A stretch of DNA of 64,000 nt. It comes from Pseudobutyrivibrio sp. YE44 (GTDB lineage Bacteria; Bacillota; Clostridia; Lachnospirales; Lachnospiraceae). A program made the position numbers and the translations under genes. The notes beneath the pieces are model-generated. The model did no database searches, had not been told where the DNA came from, and saw nothing but the letters and a program-made list of their open reading frames with translations. Position 1 is the first letter of the stretch, and the number at the start of each line of letters is the position of its first letter. The stretch spans positions 62,001 to 126,000 of the forward strand of contig NZ_FMXT01000003.1 of assembly GCF_900104335.1 (NCBI RefSeq), written 5' to 3'. Below are positions 1 to 64,000 of this stretch, in pieces.

Positions 1-2
1 GT

Positions 3-176
3 GCTGCTCTTATTATCGCAGGCCTTGCTGCAGATGGATTTACAGTTATTGATGATATTAAGTATATCCAGCGTGGTTATGAGGATATCATCGGAAAGCT
101 TTCAAAGCTTGGTGCTGATATTGCAGAAGTTGATTCTGAGCACGATTTACAAAAGTTCAAGCTCAAGGTTTCTTAG
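3..176 (+). CDS. murA: UDP-N-acetylglucosamine 1-carboxyvinyltransferase, C-terminal end (partial)
   Basis: This is the last 57 codons of a gene that begins before the window. The frame starting at base 3 reads [12 protein letters not shown], then [19 protein letters not shown], and stops at 174-176. The [10 protein letters not shown] stretch and the RGYE...KL..LGA ending are characteristic of MurA, the cytosolic enzyme that transfers enolpyruvate from PEP to UDP-GlcNAc in the first committed step of peptidoglycan synthesis. The catalytic Cys loop lies outside the window, so activity cannot be judged. The gene ends 27 bases before the next start codon, so the two may be co-transcribed. Confidence 0.85.
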
Positions 177-203
177 TTTTTACGACTTAGTAAGGTGGAA
201 TAA

Positions 204-425
204 ATGGATATTACTGAAAAGATTGAAGTAGATGACTGCCCAATTTGTGGCGGTGCAGGTCTTATTGAAGAGGAAGACCATGGTTTTTATGTAGCATGTC
301 TCGATTGTGGCAGCTACACAGGTACAGTTAGTTACAAGACTGAAGATGGAAAGCAGGAAGCAGCTGAGAAAGCTGCAATGCTTTGGAATACCGGCAAAGT
401 AATAAACTCCGCTCCAGGTGAATAA
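204..425 (+). CDS. Small Lar-like zinc-ribbon protein
   Basis: A 73-residue protein with two CxxC knuckles (CPICGG near residue 13 and CLDCGS near residue 33), followed by an acidic linker and a final AAMLWNTGK segment. The order CPxCGG - C..CG - EAA..WN is that of the Lar/restriction-alleviation-like zinc ribbon family, usually phage- or element-derived proteins of 60-80 residues. A role in protecting DNA from restriction is known only for the enterobacterial founder and is not shown here. The start has an SD-like AAGGTGG about 8 bases upstream. It follows murA closely and is followed by a structured element and a terminator. Confidence 0.6.
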   Translation: MDITEKIEVDDCPICGGAGLIEEEDHGFYVACLDCGSYTGTVSYKTEDGKQEAAEKAAMLWNTGKVINSAPGE

Positions 426-432
426 ATACTCC

Positions 433-526
433 GCTTCTAGTTACGCTCTCAAGCCTGAATATTACTCCGGAGAGCTGAAGAAAGCTCTCATTGAGTAACA
501 CTCAGAGCTAGATAGCTACTAGAAGC
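433..526 (+). ncRNA. Structured intergenic element, copy A
   Basis: First of three copies of one elongated hairpin (others at 2263-2349 and 7324-7416). P1 is a perfect 9-bp stem, 433-441 with 518-526. After P1 comes TAC, then short helix P2 (GCT with AGC, AAGC with GCTA), P3 (TTACTC with GAGTAA), and an apical stem GAGAGCT/AGCTCTC closed by loop GAAGAA. The copies share single-stranded or loop bases while their stems differ by compensating changes, which points to a conserved RNA fold. It starts 7 bases after the Lar-like stop codon and is followed by a separate terminator. I do not recognise it as a known family. Confidence 0.6.
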
Positions 527-536
527 TCAATTATTT

Positions 537-566
537 AAACTCCCTTGAATAAGGGGGTTTATTTTT
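537..566 (+). terminator. Intrinsic terminator after the Lar-like gene
   Basis: A 10-bp stem, AAACTCCCTT (537-546) with AAGGGGGTTT (551-560), loop GAAT, followed by ATTTTTT. It ends the murA/Lar-like transcription unit, about 10 bases after structured element copy A. Confidence 0.85.
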
Positions 567-728
567 TGCCTTAACGAATAATACGAAAATAAGGGGATAG
601 AGTGAAATTTTTGTGAAATATCTGCTATTTAACATTAAATTCACAGAAATCTTGGTATACTACAGATATTAAGATAGGATTAAAGCCGTTTTGTAACGGC
701 CATTTAGTTTCTAAATGGAGGGTCAAGT

Positions 729-2219
729 ATGCCAGATAGAGAAGAACAAATGGATATCAAAAGCAGGCAAATGCTTGAAAGAAACCGATTGGCAAGATAT
801 TGCGGAACAATAACATGTATAGCCTTATTGTTTTGCACAATAAGATCCCTTGCCTTAGATGGTATGAATGCCTTGGAAATTGCCAGGTTAATTGTTGCCA
901 TTGTCGATTTGATTATCTTCCAGGTAATGTACAAGGTATGTGGCTCAGAGTACAAGTATAAGTATGTAGTAACACTTTCTATGGTGGTACTCTTCGTAAT
1001 AAATATTTATTTTCCTGCAGATAAGAATATGTATATCTTTATGTATACAATCATTCTTATTGTTATGATTTATGGAGAGGCAAACACTGTAAAGATTGGA
1101 TGCTTTGTGGCTAACTTCTGCTTGGTGACATCGGGAATTATAGAACTAAAAAGTAAAAACATTACTGGTCGTGAGCTGGTTACAGAGCTTGTTTTTTCTT
1201 TGATTGCGTGCACAATCTCAGTTGTTGTATGTAAGCAGCAAAGAAGGCAGACTACAGAGACTCTTGAAACCATTAAAGAAAGTGCAGATGAAATGAAAGA
1301 AACCTCAGCTACTATTGTTAGTCTGGCTGAGCAGTTGAATCAGAAGTTCGTAGAAGCAAACGAAGTATCTACAAAGCTTAACGAATCTATGCAGGATGCA
1401 AACAATTCTGTACAAGAAATCGTGGAAGGTGTAAAGAATACAGCAGAAGCTATTGAAAACCAAACTAATAAGACAGCTGTTATTCAGGAAAGCATTCAGA
1501 CAGTTGGTGGTGAGGCAGGCAATATTGATGATGTTTCAATAAGTGTAGAAGAATCTGTTAACGAAGGTGTTGATCTTATTAATCAGCTAAAGAGTCAGGC
1601 AGAAAAAGTTGCTAACATCAACATTGAAACAAGTTCAACCACACAGGCCCTTAATGATAGTATCCAGGATATCCAGGGAATAACAGAAACAATCCTTGGT
1701 ATTTCAAGTCAGACAAATCTGCTAGCGCTTAATGCTTCAATCGAGGCAGCTAGAGCTGGTGAGGCCGGAAAGGGCTTTGCAGTTGTTGCTGATGAGATTA
1801 GAGCTCTTTCAGAAAGCACAAGAGAGGCAACAGAAGAGATTTCAAAGATTATTGAAAGACTTATAAGCGATGCGCGTTCCGCATCTTCGGCAATGTCAAA
1901 ATCTGCTGAGTATGCAACAAAGCAGAATGAGTTAATCGAGGAGACAGGAACAAAGCTTGATGCAATCAAGGAAGGCACTGATGAATTAAGAGGCGGTGTT
2001 GTTCAGGTAAGAGGTTCTGTTGATGAGATTATTACAGCAAACCAGGAAATCATGGACAATATTACAAATATCTCAGCAACCTCAGAAGAAGTAGCTGCGG
2101 CTGCTGATACTGTTGGTGAGGTAAGTAATCAGGCTATGGATGCACTTGCAGAAATGAATGATACTCTTGATGTGATTAATAGAATCGCCAAGGAAATGGA
2201 AGAAATGGCACTTAAATAA
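729..2219 (+). CDS. Membrane methyl-accepting chemotaxis protein with polytopic N-terminus
   Basis: A 496-residue chemoreceptor. The N-terminal part (residues ~20-170) contains about five or six hydrophobic segments with only short loops and no visible periplasmic ligand domain, so it probably senses within or at the membrane. A long heptad-rich region follows. The signalling tip near residues 325-362 contains [19 protein letters not shown] and [12 protein letters not shown], the canonical MCP hairpin that contacts CheA and CheW. No HAMP domain is evident. SD GGAGGG lies 7 bases before ATG 729. It stands alone between terminator-like elements; no che genes are in the window. Function assignment is secure, the stimulus is unknown. 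Confidence 0.92.
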
Positions 2220-2236
2220 AACTAAATAAGAACAAC

Positions 2237-2380
2237 GGGTTCTGTTTATTTTAAACTATGATGCTGGTTACGGCCACAAGCCATGGATAACTCAGAGAAA
2301 GCTGAAGAAAGCTTCCCTTGAGTTACCCATGAGCTTGATGCCTACCAGCTTTTTTGTTTGGGGAGACAGAACCCTTATTT
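2237..2380 (+). ncRNA. Structured intergenic element, copy B, nested in a terminator stem
   Basis: Copy B of the three-copy element is 2263-2349: P1 GCTGGT/ACCAGC, P2 GGC/GCC plus AAGC/GCTT, P3 ATGG-A-TAACTCA with TGAGTTA-C-CCAT (A.C mismatch conserved), apical stem AAGCT/AGCTT with loop GAAGAA. It is followed by TTTTTT. An outer stem GGGTTCTGT (2237-2245) with ACAGAACCC (2366-2374), followed by TTATTTT, encloses the whole element. The outer stem looks like an ordinary terminator whose loop now contains the element. It separates the chemoreceptor from the protease gene. Confidence 0.6.
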
Positions 2381-2467
2381 TGCACATTTATAATAATTAG
2401 AGTAAAATTAGTCTAATAGATATCGGGATAATTTAGATAGAAATTCAATATACGTGGGGGAAAACAT

Positions 2468-4861
2468 ATGGCAGATAGACCAGTTTCGAGAAAAAAGAAT
2501 GTGACAGGTTCAGGTTCAGTTAATCGCAAAGGTAGCGGTCTAGGCGGTGGTCCTGTTGGTGGAGGACATGTGCCTGGTTCAGGGGGAAGCTTTGGCGGAA
2601 ATAGAGATGGTGGCTATGGAGGCGGGCTTGGCAAGATTATCATTATTGCCTTAGTTCTTTTGCTCGGTGGCGGTGGAGGACTTGGTGCCTTTTTAGGAGG
2701 CGGTTCAGGTTCAACTGGCTCTGTTACAAGCTCTGGCACCACAACCACTATAAACACAATTAGTTCCATGGCATCACTGCTCCTTGGAAATGGCAGCACA
2801 AGCATGGCACAAAGTGGAAATGCAAGTTGGAGTAGCAAGGCAAATACCGGCGTATTAGATGAGTCCGTGGCTGATGGTGCTCGTGAAAAATACACAGTGC
2901 TTCAGGGTGATGGCAAAGATACTGTCACAATCATGGTCTATATGTGTGGTACAGATCTTGAATCTAGAGGTGCCATGGCATCTAAGGATATTCAGGAGAT
3001 GCTCAATGCCAAAGTAGGAGATAAGATTAATCTTCTTGTATATACTGGCGGTTGCACCAATTGGCAAAATACGGTAGTCAGCAAAAACACCAACCAAATC
3101 TACCAGATTAAGAATGGCAAGATGGTGCGAGTTAAGGACAACCTTGGTGATTTGCCAATGACGGACCCTAACACTCTATCTTCATATATAAAGTTTTGTA
3201 GTGAGAACTACAAAGCAGACAGATACGATTTGATTTTCTGGGATCATGGCGGTGGTTCTGTCACAGGCTATGGTTATGATGAGAAGCACAAAGATGCAGG
3301 TTCTATGGACCTGGCAAAAATAAATAAAGCTCTTAAAGCAGGTGGCATAAAGTTCGATTTCATCGGTTTCGATGCGTGTCTCATGGCAACAGTAGAAAAT
3401 GCTCTTATGCTAGATGCACACGGTGATTATATGGTGGCATCTGAGGAGACTGAGCCAGGTATCGGCTGGTATTACACAGATTGGCTTACCAAGTTAAATG
3501 AGAATACTTCAATGCCAACAATTGAGATTGGCAAGAACATAGTTGATGATTTTGTGGCACAGTGTGACATTAATTGCCGCGGTCAGAAGACAACTCTTTC
3601 AATAGTGGATCTGGCTGAGCTTTCGACAACAGTTCCTGAGGATTTAAAGAGCTTTGCTGAGGCTACAACTAATCATATTGACAAGAAGGAATACAAGGTT
3701 GTTTCAAATGCAAGATCATCCTCAAGAGAATTTGCCACATCCTCTAAAATCGACCAAATTGACCTTATAGATTTTGCCATCAAGATGGATGATGAATCTG
3801 GCAAGGAGCTATCAAAATCTCTGAAGAGCACTATAAAGTACAACAAGACCTCTAGCAACATGACAAATGCCTATGGTCTTTCTATCTATTTCCCATACCG
3901 TCAGACAAACAAGGTGGACAGCATGGTGAACACCTACGACGAGATTGGTATGGACGAAAGCTATAGCAACTGTATTCAGAAGTTTGCATCAATGGCATAT
4001 TATGGCCAGGCAGCAGGTTCAGGTACATCAAACGCAAATCCTGCCAGCATTCTTCTTGGAACAGGAAGCAGTAATGGTTCTAGCGGAAGTATGGATAGTG
4101 CCCAGGCAATTATGCAAATCCTTAATGCTGTAATGACCCAGAAGTCTACCATGGATAACTTCCTTAACAAGGGTCCTTCTATGGAGGAAGCAGCTGAATA
4201 TATTGCTGAGAACAACATAAACCCAGATGATTTAAAGTGGAAGATGAATGATGCTGGGGAGAATGTTATTGCCCTTAGTGAAAGCCAGTGGGATAACATT
4301 CAAGGAATAGAGTATTCAACATTTGTAGATGACGGTGAAGGCTATATTGACCTTGGTCTAGATAACGTTTTTGATTGGGATGAGGATGGGAATCTTAAGG
4401 CCAACACCGATAGAAGCTGGTTGGCAATAGATGGTCAGATTGTGGCATATTATCACATTGATACCACAGGAGATGAAGATAACTACACAATCACAGGACG
4501 TGTTCCAGTGTTATTAAATGGTGAGCGAGCAGAGCTAATCCTTGTATTTGATTCAGAAAACGAGGATGGCTACATTGCAGGTGCCACCTTTGATTATAAG
4601 ATTATTGATGGTGCGACAGAGACAATTGCCAAGAATCTTACGGAGCTTCAGGCCGGGGATAAAATTGAATTCCTATGTGATTACTATAGCTATGATGGAG
4701 AATTTAGCGATAAGTACTCTCTTGGAGATATGGTATTACAAAAGGATATGGCAGATATTCAAATTTCGAATTTGGTGATTGAAGACAAGCCTATATTGAT
4801 ATCCTATGTCTTCACCGATATATATGGTAACAACTACTACACTGACGGACTGTCTCAGTAG
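2468..4861 (+). CDS. Clostripain-family (C11) cysteine peptidase, membrane-anchored
   Basis: A 797-residue protein. Residues 1-55 are Gly/Ser-rich and basic, followed by a hydrophobic segment (~57-80) that should act as a signal anchor, then a Gly/Ser/Thr-rich linker. The peptidase domain begins near residue 155 (TVTIMVYMCGTDLES). The catalytic pair is visible as His260 in FWDHGGG and Cys304 in FDACLM, spaced as in clostripain. Family members cleave after basic residues, usually outside the cell. The last ~250 residues are not recognisable and may bind substrate or the surface. SD GGGGGA precedes ATG 2468. The next gene begins 241 bases later after a structured leader, so this is probably monocistronic. 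Confidence 0.85.
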   Translation: MADRPVSRKKNVTGSGSVNRKGSGLGGGPVGGGHVPGSGGSFGGNRDGGYGGGLGKIIIIALVLLLGGGGGLGAFLGGGSGSTGSVTSSGTTTTINTISSMASLLLGNGSTSMAQSGNASWSSKANTGVLDESVADGAREKYTVLQGDGKDTVTIMVYMCGTDLESRGAMASKDIQEMLNAKVGDKINLLVYTGGCTNWQNTVVSKNTNQIYQIKNGKMVRVKDNLGDLPMTDPNTLSSYIKFCSENYKADRYDLIFWDHGGGSVTGYGYDEKHKDAGSMDLAKINKALKAGGIKFDFIGFDACLMATVENALMLDAHGDYMVASEETEPGIGWYYTDWLTKLNENTSMPTIEIGKNIVDDFVAQCDINCRGQKTTLSIVDLAELSTTVPEDLKSFAEATTNHIDKKEYKVVSNARSSSREFATSSKIDQIDLIDFAIKMDDESGKELSKSLKSTIKYNKTSSNMTNAYGLSIYFPYRQTNKVDSMVNTYDEIGMDESYSNCIQKFASMAYYGQAAGSGTSNANPASILLGTGSSNGSSGSMDSAQAIMQILNAVMTQKSTMDNFLNKGPSMEEAAEYIAENNINPDDLKWKMNDAGENVIALSESQWDNIQGIEYSTFVDDGEGYIDLGLDNVFDWDEDGNLKANTDRSWLAIDGQIVAYYHIDTTGDEDNYTITGRVPVLLNGERAELILVFDSENEDGYIAGATFDYKIIDGATETIAKNLTELQAGDKIEFLCDYYSYDGEFSDKYSLGDMVLQKDMADIQISNLVIEDKPILISYVFTDIYGNNYYTDGLSQ

Positions 4862-4882
4862 TTGAGGATTCTATTTCACGAC

Positions 4883-5095
4883 TTATTGTGAGTCATTAAA
4901 GGAAAGGATCACAATAACTTATAGATGTGTGTCAGAAGTCCAGACAAGATCCGAAGCGACTTGTACCGGACTTTTGACACATATTAATCTATGTGATAGA
5001 ATTCATGTGCTGTTAAACTTTTATCAATCAAATTAGCTTGCAAAAAACTGTTTTAACAGGAGGAGACCCGCCTAAGGGCTTCTACCAGAAGGAGG
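4883..5095 (+). promoter_or_regulatory. Structured 5' leader upstream of the ECF transporter gene
   Basis: Four stems follow one another in 213 bases: TTATTGTGA (4883-4891) with TCACAATAA (4909-4917); a 14-bp stem 4928-4941 with 4968-4981, capped by ACAAG/CTTGT; CTGTTAAA (5010-5017) with TTTAACAG (5052-5059); and CTTCT (5079-5083) with AGAAG (5087-5091), the last touching the SD GGAGG at 5091-5095. The layout suits translational control by a riboswitch-like leader. It does not match the TPP, FMN, folate, preQ1 or cobalamin consensus patterns I know. Ligand and function are unknown. Confidence 0.45.
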
Positions 5096-5102
5096 AAACA
5101 AT

Positions 5103-6023
5103 ATGCAAAGCAACAATTCTAAGACCTATGAGCTTGTGCTCACAGCGTTATTCGTAGCCATTATTGTAGTTATGGCTTCAACCCCACTCGGATATATTCC
5201 ACTCGTAGTTATTAATGCAACAACACTTCATATTCCAGTTATCATTGGTTCACTTTTCTTAGGACCAAAGAAGGGAGCATGCCTTGGCGGAGTATTTGGT
5301 ATCACAAGCTTTATTAAGAGCTCACTTACACCAACTCCATCAGCATTCGCATTCTCTCCAGTGGCAGCTCTTACTATGCTTCCACATGATACTGTAGGAC
5401 AGGCAATGGCACTTGTTTTCAAGAGCACATTCATTGCAATCGTTCCTAGAATCCTTATTGGTGTGGTTCCATATTTTGTTTATGTTGGAATCAAGAAGGC
5501 AATCAGCTCAGAGAAGAAGCTTGCTTACGGTTCAGTTATTAACGTGCTCATCTCTTTCATCATGGGCTTTGGTGTTTTCGCATTCTTCAATAAGATGATT
5601 TCTGAAGGTAAGGTTGGCTTTTCAGTAACAACTGCACAGGTGATTGGCGCAGTTGTAGGAATCGCAGTGTTCGCAGCTATCGAGTATTTATTTATGAATA
5701 AAGATGCTAAAGCACTCGGATTTATCACAGCAGGTATTTCTGGTGCAATGACAAATACACTTCTTGTTATGGGAAGCATTTATGCATTCTACAGAATCCC
5801 ATATTCAGAGGTTCTTCAGATTGACCCAAGCGCACTTATGGGAGTAATTGGTGGAATCATCAGCTTCAACGGTGTTATTGAGGCAATCGTTGGTGCAGTA
5901 ATTGTATACCTTGTTGGTATTGTCCTCGACAAGATTAAGCCAGCAGGTGTATATTCAGGAAAGAAGAATATAAAGGTAGATACTGTGGCTGGAACAGATT
6001 CTGTTCAGAAAATGGCGCAGTAA
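5103..6023 (+). CDS. ECF transporter S component, probable pantothenate or other vitamin
   Basis: A 306-residue integral membrane protein with at least six hydrophobic segments. The N-terminal pattern (LVLTALFVAIIVVMA ... TTLHIPVIIGSLFLGPK.GA) is that of S components of energy-coupling factor transporters, which bind a vitamin and dock on a shared EcfT/EcfA module encoded elsewhere. It is longer than the usual ~190 residues. The adjacent coaBC gene suggests pantothenate or a coenzyme A precursor, which would make it PanT-like; that is inference from context. SD AAGGAGG lies 7 bases before ATG 5103. Expression may be controlled by the structured leader just upstream. Confidence 0.75.
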   Translation: MQSNNSKTYELVLTALFVAIIVVMASTPLGYIPLVVINATTLHIPVIIGSLFLGPKKGACLGGVFGITSFIKSSLTPTPSAFAFSPVAALTMLPHDTVGQAMALVFKSTFIAIVPRILIGVVPYFVYVGIKKAISSEKKLAYGSVINVLISFIMGFGVFAFFNKMISEGKVGFSVTTAQVIGAVVGIAVFAAIEYLFMNKDAKALGFITAGISGAMTNTLLVMGSIYAFYRIPYSEVLQIDPSALMGVIGGIISFNGVIEAIVGAVIVYLVGIVLDKIKPAGVYSGKKNIKVDTVAGTDSVQKMAQ

Positions 6024-6035
6024 CACACCTCATCA

Positions 6036-6072
6036 GTCTGCTATCGCAGACAGCTTCTCGCCAAAGAGAAGC
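6036..6072 (+). other. Tandem small hairpins between ECF gene and coaBC
   Basis: Two adjacent perfect stems: GTCTGC (6036-6041) with GCAGAC (6046-6051), and GCTTCTC (6053-6059) with GAGAAGC (6066-6072). No U-run follows, so they are more likely a processing or mRNA-stability element in a bicistronic transcript than a terminator. Confidence 0.45.
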
Positions 6073-6129
6073 CATTGGTAAGCTAAGATATAAAACAGCA
6101 ATACGACAGTCCGGAGGTAATAAGGAATC

Positions 6130-7317
6130 ATGTTAAAGGGTAAATGTGTGGTACTTGGAGTAACAGGCTCCATTGCAGCATATAAGATTGCAAATCTTGC
6201 ATCAGCGCTTGTTAAGTTGGGCGCGGATGTTAATGTCATTATGACAAAAAATGCCACAAACTTTATCAATCCTATTACCTTTGAAACTTTAACAAGCAAT
6301 AAATGTCTTGTAGATACATTTGATAGAGATTTTCAATTTAATGTTGAACATGTGGCGCTGGCAAAAAGGGCAGATATTTTTATGGTTGCTCCTGCCAGTG
6401 CCAATGTGATTGGCAAGATGGCTCACGGTATAGCAGATGATATGCTTACCACCACTATTCTTGCGGCAAAGTGTAAGAAGCTGGTTAGCCCAGCCATGAA
6501 CACAAACATGTTTACAAATCCCATTGTTCAGGACAATCTTGAGACTCTCAAGAAGTACGGTTTTGAAATAATCCAGCCAGCCAGCGGATATTTGGCATGT
6601 GGCGACACTGGGGCAGGAAAGATGCCTGAGCCAGAGGTACTCTTACAGTATATTTTAAGAGAGCTTGCCCACGACCATGATTTGGTTGGCAAGAAAGTTC
6701 TTATCACAGCTGGCCCTACTGAAGAGGCTATTGATCCAGTTCGATACATTACAAATCACAGCACTGGCAAGATGGGTTATGCTCTTGCCAAGGCAGCAAT
6801 GGAACGAGGAGCTGAGGTTACTCTTGTGAGCGGCCCAGTGGCTCTCACTCCACCTATGTTTGTGGAGGTGGTAAATGTTCGTAGCGCTGCCGAGATGGCT
6901 GAGGCTGTGAAGTCCAGAGCCGAGGATAGCGACATCATCATCAAGAGTGCAGCAGTTGCAGACTACAGACCTGTAAATGTGGCAACTGAAAAGATAAAGA
7001 AAAAGGACGGAGAAGGTTCTAACATAGAATTGGAGCGCACCGAGGATATATTGTCATATCTTGGCGCTCACAAGAGCGATAATCAGTTTATCTGCGGATT
7101 TTCCATGGAGACTGAAAACATGCTAGAAAACTCCAAGGCTAAACTGAAAAAGAAAAACGTTGATATGATTGTTGCCAACAATCTTCGCACAGCTGGTGCA
7201 GGCTTTGGCACAGACACCAATGTGGTTACTCTTATTACAGCTGAGGATGCTGTAGAACTTCCAATAATGTCTAAAGAAGAAGTGGCACATGCCATTTTTG
7301 ACACTATTATAAAATAG
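6130..7317 (+). CDS. coaBC: Bifunctional phosphopantothenoylcysteine decarboxylase / phosphopantothenate-cysteine ligase
   Basis: 395 residues, the usual length for Dfp/CoaBC. The N-terminal half is the FMN-dependent decarboxylase (GVTGSIAAYK at residue 9, PASANVIGKMAHGIADD, SPAMNTNM and the CGDTGAGKM active-site loop). The C-terminal half from ~185 is the CTP-dependent ligase (ITAGPTEEAIDPVR, then NHSTGKMG). Together they perform two consecutive cytosolic steps of coenzyme A synthesis. SD GGAGG lies about 11 bases before ATG 6130. It follows the ECF S component by 106 bases, forming a vitamin uptake and use pair. The gene is followed by structured element copy C. Confidence 0.95.
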   Translation: MLKGKCVVLGVTGSIAAYKIANLASALVKLGADVNVIMTKNATNFINPITFETLTSNKCLVDTFDRDFQFNVEHVALAKRADIFMVAPASANVIGKMAHGIADDMLTTTILAAKCKKLVSPAMNTNMFTNPIVQDNLETLKKYGFEIIQPASGYLACGDTGAGKMPEPEVLLQYILRELAHDHDLVGKKVLITAGPTEEAIDPVRYITNHSTGKMGYALAKAAMERGAEVTLVSGPVALTPPMFVEVVNVRSAAEMAEAVKSRAEDSDIIIKSAAVADYRPVNVATEKIKKKDGEGSNIELERTEDILSYLGAHKSDNQFICGFSMETENMLENSKAKLKKKNVDMIVANNLRTAGAGFGTDTNVVTLITAEDAVELPIMSKEEVAHAIFDTIIK

Positions 7318-7323
7318 ACTATG

Positions 7324-7416
7324 ACCCCTAGTTACAGCCACAAGCCTTATATCTCTCAGAGTCAGCTATAGAAAGCTTCCCTTGAGAGACATAAGAGCTT
7401 GATGCTTACTAGGGGT
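7324..7416 (+). ncRNA. Structured intergenic element, copy C
   Basis: Third copy, starting 7 bases after the coaBC stop. P1 is ACCCCTAGT (7324-7332) with ACTAGGGGT (7408-7416). P2 is AGC/GCT plus AAGC/GCTT. P3 is TTAT-A-TCTCTCA with TGAGAGA-C-ATAA, keeping the same A.C mismatch as copy B although every base pair around it differs. The apical loop is ATAGAA between AGCT arms. It is followed by TTCTTTATTTC, a weak U-rich tail. The bases ACTATGA just before P1 are shared with copy B. Confidence 0.6.
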
Positions 7417-7572
7417 TCTTTATTTCTATATCAAAATTCAGAATATTTTGTGAATAGTTAAAAATCTTCCATAAATACTGTAAAATGGTAATAAGATACT
7501 ACGATATTCGGCAGGGGAACCCCCTTGGCGGATTATTTTGCTTATATTCTAAGGCGAAAAAGTGGGGAAGGT

Positions 7573-8940
7573 ATGAGAAAATACAAGTTCAAGTTGGTGG
7601 AGAATTACATAGCTTTGTTTAAAAAGCTGGTGGAGGCGATAGAGCTGGAATTGAAGGCTACAAACAGTGATTTTAACAAAACCAGCGAGTATCTTAATAC
7701 CTGCCAACAAAAGGCAATTGAACTTGGAGAATTCATAGAACAGCAGGAAGGCCTGGGCCACGCCACCGTTAAGGGGTTGGAGGATTTCTGCGAGCTGCTT
7801 TATGAAGTAAATGAAGATATTTTAAGTGAGCGAGGCCTGTCAGCAGATTCTGCCAAGCTTCGTCTAGGAAATGGAGTTAATAAAATTGAGGAAAGTGCTA
7901 AGTCAGATATAGAGATTCAGACACAAGTAGTTTTTTTGCCATATAAGGCCAGCATGTGGGATTCTCTGGAAACTGTGTGGAAAAGGCGAAGCCAGGAGCC
8001 GGGAACCCAAGCCTTGGTAATTCCTATTCCTTATTTTGACAGAAACGAAGATGGCTCTGTGAAGGAAATGCACTTTGAGGGCCTTGATTATCCAGAGGAT
8101 GTGCCTGTAGTGGACTTTCAGAAGTTTCAGTTTGAGGCAGAGCATCCTGACGAGGTGTACATTCACAATCCTTATGATGATTTGAACATTGTTACTTCCG
8201 TGCATCCTTACTTTTACAGTGAGAATATAAAAAAGTGGACGGATAAGCTGATTTATATTCCATATTTTGTGCTGGCGGACCCTGATCCTACAGATGAAAA
8301 AACGCTAGAGCATATTGCTGGATACGCATTATCAAAGGGAGTTGTTAATGCGGATGAGGTGATTGTCCAGTCGGAAAATATGAAGAAGGCATATGTGGAG
8401 GTGTTGACTCGCAGGTTTGGAGAGGATTCTCGTGAGACTTGGGAAAATAAAATCAAAGGAACAGGATCTCCAAAAATTGAAAAGCTTCTTGCCATGAAGG
8501 AGCAGGATATTCCTCTGCCGGATGATTGGCAGAAAGTGATTATGAAGCCTGATGGCACCAAGAAAAAGATAATCCTTTACAACACGAGTCTGGTTGCATT
8601 TCTTAATGCTGAAGAAAAGATGGTGACAAAGATAAAGGATGCTCTGCAAGTTTTCAAAGAAAACAAGGATGACGTGGCACTGCTTTGGAGACCACATCCT
8701 TTGACAATGGCAACCTTGGAAAGCATGATGCCAGATCTTTGTGAAGACTACAAGGCAATCGTTGAGGAATATAAAAAAGAAGGCTGGGGAATATATGATG
8801 ATTCGCCAGATATGGACAGGGCAATCATTGTCAGTGATGCCTATTACGGAGACGGCAGCAGCTTGGTGCAGCTATACGAGCTGTTGGAAAAACCAATAAT
8901 GATTCAAAATGCAGATGTTCTTTGCTGCGAGGAGGGCTAA
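7573..8940 (+). CDS. CDP-glycerol/ribitol phosphotransferase-like protein
   Basis: 455 residues from ATG 7573; an in-frame TTG at 7525 would add 16. I prefer ATG because GGGGAAGG sits just before it. Residues 1-120 are helical and unrecognised. The C-terminal part resembles TagB/TagF-type transferases that move glycerol- or ribitol-phosphate from the CDP carrier to a glycan: LLWRPHP near residue 378, and IIVSDAYYGDGSSLVQLYELL followed by KPIMIQ near the end, the S/GSS..YE...KP nucleotide-binding motif. The following three genes would make a CDP-pentitol, so this enzyme is likely the transferase that uses it. Acceptor is unknown. Confidence 0.7.
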   Translation: MRKYKFKLVENYIALFKKLVEAIELELKATNSDFNKTSEYLNTCQQKAIELGEFIEQQEGLGHATVKGLEDFCELLYEVNEDILSERGLSADSAKLRLGNGVNKIEESAKSDIEIQTQVVFLPYKASMWDSLETVWKRRSQEPGTQALVIPIPYFDRNEDGSVKEMHFEGLDYPEDVPVVDFQKFQFEAEHPDEVYIHNPYDDLNIVTSVHPYFYSENIKKWTDKLIYIPYFVLADPDPTDEKTLEHIAGYALSKGVVNADEVIVQSENMKKAYVEVLTRRFGEDSRETWENKIKGTGSPKIEKLLAMKEQDIPLPDDWQKVIMKPDGTKKKIILYNTSLVAFLNAEEKMVTKIKDALQVFKENKDDVALLWRPHPLTMATLESMMPDLCEDYKAIVEEYKKEGWGIYDDSPDMDRAIIVSDAYYGDGSSLVQLYELLEKPIMIQNADVLCCEEG

Positions 8941-9615
8941 ATGGGGGAGTTGATGGAGTATGAACTTAACGCATCTATGATGTGTGCCAACTATGGACAT
9001 TTGGCAAGAGAGGTGACAGAGCTGGAGGAGGCAGGAATTGATTCCTTCCACATCGACATTATGGATGGACGCTACGTGCCAAACTATGCCATGTCCCTAA
9101 ACGACATGAGCTATATTGCCAACACCACCTTCAAGCCGCTGGATGTACATTTGATGATTGAGCATCCAAGCAGTAATATCGAGCTTTTTATCAGGAATCT
9201 TCGTAAAGGAGATACTATTTATATTCATCCGGAGGCAGAATATCATCCTTCCACAACTCTGCAGAAGATTATTGATGCAGGTATGACGCCTGGAATCGCC
9301 ATCAATCCTGGCACCAGTGTGGAAACTGTCATGGAAATGCTGAGGATTGTGGATAAGGTTTTGGTAATGTCGGTTAATCCTGGAAATGCTGGCCAGATGT
9401 ATCTACCTTATGTTGGCAAGAAGGTGGAATATCTGATTGAGCTGAAGGAGAAGATGGGGTTCAAGCTATACTGGGATGGAGCTTGCTCGGCCAATAAAAT
9501 TCAGACCTATGGACCAATGGGAGTGGACGGTTTCGTGCTAGGAACCACGCTGCTGTTTGGACGGGGAAGAGAGTATAAGGATATTTTGAGGGATATAAGA
9601 GAGATGAGGTTTTAG
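8941..9615 (+). CDS. Ribulose-phosphate 3-epimerase family protein
   Basis: 224 residues with the TIM-barrel epimerase pattern. The metal ligands of the family are present: His37 and Asp39 in FHIDIMDG, His70 in VHLMIEHP, and an Asp in WDGACS. The usual DGHFVPN is DGRYVPN, and the VDGG loop is WDGACS, so it is a divergent member and probably not the housekeeping pentose-pathway enzyme. In this cassette it would supply ribulose 5-phosphate (or a related pentulose phosphate) to the reductase two genes down. ATG 8941 directly follows the upstream stop and has GAGGAGG 5 bases before it; ATG 8953 is an alternative. Confidence 0.78.
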   Translation: MGELMEYELNASMMCANYGHLAREVTELEEAGIDSFHIDIMDGRYVPNYAMSLNDMSYIANTTFKPLDVHLMIEHPSSNIELFIRNLRKGDTIYIHPEAEYHPSTTLQKIIDAGMTPGIAINPGTSVETVMEMLRIVDKVLVMSVNPGNAGQMYLPYVGKKVEYLIELKEKMGFKLYWDGACSANKIQTYGPMGVDGFVLGTTLLFGRGREYKDILRDIREMRF

Positions 9616-9616
9616 C

Positions 9617-10312
9617 GTGACGGTTGCTATTGTTCTTGCAGGTGGAAAAGGGGCCAGACTGGGGGCCAACGTGCCGAAGGCTTATGTGGAAGTTGTAGGT
9701 AAGCCTTTGATTGTGTATTGCCTTGAAACCTTGGAAAACAATGACTTGATTTCAGGTATACAAATTGTGGCTGAGGATACGTGGATTCCAGAAATTGAAG
9801 AGTGGCTTCGTAAATACGGATTGAGAAAAAAGCTGATGGGCTTTTCTGCTCCAGGGGAAAATAGGCAACTTTCTATTTTCAATGCCCTTATGGACTTGAA
9901 GGACAAGATTAGTGACGAGGATTATGTGTTTATTCATGACAGCGCCAGACCTCTTTTGTCAGATATGATGATTAAAAAATCTATTGCGGGAATGGAGGGT
10001 TATGATGGCGTGATTCCTGTGCTTCCAATGAAGGACACAGTGTATGTCAGCAGTGATGGCAAGCAGATTGATTCTCTTTTGAAGCGTCAGGAGATTTTCG
10101 CAGGCCAGGCACCAGAGACCTTTGTGTTTGGAAAATATTTGAAGGCAAATGAACAGGTGATGGCATCCGGAGAGATTGATGTGATAAATGGATCAACAGA
10201 GCCTGCGGTGAAGGCGGGTATGAAGATGCATTTGATTCCTGGAGATGAGAGGAATTTCAAGATTACTACCCAGGAGGACTTGGATAGGTTTACGGAGATG
10301 GTGAAGGGATAG
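9617..10312 (+). CDS. IspD/TarI-family cytidylyltransferase
   Basis: 231 residues with the nucleotidyltransferase fold. The CTP-binding loop IVLAGGKGARLGANVPKAY is at the N-terminus, HDSARPL near residue 113, and a central VIPVLPMKDTV. IspD and TarI have nearly the same signatures. Context favours a TarI-like role, making CDP-ribitol from ribitol 5-phosphate, because it lies between a pentulose-phosphate epimerase and a polyol-phosphate dehydrogenase next to a TagF-like transferase; no isoprenoid genes are near. GTG start at 9617, one base after the upstream stop. Confidence 0.75.
   Translation: MTVAIVLAGGKGARLGANVPKAYVEVVGKPLIVYCLETLENNDLISGIQIVAEDTWIPEIEEWLRKYGLRKKLMGFSAPGENRQLSIFNALMDLKDKISDEDYVFIHDSARPLLSDMMIKKSIAGMEGYDGVIPVLPMKDTVYVSSDGKQIDSLLKRQEIFAGQAPETFVFGKYLKANEQVMASGEIDVINGSTEPAVKAGMKMHLIPGDERNFKITTQEDLDRFTEMVKG
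9809..9818 (+). repeat. CGTAAATACG chromosomal 10-mer (first of eight)
   Basis: The 10-mer occurs at 9809, 10680, 34054, 35270, 38948, 40623, 55416 and 58518 (start positions). All are inside coding regions and all read CGTAAATACG on the + strand; the reverse form CGTATTTACG was not seen. Four are read as Arg-Lys-Tyr, three as Val-Asn-Thr, and one is antisense in a minus-strand histidine kinase gene, so protein conservation does not explain the word. It is an inverted repeat CGTA-AA-TACG, preceded by T or A in every case. Confidence 0.7.
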
Positions 10313-10391
10313 TTTGGTAGCGATTTAGAATAGTGTGTTGCTGGGATATTTTGTAAAGGGTTTTTGAGAATTAGATTAGAGAGACAGAGTT

Positions 10392-11471
10392 ATGAAGGGA
10401 TTGGTGTTAAGAGCTCCAGAGAAAATTGCAATAGAGGAAGTGGCTTGTCCGAAGCCTGGTGCAGATGAGGTGCTGGTGAAGGTGCAGGCTTGTGGAATCT
10501 GCGGCTCGGACATTCCAAGGGCCTATAGAGATGGGGCTCACAATATGCCTCTTATCATCGGACATGAGTTTGCAGGAGTGGTGGAAGCTGTTGGTTCAGA
10601 GGCTTCAGAAGCTTGGGTTGGAAAGCGTGTCGGTGTATTCCCTCTTATCCCCTGTATGAAATGCGTCTGCTGTAAAATTCGTAAATACGAAATGTGTTCG
10701 TCTTATTCTTATTTGGGAAGTCGTCGGGATGGAGGCTTTGCTGAATATGTGACTGTGCCTGAGTGGAACTTGATAGAGCTTCCTGATAAGGTGGACTTTG
10801 ATGCAGCAGCAATGCTGGAACCAATGGCCGTGGCAGTTCACGCTATCAGGCAGGCTTTCAGAACAAAGGGATATGATGTAGACGATGTGTCTGCGCTTGC
10901 GGATAAGAAGTTTGTGGTAGTGGGGCTTGGCACCATCGGTCTTTTGGTGGTAATGTTCCTAAAGGATTTAGGTTTTAAAAACGTATATACGATAGGAAAT
11001 AAAGAGCTGCAGAAGAAAATGGTTACAAGCCTTGGCGTGGATGAGGATGATTATTGTGATATAAATGTTTGGGATGAAATCGATTGGATAAGAGGAAACA
11101 CAGGTGTTAAAGGGGCCGACTTCTTATTTGAATGTGTCGGCAATAGCCGGTCGCTGGATGCGTGCATTTATGGAGCTACACCTGAAGGTGTTGTTTGCAC
11201 AGTTGGAAATCCTTCTGGGGACATGGACTTACACCGCCACGCATATTGGCAGATTCTTCGAAACCAGCTTACGTTAGTGGGCACCTGGAATTCATCCTTC
11301 ACACATGAAGCTGATGATGACTGGCATTATGTTTTGAAGCGATTGCAGCAGGGGGGCATTCATCCTGAGAAGCTAATAACTCATAGATTCACATTGGAGG
11401 ATATAGTGGAAGGCTTTGAGATTATGAGGGATAAGAAGGAAGCTTATGTGAAGGTGATGGCGGAGATGTAG
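10392..11471 (+). CDS. Zinc-dependent polyol-phosphate dehydrogenase (GatD/TarJ-like)
   Basis: 359-residue medium-chain dehydrogenase. Catalytic zinc ligands are Cys37 (CGICGSD) and His58-Glu59 (GHEF). Structural zinc Cys residues are at 88, 91, 94 and 102. The Rossmann motif is VVGLGTIGLL near residue 175. Sequence character is closest to galactitol-1-phosphate dehydrogenases (CGSDIPR...GAHNMPLI). In this cassette the likely reaction is NAD(P)H reduction of ribulose 5-phosphate to ribitol 5-phosphate, the TarJ step, but the exact polyol is inference. It starts 79 bases after the cytidylyltransferase with no terminator between. It contains one CGTAAATACG site (10680-10689). Confidence 0.78.
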   Translation: MKGLVLRAPEKIAIEEVACPKPGADEVLVKVQACGICGSDIPRAYRDGAHNMPLIIGHEFAGVVEAVGSEASEAWVGKRVGVFPLIPCMKCVCCKIRKYEMCSSYSYLGSRRDGGFAEYVTVPEWNLIELPDKVDFDAAAMLEPMAVAVHAIRQAFRTKGYDVDDVSALADKKFVVVGLGTIGLLVVMFLKDLGFKNVYTIGNKELQKKMVTSLGVDEDDYCDINVWDEIDWIRGNTGVKGADFLFECVGNSRSLDACIYGATPEGVVCTVGNPSGDMDLHRHAYWQILRNQLTLVGTWNSSFTHEADDDWHYVLKRLQQGGIHPEKLITHRFTLEDIVEGFEIMRDKKEAYVKVMAEM

Positions 11472-11588
11472 AAGGATGTAGTAGAAATAGTAGCAGAATA
11501 AGGAGGGGGTATCAGAGTTGATGCTTATATAATAGGGATAATTGGAGCTGCTGGCTTGGGCTGGTGGCTCTTTTTGGTTTAATCACAA

Positions 11589-12341
11589 ATGATCACAAAA
11601 GGGAGATCAAATCATTATGTTATAGAGTTAAAAGAAAATCTTGATGAATGGAATGCTCCATTATTGTTTGCGGGTATGGTAAAAAATGGGAAATATACTA
11701 TTCCGAGGAATTACGCCAGGTTGTGGGTGGTTTAACGTGTTATTCCTCCCAACAGACAAAATATTGGAATTATCTTAAAAAATGCAGGATTAAACAAATA
11801 TGATGAAGCAAAACTTTTAGAATTAAGTGATGGAAAATCTTCACAGGATGATTGTTATGTTAAGCGAATAAAAAAGAATCAAATCCCTGATTGGGTGAAG
11901 GAGCGACAGAAAAACAATATATATGAGTGTTTTCCAATAGTCGAAAACAGAATAATATGTCTGTTAAATGATGATACTGTTCTTGAGGTGGACCTAAGAA
12001 AATGTTTAGAAGACGTTCCAAAACTTGAAACAATCCTTTCTAATGAGAGGTTGCTTTCAACTTTAAAGGTCGATGCTGGTGGATATAGTGTTTCTATAAA
12101 TGAAGATATTATTATAGAGAAGAGAGTACTCTTAGAACATGGAATTGTGATACCAATTTATGCACAAGTGTTTAGGGATTTTGCAAAGCATAGTATAGTC
12201 AATACGACAGAGGCTTGTACTATGTTGGAGTGCACAAGGCAGAACATGAGTCACTTAATCAAGACAAATGTACTTCATCCGTTAAAGAACGGTTGGAGAG
12301 AAAATGTATTCTTAAGGGGAGAGATAACAAGTGTAGATTGA
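11589..12341 (+). pseudogene. Broken DUF2442-like / helix-turn-helix gene with in-frame stop
   Basis: A single frame runs from ATG 11589 to the stop at 12339-12341, interrupted only by TAA at 11733-11735. The 48 codons before it end ...TIPRNYARLWVV and the frame resumes RVIPPNRQNIGIILK, which reads as one continuous domain. After ~residue 105 comes a DUF2442-like region (LLNDDTVLEVDL ... LKVDAGGYSVSINEDIII) and a C-terminal helix-turn-helix (TTEACTMLECTRQNMSHLIK). Function of intact relatives is unknown to me. A GTG at 11895 could restart the C-terminal half. The nonsense codon suggests decay at the edge of the island, barring a sequencing error. Confidence 0.6.
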
Positions 12342-12405
12342 TAAAGACGATAAAATTAGACAAAATTTATGTCTATGTAAAACAATATAAACATTATGAG
12401 AACTA

Positions 12406-12433
12406 TTGAAGTAATCAATCGAACCGTTATAAT
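12406..12433 (+). promoter_or_regulatory. Sigma-A-type promoter for the DUF4869 gene
   Basis: TTGAAG (12406-12411), 16-bp spacer, TATAAT (12428-12433), 38 bases before ATG 12472. This is the clearest promoter near the island's left edge. Confidence 0.65.
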
Positions 12434-12471
12434 GAAATTAATAATCCAACAAATCAAGGAAGAGTAATTAT

Positions 12472-12909
12472 ATGCTAAATATTTATTTTGGGGAAAGAGA
12501 AAAAGTAATGCATGGACCAACCTGGTTTAGATTTAACTATCGTTCGGAGTGGTTAGCTGATTCTTTAGTTCAGGAGATGATGGAAAGCATAGATAAGTCG
12601 AGCTACAAGGGTGGAGAGCTGATTGAAAGTGAAGTCCTAGGTCCAATTCCACCAGAAAGATTATCTGGAGGATTACAAACATTAATATCGATTTATGAGC
12701 GACCTGATTTGATGTTCAATGCGACCAGTTGTGGTGAGAATTGTGCAAAATGGTTAATAGAAATAGGAAAAAGAAAAGATGTTACCGTTAATCTTAGGTA
12801 TCTAATGCCATTTGACGACGCTGAAACCTTTGAAATAAATATTTTGAATGATAATTGTATTGTTCATAACATGAGTGAGTACTTAGAATTGGCTATTAAA
12901 TATGTATAG
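12472..12909 (+). CDS. DUF4869-like protein
   Basis: 145 residues starting MLNIYFGE, with a central conserved-looking segment LGPIPPERLSGGLQTLI and C-terminal acidic beta-rich part. The start and SGGLQ..I region match the DUF4869 proteins common in Lachnospiraceae accessory DNA; function is unknown. It has its own promoter and is followed 21 bases later by a broken P-loop gene, a pairing that suggests a two-gene accessory module that has lost its ATPase. AT-rich composition like the rest of the island. Confidence 0.6.
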   Translation: MLNIYFGEREKVMHGPTWFRFNYRSEWLADSLVQEMMESIDKSSYKGGELIESEVLGPIPPERLSGGLQTLISIYERPDLMFNATSCGENCAKWLIEIGKRKDVTVNLRYLMPFDDAETFEINILNDNCIVHNMSEYLELAIKYV

Positions 12910-12930
12910 TAAGTGGAGAACGTTTGACTG

Positions 12931-13708
12931 ATGAAGGGCAAACATAGAATAATTATTGAAACAGAAAAATTAAAATACGAGTTTACTATTAAGAGGAATA
13001 TTACAATTATTCAGGGAGATAGTGCTACTGGAAAAACTACGTTGATTGACTTGCTTCGTTTGTATAGCCAATTTAAAGATGATAGCGGTATTATGCTTCA
13101 GTCGGATGTTCCATGTGTGGTTTACTCAGGAGATAGTCAGAGTTGGAATATTATTCTAGAAACGTATAAAAACAGTATAGTATTCTTTGACGAGGATTAT
13201 TCATTTATTTACACGAAGGAATTTGCTGATAAAATTCAGAACACATCAAATTACTATGTGTTGATAACAAGGCAACCACTGTACAATATACCTTATAGCA
13301 TACAAGAAATATATGGTATTAGGACTACAGGAAAGTATCACTATCCAGATAAGATTTATCATGAATTTTACAATATCTATATGGAAAAACAGATTGAACC
13401 TGAAAAAGATGTTATAGTCATGGTGGAGGATTCTAAGTCGGGCTATCAGTTCTATTCATCTGTTTTTGGAAATAACAGATGTATTTCTGTGGATGGAAAT
13501 TCTTGATTCTCCAGAAGATTTTATTACTAGTGAAGATTATTTTAGCTGGGAAAGATATTTTACTGATCTCTTAATAAAATCAACAGCGGAAGATTCGGTG
13601 AAAAGATATGACAAGTCGACACTAAAGCCGTTTTATACCGAGGGGAAGAATCGACAACAGATTCTGAGTGTCTTACCAAAAGAAATAAGGGATGCTATTT
13701 GTGAATAA
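12931..13708 (+). pseudogene. P-loop ATP-binding protein gene, broken by deletion/frameshift
   Basis: The frame from ATG 12931 has a Walker A motif GDSATGKTT at residue ~29 and a VFFDEDY Walker-B-like motif near 90, and stops at 13504-13506 right after CISVDGNS. A second frame overlapping it from about 13484 continues WMEILDSPEDF ... ITSEDYFSWERYFTDLL to 13706-13708. Relatives as I recall them have roughly a hundred further residues between these parts, so an out-of-frame internal deletion at ~13500 is likelier than a one-base shift. Probably non-functional partner of the DUF4869 gene. Confidence 0.55.
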
Positions 13709-13710
13709 GA

Positions 13711-13750
13711 GTAAAGTGAAGGCGGCGCCAATGCGCCGCTTTCACTTTAC
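13711..13750 (+). terminator. Strong hairpin closing the DUF4869 unit
   Basis: GTAAAGTGAA (13711-13720) with TTCACTTTAC (13741-13750), continued by GCGGCGC (13722-13728) with GCGCCGC (13733-13739), loop CAAT; 18 pairs including one G.U. There is no U-run after it on either strand, so it may also act as an mRNA 3' protective structure. Confidence 0.7.
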
Positions 13751-14182
13751 CTAAATATATTTCAAGAAAATTCGCAACATTCTGTGAAAACAGGAGTACT
13801 TTCCGACAAAATAGAGTAGAATAGTGACTAAGAACCTATGGTATTAGGTAGATGGTTCATCGCATCTTGATAAATAAATATAGAGGGCGCCAATTAAAAA
13901 ACTCCTTGAAATAATCCTTGGCAAGAAGTGCGAAAATTTATTTGCAATATGTCGAAAATGATTGCAATTAATTAGTAAACTGTTACAAAAGTGAAAATTA
14001 ATCGATTTTCAACACATTTTTTTAACAATTAGGGTTTAGTATAAGCATACTCACACCGATATAGACACTATAGGGGGTGAGTCGCGCGAAACTGAAACAA
14101 CTGAATAATATAAAATTGAATATTGGAAAACTGAATATCGAGGTAATGGAGAATTGTACAGAAAGATTTGGAGGGCTTAGAC
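13751..14182. other. Gene-free region before the surface-protein genes
   Basis: About 430 AT-rich bases with no convincing ORF. It contains a weak hairpin ACCTA/TAGGT near 13836, a T-run followed by AACAATTAGGG, and TATAAG near 14040 that could be a -10 element without a good -35. I infer that the promoter of the surface-protein genes lies here. Confidence 0.3.
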
Positions 14183-14710
14183 GTGTCAGATAATACAAAC
14201 AGCAAAGGAAGTAACAGTTTAAAGATTGCGATAGTAGTTGGAATAGTTGTTATAGTAGCTTTGCTGGGGGTGATTATCTTCCTGTTGGTAGGAAAAGACA
14301 AAGCGGAAGAGCCTGAAAAGAGGAATGTTGTAGTAACCCAAGACAATGTAGATGACGTTGTAGAAGAAATGACAATGGCGGATTATGTTGAACCTGGTTA
14401 TTATGACACACAAATGAGTACTACATGGACGTTTGCTACGGGATCCGACGTTTCGGAGGATGCATATGTTGCAAATGATGTTAGCAATACTAATGATGTG
14501 TACTTTGATGTGGTTATGGCAGACGATGAAAGCAATGTTATTTATAAGTCACCTGTCCTTCCAAGGGGAAGTGAGATAAAGACGATTGCTTTGGATACTC
14601 CATTAGACGCGGGTACTTACGATTGTGTTTGTATTTACCATCTTATTGATGAAGAACAAAAAACAGTAAGTACTTTGAGAATTGGTATTACTATTGTAGT
14701 AAACCAATAA
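14183..14710 (+). CDS. Single-pass membrane protein with extracellular beta domain
   Basis: 175 residues from GTG 14183, chosen because GGAGGG lies 7 bases upstream; the longer TTG start at 14168 would bury that site. Residues ~14-38 are one hydrophobic helix (IAIVVGIVVIVALLGVIIF), followed by a charged linker and an extracellular beta-rich domain of ~110 residues starting at GYYDTQMSTTWTF. Proteins of this type occur beside secreted surface proteins in Lachnospiraceae; function is not known to me. The following gene is the secreted surface protein, 81 bases away with no terminator, so they are likely co-expressed. Confidence 0.6.
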   Translation: MSDNTNSKGSNSLKIAIVVGIVVIVALLGVIIFLLVGKDKAEEPEKRNVVVTQDNVDDVVEEMTMADYVEPGYYDTQMSTTWTFATGSDVSEDAYVANDVSNTNDVYFDVVMADDESNVIYKSPVLPRGSEIKTIALDTPLDAGTYDCVCIYHLIDEEQKTVSTLRIGITIVVNQ

Positions 14711-14791
14711 GAATTATCATGGTAACAATTGTTTTACAAAACCCTTGCCACGGATGGTAGGGAAGATAAGTCTTTCAAGGAGGAAAAGCCC

Positions 14792-15901
14792 ATGAAATGT
14801 AAAAGAATTCTAGCAGTAGCAATGGCAACTACATTGGTGTTTGCTATGTCCATAACAGCATTTGCTGAGGACACAGAGCCTGTAACAACAGGTACAACAA
14901 CTGGTGCAGGTACATCTGAAGGTCACGTTAATCAGAAAAAGATTGACGTTATTTTACCTACAGAAGTAGCAGCTTCAACTTTTGCTTACACAATGGATCC
15001 TGAACGTTTGATTGCTACAACTAGCGGTGGAAAGTGGACAGCATCTTCATTCCCAACAGGAACAGATGATAAAGGTGTATATTTCGCAGTAGGAAAGGTT
15101 GGTGGAGATGGCGCAGATAAGGATAATACTAGATATGCGGCAACTTCAACAGAGCTTACAGTAACAAATAAGAGTAGCCATAAGATTAATCTTACAGTAA
15201 AGGCAGAGACAGTTGCAGGCGCTAAGGATATTCCATTAGTTGCAAAAGCAGATTTGACCGATCCTGAGGAAGCTGGATTATATCTAGGACTTATTGTAGG
15301 TTCTGAGACAGCAGTGGCTCTTTCTGAAACTGAAGCAGTTTCAAAAACAGTTGAGATTGCAGGTACTCCTGGAAATTATAAAATAGCACCAAAAGCAGAT
15401 AAGAGTGGTTATGAATATAGAGTATTGACACTAGCTGAGTATCAGACAAAGACAGATAATTCATCAGCTACTGAAGCTGATTTCTTAAATACTTGGGCAA
15501 AGACCACTTTTAAGCTTGAGGGCGAGACAACAACAGGTAAGGAGATTGAGTCAGATACAACAGCTCCTTCAATTAAGGTTACTTGGTCATATGAAGATCC
15601 AGAAGCTTCTACACCAGCTACAATCGAGTTGCTGACAGGTGGAGATGGTACAACTTACGTTGCAGCAGCACCAGAGGGTGGTTTTACAACTACATTAGAA
15701 GCTAGTAAGATTACAAGTGTAAAAGCTAACAATGTAGATGTAACTGCTAAGGCATCTATAGGTAGAAATATGATTATCGTTTCATGGCCAGATATAAAGA
15801 CTGCCTTAGATATTAGTTCATTTGCAGATATAGATGGTGGTAAGTTAAATATGGAATACGTATATGATGGCACTACATATAAGGGCACATATACACCATA
15901 A
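14792..15901 (+). CDS. Secreted surface protein, family shared with 44897-46399
   Basis: 369 residues from ATG 14792, which has AAGGAGG 8 bases upstream; an in-frame TTG at 14729 is ignored. A clear signal peptide (MKCKRILAVAMATTLVFAM ... AFA) is followed by a Thr-rich stretch and a beta-rich body. The body begins KKIDVILPTEVAASTFAYTMDPE, continues with LTVTNKSSHKINLTVKAE, and includes IKVTWSYE; the same landmarks in the same order occur in the protein at 44897-46399. No LPXTG, S-layer-homology or transmembrane anchor is seen, so it is exported but its attachment is unclear. Followed by a strong terminator. Confidence 0.65.
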   Translation: MKCKRILAVAMATTLVFAMSITAFAEDTEPVTTGTTTGAGTSEGHVNQKKIDVILPTEVAASTFAYTMDPERLIATTSGGKWTASSFPTGTDDKGVYFAVGKVGGDGADKDNTRYAATSTELTVTNKSSHKINLTVKAETVAGAKDIPLVAKADLTDPEEAGLYLGLIVGSETAVALSETEAVSKTVEIAGTPGNYKIAPKADKSGYEYRVLTLAEYQTKTDNSSATEADFLNTWAKTTFKLEGETTTGKEIESDTTAPSIKVTWSYEDPEASTPATIELLTGGDGTTYVAAAPEGGFTTTLEASKITSVKANNVDVTAKASIGRNMIIVSWPDIKTALDISSFADIDGGKLNMEYVYDGTTYKGTYTP

Positions 15902-15923
15902 TATAAAATAAAATAATAGTTTG

Positions 15924-15959
15924 GCCCCTAATTGGCGAAAGCCGATTAGGGGCTTTTTT
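15924..15959 (+). terminator. Strong intrinsic terminator/attenuator ahead of the glycan island
   Basis: A 13-bp stem, GCCCCTAATTGGC (15924-15936) with GCCGATTAGGGGC (15941-15953), loop GAAA, then six Ts. The SD of the next gene starts at 15962 and its start codon is 15974, so no promoter fits between. Confidence 0.9.
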
Positions 15960-15973
15960 GTGGAGGGATTATT

Positions 15974-17452
15974 TTGTCGAATTATCTGATGGATTATGTA
16001 TTTAATTCTAATAAAAATGATGAAACTTCAGCAATAGAAACAGAAAATAGAACTATTAAGTATGAAGAATTAATTAATTCGTCAAATGTTCTTGCTAAGT
16101 CGTTATCTGATTTAGATATATATAAGCGACCAGTTGTTCTTGTGATGGGAACAATAGAGAACTATCTCTTGGCTATCATGTCAGTTATTATAAGTGGAAA
16201 TTATTTTATATTAGTAGAAAAGAATACTCCTATAAATAGAACTATTAGTATTATAAGAAGTTTAGATAATCCTATTGTATTAGTAGATATTAGTTGCAAA
16301 AGCATAATGGAAAACTTGGGAGTAGAGTATGAGATATATGAAGAATTAATTGAAAGTAAAATGGATGGGAATTATGTTGAAAAAGAAACGTTAGGAGAAG
16401 ATATTTTTACCATCATATATACATCAGGAACGACAGGACATCCTAAGGGGGTTGTTATAAGTAATTATGCTATGGTGAGCAGAATTGCATCTATGAAAGA
16501 TAGCTGTAATTTTGAAGAAAGAATAATGGTTGTATCTGCATTTTCTACTATTCTATCGATAATGTCTTTTTTTTGTATATATAAAAGTCATGGAACTATT
16601 TCTATTATGAATGATAAAGGCGGTGGGCCAGCATCATTAGTGAGATTTATACAGGATAAACACCCAAGTATGTTAATTGGAACACCAAGTTGGATATATA
16701 TGTTCTTACAATACAGATTTATTGAGAAGTATAAAATTGACTCTCTGAAAAGAATTTGTCTAGCAGGCTCTGAATTGAAAAAAGATTTAGTAAAAAGATT
16801 AAAAGGAGAAATCCCTGATGTCGAGGTTATAAATTGGTATGGTGCAACAGAGACTGTTGGAGTAATAATTGGAATAAATATTAAGGAGACAAACATTGAT
16901 TCTGGAAGTATTCCAATTGGTACTCCCTATAAAAATGTGAAAATACATATAAGAGACGATGTTGCTAAAGAAGTTGAGAACGGAGAAATTGGCGAATTAT
17001 ATGTAGAGACAGATGGTTTATATAGTAATTATTTACCGGAAAGTGAAAACAGAAATATCATTTTTATGAAAAAGGATAACGGTTTTAGCTGTGAATATAG
17101 AACAGGGGATTTGGTAAAAAAAATAGGAGATACAATTTATTATATAGGAAGAATAGATAATCAAATAAAGCACAAAGGATACAGAATCGAGTTAGAGGAA
17201 ATTGACAAAATGGTTGAACAGGTAGAATGTGTCTATGAGGCTGCTACAGTATATTATGAAGATAGAATAATTGTATTTTTTGAGGGAGAGGTAGATGAAG
17301 GTTTTCTTGCTGATATTGTAAATGAGAAACTGCCTGTGTATATGAGACCATATGAGTACATAAGAATAAAAAAAATTATCCGAAATAATAATGGTAAAGT
17401 GGATAGAAAGCAATTGGTAGAATATTATTTGAGGGAAAGAGAAAGCGTGTAG
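15974..17452 (+). CDS. Free-standing adenylation enzyme (AMP-forming ligase, NRPS/DltA-like)
   Basis: 492 residues, the length of a stand-alone adenylation domain. Core motifs are present: IYTSGTTGHPKG near residue 149, WYGATET near 292, YRTGDLV near 377, GRIDNQIKHKGYRIELEEI near 395-412, and a terminal NNGKVDRKQL carrying the A10 lysine. Such enzymes activate an amino or carboxylic acid as the AMP ester and load it on a carrier protein thiol. The likely carrier is the 76-residue ACP two genes downstream. Substrate is unknown. TTG start 15974 has GGAGGG 6 bases before it. A strong terminator lies immediately upstream. Confidence 0.85.
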   Translation: MSNYLMDYVFNSNKNDETSAIETENRTIKYEELINSSNVLAKSLSDLDIYKRPVVLVMGTIENYLLAIMSVIISGNYFILVEKNTPINRTISIIRSLDNPIVLVDISCKSIMENLGVEYEIYEELIESKMDGNYVEKETLGEDIFTIIYTSGTTGHPKGVVISNYAMVSRIASMKDSCNFEERIMVVSAFSTILSIMSFFCIYKSHGTISIMNDKGGGPASLVRFIQDKHPSMLIGTPSWIYMFLQYRFIEKYKIDSLKRICLAGSELKKDLVKRLKGEIPDVEVINWYGATETVGVIIGINIKETNIDSGSIPIGTPYKNVKIHIRDDVAKEVENGEIGELYVETDGLYSNYLPESENRNIIFMKKDNGFSCEYRTGDLVKKIGDTIYYIGRIDNQIKHKGYRIELEEIDKMVEQVECVYEAATVYYEDRIIVFFEGEVDEGFLADIVNEKLPVYMRPYEYIRIKKIIRNNNGKVDRKQLVEYYLRERESV

Positions 17453-17454
17453 CT

Positions 17455-18528
17455 ATGAATTATTATACATGTGGTGCAAAGGTATATTCAAAAGAAAAAA
17501 AGGCATATGCAATTGCAAACTATAACGGTATTAAAGTTTTAAACGATGATGAGGAAACAATCTATATTGACCAAGACAATATAGATTTGAGTTATGCATA
17601 CTATAACATTTTACTGTACATGAATAAGTTTTTTTTTATACCATATAGAGCAGAAAAAATACTTATTGTAGATTGTGAAAAAAAAGAGATTAGAACAATC
17701 CATATATCATGTGATATTAGTCGAACGTCAAATAAGTGGTTTGCTACATCTTTTATATATGGTAATAAAATATACATGTTTGGAGATTCATTTCCAGGTA
17801 TACTAATTTTAAATGCAGCTACTGAAGAATATCAAATAAAAAAAGTAGAAGGTATTGATTATAGCAGGGGAAATCGTCGATTTTTTTCTTTTGGGTTTCA
17901 TATATGTGATAATAAGGCATTCGTTCCAATGGGGTATACGGGAGCGTTTCTAGAACTGTCATTACTTAATGACAGTTTTGAAATAAAAAAATTACCAATA
18001 AAGTTGGATGGTATAGAGTCATTTAGTCATATCGATGAATATTATTATGTATTGGGGCCTGAGGGAGACAAGAATAAAATAGTGAGAATACATAAAAATA
18101 CAGCCGTATGTGACGAGATATGCTTTTCAGAAATAGAAAATATGGACGGAAGAGTGTTTTATCCTCCCGTTATGTTTTGTGATGATATATATGTTTTTCC
18201 TAATCATGGAGAGAAGGCATATGTAATTAGTTTTTCAAATAATAAAATTGAGGAATTCAGTGCTTTTAACAGAAAGGTTTTACAAGGTGAACTGGGGGTG
18301 GATTGTGTTGAATTAGTAAATAACATATTGCGAGTTCAAACAAGAACAACATGTAGATGGATTGAATATGACATGAAGAAAAATGAAATAATATCTGAGC
18401 TAAAGCGTGAATTGCCAGAGGTGAATATAGCTAGATTAAAGAAAAGATTTTCTGAGTCATATATAGTATGTGAGTCTGATGGTAGTAGCTTGAATGACTT
18501 AGTATTGTTAATCAAAGATATTATCTAG
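17455..18528 (+). CDS. Predicted beta-propeller protein of unknown function
   Basis: 357 residues with repeated units of roughly 45-50 residues in which aromatic and Gly/Asn turns alternate with beta strands (for example IYMFGDSFPGILILN, AFVPMGYTGAFLELS, YYVLGPEGDKNKIVRI, IYVFPNHGEKAYVIS), a pattern typical of Kelch-like or related propellers. No signal peptide, so cytosolic. I cannot name a family. It begins 2 bases after the adenylation gene and 14 bases before the carrier protein, so it is tightly co-translated with them. A substrate-gating, scaffold or acyl-transfer role is possible but unproven. Confidence 0.55.
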   Translation: MNYYTCGAKVYSKEKKAYAIANYNGIKVLNDDEETIYIDQDNIDLSYAYYNILLYMNKFFFIPYRAEKILIVDCEKKEIRTIHISCDISRTSNKWFATSFIYGNKIYMFGDSFPGILILNAATEEYQIKKVEGIDYSRGNRRFFSFGFHICDNKAFVPMGYTGAFLELSLLNDSFEIKKLPIKLDGIESFSHIDEYYYVLGPEGDKNKIVRIHKNTAVCDEICFSEIENMDGRVFYPPVMFCDDIYVFPNHGEKAYVISFSNNKIEEFSAFNRKVLQGELGVDCVELVNNILRVQTRTTCRWIEYDMKKNEIISELKRELPEVNIARLKKRFSESYIVCESDGSSLNDLVLLIKDII

Positions 18529-18542
18529 ATGGAGGATTAGAT

Positions 18543-18773
18543 TTGGAAGAACGATTAATGGAATTATTAAAGCAGTTAAAGGGGAAGAATTTTGTTAAAG
18601 ATAATAATCTTATGACAGATGGCTATATTGATTCATTGGATATATTAGAATATGTGAAGTTGATAGAATCAGAGTATAAGATAAAAGTACCTATTGAGAA
18701 AATAGATATGTACCATTTTAATAGCTTACAATCAATTAAACAAGTAGTTATGGAGTGTAAACAAAATGATTAG
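18543..18773 (+). CDS. Acyl/peptidyl carrier protein
   Basis: 76 residues with the carrier motif TDGYIDSLDILEYV; Ser31 is the expected phosphopantetheine attachment site. A FNSLQSIKQVV helix closes the domain. TTG start with GGAGG 7 bases upstream. It overlaps the following DUF1919 gene by 8 bases. It sits outside any fatty-acid synthesis cluster, so it is the probable dedicated carrier for the adenylation enzyme at 15974, as DltC is for DltA. Confidence 0.85.
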   Translation: MEERLMELLKQLKGKNFVKDNNLMTDGYIDSLDILEYVKLIESEYKIKVPIEKIDMYHFNSLQSIKQVVMECKQND

Positions 18774-19713
18774 AGTGACAAATGACTGTAAGTCTTTTTT
18801 TGAAGAGGAACCGGGGAAAATATATATATATGGAGCTGGAAACGCAGGATTTTGGGTTGGTCATTACTTAACCAAGTGCAATATATCATATATAGGATAT
18901 ATTGACAAAAGACGTGAGGAACGAGATGTTCTTTACAATAACCATCCAGTATTTGAGGTAGGGGAACTTAATAATATTAAACATGAATCTATAAGGATGA
19001 TTATTACTCCATATGTATATAAAGAAATACTTGGTGAGTTATTATGGTATGATCATTTATTTGATATGGACATTATTTGTCTTATACCACGTTATAAGAG
19101 TATTAGTAGTAAAGACGACGTATACAATATCAATAAAATGCTTGGATACTTTCGGAGAACGCTTTTTAAAGGAGAGGTACCAACTATAATAACTAATACT
19201 TGTGTGGGAGGCCATATTTATGACGCATTAGGATTGCCGTTAGCGTCTCCAACAATAAATGTAAATATAGAAGGAGAAGACTACATAAAGTTAGTAAATA
19301 ATATAAGTTACTATTTTACTCAAGAATTAAAGTGTTACGGATGGATTAGAGAATGCAGATCAGATGGTATTGATACGCCACATATTATAGGAAAAGTAGG
19401 AGATATTACAATTAAAATTGGTCACACAGATACATTTGAGCAAGCTGAAAAAAGATGGAATTTAATGATTGAAAGGGTTAATTGGAATAGAATTGTATAT
19501 ATTATGGAGGAACAAAAATATAGGCCACCTATTAGTTTAAATGTATGTAAAAAATTTATGCAATTAGACGGGAAAAAGCTTCTTATCCTAACAAAAAAAT
19601 CTTTAAGTATAGGTGGCGAAGACATTATTTATGTTCCTGATGAGTATTTTATGGTTCGGGACGAGCCTGTACTAGAGAATTATTTTGATTTATTAGAGTG
19701 GATTAACATATAG
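18766..19713 (+). CDS. Rossmann module fused to DUF1919
   Basis: 315 residues. Residues ~16-110 form the island's recurring nucleotide-binding module (IYIYGAGNAGFWVGHYL, then YIGYIDKR). From ~140 to the end is a DUF1919-type domain: TNTCVGGHIYDALGLPLASPT, an ...IKIGHTDTFEQAEKRW segment and RVNWNRIVYIM. DUF1919 proteins occur in exopolysaccharide loci and are presumed transferases, with no mechanism I can cite. It overlaps the carrier protein gene by 8 bases, implying translational coupling and possibly a role in handling the carrier-bound group. Confidence 0.7.
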   Translation: MIRVTNDCKSFFEEEPGKIYIYGAGNAGFWVGHYLTKCNISYIGYIDKRREERDVLYNNHPVFEVGELNNIKHESIRMIITPYVYKEILGELLWYDHLFDMDIICLIPRYKSISSKDDVYNINKMLGYFRRTLFKGEVPTIITNTCVGGHIYDALGLPLASPTINVNIEGEDYIKLVNNISYYFTQELKCYGWIRECRSDGIDTPHIIGKVGDITIKIGHTDTFEQAEKRWNLMIERVNWNRIVYIMEEQKYRPPISLNVCKKFMQLDGKKLLILTKKSLSIGGEDIIYVPDEYFMVRDEPVLENYFDLLEWINI

Positions 19714-19734
19714 GATGAATATACGAGGGAACAT

Positions 19735-20988
19735 ATGAGAAAAAGTAATAACTTTGAGCGGTATGAGAGTGAATATATTCAAAGAAAAGATTGGGTGTTT
19801 CCGTATGATGATATAGAACCTGGTGCTAAAATAATTCTGTATGGAGCTGGTGATGTAGGCCAGGCATATTACTTTCAAATAATTAAGTCGGGATATTGTG
19901 AAGTTGTGTCATGGATAGATAAAGACTATAAAAAATACTCTGAGTGGGGATTAAACATTGAATCTATAAATGTATTCTTAGAAAAAGAATATGATTTGAT
20001 ATTATTAGCTGTAGCAAATCATTCAGTAGCGTGCGATATAAATAGTTTTTTATTAGAGCAGGGGGTCAAACAGGAGAAGATTGTTTGGGGAATCGGCTCA
20101 ACTTCTAAAATATTATATGACAAAGAAACATTCTTTATGACTAACCCAATAAAAGAAGAAATCAAAAATGTCTTACACTATAAAAAAATATCAAGTAAAT
20201 GCTTGCAAGGAATGAAGTATGTCGTCGATATATTGGAGAGAGCGAATAAGACGGGAATAGTGTTGCCGAGGGTAGTTATAGAAGCAACAACACATTGCAC
20301 TTTGAAATGTAAATACTGTAATAATCTTATGCCATATTATCAAAAGAAAAGGCATCTTGATTTAGATTCAATAGAGAAAGATATTGAACAACTTTTTTCT
20401 GTAGTTCAGCATATTTTGGTTCTTGAAATAATAGGTGGAGAGCCATTCTGTTACCCTCAATTATGTGATTTATTATTGTTTTTAGAGAGAATAGAACAGT
20501 ATGATATTTTAGAAATAACCACAAATGGTACTATCATTCCAAATAATAATGTGTTAGAGGCATTAAGAGATAAAAGAATTATTGTACGTATTAGTGAATA
20601 TAATGCCTCCGCAAAAATCGAAGGACTTATAAAAAAATTCAAGGAATATGGAATTAACTATGAAATATTAAATGATTTAATATGGATTGACTCAGGAGAA
20701 CCAGTTTATAAAGGAAAGTCGAAAGAATTGTGTCGAGAATCATATTTAAAATGTAGTTCCGCGAGGTTTTGCAAGACATTGATGGAGGGACGGTTATTTT
20801 GTTGCGCAAGAGCAGCATCTTTATTTGATTTAGGAATTTGTAAGGATGAATCGAATTATATAGATATTTATAAAGATGACGCTATTAGAGAATTAAGGGA
20901 TTTCTATTTGTCAGATTATGTAGAGGCTTGTAATTATTGTACAAACAGCGATGAGTGGAGGATTGTTGAGGCAGGAGTGCAGAGTTGA
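19735..20988 (+). CDS. Rossmann module fused to a radical SAM domain
   Basis: 417 residues. Residues ~30-120 carry the recurring module (IILYGAGDVGQAYYFQI ... WIDKDYKKY). The radical SAM domain has the [4Fe-4S] motif Cys188-x3-Cys192-x2-Cys195 (THCTLKCKYC) and an IIGGEPFCY motif near 237. The C-terminal part has many Cys residues (CRESYLKCSSARFC, LFCCARA, ACNYC), suggesting a SPASM-like auxiliary cluster. Enzymes of this type modify peptides, proteins or sugars by radical chemistry; substrate unknown. It closes the adenylation/carrier block, 21 bases after the DUF1919 gene. Confidence 0.75.
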   Translation: MRKSNNFERYESEYIQRKDWVFPYDDIEPGAKIILYGAGDVGQAYYFQIIKSGYCEVVSWIDKDYKKYSEWGLNIESINVFLEKEYDLILLAVANHSVACDINSFLLEQGVKQEKIVWGIGSTSKILYDKETFFMTNPIKEEIKNVLHYKKISSKCLQGMKYVVDILERANKTGIVLPRVVIEATTHCTLKCKYCNNLMPYYQKKRHLDLDSIEKDIEQLFSVVQHILVLEIIGGEPFCYPQLCDLLLFLERIEQYDILEITTNGTIIPNNNVLEALRDKRIIVRISEYNASAKIEGLIKKFKEYGINYEILNDLIWIDSGEPVYKGKSKELCRESYLKCSSARFCKTLMEGRLFCCARAASLFDLGICKDESNYIDIYKDDAIRELRDFYLSDYVEACNYCTNSDEWRIVEAGVQS

Positions 20989-21084
20989 AGATAAAGAATT
21001 TGGTGAATGCCAGATACTTTAATAATACATTTTAGAAATTTCAAAAATATTTTATTAAGTATTGAGAGTGGCTCATAAAAAATA

Positions 21085-21145
21085 CAGTGAAGTTGTAAAC
21101 AAAAACTTCACTGCACTTCACTGAAAACTTCACTACACTTCACTG
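21085..21145 (+). repeat. CTTCACT iteron-like repeat array
   Basis: Four near-identical 10-base units, AACTTCACTG (21104), CACTTCACTG (21114), AACTTCACTA (21126) and CACTTCACTG (21136), preceded by one inverted copy CAGTGAAGTT at 21085-21094 that pairs perfectly with the first unit. It lies between the radical SAM gene and the AlbA-type regulator; it looks like a protein-binding array or hairpin operator. Confidence 0.6.
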
Positions 21146-21183
21146 TTCGGTTCATTAACTTCATTGATAAGTATAAAACTTTT

Positions 21184-21213
21184 AGGATCTGGTAAACACC
21201 AGGTCCTCTTTTG
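21184..21213 (+). terminator. Terminator upstream of the AlbA-type gene
   Basis: AGGATCTGG (21184-21192) with CCAGGTCCT (21199-21207), one G.U pair, loop TAAACA, then CTTTTG. It probably ends transcripts from the adenylation/carrier block. Confidence 0.65.
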
Positions 21214-21336
21214 TTAATATTTTAAATTTTAAATATCTTAATTAAAATTTAAAATTATGAACAATAAATTTTAAATATTGAAGCAATGAAATTTAAATGT
21301 TAAAATAAATTATATAAAAACGGGAGGGGAATTTAA
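21214..21336 (+). promoter_or_regulatory. Extremely AT-rich control region with ATTTTAAAT boxes
   Basis: This stretch is almost entirely A and T, with repeated AAATTTTAAAT / AAAATTTAAAA / AAATTTAAATG words about 25-40 bases apart ahead of the AlbA-type gene. The spacing suggests an operator for that protein's winged helix, by inference. SD GGGAGGGG lies close to ATG 21337. Confidence 0.4.
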
Positions 21337-22794
21337 ATGACAAAAGAAGAATTTATAGATTTATTGAATGAAATTAAAAGTTTAAAATGTGAAAATAGAA
21401 TTTTAGAATTAAAGGCCGCTAGAGAAGGATGCCCGAAAAAATTATATGATACACTTTCTAGTTTTTCTAATCAAGATGATGGCGGAGTTATTATTTTTGG
21501 CATAGATGAAACGAATAACTATGAAGAATGTGGTGTCTATGATATTAACGATTTACAAAAGCAGGTGAATAATCAGTGTTTACAGATGGAACCGATTATT
21601 AGACCAGTTTTAACGGAGCTGATGAAAGAAGGTAAATTCTTTTTGGCGGCTGAAATACCTGCAGTTGATATAGTTGACAGACCATGCTTCTACAAGGGGG
21701 CTGGAAAAATTAAGGGCTCTTATATTCGTGTTGGGGATAGCGATGAGCGAATGACAGAATATGAAATCTATAGTTTTGAAGCATACAGAAAAAAATACTT
21801 AGATGATATTCGTCCTGTTGAACGAGCAAAAGAAGAATATATTGACAAGGAACTTCTTGATGAATTTATTAGGCGTATTAGAAAAGGTAAACCAAATTTG
21901 GAAAAAATGCCAGATGAAGTTGTTGAGAATCTTTTTAATATAAAGAAGGATGGTTTCTACACGATAAGCTCGGTATTCACATTTTGCCATTTTCCACAAG
22001 CATTTTATCCACAACTTTCTATACATGCCATTGTGGTTCCGGGTAAGGAAATAGGTGATTCATCAATAGCTGGAGTACGTTTTATTGACAATCAGAATAT
22101 TGAAGGAAATATCGTTGAACTATTAGAAGGTGCGGTATCATTTGTGCTTAGAAATATGAAGAATAGTGTGTTGTTTAATTCAAATACAGGAGAACGTGTT
22201 GATAAACCTGAATATCCAATAATAGCAATACGTGAAGCAATTCTCAATGCATTGGTACATAGAGATTATAGTATACATACAGAAGGAAAACCTATACAGC
22301 TTGTGATGTATGAAGATAGACTTGAGATTAGTAATCCGGGAGGACTATACGGTAGAATAACAGTAGATCAATTGGGGAAAATACAACCTGATACAAGAAA
22401 TCCTGTCTTGGTCAAGATTTTAGAGACAATGGGGGTCACAGAGAATAGATATTCGGGAATTCCAACCATAAAAACAGCTATTAAAGACTTTGGTTTGAGA
22501 GAACCTGTTTTTGAGGATAGAAGAGGTTCTTTTGTTGTGACATTTAGCAATCATCCGATGGAAGTTATAGAAGAGTCTGAGAATCATATACAGGAAAATA
22601 CCCGTGCTCGAATATTGGAATTCTTGGAGCAGGAACGTACTCGTAAAGAGATTGCCCAGTTCCTAAATAGAGAATCGGTTACATATGCTATACATAGATA
22701 TATTGATCCACTGATAGAAAGTGGCGATGTAAAAATGACCATACCTAATAGACCATCAAGTAAAAACCAAAGGTATGTGAGAGTAAAATCATAG
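21337..22794 (+). CDS. Schlafen AlbA_2 / ATP-binding transcriptional regulator-like protein
   Basis: 485 residues. The N-terminal AlbA_2 domain shows LELKAAREGCPKKLYDTLSSF, GGVIIFGIDE near residue 50 and GSYIRVGDSDERMT. A central part REAILNALVHRDYS ... LEISNPGGLYG (~300-345) is the ATPase-like segment typical of COG2865. The C-terminus ends in a winged helix (RARILEFLEQERTRKEIAQFL). Proteins of this kind are annotated as regulators or RecG-like and occur in accessory or defence DNA; the role here is unknown. It has its own AT-rich control region, is flanked by terminators on both sides, and looks like an independent insertion in the glycan locus. Confidence 0.78.
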   Translation: MTKEEFIDLLNEIKSLKCENRILELKAAREGCPKKLYDTLSSFSNQDDGGVIIFGIDETNNYEECGVYDINDLQKQVNNQCLQMEPIIRPVLTELMKEGKFFLAAEIPAVDIVDRPCFYKGAGKIKGSYIRVGDSDERMTEYEIYSFEAYRKKYLDDIRPVERAKEEYIDKELLDEFIRRIRKGKPNLEKMPDEVVENLFNIKKDGFYTISSVFTFCHFPQAFYPQLSIHAIVVPGKEIGDSSIAGVRFIDNQNIEGNIVELLEGAVSFVLRNMKNSVLFNSNTGERVDKPEYPIIAIREAILNALVHRDYSIHTEGKPIQLVMYEDRLEISNPGGLYGRITVDQLGKIQPDTRNPVLVKILETMGVTENRYSGIPTIKTAIKDFGLREPVFEDRRGSFVVTFSNHPMEVIEESENHIQENTRARILEFLEQERTRKEIAQFLNRESVTYAIHRYIDPLIESGDVKMTIPNRPSSKNQRYVRVKS

Positions 22795-22873
22795 GATTAG
22801 AGATAAAAGTATTTGGAAAGTTATAAAGTGTGACAATTTAGTGTTCGACAGCCTAATTGTATTGTAAATAACG

Positions 22874-22977
22874 GGCCGTTTTTATATAATTAGTACATAA
22901 ATAAACGGCCGGTGGGGAGTAAAAAGGTAATATTGTTGGAAGTGCGCTTCACATCGTAATGGTGTGGAGCGTTTTTT
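22874..22977 (+). terminator. Hairpin pair with terminator ahead of the glycosyltransferase run
   Basis: A first stem GGCCGTTT (near 22874) pairs with AAACGGCC (near 22903) around an AT-rich loop. A second, CGCTTCACA (22945-22953) with TGTGGAGCG (22963-22971), is followed by TTTTTT and is a good intrinsic terminator. It lies 57 bases before the start of the first glycosyltransferase gene; I see no good promoter between. Confidence 0.7.
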
Positions 22978-23034
22978 GATATCTATTAGGTGGTATGCAT
23001 TGTTTTGACGCAATGAAGCATGAGGGATAAGTAA

Positions 23035-24339
23035 ATGCTTTTTTCTATTATCATTCCTGTTTATAACTCAGAAAAATATATAAAAAAATGTTTAGAAAGT
23101 ATTATGAATCAGCCTTTTTCTGATTATGAATTAATAATAGTTGATGATGGCTCTACAGATGGATCTTTGAATATTATAAAAGCAACAATAACAGGAGATA
23201 TAAGAATAAAACTTTTGAAGAAATCGCATACTAATGCAGGAGATGCTAGAAATATGGCGTTAGAAGTTGCCGAGGGAGAGTGGCTAATATTTATAGATGC
23301 TGATGATTTTGTAGGTGAGAATTATCTGTATACAATAGCAGAAACGATAAGAAAAAAAGATTTTGATATTTTTGTATTTGGTGCAAATTATTATGATGAA
23401 AATAGCAGATTAACCTATCCGATACAGTGGGTATACCGAGAGGATTTACTGCCTAAATGCAATCCGTTTAATGCTAATGAATATGGAGATACGCTATTCC
23501 AAATGTTCTCAACTAACATTTGGAATAAGGTGGTGAAAAGGGATATTGTCATAAAAAATAGTATTAGATTTTCAAATTTAGATGATGCGAATGATGAATT
23601 GTTTGGTTGTATGATATTAGTACATTCTGAAAAAATTGCTTGTTCTGATGATGCTATATACAACTATCGTATTAATACTGGAATCAGTACACAGGATCGA
23701 GCAATGAATAAAACTAGCCTATGTTTTATTGAAGCCCTACGAGATATAAGGGAAAGCTTAGGCGTAGTACAGTTATTTGAAATTTTTAAAACAAGTTATT
23801 ATAACAAAGCAATAGTGGAATGTGTAAATGCTCTATTAAGGGAGAATACATGGAATACATATAAGCTCGTATATGATAATATAAGGTCTTTTTTGATAGA
23901 CGAATTGAAAGTTCCTGAAAAACATTATATTGGAGACGAGCATTATAGAAACTGGCTGAACTATATAAGGAAAAATACTGTAGAGGAGCTCATGTTTTAT
24001 TTTTATTCTCAGAATGATTGGAATGAAATAAAAATGAAAGATTGGAGGCTTCCATATGAACTGATAAAAGGAAAGAAAATTGTGCTGTTTGGTGCGGGAA
24101 ATATAGGCCAATCATTTTATATGCAGATTCAACGAACTAAGGGTGTTAAGCTTGTTAAATGGGTTGACTCAAATTTTGAAAAGTATAGAAAAATGGGACT
24201 AGATGTATTTGATATATCATCTATAGTAGATATTGAGTACGATGTCATACTTGTAGCTATAAACGGCGGTAAGGAGAATAGGGAATTAACAATAACTTTG
24301 AGTGAAATAGCAAATAGCAAAAGTATTATTTTCATATAG
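23035..24339 (+). CDS. Family 2 glycosyltransferase with C-terminal Rossmann module
   Basis: 434 residues. The N-terminal GT-A domain shows FSIIIPVYNSEKYIKKCLES, IVDDGSTDGS and the metal/sugar-nucleotide motif FIDADDF near residue 88. The C-terminal ~90 residues from ~345 form the recurring island module (IVLFGAGNIGQSFYMQI ... WVDSNFEKY). It transfers a sugar from a nucleotide donor in the cytosol; donor and acceptor are unknown. The C-terminal module is nearly the same as that at the N-terminus of the radical SAM protein at 19735. Confidence 0.85.
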   Translation: MLFSIIIPVYNSEKYIKKCLESIMNQPFSDYELIIVDDGSTDGSLNIIKATITGDIRIKLLKKSHTNAGDARNMALEVAEGEWLIFIDADDFVGENYLYTIAETIRKKDFDIFVFGANYYDENSRLTYPIQWVYREDLLPKCNPFNANEYGDTLFQMFSTNIWNKVVKRDIVIKNSIRFSNLDDANDELFGCMILVHSEKIACSDDAIYNYRINTGISTQDRAMNKTSLCFIEALRDIRESLGVVQLFEIFKTSYYNKAIVECVNALLRENTWNTYKLVYDNIRSFLIDELKVPEKHYIGDEHYRNWLNYIRKNTVEELMFYFYSQNDWNEIKMKDWRLPYELIKGKKIVLFGAGNIGQSFYMQIQRTKGVKLVKWVDSNFEKYRKMGLDVFDISSIVDIEYDVILVAINGGKENRELTITLSEIANSKSIIFI

Positions 24340-24389
24340 TAGTTGGTATAAATGCAAAATCAGAGCGATGTACATAAGGCGAGGTATAT

Positions 24390-25349
24390 ATGGAAGAAGA
24401 AAAAGTAAGTATTGTTATGCCTACGTATAACGCAGCGGCCAGGTTGATCTTTGCTATAGATAGCGTTTTGGCACAAACCTATAGCAACTGGGAATTAATA
24501 ATTGTTAATGAGGCAACAACATGTGATGAAACAGCTGAAATTGCTATCTCTTATAGAAAAAAAGATTCGAGAATTAAACTGATTCAGAATAAGAAAAAAG
24601 AAGGTTTGGCAGAATCTTTAAATATAGGTATACAAAATGCTGACGGAAAGTACATAGCTCGATTAGATGCAGATGATTTGGCGCATAAAGAAAGAATAGA
24701 AAAACAGGTCAAGTATTTAGAAGAAAATGATGATGTTGGAGTGCTAGGCACTTGGCAGCATCATTTCGGAAAAAGTGATTGGGTACACGCACCAGCTAGA
24801 AAGTATGATAAATGTCGAGCAATTTTACTGTTTGATTGTAACATGTGTCATTCGACGGTTATGATGAGGCGAAAATTGTTCTCCGAGCAAGGTTTTAGTT
24901 ATGATAAAAATAGTTCAATAGAAGATTTTAAATTATGGACCGAGCTAATGAGAGTAACGAAGATTGAAAATTTACCTGAAATACTTGGGGAGTATTATGA
25001 AGGGGAGAGTAATATTTCCAATGAAAAATTGCATACAATTAATGCTGAGTATCCGTTGATTGTAGGTGAATCGTTGAGGAGCATATTTGGTATTGAAATA
25101 AAAGATGAGGATAGAAAATTATTTGAGTTTAAGGCTTCTCTAATTACCCCTGATTATAATCTAGAGGATAAGCTAAAAACATATTGCTATGAGATTTATG
25201 CAAGGAATAAAGAGGTTAAATTTTCTAACAATGCGGTTATGATGCATGTTCTTCACTATTGGTGGGTTAGAGAACATACAGGAGACATACTTTTTAATAA
25301 TAAAATTGAAACATACGATTCAATCGATGATATTTTCTTTATTGATTAA
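24390..25349 (+). CDS. Family 2 glycosyltransferase
   Basis: 319 residues, GT-A fold: VSIVMPTYNAAARLIFAID, an NEATTCDETAE stretch in place of the usual DDGSTD, and ARLDADD near residue 94. HSTVMMRR and EDFKLWTEL near 155-185 are family-typical acceptor-side motifs. There is no Rossmann module, unlike its neighbours. The altered nucleotide-binding loop (NEA for DDG) hints at a different donor, by inference. It follows the previous gene by 50 bases and is 16 bases upstream of the acyltransferase. Confidence 0.85.
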   Translation: MEEEKVSIVMPTYNAAARLIFAIDSVLAQTYSNWELIIVNEATTCDETAEIAISYRKKDSRIKLIQNKKKEGLAESLNIGIQNADGKYIARLDADDLAHKERIEKQVKYLEENDDVGVLGTWQHHFGKSDWVHAPARKYDKCRAILLFDCNMCHSTVMMRRKLFSEQGFSYDKNSSIEDFKLWTELMRVTKIENLPEILGEYYEGESNISNEKLHTINAEYPLIVGESLRSIFGIEIKDEDRKLFEFKASLITPDYNLEDKLKTYCYEIYARNKEVKFSNNAVMMHVLHYWWVREHTGDILFNNKIETYDSIDDIFFID

Positions 25350-25365
25350 TGTGGGGACGTATATT

Positions 25366-26208
25366 ATGGAATTAGTTTCTTTCGCTGATAAGGTCATAAA
25401 GGATAGTCTTGAAAAAGGTGTGTCAAAATTTATAATTTGCCCATTTGGCGAACGTGGAATGAGGGTGAAGAATGTATTAAACATACAATTTGATATACAA
25501 GAGTATTTAATAGTAGATAATGGTCTAAGTATTTACAATAAAAATGTTTTGGCTGTTAGGGATTTAAAAGACAATGATGTTAGTGATTCAGTAATACTTT
25601 TGACATCAAAAAACGCTGATATTTATAACGAGTTAACTGTTTATATAGATGAATCTAATATAGTAAGTTTGGTTGATGATAAGTCAGAAAAAAAGAATAA
25701 GGTTGGACGATTTTCGTATGGACCGTTAGTTGATAATTATGAACCATTGATTGATAGTATTGGTTCTTTTTGTAGTTTTGCACCTGGATGTTGTGTGGTA
25801 GGAAACCATCTTCTTGATGCTGTGTCGACTCATGAATTTTTATTTGAGTTTACTAATTGCAAGGAATTACAACAAGATAAAGAGTACACATGGGAAAGTA
25901 TAAATAAAAAGGTTGTTATAGGAAATGATGTATGGTTTGGTCAGAACGTTGTAGTTACGAATGGAGCAAGAATAGGAAATGGTGTAATTGCTGGAGCAGG
26001 AAGTATAATAACAAAAGATATTCCTGATTATGCAGTTGTGGTGGGAAATCCTGCTAGGATAATTAGATATCGGTTTAACGAAAAGCAAATAGCCGCTTTG
26101 AATAAATTGGCTTGGTGGGATTGGCCAATTGAAAAAATAAAGATGTGCTATAAGGATTTTTACGATATTGATAAATTTATAAAAAGATATGGGGCTGACT
26201 ATGAATGA
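25366..26208 (+). CDS. Left-handed beta-helix acyltransferase with N-terminal module
   Basis: 280 residues from ATG 25366 (SD TGGGGA upstream); an upstream in-frame ATG at 25246 lies inside the preceding gene and is rejected. Residues 15-100 are a divergent nucleotide-binding-like module (FIICPFGERGMRVKNVL ... IVDNGLSIYNKNV). From ~115 hexapeptide repeats appear (IGNDVWFGQNVVVTNGARIG, VIAGAGSIITKDIPDYAVV), ending in NPARIIRYRF as in CatB/VatD-type acetyltransferases. Likely O- or N-acetylates a sugar residue of the glycan using acetyl-CoA. Overlaps the next glycosyltransferase by 8 bases. Confidence 0.8.
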   Translation: MELVSFADKVIKDSLEKGVSKFIICPFGERGMRVKNVLNIQFDIQEYLIVDNGLSIYNKNVLAVRDLKDNDVSDSVILLTSKNADIYNELTVYIDESNIVSLVDDKSEKKNKVGRFSYGPLVDNYEPLIDSIGSFCSFAPGCCVVGNHLLDAVSTHEFLFEFTNCKELQQDKEYTWESINKKVVIGNDVWFGQNVVVTNGARIGNGVIAGAGSIITKDIPDYAVVVGNPARIIRYRFNEKQIAALNKLAWWDWPIEKIKMCYKDFYDIDKFIKRYGADYE

Positions 26209-27571
26209 AATCAAAGTATCTATTGTATTACCATCTAAAAATGTAAAAGATTATATTAAAGAATGTTTGGAAAGCGTGATTAACCAGACGCTACGTGATA
26301 TAGAAATAATATGTGTTGACGCTAATTCTACCGATGGTACAAGAGAAATAATTGAGGAATATAAGAATGATGATAATAGGATAATTTTGTTAGATGATGA
26401 TATGGGAAGTTGCGGTTATGCATACAATATTGGAATCGCTATTTCAAGAGGAAAATATGTAGGATTTGTAGAGACGGATGATTATGTCAGATTAGATATG
26501 TTTGAAAGGTTATATAATGTAGCCGAAGCCAATAACTTGGACTATGTCAAGGGTAACCATACGAATTTTACAGATGTAGGAAACGAACGTTTTTTTGAGG
26601 AAGAACGAGTTTTCAGAGAGTCTCCATATGAGAGAAACTATGGCCTTATTATTAATCCATCCATGTATCCTGAGGTTAATTGGTTTGATCATTGTATGTG
26701 GAACGGTATTTATAGAAGGGAATATCTGAAGGATAAGAACGTAAAATTAAATGAATCAAAAGGTCCATCATATCAAGATCATGGATTTCAATGGCAAACA
26801 ATATTAAAAGCAAGAAAAGCTATGTATCTCGATGAGTCATATTATTTTTATCGCAACGATAATGCTAATTCATCTATGAATAATCTTAATGGAATAGTTA
26901 AGGATTATGGAGAATTTCTTTTTGTTAGGAATATCTTGAATAATTCTTCAGAAACGATGTCAGAACATTGGTCGATTTATTACGACAAAATGTTTTATAC
27001 ATTAAAACGATGGGTGGAGCTATACGTAAAGAATGACTTTGAACTTTCAGGCGAGCAAAAACAGGTTATAGAAAAATGGATATATGACCTACATGCTGGC
27101 GAGGCTTATATTACACCTAAAATGATAGGTATGGAGAAATACTGTGAGTTGGCGCTTTTAAAGGATAATTTTGAATTATACTGTGAATATGTCAAATCTA
27201 TAATACTTGCAAAGGATAATTATCTAAAAAGTATAATCAAAAACATGCGTGGAAAAAGTGTAATAATTTTTGGTGCTGGAGTATTTGGCACTAGAATATG
27301 CGCAGTATTAGAACAATTTGAAGATATAAAAATAATTGCTTTTTGTGATAATAAAGCTCACGAGAATCAGCTAATTAGAGGAAAGGATGTGTATACACCA
27401 GATTATGCTATAAATAAGTACGGAGATGCTTATTATTTGATTGCAAATCAAAAATATTATCTAGATTGTATGAGGCAGTTGATGGATTTAGGGGTAGATA
27501 AGTCACATATATCGTATTATGAAATGACAAATAATGAATTGGATGGAAGATATGTAGGACAGATATTATAG
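26201..27571 (+). CDS. Family 2 glycosyltransferase with C-terminal Rossmann module
   Basis: 456 residues from ATG 26201, which overlaps the acyltransferase stop; TTG 26189 is not needed. GT-A motifs: VSIVLPSKNVKDYIKECLES, VDANSTDGT, and FVETDDY near residue 87 where the usual DxD is ETDD. The C-terminal module starts near residue 350 (VIIFGAGVFGTRICAVL ... FCDNKAHENQLIRGKDVY). It belongs to the same subfamily as the enzymes at 36604 and 37970, which also have E(S/T)DDY/F, so these three probably arose by duplication and may add similar sugars. Confidence 0.83.
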   Translation: MNEIKVSIVLPSKNVKDYIKECLESVINQTLRDIEIICVDANSTDGTREIIEEYKNDDNRIILLDDDMGSCGYAYNIGIAISRGKYVGFVETDDYVRLDMFERLYNVAEANNLDYVKGNHTNFTDVGNERFFEEERVFRESPYERNYGLIINPSMYPEVNWFDHCMWNGIYRREYLKDKNVKLNESKGPSYQDHGFQWQTILKARKAMYLDESYYFYRNDNANSSMNNLNGIVKDYGEFLFVRNILNNSSETMSEHWSIYYDKMFYTLKRWVELYVKNDFELSGEQKQVIEKWIYDLHAGEAYITPKMIGMEKYCELALLKDNFELYCEYVKSIILAKDNYLKSIIKNMRGKSVIIFGAGVFGTRICAVLEQFEDIKIIAFCDNKAHENQLIRGKDVYTPDYAINKYGDAYYLIANQKYYLDCMRQLMDLGVDKSHISYYEMTNNELDGRYVGQIL

Positions 27572-27598
27572 ATAACAGATATAGGAGTATTGGTCTAC

Positions 27599-29197
27599 AT
27601 GATAAGCATAATAGTACCAACATACAATGTGAAAAAATACATAGACAGATGTTTGGACTCGATTATCAATCAAACATATTCTGACTTTGAAGTTATAATA
27701 ATTGATGGTAATTCCACTGATGGTACTATTGAGCGTGAAGATTCCTGGGTAAAGAAGGACATTAGAATAAAACGTTACTTTCAAAAAAGCAAAGGCTTGG
27801 GACCAGCTCGGGATGAAGGCGTAGAATATGCCAGAGGAGAGTATGTTACGTTCATAGATTCTGATGATTGGTGGAATCTTACTTATCTTGAGAAGATGAG
27901 CAATGCTATTTTAGAGTCGAATGCAGATATTTGTATGTGTGACAGGATAAACTATCATTTTAGTTCAGATGGAAGAGTAACTAACAAATATCCAATGACT
28001 AAGCCAATTATGCAGGATGGGTCAGAATGTTATGATGAGAATCCTGAAATCTTACAGATGTTGGAAGTGAGTATAAACGGTAAGCTTTTTAGAAAAAAAC
28101 TGTTTACTGAAAACCGTATAAAAACTCCTTGGTGCGCGGCAGAAGATAGGGCTGTTATGCACTATGTACTTTATAAAGCAAGAGGTATTGCGCGAGTAAG
28201 GGAGCCGTTGTATTACTATCATGCTGAACGTGGAGGAAGCCTTGTAAACACTATAAAAGCGTGGTCAACAATGGATGTTTGCCTAAATACACTCCACGAC
28301 TATTTTAAAAGAGAGAACGACGATTCATTACACCAAATCTTAAGAATGATTTCTGTAGACACTGCCTTGGCTGGCGTAGATTCAATGCGTAATGTGGCTA
28401 ACGGAAATATTGACGCTGAAGCAGATGAACTGATTAAAAAAATAAAGAGTTATCATACTAATAGATACCCAGATATATTTGAAAAGCAATACATCATTGG
28501 CAGCTATAGCCTTAGGCGAGAGGTATGGCTAGCCTATCATTCTTTTGATGAAATCAGAGTACATCAGCAGTATTCTTCAGTTGTAAGTTTGATGTCTTCT
28601 CCGTTGAAAGCACCTGGGGTAGAACTGAAAGATAATAATAGAAAAAGATGGTTTGAGAATGACTTTCAAAAAGGCTTCTTAACAGAGATAAAGCCTAAAA
28701 CAGGCGAGTACATATTTATAGATTTTCTAGAAGAACGTTTTGATATTGGAAAAAAGGGTGATTCATACTTTACTTGGAGTGATTTATATGAAGACACGGT
28801 TACATCAGAGTGTGATGTTAAAAGAATAAGTAGACTAAGTGATGAAGCAGATGTTTTGTTCAGGGAAGCTTGTGATCGATTAATAGAAAAGCTTTTAATA
28901 GTTACAGATGCAACTCGTATAGTGCTTGTTAGAAACCGTTTGTGCAATAGAATGGGATTTTACAAGGGCACAGCTATATTTTTTAATCACGAATGGATAG
29001 AACAAATAAACAAAAAGCTAGATCGATACTATGATTACTTTATCGAAAAATGTCCAGGGGTAGTAGTGATTACACCAAATGAAAATGAAAGCTTTTTCTC
29101 CTATGAAGGTTTTCCATTCGGATGTGCACCATATCATGTGAATGATGCGTTTTATCATAATGTGGCATATGAGATAAGAAGAAAAATAATAAGCTAA
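27599..29197 (+). CDS. Family 2 glycosyltransferase with DUF6270-like C-terminus
   Basis: 532 residues from ATG 27599 (GGAG upstream; a TTG at 27590 would lie too close to it). The GT-A domain shows ISIIVPTYNVKKYIDRCLDS, IDGNSTDGT and FIDSDDWW near residue 87. From ~350 a second domain begins; YIFIDFLEERFDIGKKGDSYFT and a late HVNDAFYHNVAYEIR resemble the DUF6270 family found in polysaccharide loci. The N-terminal Ser motif of stand-alone DUF6270 proteins is not seen, so the fused domain may be partial. Last gene before a perfect palindromic hairpin. Confidence 0.75.
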   Translation: MISIIVPTYNVKKYIDRCLDSIINQTYSDFEVIIIDGNSTDGTIEREDSWVKKDIRIKRYFQKSKGLGPARDEGVEYARGEYVTFIDSDDWWNLTYLEKMSNAILESNADICMCDRINYHFSSDGRVTNKYPMTKPIMQDGSECYDENPEILQMLEVSINGKLFRKKLFTENRIKTPWCAAEDRAVMHYVLYKARGIARVREPLYYYHAERGGSLVNTIKAWSTMDVCLNTLHDYFKRENDDSLHQILRMISVDTALAGVDSMRNVANGNIDAEADELIKKIKSYHTNRYPDIFEKQYIIGSYSLRREVWLAYHSFDEIRVHQQYSSVVSLMSSPLKAPGVELKDNNRKRWFENDFQKGFLTEIKPKTGEYIFIDFLEERFDIGKKGDSYFTWSDLYEDTVTSECDVKRISRLSDEADVLFREACDRLIEKLLIVTDATRIVLVRNRLCNRMGFYKGTAIFFNHEWIEQINKKLDRYYDYFIEKCPGVVVITPNENESFFSYEGFPFGCAPYHVNDAFYHNVAYEIRRKIIS

Positions 29198-29228
29198 CAC
29201 CATCCGTAAAAAAATTACGGATGGTGTT
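29196..29228 (+). terminator. Perfect 14-bp palindromic hairpin
   Basis: AACACCATCCGTAA (29196-29209) with TTACGGATGGTGTT (29215-29228), loop AAAAA, overlapping the stop codon of the preceding gene. It has no long U-run but would work on both strands or protect the 3' end. It separates the glycosyltransferase run from the ATPase pair. Confidence 0.65.
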
Positions 29229-29290
29229 GCAAATGAAGGGAGAATCTACTAAAATCAAGATATAAATGATTTTTTATGAGGAATGTTGTC

Positions 29291-30427
29291 ATGTTAAAAA
29301 GCTTTCAGGTGCAGAATTATAAAAATTTTAAGAACTCAATAAAAATTGACTTCGCTAATGTAGGTAAATATCAGTTTAATCAAGACTGTCTTTGTGATGG
29401 TCTTGTTTCAAAAATGCTTCTGTATGGAAAGAATGCTAGTGGTAAAACTAACCTGGGTTTGGCGCTTTTTGACATTAGAGATATTATGGGTTTGGAAAAA
29501 GTCAAGAATACCCAAACCTTTTTGAATGCTGATTCAGATAGTACACATGCTGTATTTATATATGATTTTGTATTTGACGGGATAAATCTTGAATATGAAT
29601 ACTGGAGAAACGAAAAAAGACAGCTAATATATGAGAAAATGACGGTTGATGGAGATGTAACCTTCGAATATGATTTTCTAACAGATGAATGCCAATTCAA
29701 TATAGTTGGATTAGATGTTATGCCTGCACTTGCAGATAGGTTCAAAGAATTAAATCAAAATAATAGCGACGCTATTGAAAGAGAGAATGTACCTTTTTTA
29801 AGATGGATTATAAATAATACCGTTTTAGAAGAAAAATCATTATTGAGACAATTGGCTGATTCAATTGATGGGATGAGGTTTTTCTCGGCAAACGAAACCC
29901 TAGAGTATAATGGTAGTTATTCATATCAATCCTTTGTTGAGGCTTTGGACAATGGAAAATTGGAAGATTTTCAGCAGTTTTTAAATGTTATGGGAGTCAA
30001 ATGTAAACTTTCTATCCAAAAAAGAACTGATTGGGAGAAGGATATTTATTTTGATTATAAAAGACCGATTCCATTTATACAAAATGCATCTAGTGGAACA
30101 CTAAGATTAATAGATTTATATAGAAAAATAACATCATCGGTTAATGATTCGTTCATATATCTTGATGAATTTGATGCTTTTTATCACTATGAAATGGCAG
30201 AAAAGGTAATTAAATTTTTCAAAATGAATAGACCTAACTCGCAGGTTATTATGACCACCCATAATACGAATCTGATGACAAATCGACTTGTTCGTCCAGA
30301 CTGCGTGTTTATATTGTCATCCGAAGGAACACTTACAGCACTTTGTGATGCTACTGCAAGAGAGCTACGAGAAGGTCACAACCTAGAAAAGCTATTTATA
30401 AGTGGAGAATTTGAAAAATATGAGTGA
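29291..30427 (+). CDS. AAA ATPase, SMC/ABC-like (OLD/Abi type)
   Basis: 378 residues from ATG 29291 (GAGG 9 bases upstream; ATG 29276 lacks an SD). The start MLKSFQVQNYKNFKNSI is typical of AAA_15/AAA_21 ATPases. Walker A is LYGKNASGKTN near residue 48; ASSGTLRLIDLY is the ABC signature-like segment near 268; Walker B is FIYLDEFDAFYHYE near 288; MTTHNTNLM is the H-loop near 320. Such ATPases pair with a nuclease-like partner in phage-defence modules (OLD, AbiL, PARIS, RloAB). Here the partner is the overlapping next gene. Not expected in a glycan pathway. Confidence 0.8.
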   Translation: MLKSFQVQNYKNFKNSIKIDFANVGKYQFNQDCLCDGLVSKMLLYGKNASGKTNLGLALFDIRDIMGLEKVKNTQTFLNADSDSTHAVFIYDFVFDGINLEYEYWRNEKRQLIYEKMTVDGDVTFEYDFLTDECQFNIVGLDVMPALADRFKELNQNNSDAIERENVPFLRWIINNTVLEEKSLLRQLADSIDGMRFFSANETLEYNGSYSYQSFVEALDNGKLEDFQQFLNVMGVKCKLSIQKRTDWEKDIYFDYKRPIPFIQNASSGTLRLIDLYRKITSSVNDSFIYLDEFDAFYHYEMAEKVIKFFKMNRPNSQVIMTTHNTNLMTNRLVRPDCVFILSSEGTLTALCDATARELREGHNLEKLFISGEFEKYE

Positions 30428-31409
30428 TTATTTGTATTTAGAGAGACCTTCACGTCGAAAAATGCTTTTTATAGTTGAAGGAGTAAAAGAAAGAGATGAC
30501 TTTATCCATTTGATATTTAAAGCATATCCAGAAATTAATGTTGCAGAAAACGAAATAGTTGTTTTTGGCAGTAACATATATAATCTTTACAATAAAATAG
30601 TGCAAGAGTATGACGAATGTTGGGATGAAGAGGATGTAGATTTAGCTTTCATAGTCAGCAAAATGGAGGGAAGTATAGAAGCTTCTAGAAAAGATGATTA
30701 TAGAGAAATTTTTATGATATTTGACTATGAAAGACAAGATACATTTTTTACTGGTGAGAAGATACAAAGGATGTTGAAGTACTTTTCGGATTCGACTGAC
30801 CAAGGAAAGCTATATATTAATTATCCAATGATAGAAGCAATACAAGATTTTGATGGATGGCCTTCTTCAGCGTACAAGGATAAAACTGTTTCTGTATCAG
30901 ATTTAAGTGGTAAATCTTTTAAAGGAAAAGTAGACAAAACCTATGTTAGTTCTGTAATTAAATATCCTCAAAAAATTGCGAAAAAGGTTTCAGATGAGAG
31001 AATAAGAGAGAGAATTCTAGAATTGGACTTTTGTTCTGATAAAGCAAATGTTATGGATTTGATTTCAAATCTTAAGACTAAGGATAAAGAAGGTTGTTAT
31101 CATTATATAAATAATCTTATTTGTGCGATTAAAGCGAATGAAATGTGTGGAAAGGATTATTGGGCTACAACAAGGTCTTTAATAAATGCAATAACAAGGG
31201 AATCCATCCGAAAGGCGAACTATATAACTAGAAATATATATGAAATAGAAAATCAAAAGTTACAAGATATATACAGTGAAATATCAGATATAGAAATATT
31301 AGAACTACAAAACAGAGTTAGTGAGTGTCAAGAAGATGGTTTTGTTTGGGTCTTAGCGACAATGGTGTTTTATCTTGCTGATTACAATTTTAAAATAATT
31401 GTTAATTAG
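30420..31409 (+). CDS. Putative TOPRIM-like partner of the AAA ATPase
   Basis: 329 residues from ATG 30420, overlapping the ATPase stop by 8 bases; a GTG at 30402 is an alternative. The start has MLFIVEGVKERDDFIHLIF, like the Glu-containing first motif of TOPRIM/DUF4435/RloB-type proteins, followed by a REIFMIFDYERQD motif near residue 102 that could supply the acidic metal ligands, and KLYINYPMIEAIQDF. The remainder is helical. Assignment to a TOPRIM nuclease is tentative. Gene overlap with the ATPase supports a two-gene effector/sensor defence module. Confidence 0.55.
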   Translation: MSDYLYLERPSRRKMLFIVEGVKERDDFIHLIFKAYPEINVAENEIVVFGSNIYNLYNKIVQEYDECWDEEDVDLAFIVSKMEGSIEASRKDDYREIFMIFDYERQDTFFTGEKIQRMLKYFSDSTDQGKLYINYPMIEAIQDFDGWPSSAYKDKTVSVSDLSGKSFKGKVDKTYVSSVIKYPQKIAKKVSDERIRERILELDFCSDKANVMDLISNLKTKDKEGCYHYINNLICAIKANEMCGKDYWATTRSLINAITRESIRKANYITRNIYEIENQKLQDIYSEISDIEILELQNRVSECQEDGFVWVLATMVFYLADYNFKIIVN

Positions 31410-31437
31410 CAATGGTTATGCTGTGGGGTGTATAACT

Positions 31438-32739
31438 ATGAATATTACAATACTTGGGGCTGGTTTATCAGGAATTTCACTTGCGTATTTTTTGCAGGAC
31501 AGAGATGATATTGAACACATTGATATCATCGAAAAAGATGATGATATAGCAGGACTTTGTCGTAGTATTAGAAAAGATGGCTATACCTATGATATAGGTC
31601 CTCATATTCTTTTCTCGAAGGATAAAGAGATGCTAGAGCTTATGCTCTCTGTTCTTGATGCAAAAAATGATTTAAAACGCTCTAATCAGATTATCTACAA
31701 GGGCCGGTGGGTCCAATATCCATTTGAAAATGATTTGTCCAAATTACCAAAGGATGATTTGGATTATTGTGTCAGCATGTTTAAGGCTAATCCATATAGG
31801 GGATATGAGCCTAAGAACATGCTGCAATTCTTTTTAAAGACTTTTGGTGAAGGAATAACAAATACATATTTACGTCCGTACAATGAGAAGATTTGGAAGT
31901 ATGATCCATCCTTTATGGATACACAGATGGTGGAAAGAATACCTCAGCCTACCGATGAGGAAATAATGAGAAGTGCCTCTGGTGAGACAGTGGATGGTTA
32001 TGTTCATCAATTATATTTTCATTTCCCAAGTGAAGGTGGTATAGAAGCAGTGCCTAAAGGATTTGCAAGAAAGCTAACTGAGAAATGTACCATTCATTTA
32101 AATGAAGAAGTATCAGAAGTATGGAAAACAGAGGATGGAAGCTTTGGTATAAGAACTAATTCAGAGAACGAGTATGTATCTGATAGATTAATTTCCACAA
32201 TTCCAATACAGGCATTGAACACGGCATACAAAGCTGCTCCATCAAGTGTGGTAGAGCATGTCAACGACTTAAAATATAATTCAATAATTATTGCTTTTGT
32301 AAAAACTAAAGAAGATTTAAGTGGCGACAATTTTGCGTTTATGAATCCAGAAAAAGATATTATTTTTCACCGAATATCTAAGATGGATTTTCTAGGAGAT
32401 GCTTATAAATCAGACTCAGCAACATATATGGTGGAGGTCACCTATAGAAAAGGGGATTATACAGACCAACTTAATGAAGAAGAATTAAAACATAGAATTT
32501 CCGATGGTATGGTTCGTGTTGGATTTGCGAAAGAATTAGCAGATACAACCTTTATAAACATTACTAGGCATGAATATGCCTATGTGATTTATGACCTAAA
32601 GCATAAAGAGAACATGACAGCTATCAGAGATTACTACAAAGCTGAAGGAATAGATTTAAATGGTCGTTTCGGAAACTTTGAATATTGGAATATGGATAAG
32701 GTTTTGAGAGAAGCAAAGAATATGGCTGAATCCTTTTGA
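31438..32739 (+). CDS. FAD-dependent oxidoreductase, protoporphyrinogen oxidase/UGM-like
   Basis: 433 residues from ATG 31438 with GTGGGG upstream. The N-terminal dinucleotide motif is ITILGAGLSGISLAYFLQ followed by IIEKDDDIAGLCRSI, then YDIGPHILFSKD near residue 60, typical of amine-oxidase-fold enzymes related to UDP-galactopyranose mutase. A second FAD motif RLISTIPIQAL occurs near 252. In glycan loci such enzymes rearrange or oxidise nucleotide sugars. It is immediately upstream of the heptose genes and probably acts on a sugar nucleotide, but the substrate cannot be read from sequence. Confidence 0.75.
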   Translation: MNITILGAGLSGISLAYFLQDRDDIEHIDIIEKDDDIAGLCRSIRKDGYTYDIGPHILFSKDKEMLELMLSVLDAKNDLKRSNQIIYKGRWVQYPFENDLSKLPKDDLDYCVSMFKANPYRGYEPKNMLQFFLKTFGEGITNTYLRPYNEKIWKYDPSFMDTQMVERIPQPTDEEIMRSASGETVDGYVHQLYFHFPSEGGIEAVPKGFARKLTEKCTIHLNEEVSEVWKTEDGSFGIRTNSENEYVSDRLISTIPIQALNTAYKAAPSSVVEHVNDLKYNSIIIAFVKTKEDLSGDNFAFMNPEKDIIFHRISKMDFLGDAYKSDSATYMVEVTYRKGDYTDQLNEEELKHRISDGMVRVGFAKELADTTFINITRHEYAYVIYDLKHKENMTAIRDYYKAEGIDLNGRFGNFEYWNMDKVLREAKNMAESF

Positions 32740-32768
32740 TAGATACTTACCTGGGGAGGTATGAGCTA

Positions 32769-33752
32769 ATGATTATTACAAAAACACCTTTTAGAGTTAG
32801 CTTTTGTGGAGGAGGTAGTGATATTCCAAAATTTTATAGGGAGCATGGTGGATGCGTTCTTAGTACATCTATAAATAGGTATATGTATATATCCATTCAT
32901 CCCTATTTTGATGAGGAAAAAACTGCCCTTAAATATTCTCGCACAGAGATTGTTAATGATATAAGTGAAATCAAGCATACAATCTTTAAGGAAGTACTAG
33001 GAGATATGAACCTTAAGGGGATAGAGATAACTAGTACTGCCGATGTTCCAAGCGGTACTGGACTTGGCTCTTCCAGCACTTTCACAGTAGGTCTTTTAAA
33101 CACAATTTATTGTTACAAGGGTAAGTATGTGTCTAAGGGTAGAATAGCTGAAGAAGCATGTGATGTAGAAATCAATAAGTTGGGTAATCCTATTGGTAAG
33201 CAGGATCAATATGCAGCAGCATTCGGTGGATTGAATTTCATTGAATTTCATAAGGATGATACTGTTTCGGTAAGTCCGATTATCATGGAGCCAGAGACAA
33301 GTCAGGCACTACAAGACAATTTGATTATTCTTTACACGGGGTTAACACACGATGCTAATAAAATATTGGCAGAGCAAAAGAATAATATCTCACAGAAGGA
33401 TAAGACAGATAATCTGATTCATATGTGTGGTTTGGCTCATGCTATGAAAAAATCTCTTGAGAATAATGATTTATCAGATTTTGGGGCAATTCTTGATGAG
33501 GGTTGGAAAAAGAAACGAGAATTGGCAAGTGGAATAACAGATCCTCGTATTGATGAGATGTATGAGTGTGCCATGGCAAATGGTGCGTCTGGAGGAAAGC
33601 TTCTTGGTGCAGGAGGTGGAGGATTCCTGTTGTTCTATTGTGAAAAATATAGACAAAAGCACTTGCTGGAGGCATTGAACTTACGTAGGTTCCCTTGTGC
33701 TTTTGAACATGATGGAACATCTGTTGTATATATTGGAGATAAATACTGGTAA
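32769..33752 (+). CDS. hddA: D-glycero-D-manno-heptose 7-phosphate kinase
   Basis: 327 residues from ATG 32769 (SD GGGGAGGTATGAG region); ATG 32736 overlaps the previous gene and is not used. GHMP kinase motifs: TPFRVSFCGGGSDIPKFY at the N-terminus, the ATP loop PSGTGLGSSSTFTVGLL near 97, and GASGGKLLGAGGGGFLLFY near 278. CGGGSD..KFY with GNPIGKQDQYAAAFGG is characteristic of HddA-type kinases that phosphorylate C1 of heptose 7-phosphate. gmhA, a GmhB-type phosphatase and an HddC-type transferase follow in the same operon, which supports the call. Confidence 0.88.
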   Translation: MIITKTPFRVSFCGGGSDIPKFYREHGGCVLSTSINRYMYISIHPYFDEEKTALKYSRTEIVNDISEIKHTIFKEVLGDMNLKGIEITSTADVPSGTGLGSSSTFTVGLLNTIYCYKGKYVSKGRIAEEACDVEINKLGNPIGKQDQYAAAFGGLNFIEFHKDDTVSVSPIIMEPETSQALQDNLIILYTGLTHDANKILAEQKNNISQKDKTDNLIHMCGLAHAMKKSLENNDLSDFGAILDEGWKKKRELASGITDPRIDEMYECAMANGASGGKLLGAGGGGFLLFYCEKYRQKHLLEALNLRRFPCAFEHDGTSVVYIGDKYW

Positions 33753-33769
33753 TTTGGGAGAGTGTTATT

Positions 33770-34708
33770 ATGAGAGTAATTGTTATAGGTGGCGCAGGTT
33801 TTATTGGAAGCAATCTTTGTAAAAGGCTTTTAGAGATGGGCCATCAGGTTGCTTGTTTTGATAATTTTTCTCTGGGTAATGAGGATAATATTAGAGAATT
33901 AGAGAAAAATAGCAAATTTGAACTTGTAAAAGGTGATGCGTCAAAACTTGATGAGCTGGATGAAGTGTTTACAACCTTCAAACCAGAATATGTTTTTCAT
34001 TTGGCGGCAAATTCAGATATCCAGGCCAGTGCTAGCAATCCTGATGTTGAGTACGTAAATACGTATTCTACAACTTTTCAAATACTATCTTGCATGAGAA
34101 AGCATAATATTAAGAAACTGTTTTTTTCATCGACCTCTGCAGTTTATGGAGATAAAAGAGATGTAGAGTTGGATGAAAACACTCCAGGGCTTGCTCCAAT
34201 TTCCTATTATGGTGCAGCAAAGCTTGGAAGCGAGGCTTTAATCAGTGCTTTTTCATACATGAATGATATGTCTGTGTTGGTTTTTAGATTTCCTAATGTT
34301 ATTGGTGAGAACTTAACTCACGGCGTTATATACGATTTTATGCATCGATTAAAAGAGGATAGTTCACAGCTACGAATTCTTGGAGATGGCCGCCAGACGA
34401 AGCCATATATTTATGTTCAGGATTTAGTCGATGCGATGCTTCAGTTTATGGAAGCACCACAGGGAGTAACACTTTACAACGTTGGTGTTGAAGGGGCGAC
34501 CAGTGTTACTAAGATTGCAGATATTATTTGCGAAGAAATGGGACTAAAAAATGTCAAGTATAACTACACCGGTGGTGAAGGTGGTTGGAAAGGAGATGTT
34601 CCTAGATTTCAATATAACATAGATAAAATACATGTAGCAGGTTGGAAGGCAAAGTACAATTCTGATGAAGCAGTAAGGATTACAGTGAGAAAAAATCTGG
34701 AGGCATAA
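33770..34708 (+). CDS. NAD-dependent sugar-nucleotide epimerase/dehydratase
   Basis: 312-residue extended short-chain dehydrogenase. NAD motif VIGGAGFIGSNL at residue 4; catalytic triad parts STSAVYGD and YYGAAK (Tyr-x3-Lys) near residue 150; VFRFPNVIGENL supports the substrate side. It resembles UDP-glucose 4-epimerases and GDP-sugar epimerases. Placed between hddA and the hddC-gmhB fusion, it may epimerise the GDP-heptose or another sugar of the repeat unit; this is inference. It contains one CGTAAATACG site (34054). Confidence 0.8.
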   Translation: MRVIVIGGAGFIGSNLCKRLLEMGHQVACFDNFSLGNEDNIRELEKNSKFELVKGDASKLDELDEVFTTFKPEYVFHLAANSDIQASASNPDVEYVNTYSTTFQILSCMRKHNIKKLFFSSTSAVYGDKRDVELDENTPGLAPISYYGAAKLGSEALISAFSYMNDMSVLVFRFPNVIGENLTHGVIYDFMHRLKEDSSQLRILGDGRQTKPYIYVQDLVDAMLQFMEAPQGVTLYNVGVEGATSVTKIADIICEEMGLKNVKYNYTGGEGGWKGDVPRFQYNIDKIHVAGWKAKYNSDEAVRITVRKNLEA

Positions 34709-34709
34709 T

Positions 34710-36023
34710 TTGAATAACTCGAAGTATGTTGCAGTGATTCAAGCAGGCGGAAAAGGTACAAGAATGGTTAGCCTAACTCATGACCAAATTCCTAAACCTA
34801 TGCTTGAATTGAATGGAAAACCTATGATTCAGTGGCAAATTGAAAATGTGGCAAAATATGGGATCAAAGAATTTGTAATTATCATAGGACATTTAGGTGA
34901 AAAGATTAAAGAATACTTTGGTAATGGAAGCTCTTTTGGAGTTTCTATTCGTTATATAGAGGAGAAAGAACCATTAGGTTCTGCTGGAGCTTTATATTAT
35001 TTAAACGAATTCTATTCAGATAGAGATTACATCTTGATTTTCGGAGACGTAATGTTTTGTATCGATTGGAATAGAATTATTTCTTTTCATGAGAAGCACA
35101 TGGGTGATGCTACTTTGTTGGCACATCCCAATGCCCATCCATATGATTCAGATTTGTTAATCTTGGCAGAGAATGAAGAGGTTATTGGAATAGATTCAAA
35201 GAATAATAAAAGAGATTATTGGTATTCCAATTGTGTAAATGCAGGTATTTATATTTTAAGTGAAAAATTCGTAAATACGATACAAGAATTAAAGAAAACG
35301 GACTTGGAAAAAGACTTGTTGGCCCCATTAATGGGAACAGGAAAAGTCTACGGATATATTACTCCAGAATATGTTAAAGATGTTGGTACACCAGAGCGTT
35401 TTGCAAATGCATGTATAGAGCAAAAGGCAGGGGTGTGGGAGGAGAAATGTTTAGAGAAAAAACAGAAATGTATATTCTTGGATAGAGACGGTACTATCAA
35501 TAAGCAGGTTGGATTGGTATACAAGGATGAGCAATTAGTCTTAGAAGAATGCGCTTCAGAGGCGATAAAACTAATAAACCAGTCAGGCTATCTAGCTATA
35601 GTTATTACAAATCAGCCAGTGGTTGCAAGAGGACTATGTGACATATCAGATGTTGAGTATATCCATAAGAAAATGGAGTCTATTCTTGGAAATGATGGAG
35701 CATATGTAGATGATATAGCCTTTTGTCCACATCATCCTGACAAAGGATACCCAGAGGAAAATCCTGCATACAAAATTGTGTGTGAATGTCGAAAGCCAAA
35801 GACGGGCATGATAGATAGGATGGTAAAGAAATATAACATTGATTTATCAAAATCTTATATGATTGGTGATACTACTCAAGACATTCAAACAGGAATAAAT
35901 GCAGGAGTGAAAACCATATTAGTAAAGACTGGCGAAGGTGGGCAGGATAAGAAGTATTATGTAGAACCAGATTTTGTAGCAGATAATCTTTTAGAGGCAG
36001 TTAAACAGATTGTGGGGGAGTGA
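34710..36023 (+). CDS. Fused heptose-1-phosphate guanylyltransferase and heptose-bisphosphate phosphatase
   Basis: 437 residues. Residues 1-235 are a nucleotidyltransferase (VIQAGGKGTRM, PKPMLELNGKPMI, LIFGDVMF), the HddC-type enzyme that makes GDP-heptose. Residues ~250-437 are a HAD phosphatase of the HisB-N/GmhB type: FLDRDGTIN near residue 256, VITNQPVVARG, CPHHPD and CECRKPKTGMI (the zinc-binding Cys/His set), then YMIGDTTQDIQ. GmhB removes the 7-phosphate before guanylyl transfer, so two consecutive or near-consecutive steps are fused. TTG start at 34710 with TGGAGG upstream, 2 bases after the epimerase stop. Confidence 0.85.
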   Translation: MNNSKYVAVIQAGGKGTRMVSLTHDQIPKPMLELNGKPMIQWQIENVAKYGIKEFVIIIGHLGEKIKEYFGNGSSFGVSIRYIEEKEPLGSAGALYYLNEFYSDRDYILIFGDVMFCIDWNRIISFHEKHMGDATLLAHPNAHPYDSDLLILAENEEVIGIDSKNNKRDYWYSNCVNAGIYILSEKFVNTIQELKKTDLEKDLLAPLMGTGKVYGYITPEYVKDVGTPERFANACIEQKAGVWEEKCLEKKQKCIFLDRDGTINKQVGLVYKDEQLVLEECASEAIKLINQSGYLAIVITNQPVVARGLCDISDVEYIHKKMESILGNDGAYVDDIAFCPHHPDKGYPEENPAYKIVCECRKPKTGMIDRMVKKYNIDLSKSYMIGDTTQDIQTGINAGVKTILVKTGEGGQDKKYYVEPDFVADNLLEAVKQIVGE

Positions 36024-36026
36024 GAG

Positions 36027-36599
36027 ATGACTGATTACAAGGCTCAAATCAAGCAGTATATAGACATGGAAAAGCAGGTATTGGACAACCTGGATGGAGA
36101 AGAAATAAATGAGGTGATGAATGTCCTTGAGAATGCAAGGTTAAAGGGGAAGCGAGTTTTTATTTGTGGAAACGGTGGAAGTGCTTCAACTGCAGCGCAC
36201 TTAGAATGTGATTTCAATAAAGGTATAAGTTATGACCAAACAGTTAAGTATGATATTGAATGTTTGAGTGATAATGTTCCTATGCTTATGGCTATTGCCA
36301 ATGATATTGGATACGATGATATTTTTGTTGTTCCACTCCGAAATAAGTTGAAGTTAGGCGATATTGTAATAGGAATCTCTGGTAGTGGTAATTCCACTAA
36401 TGTTATTAAAGCTTTTGAATATGCCAACAGTATAGGAGCGGATACTATAGCACTAACAGGTTATAGCGGTGGTAAGCTGAAAGAGATATCAAAATACAAT
36501 ATACATGTTAATATCGATAATATGCAGATAGTTGAGGATATACATCTTGTGTTAAACCATATGATGATGTTCATTTTGTCGGGAATGAAAGGATGCTAA
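36027..36599 (+). CDS. gmhA: Sedoheptulose 7-phosphate isomerase
   Basis: 190 residues, the usual GmhA length. The SIS fold motifs are FICGNGGSASTAAHLECDFNK near residue 46 and VIGISGSGNSTNVIKAFEYA near 112. GmhA converts sedoheptulose 7-phosphate to D-glycero-D-manno-heptose 7-phosphate, the entry step of heptose nucleotide synthesis. It is 3 bases after the HddC-GmhB fusion. With hddA and the fusion this gives the full GDP-D-glycero-alpha-D-manno-heptose route known from S-layer glycoprotein synthesis in Gram-positive bacteria. Confidence 0.9.
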   Translation: MTDYKAQIKQYIDMEKQVLDNLDGEEINEVMNVLENARLKGKRVFICGNGGSASTAAHLECDFNKGISYDQTVKYDIECLSDNVPMLMAIANDIGYDDIFVVPLRNKLKLGDIVIGISGSGNSTNVIKAFEYANSIGADTIALTGYSGGKLKEISKYNIHVNIDNMQIVEDIHLVLNHMMMFILSGMKGC

Positions 36600-36603
36600 A
36601 TTG

Positions 36604-37932
36604 ATGGAACCTAAGGTCACAGTTGTAGTGCCATCTTTTAATGTTGCTCAGTATATAGGTAAATGCTTGGATAGTGTCTTGGGACAGACTTTGAAAGATA
36701 TCGAGGTCATAGTTGTGGATGCATTTTCTACAGATGGCACCCGGGAAATAATAGAAGAGTATATGAAGAAGGATACCAGAGTGACCTTGGTTGATGACAT
36801 TAAGAAGAGCACTGGTTATTCTAAAAATGTGGCAATTGATATGGCTAAAGGGGAATATTATGCCATTGTAGAGTCAGATGATTACATTGAATTAGATATG
36901 CTGGAAAAGTTGTATCAGGTAGCAGAGAGAACTGGAGTAGATTTCGTAAAATCTAATTTCAGTTCTTTTATTGGAGAGGGAGAAAATAGATATGACTTTC
37001 CAAAAACAGTTGCGTTGAATAGCAATGATTACGAGAAGATTCTTAATCCAAGGGAATATATGGGATGCTTTAAGTGGGTTATGTTTGAGTGGCTTGGTCT
37101 TTATAGAGTAGATTTTTTAAGAAAGTACAACATTCGACATAATGAAACCCCAGGAGCTGCCTTTCAGGATACAGGTTTTTGGTTTCTTACATTTGCATAT
37201 GCTACAAAAGTCTATTTGATGAAGGATAGTTTCTATCATTATAGGTCAGATAATCCCTATGCATCTGTCAAAGATCCAAAAAAGACAATGAATGTTTGCG
37301 TGGAATATGAATATATTCTTAAAGAGATTTCAGAGGGGCAAATTGATTTTGAAAAATTAAGGACTCCATACTGTCGAGGTTTTTTCTATGATAATTGTAT
37401 GGCTTTGAAGCGTATTGATGAAGATCTTAAACCGCAGGTTATTCATAGAATGAGGCAGGTTTTGACAGAGTATTATGATAAATCTGTAAATAGAAGTATT
37501 TTTTATGAAGATGAACTAAAGAAACTTGACATGTTACTGCGTTCAGAGGAGGAATACTTATCTGTCGAGAAGGCAGAGGATGAGGAGCGAATAAGACGAG
37601 AGAAAGAATTAATATCCGCGATAACAGGGCGCGATTATATATATATTTATGGTGCGGGAAGCTATGGCGCAAATCTTCATTATTTCTTATCTACACGTGG
37701 ATATGATATCAAAGGATATATAGACAGTGATGTTAGAAAACATGGACAGAAGCTTAATGGCAAGGTGATTTTTTCTCTTGAGGAGTCAAAAAGTGGGGTT
37801 GCTAATCCGCTTTATTTGGTGGCGAATCGCGAGCATAGCGGGGAAATATATGATTACTTGATAGAAAATGGAATAGAACCAAGTAAGATTTATATCTGTG
37901 ATATTGATAAATGCGTCAGACTGTTAATTTAG
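36604..37932 (+). CDS. Family 2 glycosyltransferase with C-terminal Rossmann module
   Basis: 442 residues from ATG 36604. GT-A motifs: VTVVVPSFNVAQYIGKCLDS, VDAFSTDGT and IVESDDY near residue 88. FQDTGFWF near 193 is shared with the enzymes at 26201 (YQDHGF) and 37970 (FQDVGF). The C-terminal module starts near residue 345 (IYIYGAGSYGANLHYFL ... YIDSDVRKHGQKLNG). It begins 4 bases after gmhA and may be the transferase using GDP-heptose; that is position-based inference. Confidence 0.83.
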   Translation: MEPKVTVVVPSFNVAQYIGKCLDSVLGQTLKDIEVIVVDAFSTDGTREIIEEYMKKDTRVTLVDDIKKSTGYSKNVAIDMAKGEYYAIVESDDYIELDMLEKLYQVAERTGVDFVKSNFSSFIGEGENRYDFPKTVALNSNDYEKILNPREYMGCFKWVMFEWLGLYRVDFLRKYNIRHNETPGAAFQDTGFWFLTFAYATKVYLMKDSFYHYRSDNPYASVKDPKKTMNVCVEYEYILKEISEGQIDFEKLRTPYCRGFFYDNCMALKRIDEDLKPQVIHRMRQVLTEYYDKSVNRSIFYEDELKKLDMLLRSEEEYLSVEKAEDEERIRREKELISAITGRDYIYIYGAGSYGANLHYFLSTRGYDIKGYIDSDVRKHGQKLNGKVIFSLEESKSGVANPLYLVANREHSGEIYDYLIENGIEPSKIYICDIDKCVRLLI

Positions 37933-37969
37933 AAGTCAATTCATGAAAGGCGCTTTTGGAGGGAATAAT

Positions 37970-39250
37970 ATGCGACCAAAAGTTTCAATAATAATGCCAT
38001 CTCTTAATGTGGCAGATTATATTGGAGAAGCTATTAAAAGTGCCAGAGAACAGACAATAAGAGATATAGAGATAATATCTGTTGATGCGGGGTCTACGGA
38101 TGGAACTGTTGATATTATTTCGAAGGCTGTTGCTAAAGATGACAGAATTATCGCTTTGCAAAGTCCAATAAAAAGCTACGGATTCCAAGTTAATATGGGG
38201 ATAGAAAAGGCTATTGGTGAATATATAGCAATACTTGAAACCGATGATTTTATCTCGCTAGATATGTGTGAAATACTTTATAAAATTGCATCGAAGGAGG
38301 ATTTGGATTACGTGAAGTCTGATTACGATGCATATATAACAGATGCTTATGGAGAAAGAGTTTTTACAAGACGAAATATAACCGATAATAAGTTGTTTTA
38401 TCAGTCAGTGTTTGTGCCAATGGAACACCCTATAGAAATGTCAAATGATAGCTATCTATGGAATGGAATATATAAGACTTCATTTTTAAAAGAAAAAAGA
38501 ATAAGATTTTCAGAAACCTCAGGGGCAGCATTTCAAGATGTGGGGTTCTTACATAGGGTAAAGGCGGTTGCGAAGCGAGTAAGATATGTAGACCAATCTT
38601 TGTATAGATATTGTACAGATAGAGATGGAGCATCATCAAATACAGGAAAATCCTTGATTTATTTACGACAAGAATATGGATTTTTAGTGGATGCTATTAG
38701 CTGCGATGATGAGAAAAGACTGCTATATACAAGGATGGCAAGGGCATTTTGTAGAGCGTGCATGGAAAGTGCAGAAGATTTTTTGGAAAGTGTTCAGGGA
38801 CGCGAGATTCTGACTTGGTTTGTTGATTTGCTCCATATGGCGAGTTGTGACGGACATGTAAGTTACGAAACTTTACCTGATGCTTTAAAGATGACTTATA
38901 AGAGTGTAACTGATTCTATTGATAAGTATGTAGAATTAAGAAAAAATCGTAAATACGAATTTAAAAAATTCTTGACGGAAGGTTCTCCGATAATAATCTT
39001 TGGCTGCGGAATATATGGCCGAGAGGCCGAAAGATATATTAGAGAAATTGGATTCAAGGCAGAGTATTTTATGGATAACGCTGAAAGTACATGGAATACT
39101 ACGGTGAATGGAATTACCGTTGTTTCACCGAATAAGCTTGTGGAGTTAACAAGTGATGCAAGAGTAATAGTTGCAAATGAGAAGCATGGTCAGGAGATAT
39201 ATGAACAAATAAAAAAGATGAATTCTAAGGTGAAGGTTATTTTTTATTAG
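37970..39250 (+). CDS. Family 2 glycosyltransferase with C-terminal Rossmann module
   Basis: 426 residues from ATG 37970, preceded by GGAGGG; the in-frame ATG at 37943 would place that SD inside the gene. GT-A motifs: VSIIMPSLNVADYIGEAIKS, VDAGSTDGT and ILETDDF near residue 88, then FQDVGFLH. The C-terminal module from ~340 reads IIIFGCGIYGREAERYI ... YFMDNAESTWNTTVNG; Cys replaces the middle Ala of GAG. Contains a CGTAAATACG site (38948) within an Asn-Arg-Lys-Tyr stretch. Confidence 0.83.
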   Translation: MRPKVSIIMPSLNVADYIGEAIKSAREQTIRDIEIISVDAGSTDGTVDIISKAVAKDDRIIALQSPIKSYGFQVNMGIEKAIGEYIAILETDDFISLDMCEILYKIASKEDLDYVKSDYDAYITDAYGERVFTRRNITDNKLFYQSVFVPMEHPIEMSNDSYLWNGIYKTSFLKEKRIRFSETSGAAFQDVGFLHRVKAVAKRVRYVDQSLYRYCTDRDGASSNTGKSLIYLRQEYGFLVDAISCDDEKRLLYTRMARAFCRACMESAEDFLESVQGREILTWFVDLLHMASCDGHVSYETLPDALKMTYKSVTDSIDKYVELRKNRKYEFKKFLTEGSPIIIFGCGIYGREAERYIREIGFKAEYFMDNAESTWNTTVNGITVVSPNKLVELTSDARVIVANEKHGQEIYEQIKKMNSKVKVIFY

Positions 39251-39278
39251 TCTTGAAGCGGGATATATGAGGTTTTGT

Positions 39279-40271
39279 ATGGCTGAAAAGAAAAAGGTTG
39301 TCGTTTGGGGCACAGGCAGAAGAACTGCCATGTATAGAAAATGGTTAGAAGAAAACTATAAGATTGTAGCTTATGTGTCGACTAATTCGATCAAGGGAGC
39401 AATCTACGGTGCAAAAGTTGTAGATCCAACAGAGATGGAAAGTTTGGATATGGATTATATTCTGCTGACTGTTGAGGTTGCTGATATAGAGAGTGCTAAG
39501 CAGCAGATTGCGGGTTTAGGAAAGGTTTATGCAGATAAATGTGTCACTATAAATGAACTAGATTCGCAGACGGCAGAAAGTGATTATTTGGAATTTACCA
39601 ACAAAAGGCAGCTTAAAGTAATAAAAGAAATCCTTTCTGCAACGGATAAGGAAATATCAGATTACGATTGGATGTATTCACGAGTTATAGAGTATGGTTT
39701 ATTCTGTTTTGATGAGGAACACTGGCATGAGGCAGACGAAAAACTAAACTGGGCAGTATATGGATTGCAGCAGGTGCCAGAGGAATTTGCGCAGTTTTGT
39801 TGTAGGCTCTCCGTTTTGAAAATTCAGACAGCGGCAGAAGTAGGTGTGTATAGAGGCAGAAGCGCATTCTTTATATGCTCAATTTTGGCACGTAAGAACG
39901 TGAATCTAAAATACAAGATGATAGATATTGCCAATAGGATAGATGATTACGAGTTGTTTAAGAGTGTTCTTCCTCAGTTGGAATTATGTATTCCAGCTAC
40001 ATCAGATGATTATAGGAATGAGAAATTTGATTTTGTGTTTATAGACGCAGATCATTCCTATGATGCATCAATTAAGGATTATGAAAATATGGGAATAGCA
40101 GCGAAGGTTTTGGTTGGATTTCATGATATCTATGCACATGAATATGATGATGAGAATGGTGGAGCAGTTAGGACCTGGAATGAGGTGCTTGAACGAACAA
40201 AAGATAGGAAACACTGGATTTTTTCTAAATATCCAGACCAATGGATGGGAATAGGTTGTGTATTAATGTAA
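39279..40271 (+). CDS. Rossmann module fused to a class I SAM methyltransferase
   Basis: 330 residues from ATG 39279 (GAGG 6 bases upstream; ATG 39267 has no SD). Residues 5-95 are a divergent copy of the recurring module (VVVWGTGRRTAMYRKWL ... YVSTNSIKGAIYG). From ~180 is a methyltransferase of the Methyltransf_24 type: IQTAAEVGVYRGRSAFFI, a central MIDIAN and FVFIDADHSYDASIKDY. Such enzymes O-methylate sugars or glycans in surface-polysaccharide loci. 28 bases after the preceding glycosyltransferase. Confidence 0.75.
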   Translation: MAEKKKVVVWGTGRRTAMYRKWLEENYKIVAYVSTNSIKGAIYGAKVVDPTEMESLDMDYILLTVEVADIESAKQQIAGLGKVYADKCVTINELDSQTAESDYLEFTNKRQLKVIKEILSATDKEISDYDWMYSRVIEYGLFCFDEEHWHEADEKLNWAVYGLQQVPEEFAQFCCRLSVLKIQTAAEVGVYRGRSAFFICSILARKNVNLKYKMIDIANRIDDYELFKSVLPQLELCIPATSDDYRNEKFDFVFIDADHSYDASIKDYENMGIAAKVLVGFHDIYAHEYDDENGGAVRTWNEVLERTKDRKHWIFSKYPDQWMGIGCVLM

Positions 40272-40286
40272 ATTGGGGGAACGGTT

Positions 40287-41363
40287 ATGCCAAAAATATA
40301 TATAGCGGGAGCGCATTCTCGAGGCATTTCAACAGGACATTATTTAAAGTATTTGGATCCATCTGTGGAAATTATTTCGTATCTATATGATAATGACGAA
40401 GAAAACCCGTCAGAGGTGGATGGGGTTCCTGTATGTAGAATTAATGAGAATTCCAAGCTGGATGTGGATAAAACGGTTTACATTGGAACACGTGGTGTAA
40501 ATCAAGAGCATTTAACAAAGACATTGCTTAAATGCGGCATGAAATACATCATTCCTGTGGATGTCCGGCTGGACATGGAACTTCGAAATAATTACTTGAA
40601 GAAGTACTATGAGAATCAAAATCGTAAATACGATAAAATCTATGAGCTCCCAGCTGGTGAACATGATACTACTAAGAATGTTACCATCTATGTAGCTAAT
40701 TCAATATTTGATAAGGAATTAAAGTCGCACTATTCATTTTTGGATATGGAGAAAAAAATCCAAGTTGGAGCATCTCTAACAAGTGACAGAATAGATGCTG
40801 TATTTTTTGATAATACTGGTGAAAATATCTCTGCTAAAAACAAGCAATTCTGTGAGCTTACAGCGTTGTATTGGATATGGAAAAATGCCAAGGATGATAT
40901 CGTTGGCTTGGTACATTACCGCCGCCATTTTATTCTTCCAGAAAATTGGATTGAAATAATGGAAGAAAATGATATAGATGTAATCCTCCCAGTTCCTTTA
41001 TATGTTCATCCAAATGTAGAAGCTAACTATTGCAATAGGCATGTAAAGAAGTATTGGGATTTGATGTTGGAGTACCTAAAGGAAAGAGATGTGGCTGAAT
41101 ATGAATCAGCAATAGAGTATTATAAAAATTCAGGTCTTTATAATCCTTGCAATATGCTTATAGCCAGAAAAGAAGTATTTGATTCATTATGTGAGTGGCT
41201 ATTCCCAGTATTGTTTCACGTTGCTGAGCAGGGCGGAGTTATAGAGGATAATTACCAAAATCGCTATCCAGGATTCTTATCCGAAAGATTAATCACTTTT
41301 TTCTTTGAGAGAAATAGGGATAAGTATAATGTTGTGTTTGCAGATAAGAATTTTTTGGAGTGA
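40287..41363 (+). CDS. DUF4422 glycosyltransferase with N-terminal module
   Basis: 358 residues. The N-terminal ~110 residues are another copy of the module (IYIAGAHSRGISTGHYL ... YLYDNDEENPSEVDG). From ~130 the DUF4422 domain reads VGASLTSDRIDAVFFDNTGENIS, ELTALYWIWKN, GLVHYRRHF, NMLIARKEVFDSLCEWLFPV and FLSERLITFFFE. DUF4422 proteins are presumed glycosyltransferases of capsule loci. It is the last gene of the glycan run; an 8-fold repeated 10-mer copy lies at 40623. The next gene belongs to a different, HipA-like module. Confidence 0.78.
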   Translation: MPKIYIAGAHSRGISTGHYLKYLDPSVEIISYLYDNDEENPSEVDGVPVCRINENSKLDVDKTVYIGTRGVNQEHLTKTLLKCGMKYIIPVDVRLDMELRNNYLKKYYENQNRKYDKIYELPAGEHDTTKNVTIYVANSIFDKELKSHYSFLDMEKKIQVGASLTSDRIDAVFFDNTGENISAKNKQFCELTALYWIWKNAKDDIVGLVHYRRHFILPENWIEIMEENDIDVILPVPLYVHPNVEANYCNRHVKKYWDLMLEYLKERDVAEYESAIEYYKNSGLYNPCNMLIARKEVFDSLCEWLFPVLFHVAEQGGVIEDNYQNRYPGFLSERLITFFFERNRDKYNVVFADKNFLE

Positions 41364-41404
41364 GGAAACTGTAAATAAATTAATAAGTTGACAACTTGCT
41401 TTCT

Positions 41405-41431
41405 AGCCTCCATAATCAAATTATGGAGGCT
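41405..41431 (+). promoter_or_regulatory. Perfect hairpin sequestering the SD of the HipA-like gene
   Basis: AGCCTCCATAAT (41405-41416) pairs with ATTATGGAGGCT (41420-41431), 12 bp, loop CAA. The SD GGAGG (41425-41429) for ATG 41438 is fully inside the 3' arm. As DNA it is also a palindrome and could be an operator for the gene's own helix-turn-helix. Confidence 0.75.
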
Positions 41432-41437
41432 ATCTTT

Positions 41438-42685
41438 ATGTCTAATGAAAGAAATGCAGGCCGAAAGCCTACAATAACCGATGAACAATTAAATGAAATA
41501 AAAGAGCGTTACGAGAATGGTGAAAGTCTCAGTAGCCTTGCTTTGGAACACGGGGTGACTCGCCAGGCCTTGCACAAGAGATTGCAAGCTAAGGCTGAAC
41601 AACCTGTACAAATTGATTGGATTGTTGATGGTGAACGAGTATCTACCTTGCAAGTAGATTTTCACAAAAGAGGTCTAGTGTTATCTAATTATGTCATGGA
41701 GATTTCCAAGCTTCCATTTGGATTTAATAATAATCCTACCTGGCAGCAGTTTGCCAGTCTTCTAGAAGAAAAGTATTTTATGGATAGGGGAGTGGATGAG
41801 CCGGGAACATTTCTTTTTACAGACGGTAAAAAGGACTTTTCAGTGGATGAAGTGATAGACATACAGACTGATGATGTCAGTAAAATCCCTGTTTTTCAGT
41901 TTCAAAAGAAGGACCTTATTCTTACAAGAACTGATACTGACGGTTATCAGATGAAAGCATTGTCTTTTGACAGGAAATTATTTATAAAATCCCAGGCAGT
42001 CATCTCAGGTGTTGAGATGCGAGATTGGGCGGTTGAAATTATAGCGTCAGACCTTGCTAATCAGCTAGGAATTCCATGTGTGCAGCAGCATCAATGTAAT
42101 TTTGCATTTGGTAATCGCAAATGGGATGGAGTTTATTCCAAAAATTTTGAGATTGATGGATATACTTTTTTATCCTTTGAATCCTTGATAGCTACAAAGC
42201 ATCTATCAACAAAGGACGATTCCTTTATAAAGAGGGGAAGCATCGAGAAATTGAAATGGTGTGCATCGCAGCTTTCTGAAATAGGGAGCTTACCTTATGA
42301 GCAAGCAGAGAAATATATGGTGGATTTGGCGGTTATAGATTGTCTTGTGGGGAATGTGGATCGTCACACTAGAAACTTTGGGTTGTTCTTCAATTCTAAC
42401 AAAGGGGACTATTCCATCCCATTAATCTTTGATAATGGAATGGGGCTGTTCGAGCACGATTATTATAGGGACAATTACAAGACTTTTGATGAGGCTATGA
42501 ATAATGTATATGTGGCGCCGTATGGGAAAGACCCTTTTGAATTCTTGGAGGAGTTGAACGATGCTTTCCGTCTTAAGCAACTATACGCTGGAATAGATGA
42601 AATAAAATATTTGGATATTTTAAACACGTCATTTTCAAAAGAATACGAAAGGAGGATGCAGCAGCTATGGCAGAAGTTAGATTAA
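41438..42685 (+). CDS. HipA-like kinase with N-terminal helix-turn-helix
   Basis: 415 residues from ATG 41438; the longer frame from 41396 would begin inside the hairpin. Residues ~8-50 form a resolvase-like helix-turn-helix (ITDEQLNEIKERYENGESL, then ALEHGVTRQALHKRL). The kinase-like part shows SFDRKLFIKSQ near 185, the HipA catalytic loop CLVGNVDRHTRNFGLFF near 305 and the metal-binding FDNGMGLF near 330. HipA phosphorylates a target in trans to cause growth arrest; here DNA-binding is fused instead of encoded by a separate hipB. Overlaps the next gene by 19 bases. Confidence 0.75.
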   Translation: MSNERNAGRKPTITDEQLNEIKERYENGESLSSLALEHGVTRQALHKRLQAKAEQPVQIDWIVDGERVSTLQVDFHKRGLVLSNYVMEISKLPFGFNNNPTWQQFASLLEEKYFMDRGVDEPGTFLFTDGKKDFSVDEVIDIQTDDVSKIPVFQFQKKDLILTRTDTDGYQMKALSFDRKLFIKSQAVISGVEMRDWAVEIIASDLANQLGIPCVQQHQCNFAFGNRKWDGVYSKNFEIDGYTFLSFESLIATKHLSTKDDSFIKRGSIEKLKWCASQLSEIGSLPYEQAEKYMVDLAVIDCLVGNVDRHTRNFGLFFNSNKGDYSIPLIFDNGMGLFEHDYYRDNYKTFDEAMNNVYVAPYGKDPFEFLEELNDAFRLKQLYAGIDEIKYLDILNTSFSKEYERRMQQLWQKLD

Positions 42686-43023
42686 TAAACAACCTTAAGG
42701 GCATACTATATTATATCGATACACCTCTTATGGATTTCGAGATTAAGAATCGTGAGCTAGTAAAAGCCGAGGATTTAAGCCAGGGTAAACTGTATCCATG
42801 GGAATTGGCAAAGCTTGGCGTGTCCTACGGAAGCTTCAACCAGTTTTTCCAGCGTCGAACCATGCGTGAGGGCTGCATGTTTTACAGAGAGCACCTAAAG
42901 GCTCTTGGCATGGATAAAATGGATTTTGATTTATATATCAGGAAGAATAATGGGAATAACCATCTTGATAATTACTGGGTGATGTTTGAAGATGGCGGAG
43001 CGAAATGCTTTGGGGATTTGTAA
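42667..43023 (+). CDS. Small partner of the HipA-like kinase
   Basis: 118 residues, beginning MAEVRLINNLKGILYYIDT. The middle reads LYPWELAKLGVSYGSFNQFFQRRTM and the end NNHLDNYWVMFEDG. I do not recognise a named family. The 19-base overlap with the HipA-like gene and lack of its own SD-promoter space imply co-translation, consistent with a toxin-antitoxin-like or kinase-substrate pair. SD GGAGG at 42651-42655 lies 11 bases before the start. Confidence 0.6.
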   Translation: MAEVRLINNLKGILYYIDTPLMDFEIKNRELVKAEDLSQGKLYPWELAKLGVSYGSFNQFFQRRTMREGCMFYREHLKALGMDKMDFDLYIRKNNGNNHLDNYWVMFEDGGAKCFGDL

Positions 43024-43091
43024 TCCGATGAGAAAATGAAGATATTCGACTAAATTTGGGAAAATTTCCACATTGAAAATGTTGAAAAAAG

Positions 43092-43140
43092 TAATTCCGC
43101 CGAATAAACTGCATATAATGTGTCTTAATAGGCGGAATTA
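43092..43140 (+). promoter_or_regulatory. Inverted repeat around a TATAAT box
   Basis: TAATTCCGCC (43092-43101) and GGCGGAATTA (43131-43140) form perfect 10-bp arms 29 bases apart, with TATAAT at 43114-43119 between. No good -35 at 16-18 bp. It looks like an operator or promoter element for the ATPase gene that starts at 43191. Confidence 0.5.
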
Positions 43141-43190
43141 ATGTAAAATATTATATTTACAGCCCGATAAAACGAATATATAATAGAATT

Positions 43191-44624
43191 ATGATTGGAC
43201 GATATGATGAAATAAAAGAACTAAATAGATTATATGATAGCGGTGAAGCTGAGTTTGTGGTTGTATATGGAAGAAGAAGAGTTGGCAAAACATATTTAAT
43301 AAACGAAGTGTTTGAAGATAGATTTGCCTTTCGCCATACAGGATTATCACCAGTTGAGAAGAAACCTAATGGTTTACTAAAAGCACAGCTTGAACATTTT
43401 TACCTATCTCTTCAAATGCACGGGATGAAGAAAAGCCATAGGCCAAAGAGCTGGCTTGAGGCGTTTTTTATGTTAGAACAACTTTTGATGGACAAGGATG
43501 ATGGTAAACGACAGGTAATATTTTTTGATGAGTTACCATGGATGGACACACCGAGGTCAGGATTTGTCACAGCGCTTGAGGCTTTTTGGAATTCATGGGC
43601 ATGTGCAAGAAAAAACATTATGCTTGTCGTATGTGGAAGTGCTAGTTCATGGATTTTAGATAATTTAATAAACAATTATGGAGGGCTTTATAATAGGACA
43701 ACATACCAAATGAAGCTATCACAATTCAATTTGTCCGAAACAAAAATGTTTTTGGAAAGAAAAAACGTGAGTTATTCTAAGTATGATATTGTCCAATCAT
43801 ATATGATATTTGGAGGAATACCTTATTATCTTGGTTATATGCGACCAGAACTAAGCTTGTCACAAAATATTGATAAGTTATTTTTTGATAGTAATGCGAT
43901 TTTATCAGACGAATATAATAGATTGTTTGAGTCTATTTTTTCAAAACCGGATCAAATGAAAGCTATAGTGGAATTATTAAATAAACGAGGCGACGGATAT
44001 ACTCGAAATGAGATAATAGAATCACTTAGTCTATCTGACGGAGGTAATTTATCAGATGATTTAAATGCGCTTGTGGCTAGTGATTTTGTTATGAGGTACA
44101 CACCTTTTGCAGAGAAAGGTAAAGTTGAATATTACAAGCTTATAGATCCGTTTTGTAAATTCTTTTTATACTTTGTACAAGGAAGGAAAGAGATTACAAA
44201 CGAGTTTTGGGCATCTGCAAATAATAGCTCACAGATTGTAAGTTGGAGAGGCTTTAGTTTTGAGAATGTGTGTATAAATCATATAAACGAAATACAAACA
44301 GCATTGGGAATCCCTGGTGTAAAAACATCTATATCATCATGGAGAAAAAAAGCTTCAGCAACAGAAAAAGGCTATCAAATTGATTTAATAATAGATAGGG
44401 CCGATAATGTTGTTAACATGTGTGAAATGAAATACTATGGCAATAATTTCAAAGTCACCAAAGACTATTATATGCAGCTTCGAGAGCGACAAAGCTTGTT
44501 AGAAAATGAAATAGATAGAAAGAAGGTTGTTAGAAACACGTTGGTGACTACTTTTGGATTAGATAAGAATGAATATAGTGGTATATTCACTAATATAATA
44601 ACAATGGACGATTTGATAAAATAA
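43191..44624 (+). CDS. ATP-binding protein with DUF234 C-terminus
   Basis: 477 residues. MIGRYDEIKELNRLYDSG followed by VVVYGRRRVGKTYLI (Walker A, residue ~23) and VIFFDELPWMD (Walker B, ~108) identify the AAA_14/ArsR-ATPase family common in archaea and clostridia. RGFSFENVCINHINEIQTAL and QIDLIIDRADNVVNMCEMKYY near the end form the DUF234 nuclease-like region (D...E-M-K pattern). Cellular role is unsettled; such proteins are typical accessory genes. Flanked by an inverted repeat upstream and a perfect hairpin downstream. Confidence 0.85.
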   Translation: MIGRYDEIKELNRLYDSGEAEFVVVYGRRRVGKTYLINEVFEDRFAFRHTGLSPVEKKPNGLLKAQLEHFYLSLQMHGMKKSHRPKSWLEAFFMLEQLLMDKDDGKRQVIFFDELPWMDTPRSGFVTALEAFWNSWACARKNIMLVVCGSASSWILDNLINNYGGLYNRTTYQMKLSQFNLSETKMFLERKNVSYSKYDIVQSYMIFGGIPYYLGYMRPELSLSQNIDKLFFDSNAILSDEYNRLFESIFSKPDQMKAIVELLNKRGDGYTRNEIIESLSLSDGGNLSDDLNALVASDFVMRYTPFAEKGKVEYYKLIDPFCKFFLYFVQGRKEITNEFWASANNSSQIVSWRGFSFENVCINHINEIQTALGIPGVKTSISSWRKKASATEKGYQIDLIIDRADNVVNMCEMKYYGNNFKVTKDYYMQLRERQSLLENEIDRKKVVRNTLVTTFGLDKNEYSGIFTNIITMDDLIK

Positions 44625-44628
44625 ATTC

Positions 44629-44667
44629 TGGCGATTTATAGCACAAAAGGAGTGCTATAAATCGCCA
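44629..44667 (+). terminator. Perfect 16-bp hairpin after the ATPase gene
   Basis: TGGCGATTTATAGCAC (44629-44644) with GTGCTATAAATCGCCA (44652-44667), loop AAAAGGA. No U-run follows. It marks the right edge of the accessory region. Confidence 0.7.
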
Positions 44668-44896
44668 ATTATGATAAAAAGTACGAATGTATAAAAAATA
44701 ATATTTATTACAAATCTCTCCGATATATAGAATAGGTCAAAGTTTTTTAACACTTAGGGAGTATAATGCATAATACAGATTAATGTGACTTGTTGTCGGT
44801 GGACTTTTTAGTGACTGCAGCAAGTTGAGGTTCTTTGCACGAGTTTTGTTTAGCGCCGCAAGAATCTGGGGTTTTATAATCTGCGAGGCATGTTCT

Positions 44897-46399
44897 ATGA
44901 GAAGGTTTAGGGTTTGTAAGACAATATTGGTGTTTGTGCTGACTCTTATTTTGGTGGCTCCAATTAGTGTGCTAGCTAGCGAGTCAGGAGAAACATCTTC
45001 TGATAATTCACAGAGCTCTGTTGCTTCAGCGGAGAGCTCTTCTTCAGGTGAGTCAGGTGGAAGCGAATCGTCGAGTTCTGGTTCGTCAAGTGCAAGCGAA
45101 ACAGGAACCACTTCATCTTCATCAGAATCATCAAACTCAGCTACAAATTCAACAGCAGCAGAGTTCACAACAGGTGGCCCTTCTACTAATTCAGAAAATT
45201 CTACAGGTACTACTGCGCCAGCTACTACAGGTAATCAGGCGCGGAATGATAGTCAGAACAATTCCGGGACATCATCCACAGGTGACACTGCAACTACATC
45301 CGACAGCCAAACCACGGACGCTAACACAGGCGAAGCCCAGGGTGACGAAGCAACAGCCGCGACTGAAACTCCAGCCACCACCCAGCAGCAAATCGTTAAG
45401 ACCGTCACAATTCCAACCACAGCTCATAAGGATCCAATCATTTCAGTATTGTTTCCATCTATTTCAGATGAGGGCGAATCGCCATTGGATTTTCTTATCG
45501 ACCCACAGCAGTTGGTATATCTTACAGATGCCGCAAAGTATGGCGGTGGTCGAGTGGATGAAGGGGCAACGATGCTCTTTAGAAATCATGAAAGTGATTA
45601 TGATTTCTCTCGATATAGTGATCGGTTCACCGTTAAAAATCAGAGCAATGTGCCAGTGGTAGTTAAGGTTACCGCCAGCATGAGCAACCTGGATGAAATC
45701 GACATGGTGGATAATCCTAACTTTGGGGACAGGGAAGATTGCGCAATGTACATGGCAATTGTAGATGATGAGGGACACGAGCGTCCTCTCATCGATAATG
45801 GTTCTGTCACCATCGAGGTTCAGATGCGTGAGGCCCCAGAAAATGCCTATGTTTACAATATCGACCCAGAATCAGGCACCTACAGCTATGTTATGTCAGG
45901 AGCCCCTGAGAATATAGATTTCGACACTTATTCCTTTGGACTCATTGGATATTGCAATCCAAATGGAGTTTGGGATGACATGGAAATCTGTCCACGAGTT
46001 TCTTTGACCTGGGAGGTCGAGCCAATCATCACCGAAGAGGATGAGCAGCCTATCGAGCTCCTTCAGGAAATTTTTGAGACTGTGCCAGTGACGGAAGAGA
46101 CCAATGCAACTGAAGCTGGAGAGACAACAGAAGAAGGCCAATCTCAGGATAAGGATTCTCAGGAAAACAACAGTCAGGGAACAATCACAAACTCAGATAA
46201 GAATAACCAGGGTGAATATTCAACCGGTACCTCTGACAGCCAGTCATCAGAACCATCCTCACAAGCAGGAGATACAGGTGGTTCTGGCTCCACAGACCAA
46301 AACACGGATTCATCAGGCGACTCAGGTTCAGCTCCATCAGAAGCAGCATCTGACCCAGAACCAGCGCCGGCATCTCCTAGCCCAGATACAGGAACCTAA
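44897..46399 (+). CDS. Secreted Ser/Thr-rich surface protein related to 14792-15901
   Basis: 500 residues from ATG 44897; an upstream TTG at 44825 would precede the signal peptide. Signal peptide ends at VLAS near residue 30, followed by ~150 residues of Ser/Thr/Gly/Glu low complexity. The folded core (IISVLFPSISDEGES, LDFLIDPQQLVYLTD, FTVKNQSNVPVVVKVTAS, VSLTWEVEP) has the same landmarks as the protein at 14792. A second low-complexity tail ends PSPDTGT. The linkers are candidates for O-glycosylation. No sortase motif or membrane anchor is visible. Confidence 0.65.
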   Translation: MRRFRVCKTILVFVLTLILVAPISVLASESGETSSDNSQSSVASAESSSSGESGGSESSSSGSSSASETGTTSSSSESSNSATNSTAAEFTTGGPSTNSENSTGTTAPATTGNQARNDSQNNSGTSSTGDTATTSDSQTTDANTGEAQGDEATAATETPATTQQQIVKTVTIPTTAHKDPIISVLFPSISDEGESPLDFLIDPQQLVYLTDAAKYGGGRVDEGATMLFRNHESDYDFSRYSDRFTVKNQSNVPVVVKVTASMSNLDEIDMVDNPNFGDREDCAMYMAIVDDEGHERPLIDNGSVTIEVQMREAPENAYVYNIDPESGTYSYVMSGAPENIDFDTYSFGLIGYCNPNGVWDDMEICPRVSLTWEVEPIITEEDEQPIELLQEIFETVPVTEETNATEAGETTEEGQSQDKDSQENNSQGTITNSDKNNQGEYSTGTSDSQSSEPSSQAGDTGGSGSTDQNTDSSGDSGSAPSEAASDPEPAPASPSPDTGT

Positions 46400-46457
46400 C
46401 CATTGGATAGAAAACTAAATTCAATAGATCACAAAATAACACATTAAAATAGTATGC

Positions 46458-46490
46458 AACCCCATCCCAAGGCGGATGGGGTTTTAATAC
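46458..46490 (+). terminator. Intrinsic terminator after the surface-protein gene
   Basis: AACCCCATCC (46458-46467) with GGATGGGGTT (46474-46483), loop CAAGGC, followed by TTAAT. It lies only 27 bases before the SD region of the next gene. Confidence 0.8.
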
Positions 46491-46516
46491 CGCCAAATTC
46501 CTTCAGGAGGCCAACC

Positions 46517-47092
46517 ATGGAATATGATAAGAGAAAATACCAAGGAATGCCTTGGGTAGTGGACAGATGGAAGCTGTTTCTTCTTCTGGAAAAAAGCTTT
46601 GCCGAGGCAGAAAAATACGTGTTGAAAGGAACTGAGTCCAACTCCAAAAACTTGGAGCTTCTTGTGGATCGAGTTTATTCCAATCAATACAAAGAGGTAA
46701 TCTTTAGGGCTGCAGATGAGTTTGCGTCCCTGGCAAAGGAAATGGCAGGTCTTCCAAAGGATGCAAAGGTCCCTGTAGAGGATGTGGCTAAAAAACTTGT
46801 ACTGCTTCATCCATATATTGGTGATACAGTTGTGGACAACGATTATGTTTCCAGAACACCCCTATCAGGCTGGGCCAGAAAAGAAGGTGGAAGCTACAGC
46901 CTGAGCTGGTGGAGTTCCTATTATAAGTTAAAGAAGGGGGCAGAAATCGACTTCAAATATGCCACTTTGGGACTTTGCCTAGATGCGGTTGGCTCTGTAT
47001 ATATACTGAATCTTTTCAATATTAAACATGCCTTTGGAAATTTGGCCATGGCCAGAGATGCCACCCATTTCAGAGTCGGAATTAATGATTAA
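46517..47092 (+). CDS. Conserved-looking protein of unknown function
   Basis: 191 residues from ATG 46517, which has AGGAGG 7 bases upstream; the in-frame ATG at 46454 is inside the terminator. I do not recognise a family. The protein is mostly helical, with WKLFLLLEKSFAEAEKYVL near 20, a Tyr/Trp/Ser patch (GSYSLSWWSSYYKL) near 135 and a hydrophobic stretch LGLCLDAVGSVYILNLF near 160 that is too polar for a confident membrane helix. Soluble, cytosolic by default. Its transcript must start within or read through the terminator just before it. Confidence 0.6.
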   Translation: MEYDKRKYQGMPWVVDRWKLFLLLEKSFAEAEKYVLKGTESNSKNLELLVDRVYSNQYKEVIFRAADEFASLAKEMAGLPKDAKVPVEDVAKKLVLLHPYIGDTVVDNDYVSRTPLSGWARKEGGSYSLSWWSSYYKLKKGAEIDFKYATLGLCLDAVGSVYILNLFNIKHAFGNLAMARDATHFRVGIND

Positions 47093-47171
47093 TCACGAGT
47101 AATAAGAACATCAAAACACCAAAAAAGAATTAGTGACACACAAGGATAGATGTTGATTAACATAAAGTGTA

Positions 47172-47200
47172 TTGATAATACGCGAGAATTATTATAAAAT
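47172..47200 (+). promoter_or_regulatory. Promoter of pgi
   Basis: TTGATA (47172-47177), 17-bp spacer, TAAAAT (47195-47200), leaving a ~130-base untranslated leader before ATG 47335. Nothing else is evident in 47093-47334. Confidence 0.55.
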
Positions 47201-47334
47201 TTGAGTGTTAATTTAAAGTAGGCGTAGAAGGACTAAATATAGTTCGTTAAACGTTTAAGGGAAGACTAGATTAACATTTAAAAGGGGAAAAGTAGTTAGG
47301 CCAATGTATTTTTTTAATAATAAAGGAGTGACTA

Positions 47335-48921
47335 ATGATGGTAGAATGGAAGAATTTTGACCAGCTTAAGTCTTTTTCAAAGCTTCAGGGACTTAAGAAT
47401 CAACTAGAGCTTAAGACAGCTATGGTTGGTGCAAATGGTGCAAAGCGTGTTGCAGAGTACTCTGTACCAATGTCAAACGGTATGTCTTACAACTTTGCTT
47501 CAAAGCAGGTGGACGGTATCGTTCTCGAAGCTCTTCAGGAGCTTGCTGATGAGGCTCAGCTTACAGAAAAGTATTCAGCACTTTTCAACGGCGAGGTTAT
47601 CAACACAGGTGAGAAGAGACTTGTTCTTCACCAGCTTACACGTGGTCAGCTTGGTAGCGATGTTATGGCTGATGGCGTAAACAAGAGAGATTTCTATGTA
47701 AAGCAGCAGGAGCGTATTGCTGAGTTCGCTAACAAGGTTCACGCAGGTGAAATTGTTAACGAAAAGGGTGAGAAGTTCACAACAGCTGTTCAGATTGGTA
47801 TCGGTGGTTCTGATCTTGGCCCACGTGCTATGTATCTTGCACTTGAGAACTGGGCAAAGGTTACAGGCACATTCAAGATGGAAGCTCGTTTCATTTCAAA
47901 CGTAGATCCAGACGACGCTGCATCAGTTCTTGCTGGAGTTGATGTTGCTCACTCAATCTTCATCCTTGTTTCTAAGTCAGGTACAACACTTGAGACTCTT
48001 ACAAACGAGTCATTTGTTAAGGATGCTCTCGCAAAGGCTGGTCTTGATGCTTCTAAGCACATGATCGCTGTTACATCTGAGACATCACCTCTTGCAAAGA
48101 GCGCTGATTACCTTGATGCATTCTTCATGGATGATTACATCGGTGGACGTTACTCATCTACATCTTCTGTAGGTGGTGCAGTTCTTTCACTTGCATTTGG
48201 TCCAGACGTATTTGCTCGTTTCCTTAACGGTGCAGCTGCAGAGGATGCTCTTGCAAAGAATGCTGATATCAGAAAGAACCCTGCTATGCTCGATGCACTT
48301 ATTGGTGTTTACGAGAGAAACGTACTTGGTTACGAGTCTACAGCAGTTCTTCCATATTCACAGGGCTTAAGCCGTTTCCCTGCTCATTTACAGCAGCTCG
48401 ACATGGAGTCAAACGGTAAGAGCGTTAATAGATTTGGTGAGCCTGTTGATTATGTTACAGGTCCAGTTATCTTTGGTGAGCCTGGTACAAATGGCCAGCA
48501 CAGCTTCTATCAGCTTCTTCACCAGGGAACAAACATCATCCCACTTCAGTTCGTAGGCTTCAAGAAGAGCCAGATGGCAACAGATGTTGTTATCGAGGAC
48601 AGCACATCACAGCAGAAGCTCTGCGCTAACGTTGTAGCACAGATCATGGCATTTGCTTGTGGTAAGGATGATGACAACAGAAACAAATACTTCGAAGGAA
48701 ACCGTCCTTCTTCAATCATCGTTGGCGAGCAGCTTACACCAGAAACACTTGGTGCTCTTCTTGCTCACTTCGAGAACAAGGTTATGTTCCAGGGCTTCGT
48801 ATGGAACCTTAACTCATTCGATCAGGAAGGTGTTCAGCTTGGTAAGGTTCTTGCAAAGAAGGTTCTTGCTGGCGACACAACAGATGCTCTTGCAGCATAC
48901 GCAAAGCTTCTTGATATCTAG
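47335..48921 (+). CDS. pgi: Glucose-6-phosphate isomerase
   Basis: 528 residues. PGI landmarks: QIGIGGSDLGPRAMYLAL near residue 150, VSKSGTTLETLTNE near 214, GGRYSSTSSVGG near 265, and GTNGQHSFYQLLHQG near 385 with the catalytic residues of the C-terminal half. It interconverts glucose 6-phosphate and fructose 6-phosphate in glycolysis. Codon use is strongly biased (CTT, GGT, AAG, AAC), more than in neighbouring genes, in line with high expression. SD AAAGGAG precedes ATG 47335, which is followed by a second ATG. Ends with a hairpin and terminator. Confidence 0.95.
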   Translation: MMVEWKNFDQLKSFSKLQGLKNQLELKTAMVGANGAKRVAEYSVPMSNGMSYNFASKQVDGIVLEALQELADEAQLTEKYSALFNGEVINTGEKRLVLHQLTRGQLGSDVMADGVNKRDFYVKQQERIAEFANKVHAGEIVNEKGEKFTTAVQIGIGGSDLGPRAMYLALENWAKVTGTFKMEARFISNVDPDDAASVLAGVDVAHSIFILVSKSGTTLETLTNESFVKDALAKAGLDASKHMIAVTSETSPLAKSADYLDAFFMDDYIGGRYSSTSSVGGAVLSLAFGPDVFARFLNGAAAEDALAKNADIRKNPAMLDALIGVYERNVLGYESTAVLPYSQGLSRFPAHLQQLDMESNGKSVNRFGEPVDYVTGPVIFGEPGTNGQHSFYQLLHQGTNIIPLQFVGFKKSQMATDVVIEDSTSQQKLCANVVAQIMAFACGKDDDNRNKYFEGNRPSSIIVGEQLTPETLGALLAHFENKVMFQGFVWNLNSFDQEGVQLGKVLAKKVLAGDTTDALAAYAKLLDI

Positions 48922-48971
48922 TTATGTTAGAGCAGCCTTTGCCGAAGGCTAAATAAAATAATTGTAAATTT

Positions 48972-49003
48972 TGGCTATCGCGTCTTGCGGTAGCCATTTT
49001 TTT
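48972..49003 (+). terminator. Intrinsic terminator of pgi
   Basis: TGGCTATCGC (48972-48981) with GCGGTAGCCA (48987-48996), loop GTCTT, then seven Ts. A smaller hairpin AGCCTT/AAGGCT lies just upstream at ~48934. Confidence 0.9.
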
Positions 49004-49020
49004 AATGTAGGATAAAGCCT

Positions 49021-49725
49021 ATGGGAAACAGATATGAAGATGCCGAGCAGGAGGCTGTCACAAAGACCTTTGCCGGCGAAAAAAACAAGCTTTCAAAAAT
49101 GAATAAAAAAGAGAAGCTGGACTACATTTGGACCTATTACAAGATTCATATTTTTGTGGTGCTTCTCATTTTAGGAGTGATAGGTTGGGGCGTTCATCAT
49201 GCCATGACCTACGTTCAATACAAGTTTTACGGAATGGTTATCAACTCAGGCCAGTACGACACGAAGGTCGAGGGGCAGCTACATGACATCCTGAAGATGG
49301 AAAAGCATGACGGTGTGAATATCACAGCAGATTTATACACCGACGAAACAGCCAACATGGGTGGATATGGCAACAAGCTTGATATCTATGTTATGGCAGG
49401 CCAGCTTGACTTCGCATTTACGGACAAAGCCGGAGTGGAATATTTAGTAAACATGGGTGCTGTCAGAGATGTGAAGGACACTGTTCCAGACAAGCTTCTC
49501 AGCAAGTGGACAGATGAAGGCCTGATTTACAGCATGGAAGTCACAGATGACGGTGGCAAGACAGACACCTATGATGTGGCGGTAGACATTAGTAATAGCC
49601 CAATCCATGAGTATTTTGGATTGGATGACAATATCAAATATCTTTTGATCGCAGATTTAAGTGGCAGCGAAGAATATTTGAATAATTTTTATGATTTATT
49701 ATATAAGGTAGAGATGGGAGAATAG
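49021..49725 (+). CDS. Membrane-anchored protein of unknown function beside YesL
   Basis: 234 residues. A charged N-terminus (KKEKLDYIWTYYKIH) is followed by one transmembrane helix at ~41-62 (IFVVLLILGVIGWGVHHAM) and an extracellular domain of ~165 residues, rich in Asp and Tyr, with no family I can name. It ends 2 bases before the YesL-family gene, so the pair is an operon. In clostridia such pairs often accompany sugar transporters, which is context rather than evidence of function. Confidence 0.6.
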   Translation: MGNRYEDAEQEAVTKTFAGEKNKLSKMNKKEKLDYIWTYYKIHIFVVLLILGVIGWGVHHAMTYVQYKFYGMVINSGQYDTKVEGQLHDILKMEKHDGVNITADLYTDETANMGGYGNKLDIYVMAGQLDFAFTDKAGVEYLVNMGAVRDVKDTVPDKLLSKWTDEGLIYSMEVTDDGGKTDTYDVAVDISNSPIHEYFGLDDNIKYLLIADLSGSEEYLNNFYDLLYKVEMGE

Positions 49726-49727
49726 TT

Positions 49728-50357
49728 TTGGGAAGATTTTTTAACAGCAGATTTTTTGACAGCCTTACAAAGGCCACAGACGTTTTAATATTAGGATTCT
49801 TTTTTGCGATTTGCTCTATTCCAGTTTTTACAATTGGAGCCAGTGCAACAGCTCTTTATTACACCATCCACAAGGTGGTTTATAAGGGGCGCGGTTATGA
49901 CAGAGAGTTCTTTAGATCCTTCAAGGAGAATTTCAAGCAGGCAACTTTATCTTGGTTGATTTTCTCACTTATCTTTGGAATTCTTGCAGGAGATATTTAT
50001 ATCACACGAAATATGCTTGATCCAAGCAGTCCATTTGCAGCAGCGTCAATCTTTTTCTTAGTATTGTTTTTACTTACCATGGTTTGGGCCATTTATCATT
50101 TTTCATACATCGCTCGTTTTGAAAATGGCTTCAAGGAGTCCTTCAAGGTTTCTTTCATTTTCATGATTCTAAACCTTGGTTGGAGCATGGTAATCGTATT
50201 GCTTTGCGCAGCAATCCTTGTGCTTATGTATTACATTCCATTCTTGATTCTGTTTGCACCAGGTCTTTTTGCCTGCGGTCTTCATCCAGTATTGGAAAAA
50301 GTTTTCCGCAAGTATATGACACCAGAGGATATTGCAAAGGAAGAAGATTCTTACTAA
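49728..50357 (+). CDS. YesL/DUF624-family integral membrane protein
   Basis: 209 residues with four or five transmembrane helices. FFAICSIPVFTIGASATALYYT near residue 30 is the signature of the DUF624/YesL family, followed by a loop with YKGRGYDREFFRSFKENFKQA. Members are found with carbohydrate ABC transporters; biochemical function is unknown. TTG start at 49728. A bidirectional terminator follows, facing the K+ channel gene on the other strand. Confidence 0.8.
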   Translation: MGRFFNSRFFDSLTKATDVLILGFFFAICSIPVFTIGASATALYYTIHKVVYKGRGYDREFFRSFKENFKQATLSWLIFSLIFGILAGDIYITRNMLDPSSPFAAASIFFLVLFLLTMVWAIYHFSYIARFENGFKESFKVSFIFMILNLGWSMVIVLLCAAILVLMYYIPFLILFAPGLFACGLHPVLEKVFRKYMTPEDIAKEEDSY

Positions 50358-50366
50358 ACAAAAATA

Positions 50367-50460
50367 ATCCCTAGACCCCAGACTTATATGTATCATACTT
50401 ACTGATTGTTCAGTAAAGAGGAGACATATTAAGCTGAGTACTAGGGATTTTGTTTATATA
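50367..50460. terminator. Bidirectional terminator between convergent genes
   Basis: AATCCCTAG (50367-50375) pairs with CTAGGGATT (50452-50460), enclosing further stems (CTTA-TATGT with ACATA-T-TAAG, and TTACTGA with TCAGTAA). T-rich on the + side and, on the - strand, ATTATTTTTG after the stem. Confidence 0.75.
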
Positions 50461-50471
50461 GAAACAAATAA

Positions 50472-51200
50472 TCACAACTCATATTTAGATTTCTTCCTTG
50501 AAATCTCTGCCATGTAAGCGGCGGTGATAATACCGGTTGGAAGTGCAATTACCGCCATTCCTACCAAGGCGGAAACCATGGTGATTAGTCGGCCCACAGG
50601 GGTCACTGGAGAAATATCTCCGTAGCCAATGGTGGTGATGGAGATTGTGGCCCAGTAAAGAGCATCAAAAAATGTATCAAAAAGATTTGGCTCCAGCTGG
50701 AATACCAGCATGGCAGAAACGAAAATATAAACAATAATAAGAATCAAAACTGCCAACAGTTGATTTTTAACCTTCCTGATTACATTTGCAATGACTATCA
50801 TAGTCTTTGAATATCTTATAAGCTTCAATACTCTAAAAACTCGAAACAGTCTAAGTAATCCAATCCATGAGGAAATAGGTAAAAATATATAAATCACAGG
50901 AACGATAGAAAGAAAATCGAAGATTGCCAGCGGTGTGAAGAGGTAAGCAATATACGCCTTATAGTTTTTATAGCCCATTTTATAATCTGCAGTATAAACT
51001 CTGGCAACATAGTCGATAAGGAACAGAATGCTGGTGACAATATCAATGGCGATGGTGTATCTGCTATTTCCTTTCAGTGTCAGAGGTACCAAACCCACAA
51101 TAATGGCCACAGTCATCAGTCGATCGTATGCGCGACTTGACCTATCTTCCACGCTTCCAACCTCAAGAACCTCATATATTCTTCGTTTAAAATCGTACAT
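50472..51200 (-). CDS. Voltage-gated potassium channel
   Basis: 242 residues, six transmembrane helices. The S4 segment has repeated basic residues (LLRLFRVFRVLKLIRYS near 112-128), the pore helix is followed by the selectivity filter TTIGYGD near 195, and S6 ends GIITAAYMAEI. It conducts K+ across the cell membrane in response to voltage. GAGGTGG on the minus strand precedes ATG 51200 and overlaps the stop of the small upstream gene, so the two are translationally linked. Confidence 0.9.
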   Translation of the reverse strand: MYDFKRRIYEVLEVGSVEDRSSRAYDRLMTVAIIVGLVPLTLKGNSRYTIAIDIVTSILFLIDYVARVYTADYKMGYKNYKAYIAYLFTPLAIFDFLSIVPVIYIFLPISSWIGLLRLFRVFRVLKLIRYSKTMIVIANVIRKVKNQLLAVLILIIVYIFVSAMLVFQLEPNLFDTFFDALYWATISITTIGYGDISPVTPVGRLITMVSALVGMAVIALPTGIITAAYMAEISRKKSKYEL

Positions 51201-51209
51201 AGGCCACCT

Positions 51210-51368
51210 CTAAAAATATCCCTTAACAAACGCAACTACACCAAGGACAATTAACGCTACAGCCAGCACATCACACAGGGCAACAAATCTGATGGACTGT
51301 TTTGTTTTATTGCTTTCGATTATGCCCGAATCACTAATTAGGGCGTCCTTGTGTTTTTTCTCTGCCAT
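51210..51368 (-). CDS. 52-residue single-pass membrane protein upstream of the K+ channel
   Basis: A short gene on the minus strand, from ATG at 51368 to TAG ending at 51210. It encodes a Lys-rich N-terminus (MAEKKHKDALISDSG) and one hydrophobic helix (VALCDVLAVALIVLGVVAF) ending KGYF. GAGAGG lies about 8 bases upstream of the start. Only 9 bases separate it from the channel gene, whose SD overlaps its stop. It could be a small channel subunit or regulator; I do not recognise it. Confidence 0.7.
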   Translation of the reverse strand: MAEKKHKDALISDSGIIESNKTKQSIRFVALCDVLAVALIVLGVVAFVKGYF

Positions 51369-51392
51369 GTGTAATACCTCTCATAAATATAC

Positions 51393-51468
51393 GACCTGAG
51401 GTCATACTACCACAAAGATGTGAATTAATTGTTTATCTATTGACCTGACTATGCTCACATGTTAAATT
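51393..51468 (+). promoter_or_regulatory. Promoter of the DnaK-like gene and a palindrome
   Basis: TTGACC (51440-51445), 17-bp spacer, TAAATT (51463-51468), 38 bases before the start at 51506. The 11-base palindrome GACCTGAGGTC (51393-51403) lies in this divergent region, between the channel unit and the Hsp70 gene, and may be an operator. Confidence 0.55.
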
Positions 51469-51505
51469 ATCAGACAGTTGTGTAGTTTTTTGGAGGAAAT
51501 AGAAA

Positions 51506-53245
51506 TTGATAATTGGAATAGATTTAGGCACTACCAATTCATCTGTTAGTGCATTTATAAATGAAGAACTTCAGCTTATACCAAACAGTTTTGCAGAGGT
51601 TTTGACTCCATCGGTGGTAAGCTTTGACGAGGATGGAACTTATTATGTAGGTGCTGTAGCAAAGGAGCGTCTTGTTACACATCCTGAAACCACCTTTAAG
51701 GAATTCAAGCGTGATATGGGTTCAGACAGAATCTATAAGGCATTCGACGAAAGTCACACACCAGAAGAGCTTTCTGCCTTAGTGCTTAAGCAGCTTAAGG
51801 CAGATGCAGAAAAGTTTACAGGTGAGACAATAAAAGACGCAGTTATTTCTGTGCCAGCATACTTTTCTGATAAGCAGCGTGCTGCCACAAGAAACGCAGG
51901 TTTAATAGCAGGTCTTAATGTGATTTGTTTGATTAATGAGCCAAGTGCAGCGGCCCTTACTTATCATGCCAATAATATGGATGAGGACGAGACATACCTG
52001 GTATTCGATTTTGGTGGAGGAACCTTGGATGTTACTCTCGTTGATGCCTTCGATAATATTATCGAAATTCAGAGTATCTCTGGAGATAATTATTTAGGAG
52101 GAGCTGATTTCAACAAGGCTATCGCTATTGATATCTGTGCGAAAAACAATATTAAATGGAGTGATTTGGATGCTTCGAAGAAGGCAATTCTTTTAAATCA
52201 CGGTGAAGAGATAAAGATAGCTCTTACTGCTGAGGTTAGCTGCAAGCACACAATTTATTTGGATGGCAAGGCTTACAACTATAGCTTGGATAGACAGGGA
52301 TTGTTAGATATTTCAGGAGATATTTTCAATAGAATAACAATTGTTTTGAAGCGAATTATGAATGACGCAGGTCTTGCTATTAATGATATTGATGGTGTTA
52401 TCATGATTGGCGGTTCTTCAAAGATGCCAGTGGTACAGTTGTTTATCAATTCACTTTTCCAGGGTAATACAAAGTACGAGCGTAACGGAGATGTTATTGT
52501 TTGTGAAGGAGCTGGAATTGTTGCTGGAATTAAGTCTAGAAATGATAAGGTTAGGGATTTGATTCTTACTGATATTGCTCCATTTTCTCTTGGAACAAAG
52601 GTGGCAGACGGTTCCTTCTCGGTAATTGTACCAAAGAACCAGGTACTGCCATGTAGCAAGGTAGAGTATTATTCCAATGCTGGGGACTTCCAGAAGGAAG
52701 TTAACTTTAAAATATATCAAGGTGAGAATATCATTGCAGATAAGAATGAGCTCCTTACCACAATTAATTTAAAGATCGAACCACGTCCAGCTGGACAGGT
52801 TTGTGTTGCAGCAAGATTCTCCTATGACATAAATGGTATTTTTGATGTAGAGATTACAGGAGATGGTCTGCTGGAGAACAAGACTGTACACCTTGGAAAT
52901 GCTCAAGGATTGTCAGAGGCAGAAATAGAGGCTAAGCGCCAAAATCTTGAGAGAATCAGAGAAAATCAGTCTAGTAGTGAGAAATCCAGATTGCTTATTG
53001 AAAAAGCTAGCAGACTGGCAGCAGAGTGCAACCTGGAGCAGCGTAAGTTTCTTGAGGCTGCAATCAGGAATTATTTGATGATTCTTGAAAGTGCAGGAAT
53101 TGAAGCCTCCCGCAAGGCAGGGGAGGAACTTCAGGAGGTTGTTGATCAGGTGGAGAAATCAATGTTTAGTTTCTCTGAATTTGATGCCAACCTTTGGAAG
53201 GAATATATTGAAGGCTCTATGGGCAAGGATGATAAAGAGGACTAG
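51506..53245 (+). CDS. DnaK-like Hsp70 chaperone (HscC/HscA type)
   Basis: 579 residues, shorter than housekeeping DnaK (~610-640). ATPase motifs: IIGIDLGTTNSSVSAF at the N-terminus, VISVPAYFSDKQR near 112, NEPSAAALTYH near 150, FDFGGGTLDV near 170 and GVIMIGGSSKMPVVQ near 305. The substrate-binding domain follows (NQVLPCSKVEYYS) with a shortened helical lid. It uses ATP to bind and release client polypeptides. It is 3 bases upstream of a J-domain membrane protein, so the two form a dedicated pair separate from the main dnaKJ. TTG start with GGAGGA upstream. Confidence 0.9.
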   Translation: MIIGIDLGTTNSSVSAFINEELQLIPNSFAEVLTPSVVSFDEDGTYYVGAVAKERLVTHPETTFKEFKRDMGSDRIYKAFDESHTPEELSALVLKQLKADAEKFTGETIKDAVISVPAYFSDKQRAATRNAGLIAGLNVICLINEPSAAALTYHANNMDEDETYLVFDFGGGTLDVTLVDAFDNIIEIQSISGDNYLGGADFNKAIAIDICAKNNIKWSDLDASKKAILLNHGEEIKIALTAEVSCKHTIYLDGKAYNYSLDRQGLLDISGDIFNRITIVLKRIMNDAGLAINDIDGVIMIGGSSKMPVVQLFINSLFQGNTKYERNGDVIVCEGAGIVAGIKSRNDKVRDLILTDIAPFSLGTKVADGSFSVIVPKNQVLPCSKVEYYSNAGDFQKEVNFKIYQGENIIADKNELLTTINLKIEPRPAGQVCVAARFSYDINGIFDVEITGDGLLENKTVHLGNAQGLSEAEIEAKRQNLERIRENQSSSEKSRLLIEKASRLAAECNLEQRKFLEAAIRNYLMILESAGIEASRKAGEELQEVVDQVEKSMFSFSEFDANLWKEYIEGSMGKDDKED

Positions 53246-53248
53246 TAA

Positions 53249-54790
53249 ATGAGTTATTTTAGAAGCATATGGCAGGATCTTGGAATTGAGCCAACAGATG
53301 ATGTGCGCGCCATAAAAAAGGCTTATGCAAAGAAATCCCGTGAATATCATCCAGAGGAGTTTCCGGAGGAATTTGCCAGACTTAAGGCTAGCTATGAGAA
53401 GGCTATTGAGATAGCAAAATCAGGTCAAAAACCTTCCCATCTTTATTATGAGTCCGCTGATGAACTTGAGGAGCAGGAAACTTCTGAGACTGAAGATGAA
53501 GAAGAGCTAGATTATGAGGAGCAAATAAAGGCTGAACAGCACTGGATTGTTAATCAGTTTAAAGAAGAGGAAAAGCAAAAAGCTGAAGAGAAACCAGAAG
53601 TAGGAGAACAGCCAAGAACTGAGAATCAGTCAAAAGCAGAAGAGCAGCAAGGAACTGAGGAGCAGCCAAAAGCAGAAGAGAAGTCAAGAACTGAGGAAAA
53701 GCCAAAACGTGACATATATTATGCCCTTAGAGTGCAGCAGCGTTTAGATAAATTCCAAGAGAACAACACTTTAGAATTTGAGGGTGAGGATGAGGCCCTT
53801 GTATTTAAGACAGAAACAGAGGCTGACTACAAGGGAATCTCTGATTATCAAAGACTAATGGCAAGTAGAACTATGGAAATGGCCAGAGGGCTTGCCAGAA
53901 TGCATGAATACAAAGATAATCCTGCATATTGGAAGTACCTTTTTAAGCGCCAAAATGATGAATATAGGCGCAACAGATTCGTTCATCAAGACAAGTTTTC
54001 TCAAAGACTTTTTCCGGATGTGAAGGTTACAGCCTTTATTTTGGATCAAATATTCGAGCTTCCAATTCTTACATCGGATGTATATGACGCTATTGCTAGT
54101 ATCATTTTCCCTAAGAAGATGGATGAGGAGTGGAAGGAGGTTTACAGCAGATTCTGCGTAAAGCGACCAGATACCTCAAACCGAATTAATCCTGTGAGAC
54201 CTGTAAAGAAAGCAAATCAAAAGGGGTATCAGTTTATAAGGGCTGGTGCAAAACCATCTGGCATGACTACAGGTGATAGAGCGACAAAAAATGCCTCAAG
54301 AATTGCTTGGATAGTCATTGTTGTTATAGCAGTAACTATATCTACTGTTATTAGAATGAGAGCTTTCCATGATGATGTTTCCACAAAAACAAACAGACAA
54401 GAAGTTATTCAGAATGCCATTGAATTGTCTAATCAGGAATTGCTTGATGATATAGATCCTCAAATAGTGAAAGAGGATGATGCTTATGCTGCTAAGGTGG
54501 CTAAGGAAAGGGGATATTATATCATCTCTTCTTACGGCTTTTTTATTGGTGAGCAAGAATATTATGCAGCTATTGTCAAAGAAGACAATTTATATCATAT
54601 TGTTTCTGTCGACGACTATTTGGATGGTAAGGTTACCTATGAAGAAGGTCCAAATCAAGAAGAGTTCTTTGCAAATTATCCAGAGGAAGAGGCTACGAGT
54701 CAGGAACTAGAGGCAGCTAAACAGGAAATGGAGGCCGAAAGGCAGAAGTTCCTTTCAGAAAATAATATAGCTATCGACAGTGAAGAATAG
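53249..54790 (+). CDS. J-domain membrane protein with HPE in place of HPD
   Basis: 513 residues. The N-terminal ~55 residues read as a J domain (WQDLGIEPTDDVRAIKKAY, REYHPEEFPEEFARLKASYEKA), but the catalytic loop is His-Pro-Glu instead of His-Pro-Asp. Residues ~75-165 are a Glu/Lys/Gln-rich repeat (units like KAEEQ, RTEE), a mid domain follows, and a transmembrane helix lies near 350 (IAWIVIVVIAVTISTVI) with an extracellular tail. It may recruit the upstream Hsp70 to the membrane. HPD normally triggers Hsp70 ATP hydrolysis, so the Glu may weaken or alter the interaction. Confidence 0.7.
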   Translation: MSYFRSIWQDLGIEPTDDVRAIKKAYAKKSREYHPEEFPEEFARLKASYEKAIEIAKSGQKPSHLYYESADELEEQETSETEDEEELDYEEQIKAEQHWIVNQFKEEEKQKAEEKPEVGEQPRTENQSKAEEQQGTEEQPKAEEKSRTEEKPKRDIYYALRVQQRLDKFQENNTLEFEGEDEALVFKTETEADYKGISDYQRLMASRTMEMARGLARMHEYKDNPAYWKYLFKRQNDEYRRNRFVHQDKFSQRLFPDVKVTAFILDQIFELPILTSDVYDAIASIIFPKKMDEEWKEVYSRFCVKRPDTSNRINPVRPVKKANQKGYQFIRAGAKPSGMTTGDRATKNASRIAWIVIVVIAVTISTVIRMRAFHDDVSTKTNRQEVIQNAIELSNQELLDDIDPQIVKEDDAYAAKVAKERGYYIISSYGFFIGEQEYYAAIVKEDNLYHIVSVDDYLDGKVTYEEGPNQEEFFANYPEEEATSQELEAAKQEMEAERQKFLSENNIAIDSEE

Positions 54791-54808
54791 GATTGGTATC
54801 CTATAGGT

Positions 54809-55069
54809 ATGGAACACTATAAATTTTTTCAAAACAAAGAATGTGAATATTTTCCTTGTCACAAGGTGGATAAGCCAGAGGATTTTAATTGCCTGTTTTG
54901 CTATTGCCCGCTTTATTGCCTGGGGGATAAGTGTGGAGGCAACTTTGAATACACTAAGTCAGGAGTGAAGTCTTGCGTGAGTTGTTCCCGCCCACATTTA
55001 AGGGGGAACTATGATGAGATTATAAGGACCCTGAAGGAAAGTGGAGTTGGCAAGAAGACAAATGAATAA
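54809..55069 (+). CDS. Cysteine-rich small protein
   Basis: 86 residues with ten Cys residues arranged as CEYFPCHK, NCLFCYCPLYCLGDKCGG, then SCVSCSRPH. This is the cysteine-rich small domain family often linked to cobalamin or corrinoid genes in clostridia; it likely binds metal. It follows the J-domain gene by 18 bases and is the last gene of that unit. Confidence 0.7.
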   Translation: MEHYKFFQNKECEYFPCHKVDKPEDFNCLFCYCPLYCLGDKCGGNFEYTKSGVKSCVSCSRPHLRGNYDEIIRTLKESGVGKKTNE

Positions 55070-55120
55070 CTGATAATATATCAGGCAGTAATATCTCAGA
55101 ATAAAAAAGATATCAAAAAT

Positions 55121-55178
55121 AGAGCTGGTGTCACATGAAGGTCTTGGATAACGAGAATCTTCATGATTCACCAGCTCT
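55121..55178. terminator. Terminator between convergent genes
   Basis: AGAGCTGGTG (55121-55130) with CACCAGCTCT (55169-55178), continued by CATGAAG (55134-55140) with CTTCATG (55159-55165). On the minus strand the stem is followed by ATTTTTGATA, so it mainly ends the two-component operon. Confidence 0.85.
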
Positions 55179-55181
55179 TAT

Positions 55182-56543
55182 TTAATGTATTGGGAATTTG
55201 AGTTCAATAATGAAATGGTCTCTAGCGGTGCGGGCCCTGCTGTCACCGCCTTGTCTTTTCATAAGACTGGAAATACTTATGAGACCAATCTTGGCACTCT
55301 CGTTTTTACGAGGCACCTGCCTGATTTTGTTTGAAAACTCAAGCACTGCATGTTTATCATCGTGAAATACTCGAACCTTTACTGGTTCAGATTCATCAGC
55401 GTACTTATCAATATTCGTAAATACGTTATTAAACACTCTAAGCATATCGCTCATATTTACGTTAATTAAGAAGGTCTCCATAGGGTCTTCAATTTCAAAG
55501 CTGAAGCCTTGGGATTCCAGTGGGAGAGAAAGCTCTCCAATAAGTTGCATAAATAGGTCAACTCCATCAAATTCCTCTAAAGCCTCTGCAGGTCGTTCTG
55601 GATGCGGATCGAAGGCTAGGAAATATTCAAAAAGTCTGTCGGACATTTCCTTAATCTGATAACAAGTTTTAAGAGCCGTATCCACGTATTTTTCCATTTC
55701 CTCTGGTGAACTATAGTGGCGGCCTTTAAGGATTTCCAAATATCCCATCTGAGTGGTAAGTGGTGTGCGCAAATCATGGGAAAGAGCAGTAACAAGGCTG
55801 TTGTTGGCCTGAAGAGCTTGCTTCTCATTTTTCATTTGCTGAGCCAGTGAAACTCTCATGGAATTAAGGCTTACTGCCATCTGCGAGATTTCATCGTGTC
55901 CCCTTACAGGAATTTGATAATCTAAATCTCCGCCCTCAAGGATATTGATTCCTGTAGTAACATCCTTTATATAATGGATTTTTCTTCTAACAAAGTGAAT
56001 GAGAACGAAGATGATAAGCAGGGCAGAACAAGCAATATCTATACGCTGCAACTTAAGGAATAGGTTGTACTGAACATCAGTGCAAAGCACAAGCACAGCA
56101 TTGCCATCTGCAAGCTTAATAGGTGCCTTTGTTACATCGTAGAAGGATTGATATTCGTCGGCCAAATCCTTGAAATCCTCGTCGCTGGCGGGAATAGGAT
56201 CTGTAGTCCCATCATTCTTTGGGGTGATAAAGGTGTTGTAGACGATATAGTCATCCTTGCGAATATAGAAGAAAGCTGACTGATGCCTTGCGTACCAATC
56301 TGTCAGCTTTGCGCTATCCTTTGAGGATATCTCGTTGGTGTAGATGTAGGTCTGTAAGCCGTCAATGAGAGTTGATACTTTTCGAGGGGCGTATTTTTCA
56401 CTAGCCCACTTTGAATTTGCTATAGTATCACTGAAAAAAATAAGTGTAAAATAGCAAAAAGTACCAACTATAAATGAAAGTAGCACAGCCCAGGTTAGCT
56501 CTATATATAGAGATTTTCTAAAGAATCGAAAGAACTTTTTCAC
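55182..56543 (-). CDS. Sensor histidine kinase
   Basis: 453 residues: transmembrane helix ~12-36, an extracellular sensor of ~130 residues, second helix ~168-190, a HAMP linker (DITTGINILEGGDLDYQI-like, ~195-240), the phosphoacceptor motif ALSHDLRTPLTTQMGYLEIL with His near 254, and an ATPase domain with VFNNVFTNIDKYA (N box) near 377. The G boxes are short and irregular (AKIGLISISSLM), so ATP binding may be weak. It overlaps the upstream response regulator by 4 bases. Signal is unknown. The N-box DNA contains a CGTAAATACG site in antisense. Confidence 0.88.
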   Translation of the reverse strand: MKKFFRFFRKSLYIELTWAVLLSFIVGTFCYFTLIFFSDTIANSKWASEKYAPRKVSTLIDGLQTYIYTNEISSKDSAKLTDWYARHQSAFFYIRKDDYIVYNTFITPKNDGTTDPIPASDEDFKDLADEYQSFYDVTKAPIKLADGNAVLVLCTDVQYNLFLKLQRIDIACSALLIIFVLIHFVRRKIHYIKDVTTGINILEGGDLDYQIPVRGHDEISQMAVSLNSMRVSLAQQMKNEKQALQANNSLVTALSHDLRTPLTTQMGYLEILKGRHYSSPEEMEKYVDTALKTCYQIKEMSDRLFEYFLAFDPHPERPAEALEEFDGVDLFMQLIGELSLPLESQGFSFEIEDPMETFLINVNMSDMLRVFNNVFTNIDKYADESEPVKVRVFHDDKHAVLEFSNKIRQVPRKNESAKIGLISISSLMKRQGGDSRARTARDHFIIELKFPIH

Positions 56544-57250
56544 TGTAACTTATAACCCTTTCCCCATACGGTAAGTAGATGCCTTGGATTTGAAGGATCC
56601 TCTTCGATTTTGGTTCGAAGGTTTCTGATATGAACCATAATTGTGGCGTTTGAGCTGTAAAGATATGGCTCATTCCAAATGGTTTCGTATATAACTTGAG
56701 CAGCAAAAACTCGTCCAGGGCTTTCAATTAAAAGCTTGAAAATTTGATACTCTAATTCTGATAAATCTAACTGAACCTCACGACCCTCAGAGTTGGTAGT
56801 GAAAACTTCGTTTCTATCCTTTGCCACTTTGAAGATGTCGTGGGTGAGATAGTTGTCGTCTGGGGTAGCTTCCTTGCCCTTGTATACATAGTATCGACGC
56901 AGAAGAGATTTCACTCTTGCTGTTAATTCTGCATGTGAAAATGGCTTTGCCAAGTAGTCATCGCCGCCGATAAGAAGGCCAAGTGACTTGTCTGAATCAG
57001 TACCCTTTGCAGTTAGGAAAAGAATAGGCATCTGATATTTTTCACGGATAATCTTGCACACGTCCAGTCCAGATTTGCCAGGCATCATAATGTCAAGGAT
57101 GACTAAATCTACAGACTCATCAATAAGAGAGAGAGCAGAATCTCCATCGCTTGCTTCCAAAACCTCATACCCTTCACTTTCCAGCAGGATTCTTATAATA
57201 TTGCGAATCTCTTCGTTGTCATCTACAGTAAGAATCTTTTGTTTTCCCAT
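56540..57250 (-). CDS. OmpR/PhoB-family response regulator
   Basis: 236 residues from ATG 57250 (AAGGAA upstream); a longer in-frame start at 57307 adds 19 residues not typical of receivers. The receiver domain has VDDNEEIRN, phosphoacceptor Asp53 in LVILDIMMPGKSG, and Lys near 102 in LFLTAKGTDSD. The C-terminal winged helix (LSELEYQIFKLLIESPGRVF ... VHIRNLRTKIEEDPSNPRHL ... VWGKGYKL) binds DNA. It is transcribed divergently from the cation-efflux gene and overlaps the kinase start. Confidence 0.92.
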   Translation of the reverse strand: MGKQKILTVDDNEEIRNIIRILLESEGYEVLEASDGDSALSLIDESVDLVILDIMMPGKSGLDVCKIIREKYQMPILFLTAKGTDSDKSLGLLIGGDDYLAKPFSHAELTARVKSLLRRYYVYKGKEATPDDNYLTHDIFKVAKDRNEVFTTNSEGREVQLDLSELEYQIFKLLIESPGRVFAAQVIYETIWNEPYLYSSNATIMVHIRNLRTKIEEDPSNPRHLLTVWGKGYKLQ

Positions 57251-57531
57251 AAATAGTTCCTTCCGAAAATCAAAATCCCACCCACCTGAGGAAAAAGGTA
57301 GGGGCATTCAGCCATGTAAAAACTTTATCTGCTTGTATAGTAACATAAAAAATTTGATTAATCCTTGAATTATGGGGTTTTTTAGTTTTTTTTAGAATCC
57401 CATTAAGGTTTTCTTTAGGATTGAATAAAACAATGTAAAACAGCGTAAAGAATGGTATACTTTACCATAGGCAGTTAAGAAACAGATACTATAAATATGA
57501 TAATTTGAATATAGCTAAGGGGTGAACATCT

Positions 57532-58671
57532 ATGAAGAATACAAACATGAACGTGGCTGAAGCAGTGGATAATAGAAAACGTGTCATCGTCAGAACTAGT
57601 GTTATTGGAATTATTGCAAATATATTCTTGGCCAGCTTTAAGGCCTTGTTTGGCATTATGTCAGGTTCCATCGCCATCATTTTGGATGCAGTAAACAACC
57701 TGTCAGATGCACTTTCCTCAGTAATCACTATTGTAGGAACAAAGCTTGCTGGAAAGATGCCTGATAAAAAGCATCCTATGGGATATGGTCGAATTGAGTA
57801 TTTGAGTGCCATGCTGGTGGCGGCCATTATTATCTATGCAGGTCTCACTTCTCTATGGGAATCTGTCGAGAAGATAATTCATCCAGAGCAGGCTGAGTAC
57901 ACCACTGTCACTTTGGTTATGCTTGTGGTGGCTATTGTGGTTAAATTCTTCCTTGGAAGATACGTTAAGGCCACCGGTGAGAAGGTAAACTCAGGTGCCC
58001 TTATTGCATCCGGAGCAGATGCTAGCTTTGATGCCATTATCTCAACATCAGTTTTGGCAACAGCTATTATTTATATTTTCTGGAACATTTCCTTAGAGGC
58101 TTGGGTTGGTATTGCTATCTCAATTGTTATCATCAAAGCTGGTTGGGAAATGATGACAGAAACCATCGATGATATCCTTGGACAGCGTCCTGATAAGGAC
58201 CTTACCGTTGGAATCAAGCGTCTGATTAGCGAGGAGCCAGAGGTTCGTGGTGCTTATGACCTGGTGCTTAACAACTATGGTCCTAACAAATATTTTGGTT
58301 CGGTTCATGTGGAGCTTCCAGACACAATGACAGTAGAGCAGGTGGATGAGCTTACTCGTCACATTCAGGAAAAGGTTTACAAGGAGACAGGCGTTATTCT
58401 TACAGGTGTTGGCGTCTACTCTTACAATACAAAAGACAATGAAGCAGCTCGCATTCGAAATCGTGTACTTGAGATTGTAAAGCAGCATGATTGGGCTCTT
58501 CAGCTTCACGGCTTCTACGTAAATACGGATTCCAAAGAGATGCGCTTCGACGTAGTTTTTAGCTTTGAAATTGATCACGCAGAGGGCGTAGAAATTATTA
58601 ATAAAGAGGTACAGTCAGAATACCCAGACTACGACGTACAAATCGCAGCAGATGTGGACGTCACAGATTAA
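57532..58671 (+). CDS. Cation diffusion facilitator (divalent metal efflux)
   Basis: 379 residues with six transmembrane helices. The metal site on helix 2 is seen as IILDAVNNLSDALSSV (N-x2-D, residue ~55) and a second one on helix 5 as LIASGADASFDAII (A-x2-D). HPMGYGRIEYL near 84 is the family loop. A cytosolic C-terminal domain from ~215 carries VHVELPD and a late HVE-like region; the protein is longer than usual (~300), with a duplicated-looking C-terminal domain. It exports Zn2+, Mn2+ or Fe2+. Contains a CGTAAATACG site (58518). Confidence 0.9.
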   Translation: MKNTNMNVAEAVDNRKRVIVRTSVIGIIANIFLASFKALFGIMSGSIAIILDAVNNLSDALSSVITIVGTKLAGKMPDKKHPMGYGRIEYLSAMLVAAIIIYAGLTSLWESVEKIIHPEQAEYTTVTLVMLVVAIVVKFFLGRYVKATGEKVNSGALIASGADASFDAIISTSVLATAIIYIFWNISLEAWVGIAISIVIIKAGWEMMTETIDDILGQRPDKDLTVGIKRLISEEPEVRGAYDLVLNNYGPNKYFGSVHVELPDTMTVEQVDELTRHIQEKVYKETGVILTGVGVYSYNTKDNEAARIRNRVLEIVKQHDWALQLHGFYVNTDSKEMRFDVVFSFEIDHAEGVEIINKEVQSEYPDYDVQIAADVDVTD

Positions 58672-58726
58672 AAAAAGTGAGCCTGAGGCTTGATAGTTTA
58701 ACAGGCGGACTGGAGTTGAGGTTAAC

Positions 58727-60229
58727 ATGAAACAGACACAAGATAAAGAACGAAATCTTACTATGATGATGGATGAGTATGAGCTAACCATGGCAAATGC
58801 TTATTTTAATGATCCAACCATCGACCCAAAGACAAAGGTAAGCTTTGATGTATTCTACAGAAAGAATCCTGATGAAGGTGGTTTTGCAATTTTTGCAGGC
58901 CTTCAGCAGATAAAGGATTATCTTTTAAACATGCACTTCACAGATGAGGACATTGCATATCTCAGAAGTGTTGGACACTTTACAGAGGATTTTTTGGAGT
59001 ATCTTAAGAACTTCAAATTCACAGGTGACGTGGATGCTTTCCCAGAGGGAACAATTATGTATCCAAACGAGCCTATCATTACAGTAACAGCGCCTATTAT
59101 TGAGGCTCAGTTGGTGGAGACAGAGATTCTTGCTCAGGTAAATCACCAGTCACTTATTGCCACAAAGGCAAGCCGAATTGTTAGGGCAGCTGCAGGTCGT
59201 CCAGTATCAGATTTTGGTGCTAGACGTGCACACAACAACGATGCTGCCATTTACGGTGCAAGAGCTGCTTACATCGGTGGCGCGGCTGGTACAGCTACAG
59301 TTTCTGCAGGTCAGTATTTCAATATCCCTATTGGTGGAACCATGGCTCACAGCTATGTAATGTATTTCACAGATGAGAACAACGACTATAGCAAGTCGGA
59401 GCTTCAGGCTTTCAGAAGCTTTGCCAAGAGCTATCCTAACAACTGTATTCTTTTGGTAGATACCTATAATGTTCTTAAATGTGGTGTTCCTAATGCCATC
59501 AAGGTGTTCCAGGAGATGAAGGATGCAGGTATTGAGTCAAAGAGCTTCGGTATCAGAATCGACTCTGGTGACTTGGCATACCTTACAAAGAAGTCTCGTC
59601 AGATGCTTGATGCAGCAGGCTTTACAGATGCCAAAATTATCGTAAGCAACTCACTTGATGAATACACCATCACTTCTATTCTTCAGCAGGGTGGACAGGT
59701 TAGTTCCTTCGGCGTTGGTGAGCGTCTCATTACAGCAAAGTCTGAGCCTGTATTTGGTGCAGTTTATAAGCTTTGTGCCGTTACAGATGCCAAGACCGGT
59801 GAGACAATTCCAAAGATTAAAATTTCTGAGGCTGTAGAAAAGATTACAAATCCTGGTCTCAAGGATGTATACAGAATCAAGGATAAAAAAGGTAGAGCAG
59901 TTGCTGATATGCTTGCAATAAAGGGTGAGAAGGTGGATATGAACGTAGCGGGAGGCTACAAGTTCATTGATCCAGAACAGCCATGGAAGAGCACACATAT
60001 TTTTGAAAACTGCACAGCAGAGCTTCTTCAGAAGCCTCTTATCAGAGATGGCAAGGCAGCTACTCCAGATGAGGATATGCAAACAATCAGAGCCAGAGTT
60101 AAGGAACAGCTTGAAACCAGCGTATGGCTTGAGGAGCAGCGTTTTGAAAATCCTCATAAGCACTACTTGGATATGACTCCAGAATATTACAACATGAAGA
60201 TGGAACTCTTACGCAAAGAGGATAAATAA
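58727..60229 (+). CDS. pncB: Nicotinate phosphoribosyltransferase
   Basis: 500 residues, the long bacterial form. Motifs: YELTMANAYF at residue 21, SDFGARRAHNNDAAIYGARAA near 164, GTMAHSYVMYF near 205, LLVDTYNVLKCGVPNAI near 245, and GIRIDSGDLAYLTKKSRQ near 275. It joins nicotinate to PRPP with ATP to give nicotinate mononucleotide in NAD salvage. GAG-rich SD before ATG 58727. The rsmJ-like gene starts 2 bases after its stop, so they are likely co-transcribed. Confidence 0.93.
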   Translation: MKQTQDKERNLTMMMDEYELTMANAYFNDPTIDPKTKVSFDVFYRKNPDEGGFAIFAGLQQIKDYLLNMHFTDEDIAYLRSVGHFTEDFLEYLKNFKFTGDVDAFPEGTIMYPNEPIITVTAPIIEAQLVETEILAQVNHQSLIATKASRIVRAAAGRPVSDFGARRAHNNDAAIYGARAAYIGGAAGTATVSAGQYFNIPIGGTMAHSYVMYFTDENNDYSKSELQAFRSFAKSYPNNCILLVDTYNVLKCGVPNAIKVFQEMKDAGIESKSFGIRIDSGDLAYLTKKSRQMLDAAGFTDAKIIVSNSLDEYTITSILQQGGQVSSFGVGERLITAKSEPVFGAVYKLCAVTDAKTGETIPKIKISEAVEKITNPGLKDVYRIKDKKGRAVADMLAIKGEKVDMNVAGGYKFIDPEQPWKSTHIFENCTAELLQKPLIRDGKAATPDEDMQTIRARVKEQLETSVWLEEQRFENPHKHYLDMTPEYYNMKMELLRKEDK

Positions 60230-60231
60230 GA

Positions 60232-60924
60232 TTGATATCAGAATCACAGATTACGGAATACAATAACAGGCTCGCCAGCATAGGCCTGGCTCTCCAAAAC
60301 ACTGAGGAGGGTCTGTGCCTTACGGATGGCGAGCTTTCTATAATGGCAGATTTCAGGGAGATGCTTCCAAGACTAAAGCAAAGCAATCTTCAGCGGGAAA
60401 TGCTTGTGAAGGCAGCTCGTATAAAAGGACAGGAAATGCCACAGACCTTGGTGGATGCCACAGCTGGCTTTGGTGAGGATTCCCTGATCTTAGCAGCAGC
60501 AGGTTTTCAGGTTCGTCTTTACGAATTCGATGAGATTATCGCTGCATTGCTTCAGGATTGCATGGAAAGGGCAAGACAGATACCAGAGCTTGCTGATGCA
60601 GTTAGCCGAATGGACCTGATTTGTGGCGACAGTGTCCAAGGAATGAAGCAGCTAGATTATAAGCCAGATATTGTCCTTTTGGACCCTATGTTTCCAGCCA
60701 GACAAAAGAGTGCTTTGATTAAGAAAAAGTTTCAGTTGATTCAAAGATTGGAAAGTCCATGCTCCACAGAAGAGGAGCTTTTAGAGGCTGCCCAGGTGGC
60801 AGATCCAAAGCGAATTGTAATTAAACGTCCCTTGAAGGGGCCATATTTGGCAGGAAAGAAGCCAAGCTACAGCCTAGAAGGAAAGGCTATCAGATACGAT
60901 TGCTTTATTTTCGCTAGAAATTAA
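60232..60924 (+). CDS. rsmJ: 16S rRNA (guanine-N2) methyltransferase, RsmJ-like
   Basis: 230 residues. The SAM motif VDATAGFGEDSLILAAAGF near residue 80, and LLDPMFPARQKSALIKKKFQL near 156, match the RsmJ (YhiQ) family closely; DPMFP...KSA..KK is its catalytic-loop signature. RsmJ methylates G1516 of 16S rRNA in Escherichia coli; that role is transferred by family. TTG start at 60232, two bases after pncB. Confidence 0.82.
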   Translation: MISESQITEYNNRLASIGLALQNTEEGLCLTDGELSIMADFREMLPRLKQSNLQREMLVKAARIKGQEMPQTLVDATAGFGEDSLILAAAGFQVRLYEFDEIIAALLQDCMERARQIPELADAVSRMDLICGDSVQGMKQLDYKPDIVLLDPMFPARQKSALIKKKFQLIQRLESPCSTEEELLEAAQVADPKRIVIKRPLKGPYLAGKKPSYSLEGKAIRYDCFIFARN

Positions 60925-60942
60925 ATATTTTTTCACAGAATT

Positions 60943-60995
60943 CTCCAATTTATGTATTAGTATGTTATTACGTAATAACATAGATAAATTGGAGG
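60943..60995 (+). promoter_or_regulatory. Long hairpin sequestering the SD of the Cache-HAMP gene
   Basis: CTCCAATTTAT (60943-60953) pairs with ATAAATTGGAG (60984-60994), and inside it 60961-60982 is a perfect 22-base palindrome (TATGTTATTAC and its complement, centred on CG at 60971-60972). The SD GGAGG (60991-60995) for ATG 61004 is in the 3' arm. It may be a translational switch, or the palindrome may be an operator. Confidence 0.65.
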
Positions 60996-61003
60996 ATTTT
61001 TTC

Positions 61004-62494
61004 ATGAAGAGGTCGAGAAATTCGATTATATGCAAGGTTACAGACCGTGTAATCATTGCTCTTCTTGTAACTATACTGGCTTTGTCGTCTGTAAACCTTG
61101 TCTATATGAGTAGGCAGATTATGAAGGAGCAGATGACTGAGCTTGATTTGGTTGCCCTTATGAGTGCTGCTAAAATAAATGCCTGGAAGGATGATTTGGG
61201 GGAGATAACCCAAGGAATGGCAGATGCTTTAAGTGTTCAACAATCCTTAGATGAGGCGTCTATAAGGCCGTTGGTGGATAAGGTGGCAACCAGGAGACCA
61301 GATTTGTTCTTTGCCTACGTGGGAACAGAGGAAGGCTACATGTACATGGGCCGAGGTGCAAAGTTCTCTGCGGGAATGGATGTTAGAGAGAGGACCTGGT
61401 ACAAAATGGCAAAGGCAGCAGGGCACACTATAATAACGGACCCTTATGTAAGTGCTTCAAGACCAGATGTAATGCTGGCAACAGTTGCAACTCCTATCTA
61501 TATTGGTACAACAATGGTGGGCGTTGTAGGTGTTGATGCAGATATTGCCACAATCAAAGAAGAGGTAGGATCCTTGAATTTTAAGGATGGAGCCTATGGT
61601 TTTCTGATAGATTCAAATGGAAATATAGTTACCCATCCTAATGAAGATTATTGCGCAGGTGTAGATGATGTAATTAAGGCAGTTGATGTAATGCCTGAGC
61701 TTGACCCAATTATTAAAAATCCAGGTAGCCAAGTGGTTAAGGGTAAGGATTACACAGGAAAAACTGTGGTATATAACACTAAAAAGTTGTCTGGTTGTGA
61801 TTGGATTATTGGAGTGGCAAATCCAAGTCGTAATGTTACTAAGATTCTTGATAGAGGTATACGAATCAGTCTTTTTATGGCAGTGATTTGTTTGGCTCTT
61901 GCAATAGCAGATATAACAGCAGCAATCAGTAAGATTCTTAGACCTATTGGAAAGATTAATCCAATGATGGATAGGATTTTGGAAGGAGATTTCTCTACCA
62001 AGCCTGAAATTACAACGGAAGAGGATGAGCTTGGAATGCTTCAGCAGAAGTCCAGTCTCATGATGACGCGACTATCAGATATTATTACAAAGCAAAAGTA
62101 TGTCCTTGGTGAAATGGAAAAGGGTAATTTGATGGTTGAGGATATTGATGAGTTCCCTGGTGATTTGAACGAAATTTCAACCTCTGTAAACTCTATCAAG
62201 GAAAGCTTTAATGACATTATTTCAGACATTCAGTTCTCAGCAATCAACCTTCAAAGCTTCGCAATGGGTATAAATGAAACTAGTGATTTGGAAGATATGA
62301 GAATGGTATTTGAAGAGCTATCTGCAGAGGCAAATGCCCTTATGGAAAAGACTGCTCGATTTAATACAAGTCTTCCACCTGCTCCTACATATGAGGCTTC
62401 AAATCTGGACGGATATGAAAATGATGTAGATGATATTCCAGAAGATGAGGAAACAACCTCTGGAAGCGTGTTTGATTATAGAGATGATTTCTAA
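61004..62494 (+). CDS. Cache-HAMP membrane protein lacking a signalling domain
   Basis: 496 residues from ATG 61004. A transmembrane helix at ~15-38, an extracellular double-Cache sensor (~40-275; RERTWYKMAKAAGHTIITD, DPYVSASRPDVMLATVATPI, GVVGVDADI), a second helix near 285-305, and a HAMP region (LRPIGKINPMMDRILEGDF). Chemoreceptors of this type continue into a long MA coiled-coil; here the region after HAMP is ~150 residues, without the MCP hairpin, and ends in an acidic tail. It may work as a receptor that lacks output or as a partner of another receptor. Confidence 0.75.
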   Translation: MKRSRNSIICKVTDRVIIALLVTILALSSVNLVYMSRQIMKEQMTELDLVALMSAAKINAWKDDLGEITQGMADALSVQQSLDEASIRPLVDKVATRRPDLFFAYVGTEEGYMYMGRGAKFSAGMDVRERTWYKMAKAAGHTIITDPYVSASRPDVMLATVATPIYIGTTMVGVVGVDADIATIKEEVGSLNFKDGAYGFLIDSNGNIVTHPNEDYCAGVDDVIKAVDVMPELDPIIKNPGSQVVKGKDYTGKTVVYNTKKLSGCDWIIGVANPSRNVTKILDRGIRISLFMAVICLALAIADITAAISKILRPIGKINPMMDRILEGDFSTKPEITTEEDELGMLQQKSSLMMTRLSDIITKQKYVLGEMEKGNLMVEDIDEFPGDLNEISTSVNSIKESFNDIISDIQFSAINLQSFAMGINETSDLEDMRMVFEELSAEANALMEKTARFNTSLPPAPTYEASNLDGYENDVDDIPEDEETTSGSVFDYRDDF

Positions 62495-62509
62495 AGTAAA
62501 ATGATTTTT

Positions 62510-62545
62510 AAGGAGTCTTCACAAAAAGTGAGGGCTCCTTTTATT
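62510..62545 (+). terminator. Intrinsic terminator after the Cache-HAMP gene
   Basis: A 13-pair stem with several G.U pairs, 62510-62522 with 62528-62540, loop AAAAA, followed by TTATT. Confidence 0.75.
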
Positions 62546-62564
62546 ATGTTTGCACAAAAATAGC

Positions 62565-62576
62565 GCAACCGATTGC
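62565..62576 (+). promoter_or_regulatory. LacI-type operator upstream of the LacI gene
   Basis: GCAACCGATTGC, an almost perfect palindrome of the LacI-family type with central CG, 80 bases before the regulator's start codon. A similar site CAACCGGTTG precedes the next gene, which suggests autoregulation. Confidence 0.65.
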
Positions 62577-62655
62577 AAAGGATTTTTGGTTGTGATACTG
62601 TTCTAATTGACAAGAGCCCTCTTGTATAGAAGTGGCTCGGATGAGGTGTATAAAA

Positions 62656-63645
62656 ATGGGACATACATTAGATTCAATTGCAAAGGAATTAGGTTTAAGT
62701 AAAACAACTGTAAGCCGCGCAATTTCTGGCAAAGGCAGAATTTCAGAGGAAACAAGAAAGAAGGTCAATGATTATATCAAGGAGATTAATTATAGACCTA
62801 GCGCTGTTGCGCGCTCTCTTGCAGCAAACCGCACTTTCAACGTGGGCCTTGTAGTGCCAGCGGATTCAGCTCTTGGAGAGATGCCATACTTCCAGACACT
62901 TATGACCGGTGTATGTGATCGCGCAATGGATTATGACTATGATGTCCTTATCATTTTAGCTGATAATGAGGGAATCACAGCCCTTAAGCATGCTGTTCAA
63001 AATCGCAAGATTGATGCTGTTATTGTCAGCCGTTGTGAGCGTGACTCTAAGGTAATTAACTTCCTTAAAGAGTCTGCAATTCCTTATATTGTTGTGGGAA
63101 ATCCTATGGATCCAGTTGTTCCATATGTGGATCATGACAATGCTGGTGCAGCTGCCAGAATGATTGAAACCCTTATAGATGCTGGGGTTACTCGCATGGC
63201 TCTTATTGGCGGTGGAGAGAATATCAATGTTACTCACAGCCGACTTCAGGGCTTTAGAAATGGTTTTATAAATAAAGGTCTAAAAGCAGATGAAAGTCTG
63301 ATTTTCTTAAATATGCATAAAAGTGAACGCTTGGATTCAGTGCTTAAGGGTGCTTTGTCCGAAGGTGCAGAATGTATTGTTTGTATGGATGATATGCTTT
63401 GTAACTCAGTGCTTAACTGTCTTCATAATGATGGTATTTTAGTGCCAGAGGATGTTAAGCTTTGCTCATTTTATGATTCTAATTTGTTATCAACATCAAA
63501 GCCTTCAATTACAAGCTTATATTTCGATGCAAAGAAGCTTGGAGCACAGTGTATTGAAATACTAATGCGCAACTTAGAAGGCGAAAGTATCACAAATGTA
63601 ATTGTTAAAGATTTTAATATTCAAATGCGAGACAGTACAACTTAG
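62656..63645 (+). CDS. LacI-family transcriptional regulator
   Basis: 329 residues from ATG 62656, after GATGAGGTG; in-frame upstream starts are not needed. The helix-turn-helix is SIAKELGLSKTTVSRAISGKG with a hinge NYRPSAVARSLA near residue 50. The rest is the periplasmic-binding-like effector domain (VGLVVPADS, DAVIVSRCERDSKV, ALIGGGENINVTHSRLQGF, CIVCMDDMLCN). It should bind palindromic operators until a sugar or sugar phosphate releases it. Two sites of that kind flank it, at 62565 and 63734, so it probably controls itself and the lipoprotein gene that follows. Confidence 0.9.
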   Translation: MGHTLDSIAKELGLSKTTVSRAISGKGRISEETRKKVNDYIKEINYRPSAVARSLAANRTFNVGLVVPADSALGEMPYFQTLMTGVCDRAMDYDYDVLIILADNEGITALKHAVQNRKIDAVIVSRCERDSKVINFLKESAIPYIVVGNPMDPVVPYVDHDNAGAAARMIETLIDAGVTRMALIGGGENINVTHSRLQGFRNGFINKGLKADESLIFLNMHKSERLDSVLKGALSEGAECIVCMDDMLCNSVLNCLHNDGILVPEDVKLCSFYDSNLLSTSKPSITSLYFDAKKLGAQCIEILMRNLEGESITNVIVKDFNIQMRDSTT

Positions 63646-63691
63646 TAAAAATTCATAAAGATTTCACAAAATAGTCGTGAAAATTGCTCAG

Positions 63692-63743
63692 TTGACGAAA
63701 AACGGTCTTAGATATAGGATTATAATTAAAGAACAACCGGTTG
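63692..63743 (+). promoter_or_regulatory. Promoter and LacI-type operator of the lipoprotein gene
   Basis: TTGACG (63692-63697), 17-bp spacer, TAGGAT (63715-63720), then the perfect palindrome CAACCGGTTG (63734-63743) about 14 bases after the -10, placed to block initiation. The palindrome shares its core with the site at 62565. Confidence 0.7.
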
Positions 63744-63800
63744 CACTAACTGCAGCCTGGGAGTATAAATATCATTTATGAGAAAAATGGAGGAATTATC

Positions 63801-64000
63801 ATGAAGAGAAAGTTAGTATCAGCACTTCTTGTTTCTACAATGGCAGTAACAGCTTTTGTAGGATGTGGTTCAAAAGCTGAAGAGACATCAGAGTCTACAG
63901 CTACTGCAAATTCAGGAGATGCATCAGAGGGTGCTTCATCAGAGGATGCAATCGCAAACCTTATTGCAGCAACAGAGGGAACAGTAAACATTGACCTTTG
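63801..64000 (+). CDS. Lipoprotein, probably an ABC transporter solute-binding protein (partial)
   Basis: The first 66 codons of a gene that runs off the window. A lipoprotein signal peptide MKRKLVSALLVSTMAVTAFVGCGS puts the modified Cys at residue 22. A Ser/Glu/Ala-rich linker follows, and the mature domain starts near VNIDL. The length of signal and linker, SD GGAGG upstream and a LacI-type operator in front fit a sugar solute-binding protein at the head of an ABC transporter operon; the domain itself is outside the window. Confidence 0.65.
   Translation, partial: MKRKLVSALLVSTMAVTAFVGCGSKAEETSESTATANSGDASEGASSEDAIANLIAATEGTVNIDL

Follow-up and report, generated by a model that had tools for sequence, protein, structure and literature searches.

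The locus occupies positions 15974..20988 (+) of a 64,000-nucleotide stretch of the Pseudobutyrivibrio sp. YE44 genome (the window) and consists of five tightly packed genes: a stand-alone adenylation enzyme of the AMP-binding type (15974..17452, +), a beta-propeller protein (17455..18528, +), an acyl/peptidyl carrier protein (18543..18773, +), a protein joining a Rossmann module to DUF1919 (18766..19713, +) and a protein joining a Rossmann module to a radical SAM domain (19735..20988, +). The positions and spacings given in the initial annotation (2, 14, -8 and 21 bases) were confirmed in the sequence. Directly 5' of the block lies an intrinsic-terminator-like hairpin (15923..15954, +), whose stem is identical in a second species that carries the same genes.

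The initial annotation had linked the block to a surface glycan, and our scan of the window proteins agrees, revealing an island of Rossmann-bearing glycosyltransferases together with CDP-ribitol-type and heptose-type genes. In 2-kb steps, the GC content is 30-38% from 12 to 44 kb of the window and 38.5-43% outside, with 30-31% over the block itself; the block is probably a variable, laterally acquired cassette of this island. Upstream are a small protein with one hydrophobic span (14168..14710, +) and a secreted surface protein with a signal peptide (14729..15901, +), both features recognized by eye, which form a pair that recurs beside such islands. The CDP-ribitol-type genes end 4.5 kb upstream of the block and include an IspD/TarI-type cytidylyltransferase (9617..10312, +), which scores under the curated NCBIfam cut-offs, a zinc alcohol dehydrogenase that would be TarJ-like by its position (10392..11471, +) and, as a putative member of the set, a ribulose-phosphate 3-epimerase family protein (8941..9615, +). 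Next to them, a TagF-like protein (7525..8940, +; hereafter 7525) is a predicted CDP-polyol phosphotransferase and scores 19.8 against PF04464, slightly below the cut-off of 22.1. On the other side of the block, a glycosyltransferase 2 protein (23035..24339, +) has a C-terminal Rossmann module resembling the N-terminus of the radical SAM protein, in line with the shared module that had been proposed. The epimerase-family SDR encoded at 33770 more likely acts on sugars than as a ketoreductase accompanying the adenylation enzyme.

Propeller, DUF1919 and radical SAM proteins

All three of these assignments, made initially from sequence alone, are supported. The propeller fold is backed by a predicted structure, and a profile search showed the protein to be homologous to the fused C-terminal domain of 7525-type phosphotransferases. 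The propeller profile matched nine large proteins, eight of which have a long upstream match to 7525 (36-47% identity); in the ninth (L159), the upstream match covers 44 residues only. Cytidylyltransferase genes adjoin two of the fused proteins (L151, L169) and lie one gene away from a third (L150). The family is not confined to this block: a four-row profile found matches at E <= 1e-5 in 35 of 392 genomes of the order, the source genome included, while a single-sequence search found it in 3 of 250 family genomes, again counting its own. There was no match on plasmids, and our literature search returned no propeller tied to polyol-phosphate transfer.

The DUF1919 protein scores above the cut-off of PF08942 and matches, over most of its length, the solved structure 2g6t, which likewise combines a Rossmann module with DUF1919, is titled uncharacterised and presumably belongs to a family named CAC2185, as Pfam's C2185-like_N suggests. 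Cys146 and His220 are invariant in all 12 aligned proteins and have counterparts in 2g6t. The domain occurs in 11 of 200 family genomes and in 2 of the 398 genomes of a phylum sample, both counts including the source genome, and in one locus (L084) it is fused to a glycosyltransferase. Within the genus, five genomes have DUF1919, counting a gene whose frame is broken (L214); in four of the five, a propeller gene or domain is nearby, either overlapping it, separated from it by the carrier gene or lying about 0.8 kb off. In seven of the eight other family loci covered (L080-L087), DUF1919 is present without an adenylation-enzyme or carrier match in the surrounding stretch, so it need not use the carrier. 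In the portions of the literature consulted, DUF1919 appears in one exopolysaccharide locus, one capsule locus and one gene list of a plasmid, without an experimentally tested function.

The radical SAM protein carries the CX3CX2C motif as CTLKCKYC (C188, C192, C195) and scores 42.3 bits against PF04055 (cut-off 29.5). Its C-terminal cysteines (333, 340, 346, 356, 357, 369, 399 and 402) appear twitch-like by eye, with 27.3 bits against the N_Twi_rSAM model (cut-off 170), and its nearest solved relative is 7wzv, with two sister entries. At E <= 1e-25, relatives were found in 5 of 219 other family genomes. One relative (L229) lies between two MBOAT genes; another (L231) is one gene apart from a propeller, with no adenylation-enzyme or DUF1919 match there, which means that the block does not have to be a single pathway.

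Of 28 other genus genomes, only one, from a second species, has the identical five-gene order, and the remaining samples searched gave no further case. The initial annotation had made its proposal depend on this order being conserved elsewhere; since one other species keeps it, the proposal is not overturned on this count, but the spread is very narrow. Between the two species, the five genes show 73-96% identity and dN/dS of 0.13-0.35, and, judged from this comparison, they are under purifying selection in both. The dS values range from 0.16 to 0.49, so divergence is unequal between genes.

It is conceivable, if rather unlikely, that these are neighbours and not one pathway, with the adenylation enzyme and carrier supplying an acyl donor to some other transferase, the propeller serving 7525, and the DUF1919 and radical SAM proteins separately modifying sugars. 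The propeller, DUF1919 and the radical SAM relatives do recur without the others at the frequencies given above, and the L231 and L229 arrangements point the same way. However, the tight packing and the exact order kept in two species despite such unequal divergence argue against this reading.

Adenylation enzyme and carrier compared with known systems

The profile matches and motifs bear out a stand-alone adenylation enzyme, accompanied by a putative carrier of its own. The enzyme scores 157.1 bits against PF00501 (cut-off 29.9), and its core motifs are intact (YTSGTTG, NWYGATE, YRTGDL and NGKVDR, with K475 as the A10 lysine). The carrier has Ser31 in a DSL motif and scores 18.3 bits against PF00550, below the cut-off of 20.8; it reaches 26.4 bits against the DltC model (cut-off 68) and a higher 29.8 bits against the AsbD model (cut-off 100). 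An ACPS-family gene is present in the genome.

The pocket of the adenylation enzyme reads I-L-M-I-C-A-W-G-V. Ile193 takes the position of Asp235 in both species, while Asp stands there in 50 of 75 homologues, a set that leaves out ORFs of <380 or >=720 codons, matches above E 1e-30 and copies sharing their last 300 residues; within it, the block-type pocket is found only in these two species' enzymes. The DltA-type pocket for D-alanine has Asp at 235 and Cys at the 301 position, the latter replaced here by Ala. The pocket thus argues, at the sequence level, against D-alanine and, without the Asp to hold an alpha-amino group, makes any alpha-amino acid unlikely. Of the amino or carboxylic acid originally envisaged, an acid without an alpha-amino group is the part that stands. 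Close relatives of the enzyme are confined to the genus, with no near relative in 298 other family genomes, so this substrate class rests on few pocket residues. In the parts of the source available, an aliphatic residue at 235 is described as typical of keto-acid adenylation domains (PMC10949194); Ile193 agrees with this rule, which alone is insufficient for membership, and neither the adenylation enzyme nor the carrier contains a ketoreductase domain.

Among the nearest described systems is Dlt (DltA/DltC/DltB/DltD), which shares a stand-alone adenylation enzyme and a dedicated small carrier, here with CDP-ribitol-type genes nearby. A second Dlt-type route, in which the pair loads D-alanine or another amino acid that a chromosomal MBOAT/DltD-like pair attaches to a ribitol-phosphate polymer, would draw on this proximity, on the strong match to the DltA model TIGR01734 (4e-65; 220 bits, cut-off 560) and on MBOAT and DltD-like genes recognized by eye on contig C14 of the same genome. 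However, that set already has its own adjoining adenylation enzyme and carrier, and the Ile and Ala replacements in the pocket further make such a route improbable. Membership in Dlt itself was rejected because the pocket residues differ and, as the initial annotation had observed for DltB and DltD, the partners are missing: no MBOAT or DltD match occurs among the 40 window proteins scanned. The block also differs in its additional DUF1919, radical SAM and propeller genes, and its adenylation enzyme is only ~31% identical to a DltA-like enzyme (L052).

Nor is the pair a one-off in the genus. Other Pseudobutyrivibrio glycan islands contain adenylation enzyme and carrier modules of two types, accompanied by a ~358-aa protein and an AAC(3)-family protein (type I) or by a PLP decarboxylase-family protein (type II), with the Pfam names of these partners tested on L078 proteins only. 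Their pocket codes differ from that of the block (DLMVLCTVA; IARGCSQAS or IARCLSQAS), and no DUF1919 or radical SAM match lies <=5 genes away. The type I ~358-aa proteins equal the propeller in length, but homology is unsupported, with no profile match to the window propeller. No block partners were found beside the other 18 adenylation-enzyme relatives from the genome-collection scan.

Carrier-bound molecules and peptides are frequent substrates for tailoring by radical SAM enzymes, and the best sequence matches of the adenylation enzyme are NRPS adenylation domains and DltA; a small secreted metabolite or signal made in NRPS-like fashion is nevertheless very unlikely as the product in place of a glycan substituent, given that the 40 window proteins scanned include no condensation or thioesterase domain and that glycosyltransferases and sugar-nucleotide genes abound in the island.

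Proposed role in surface-glycan modification

A further comparison is offered by the flagellin loci of Clostridioides difficile, where, in the portions of the reports consulted, the authors propose that a TagF-like phosphotransferase works on a glycan linked to protein (Type A) and an amino-acid-type cap is described on a surface-protein glycan (Type B) (PMC10714395, PMC5207245, PMC5207246). Both the TagF-like enzyme and the capped glycan resemble what the island suggests. The difference is that those loci rely on CDP-threonine (as proposed) or on genes of the ATP-grasp and FemAB types, and that the genes named in those portions include no pair of adenylation enzyme and carrier.

Our preferred interpretation, held tentatively, is that the block may well be an acid-activation variant of clostridial surface-glycan cassettes. 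With its motifs intact, the adenylation enzyme would activate a small carboxylic acid without an alpha-amino group (a keto, hydroxy or simple short acid) and load it as a thioester on the block's own carrier. The DUF1919 protein, through its invariant Cys and His, or another enzyme of the island might then move the acyl group to the glycan; homology identified no acyltransferase. The propeller could act as a detached partner domain of the 7525 polyol-phosphate transferase, uniting the modification with a ribitol-phosphate-type glycan, and the radical SAM enzyme may oxidise, deoxygenate or epimerise either the sugar or the acyl moiety. Together these steps would yield an acylated glycan bearing polyol phosphate, possibly carried by the adjacent surface protein.

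A more specific and speculative version, which we regard as a long shot, is carrier-dependent acylation of polyol-phosphate glycans on a surface protein, with a non-amino acid loaded by the adenylation enzyme, DUF1919 as a cysteine-dependent carrier-to-glycan acyltransferase, the propeller providing the docking half of a TagF-like enzyme split in two, and tailoring of the substituent by the radical SAM enzyme.

The initial annotation knew of no described system of this make-up and offered it as a candidate new one. To call it wholly new is too strong, because the adenylation enzyme and carrier modules (already within the genus), the propeller, DUF1919 and the radical SAM enzyme each occur again in further glycan loci. 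Every part is of a known kind; our literature search found no description of their combination or its chemistry.

The locus offers testable handles on two families of no known function: DUF1919, structurally solved and uncharacterised, and the propeller family, whose fusion points toward polyol-phosphate transfer. Carrier-to-glycan acyl transfer, if true, would be the first function for the DUF1919 family, and a keto or hydroxy acid, if that is what is loaded, would make an unusual substituent, borne by a carrier, for the surface glycan of a Gram-positive bacterium. These findings suggest that the surface-glycan islands of gut and rumen Lachnospiraceae may carry exchangeable acid-activation cassettes beyond Dlt.

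Conservation of the five-gene block

The block comprises five + strand genes (15974..20988) for a stand-alone adenylation enzyme (15974..17452), a 357-aa propeller protein, a carrier protein, a DUF1919 protein and a radical SAM protein (19735..20988). Their tight packing, described in the initial annotation, was confirmed, with gaps of 2, 14, -8 and 21 bases and no inner stops. Pfam searches returned AMP-binding, DUF1919 and Radical_SAM, a sub-threshold carrier match, and no family over cut-off for the 357-aa protein. The proposed search for this gene order elsewhere recovered all five genes, identically ordered, in a second genome of the genus (G322, stretch L073), with identities of 73-74% for the adenylation enzyme, 73% for the propeller, 87% for the carrier, 96% for DUF1919 and 86% for the radical SAM protein. 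The block also lies on a genome-collection contig (L088) labelled uncultured Pseudobutyrivibrio sp.; L088 and G322 were taken as one genome and counted once.

Between the window and G322, the block genes have dN/dS values of 0.13-0.35 and lack inner stops in both species. Their dS is 0.16-0.49, compared with 0.67-1.53 in four upstream core genes, and their GC content is 26-32% versus 42-46%. Such values fit a cassette that has moved laterally or recombines and has been kept functional.

Adenylation enzyme matches (E <= 1e-30) occur in 28 of 29 genus genomes, own included, and among the others in this set G322 alone has a near relative (73%). At E <= 1e-40, matches were obtained in 71 of the 299 family genomes (own included), with at most 33% identity to the window enzyme among the matches listed, own gene aside. 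The surroundings of 18 family enzymes were checked by BLAST; in all four of the stretches gone through gene by gene, as far as their genes were listed, MBOAT and DltD-like genes were recognized by eye nearby. The genome collection yielded 19 relatives, L088 at 73% and the other 18 at 22-29%, and around these 18 BLAST detected no counterpart of the window's propeller, DUF1919 or radical SAM protein.

Predicted acid activation and related modules

The window adenylation enzyme retains its core motifs and K475. Among 75 adenylation enzymes aligned from the fetched loci, the residue at position 235 (GrsA numbering) is most often Asp (50); Ile and Ser each occupy it in 10, Val in 3, and Asn and Thr in 1 each, and the pocket code ILMICAWGV is found in the window and G322 only. 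A domains for alpha-amino acids are described as strongly conserving Asp235 (PMC11355689), and an aliphatic residue there as typical of keto-acid A domains, with one exception that retains Asp (PMC10949194). The predicted substrate class is a non-alpha-amino acid. The genome's second adenylation enzyme, on contig C14, carries a pocket code that is frequent in the genus, DAKCAGLGM; genes for a carrier, an MBOAT protein and a DltD-like protein accompany it (by eye).

Adenylation enzyme and carrier modules also occur in glycan loci of seven other genus genomes (G153, G299, G303, G304, G305, G320 and G325), near an AAC(3)-like or PLP decarboxylase-like gene (L078 2946-6751 and 8990-12142; also L107-L112 and L114); these family names come from tests on the L078 proteins and were extended to other loci by likeness. 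One kind joins a DltA-like enzyme to a protein of ~358 aa and one of the AAC(3) family; in the other, the partner is of the PLP decarboxylase family and the pocket code is IARGCSQAS. The AAC(3)-like gene that follows the carrier in related modules makes a transferase slot plausible; in the window block DUF1919 holds that position, an analogy of position only.

The radical SAM protein combines a Rossmann module, CX3CX2C and C-terminal cysteines, with relatives (E <= 1e-25) in 5 of 219 other family genomes. One relative lies a single gene from a propeller, near genes judged heptose-type by eye (L231), and another is flanked by two MBOAT genes (L229); none of the six stretches fetched around these relatives has an adenylation enzyme or DUF1919 match. 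Separately, the reading frame of a DUF1919 gene in L214 (7745-8746), shortly after a phosphotransferase-propeller fusion, is broken.

The propeller and TagF-like transferases

The AlphaFold2 model of the propeller (15-row alignment; pLDDT 77.7) has about seven blades, and its top Foldseek matches are WD40-, kelch- and BamB-type propellers, which point to a fold, not a function. A search of 392 genomes of the order found the family in 35, the own genome among them.

The strongest functional link for any block member of previously unknown function is the fusion of propellers to relatives of the TagF-like (CDP-polyol phosphotransferase-like) gene at 7525..8940. Eight large proteins in the loci examined carry a region 36-47% identical to it over 336-464 residues, followed by a propeller-profile match (L150 7489-9981, L151 3020-5545, L154 8447-10744, L155 8067-10574, L158 7903-10437, L161 3406-5619, L162 8653-11166 and L169 8249-10741). 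The alignment runs to residue 465-466 of the window protein's 471, and the propeller part of the eight starts at that point; a ninth large propeller-matching protein (L159) matches over 44 residues only. Among 29 genus genomes, 28 have the TagF-like gene. In seven of these an open frame spans 848-908 codons, the size expected of a fusion, and for G305 (L214), one of this group, the fusion was directly observed. In L169 and L151 a cytidylyltransferase-family gene adjoins the fused gene, and in L150 and L214 it is one gene off. Our literature search found no description of this combination. TagF-like transferases occur alone, as in the window, or propeller-fused, with TagD- or TarI-type genes nearby in some loci.

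The surrounding glycan island

Upstream of the block, the TagF-like gene (19.8 bits against a PF04464 cut-off of 22.1) is accompanied by family-model matches to ribulose-phosphate epimerase, IspD/TarI-type cytidylyltransferase and zinc dehydrogenase. This set scores below the cut-offs of curated equivalogs, so CDP-ribitol synthesis is a putative assignment. Ten other genus stretches (L218-L227) have the four genes in the same order; the genes after the dehydrogenase differ, with several in common between L222 and L226. Downstream lie glycosyltransferases, several bearing Rossmann modules, and GDP-heptose-synthesis-like genes (HddA-, GmhA- and GmhB/HddC-like; 32736-36599) scoring below most curated cut-offs. 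The latter sit in a Gram-positive glycan island, and similar genes were seen by eye in L231. GC content is low over ~12-44 kb, with a single 2-kb step reaching 38%.

Just before the block, a surface-protein pair (14168-15901) encodes a small protein with a hydrophobic span and a larger secreted protein, both features read by eye. The pair recurs in G322 (L073 7566-9307), in two more genus genomes (L221 9936-11645 and L227 389-2143) and, outside the genus in the same family, beside a propeller gene (L156 10387-12023); in L161 the small member is recognizable near the phosphotransferase-propeller fusion. Four genomes of the genus, and one from another genus, have the pair alongside glycan islands. 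A strong terminator-like hairpin (15923-15954; 14 pairs and a T-run), with an identical stem in G322, separates the pair from the block, whose expression must then depend on read-through or an unseen promoter. The hairpin may control how much surface protein is made relative to the modifying enzymes.

The initial annotation, which put the block forward as a candidate new system, is borne out in its observation and partly supported in its interpretation: the block is genuine and rare, but as a variant of a kind that recurs. The transfer step and the radical chemistry are proposed roles. The block belongs to a recurrent kind, the acid-activation cassettes of clostridial surface-glycan islands.
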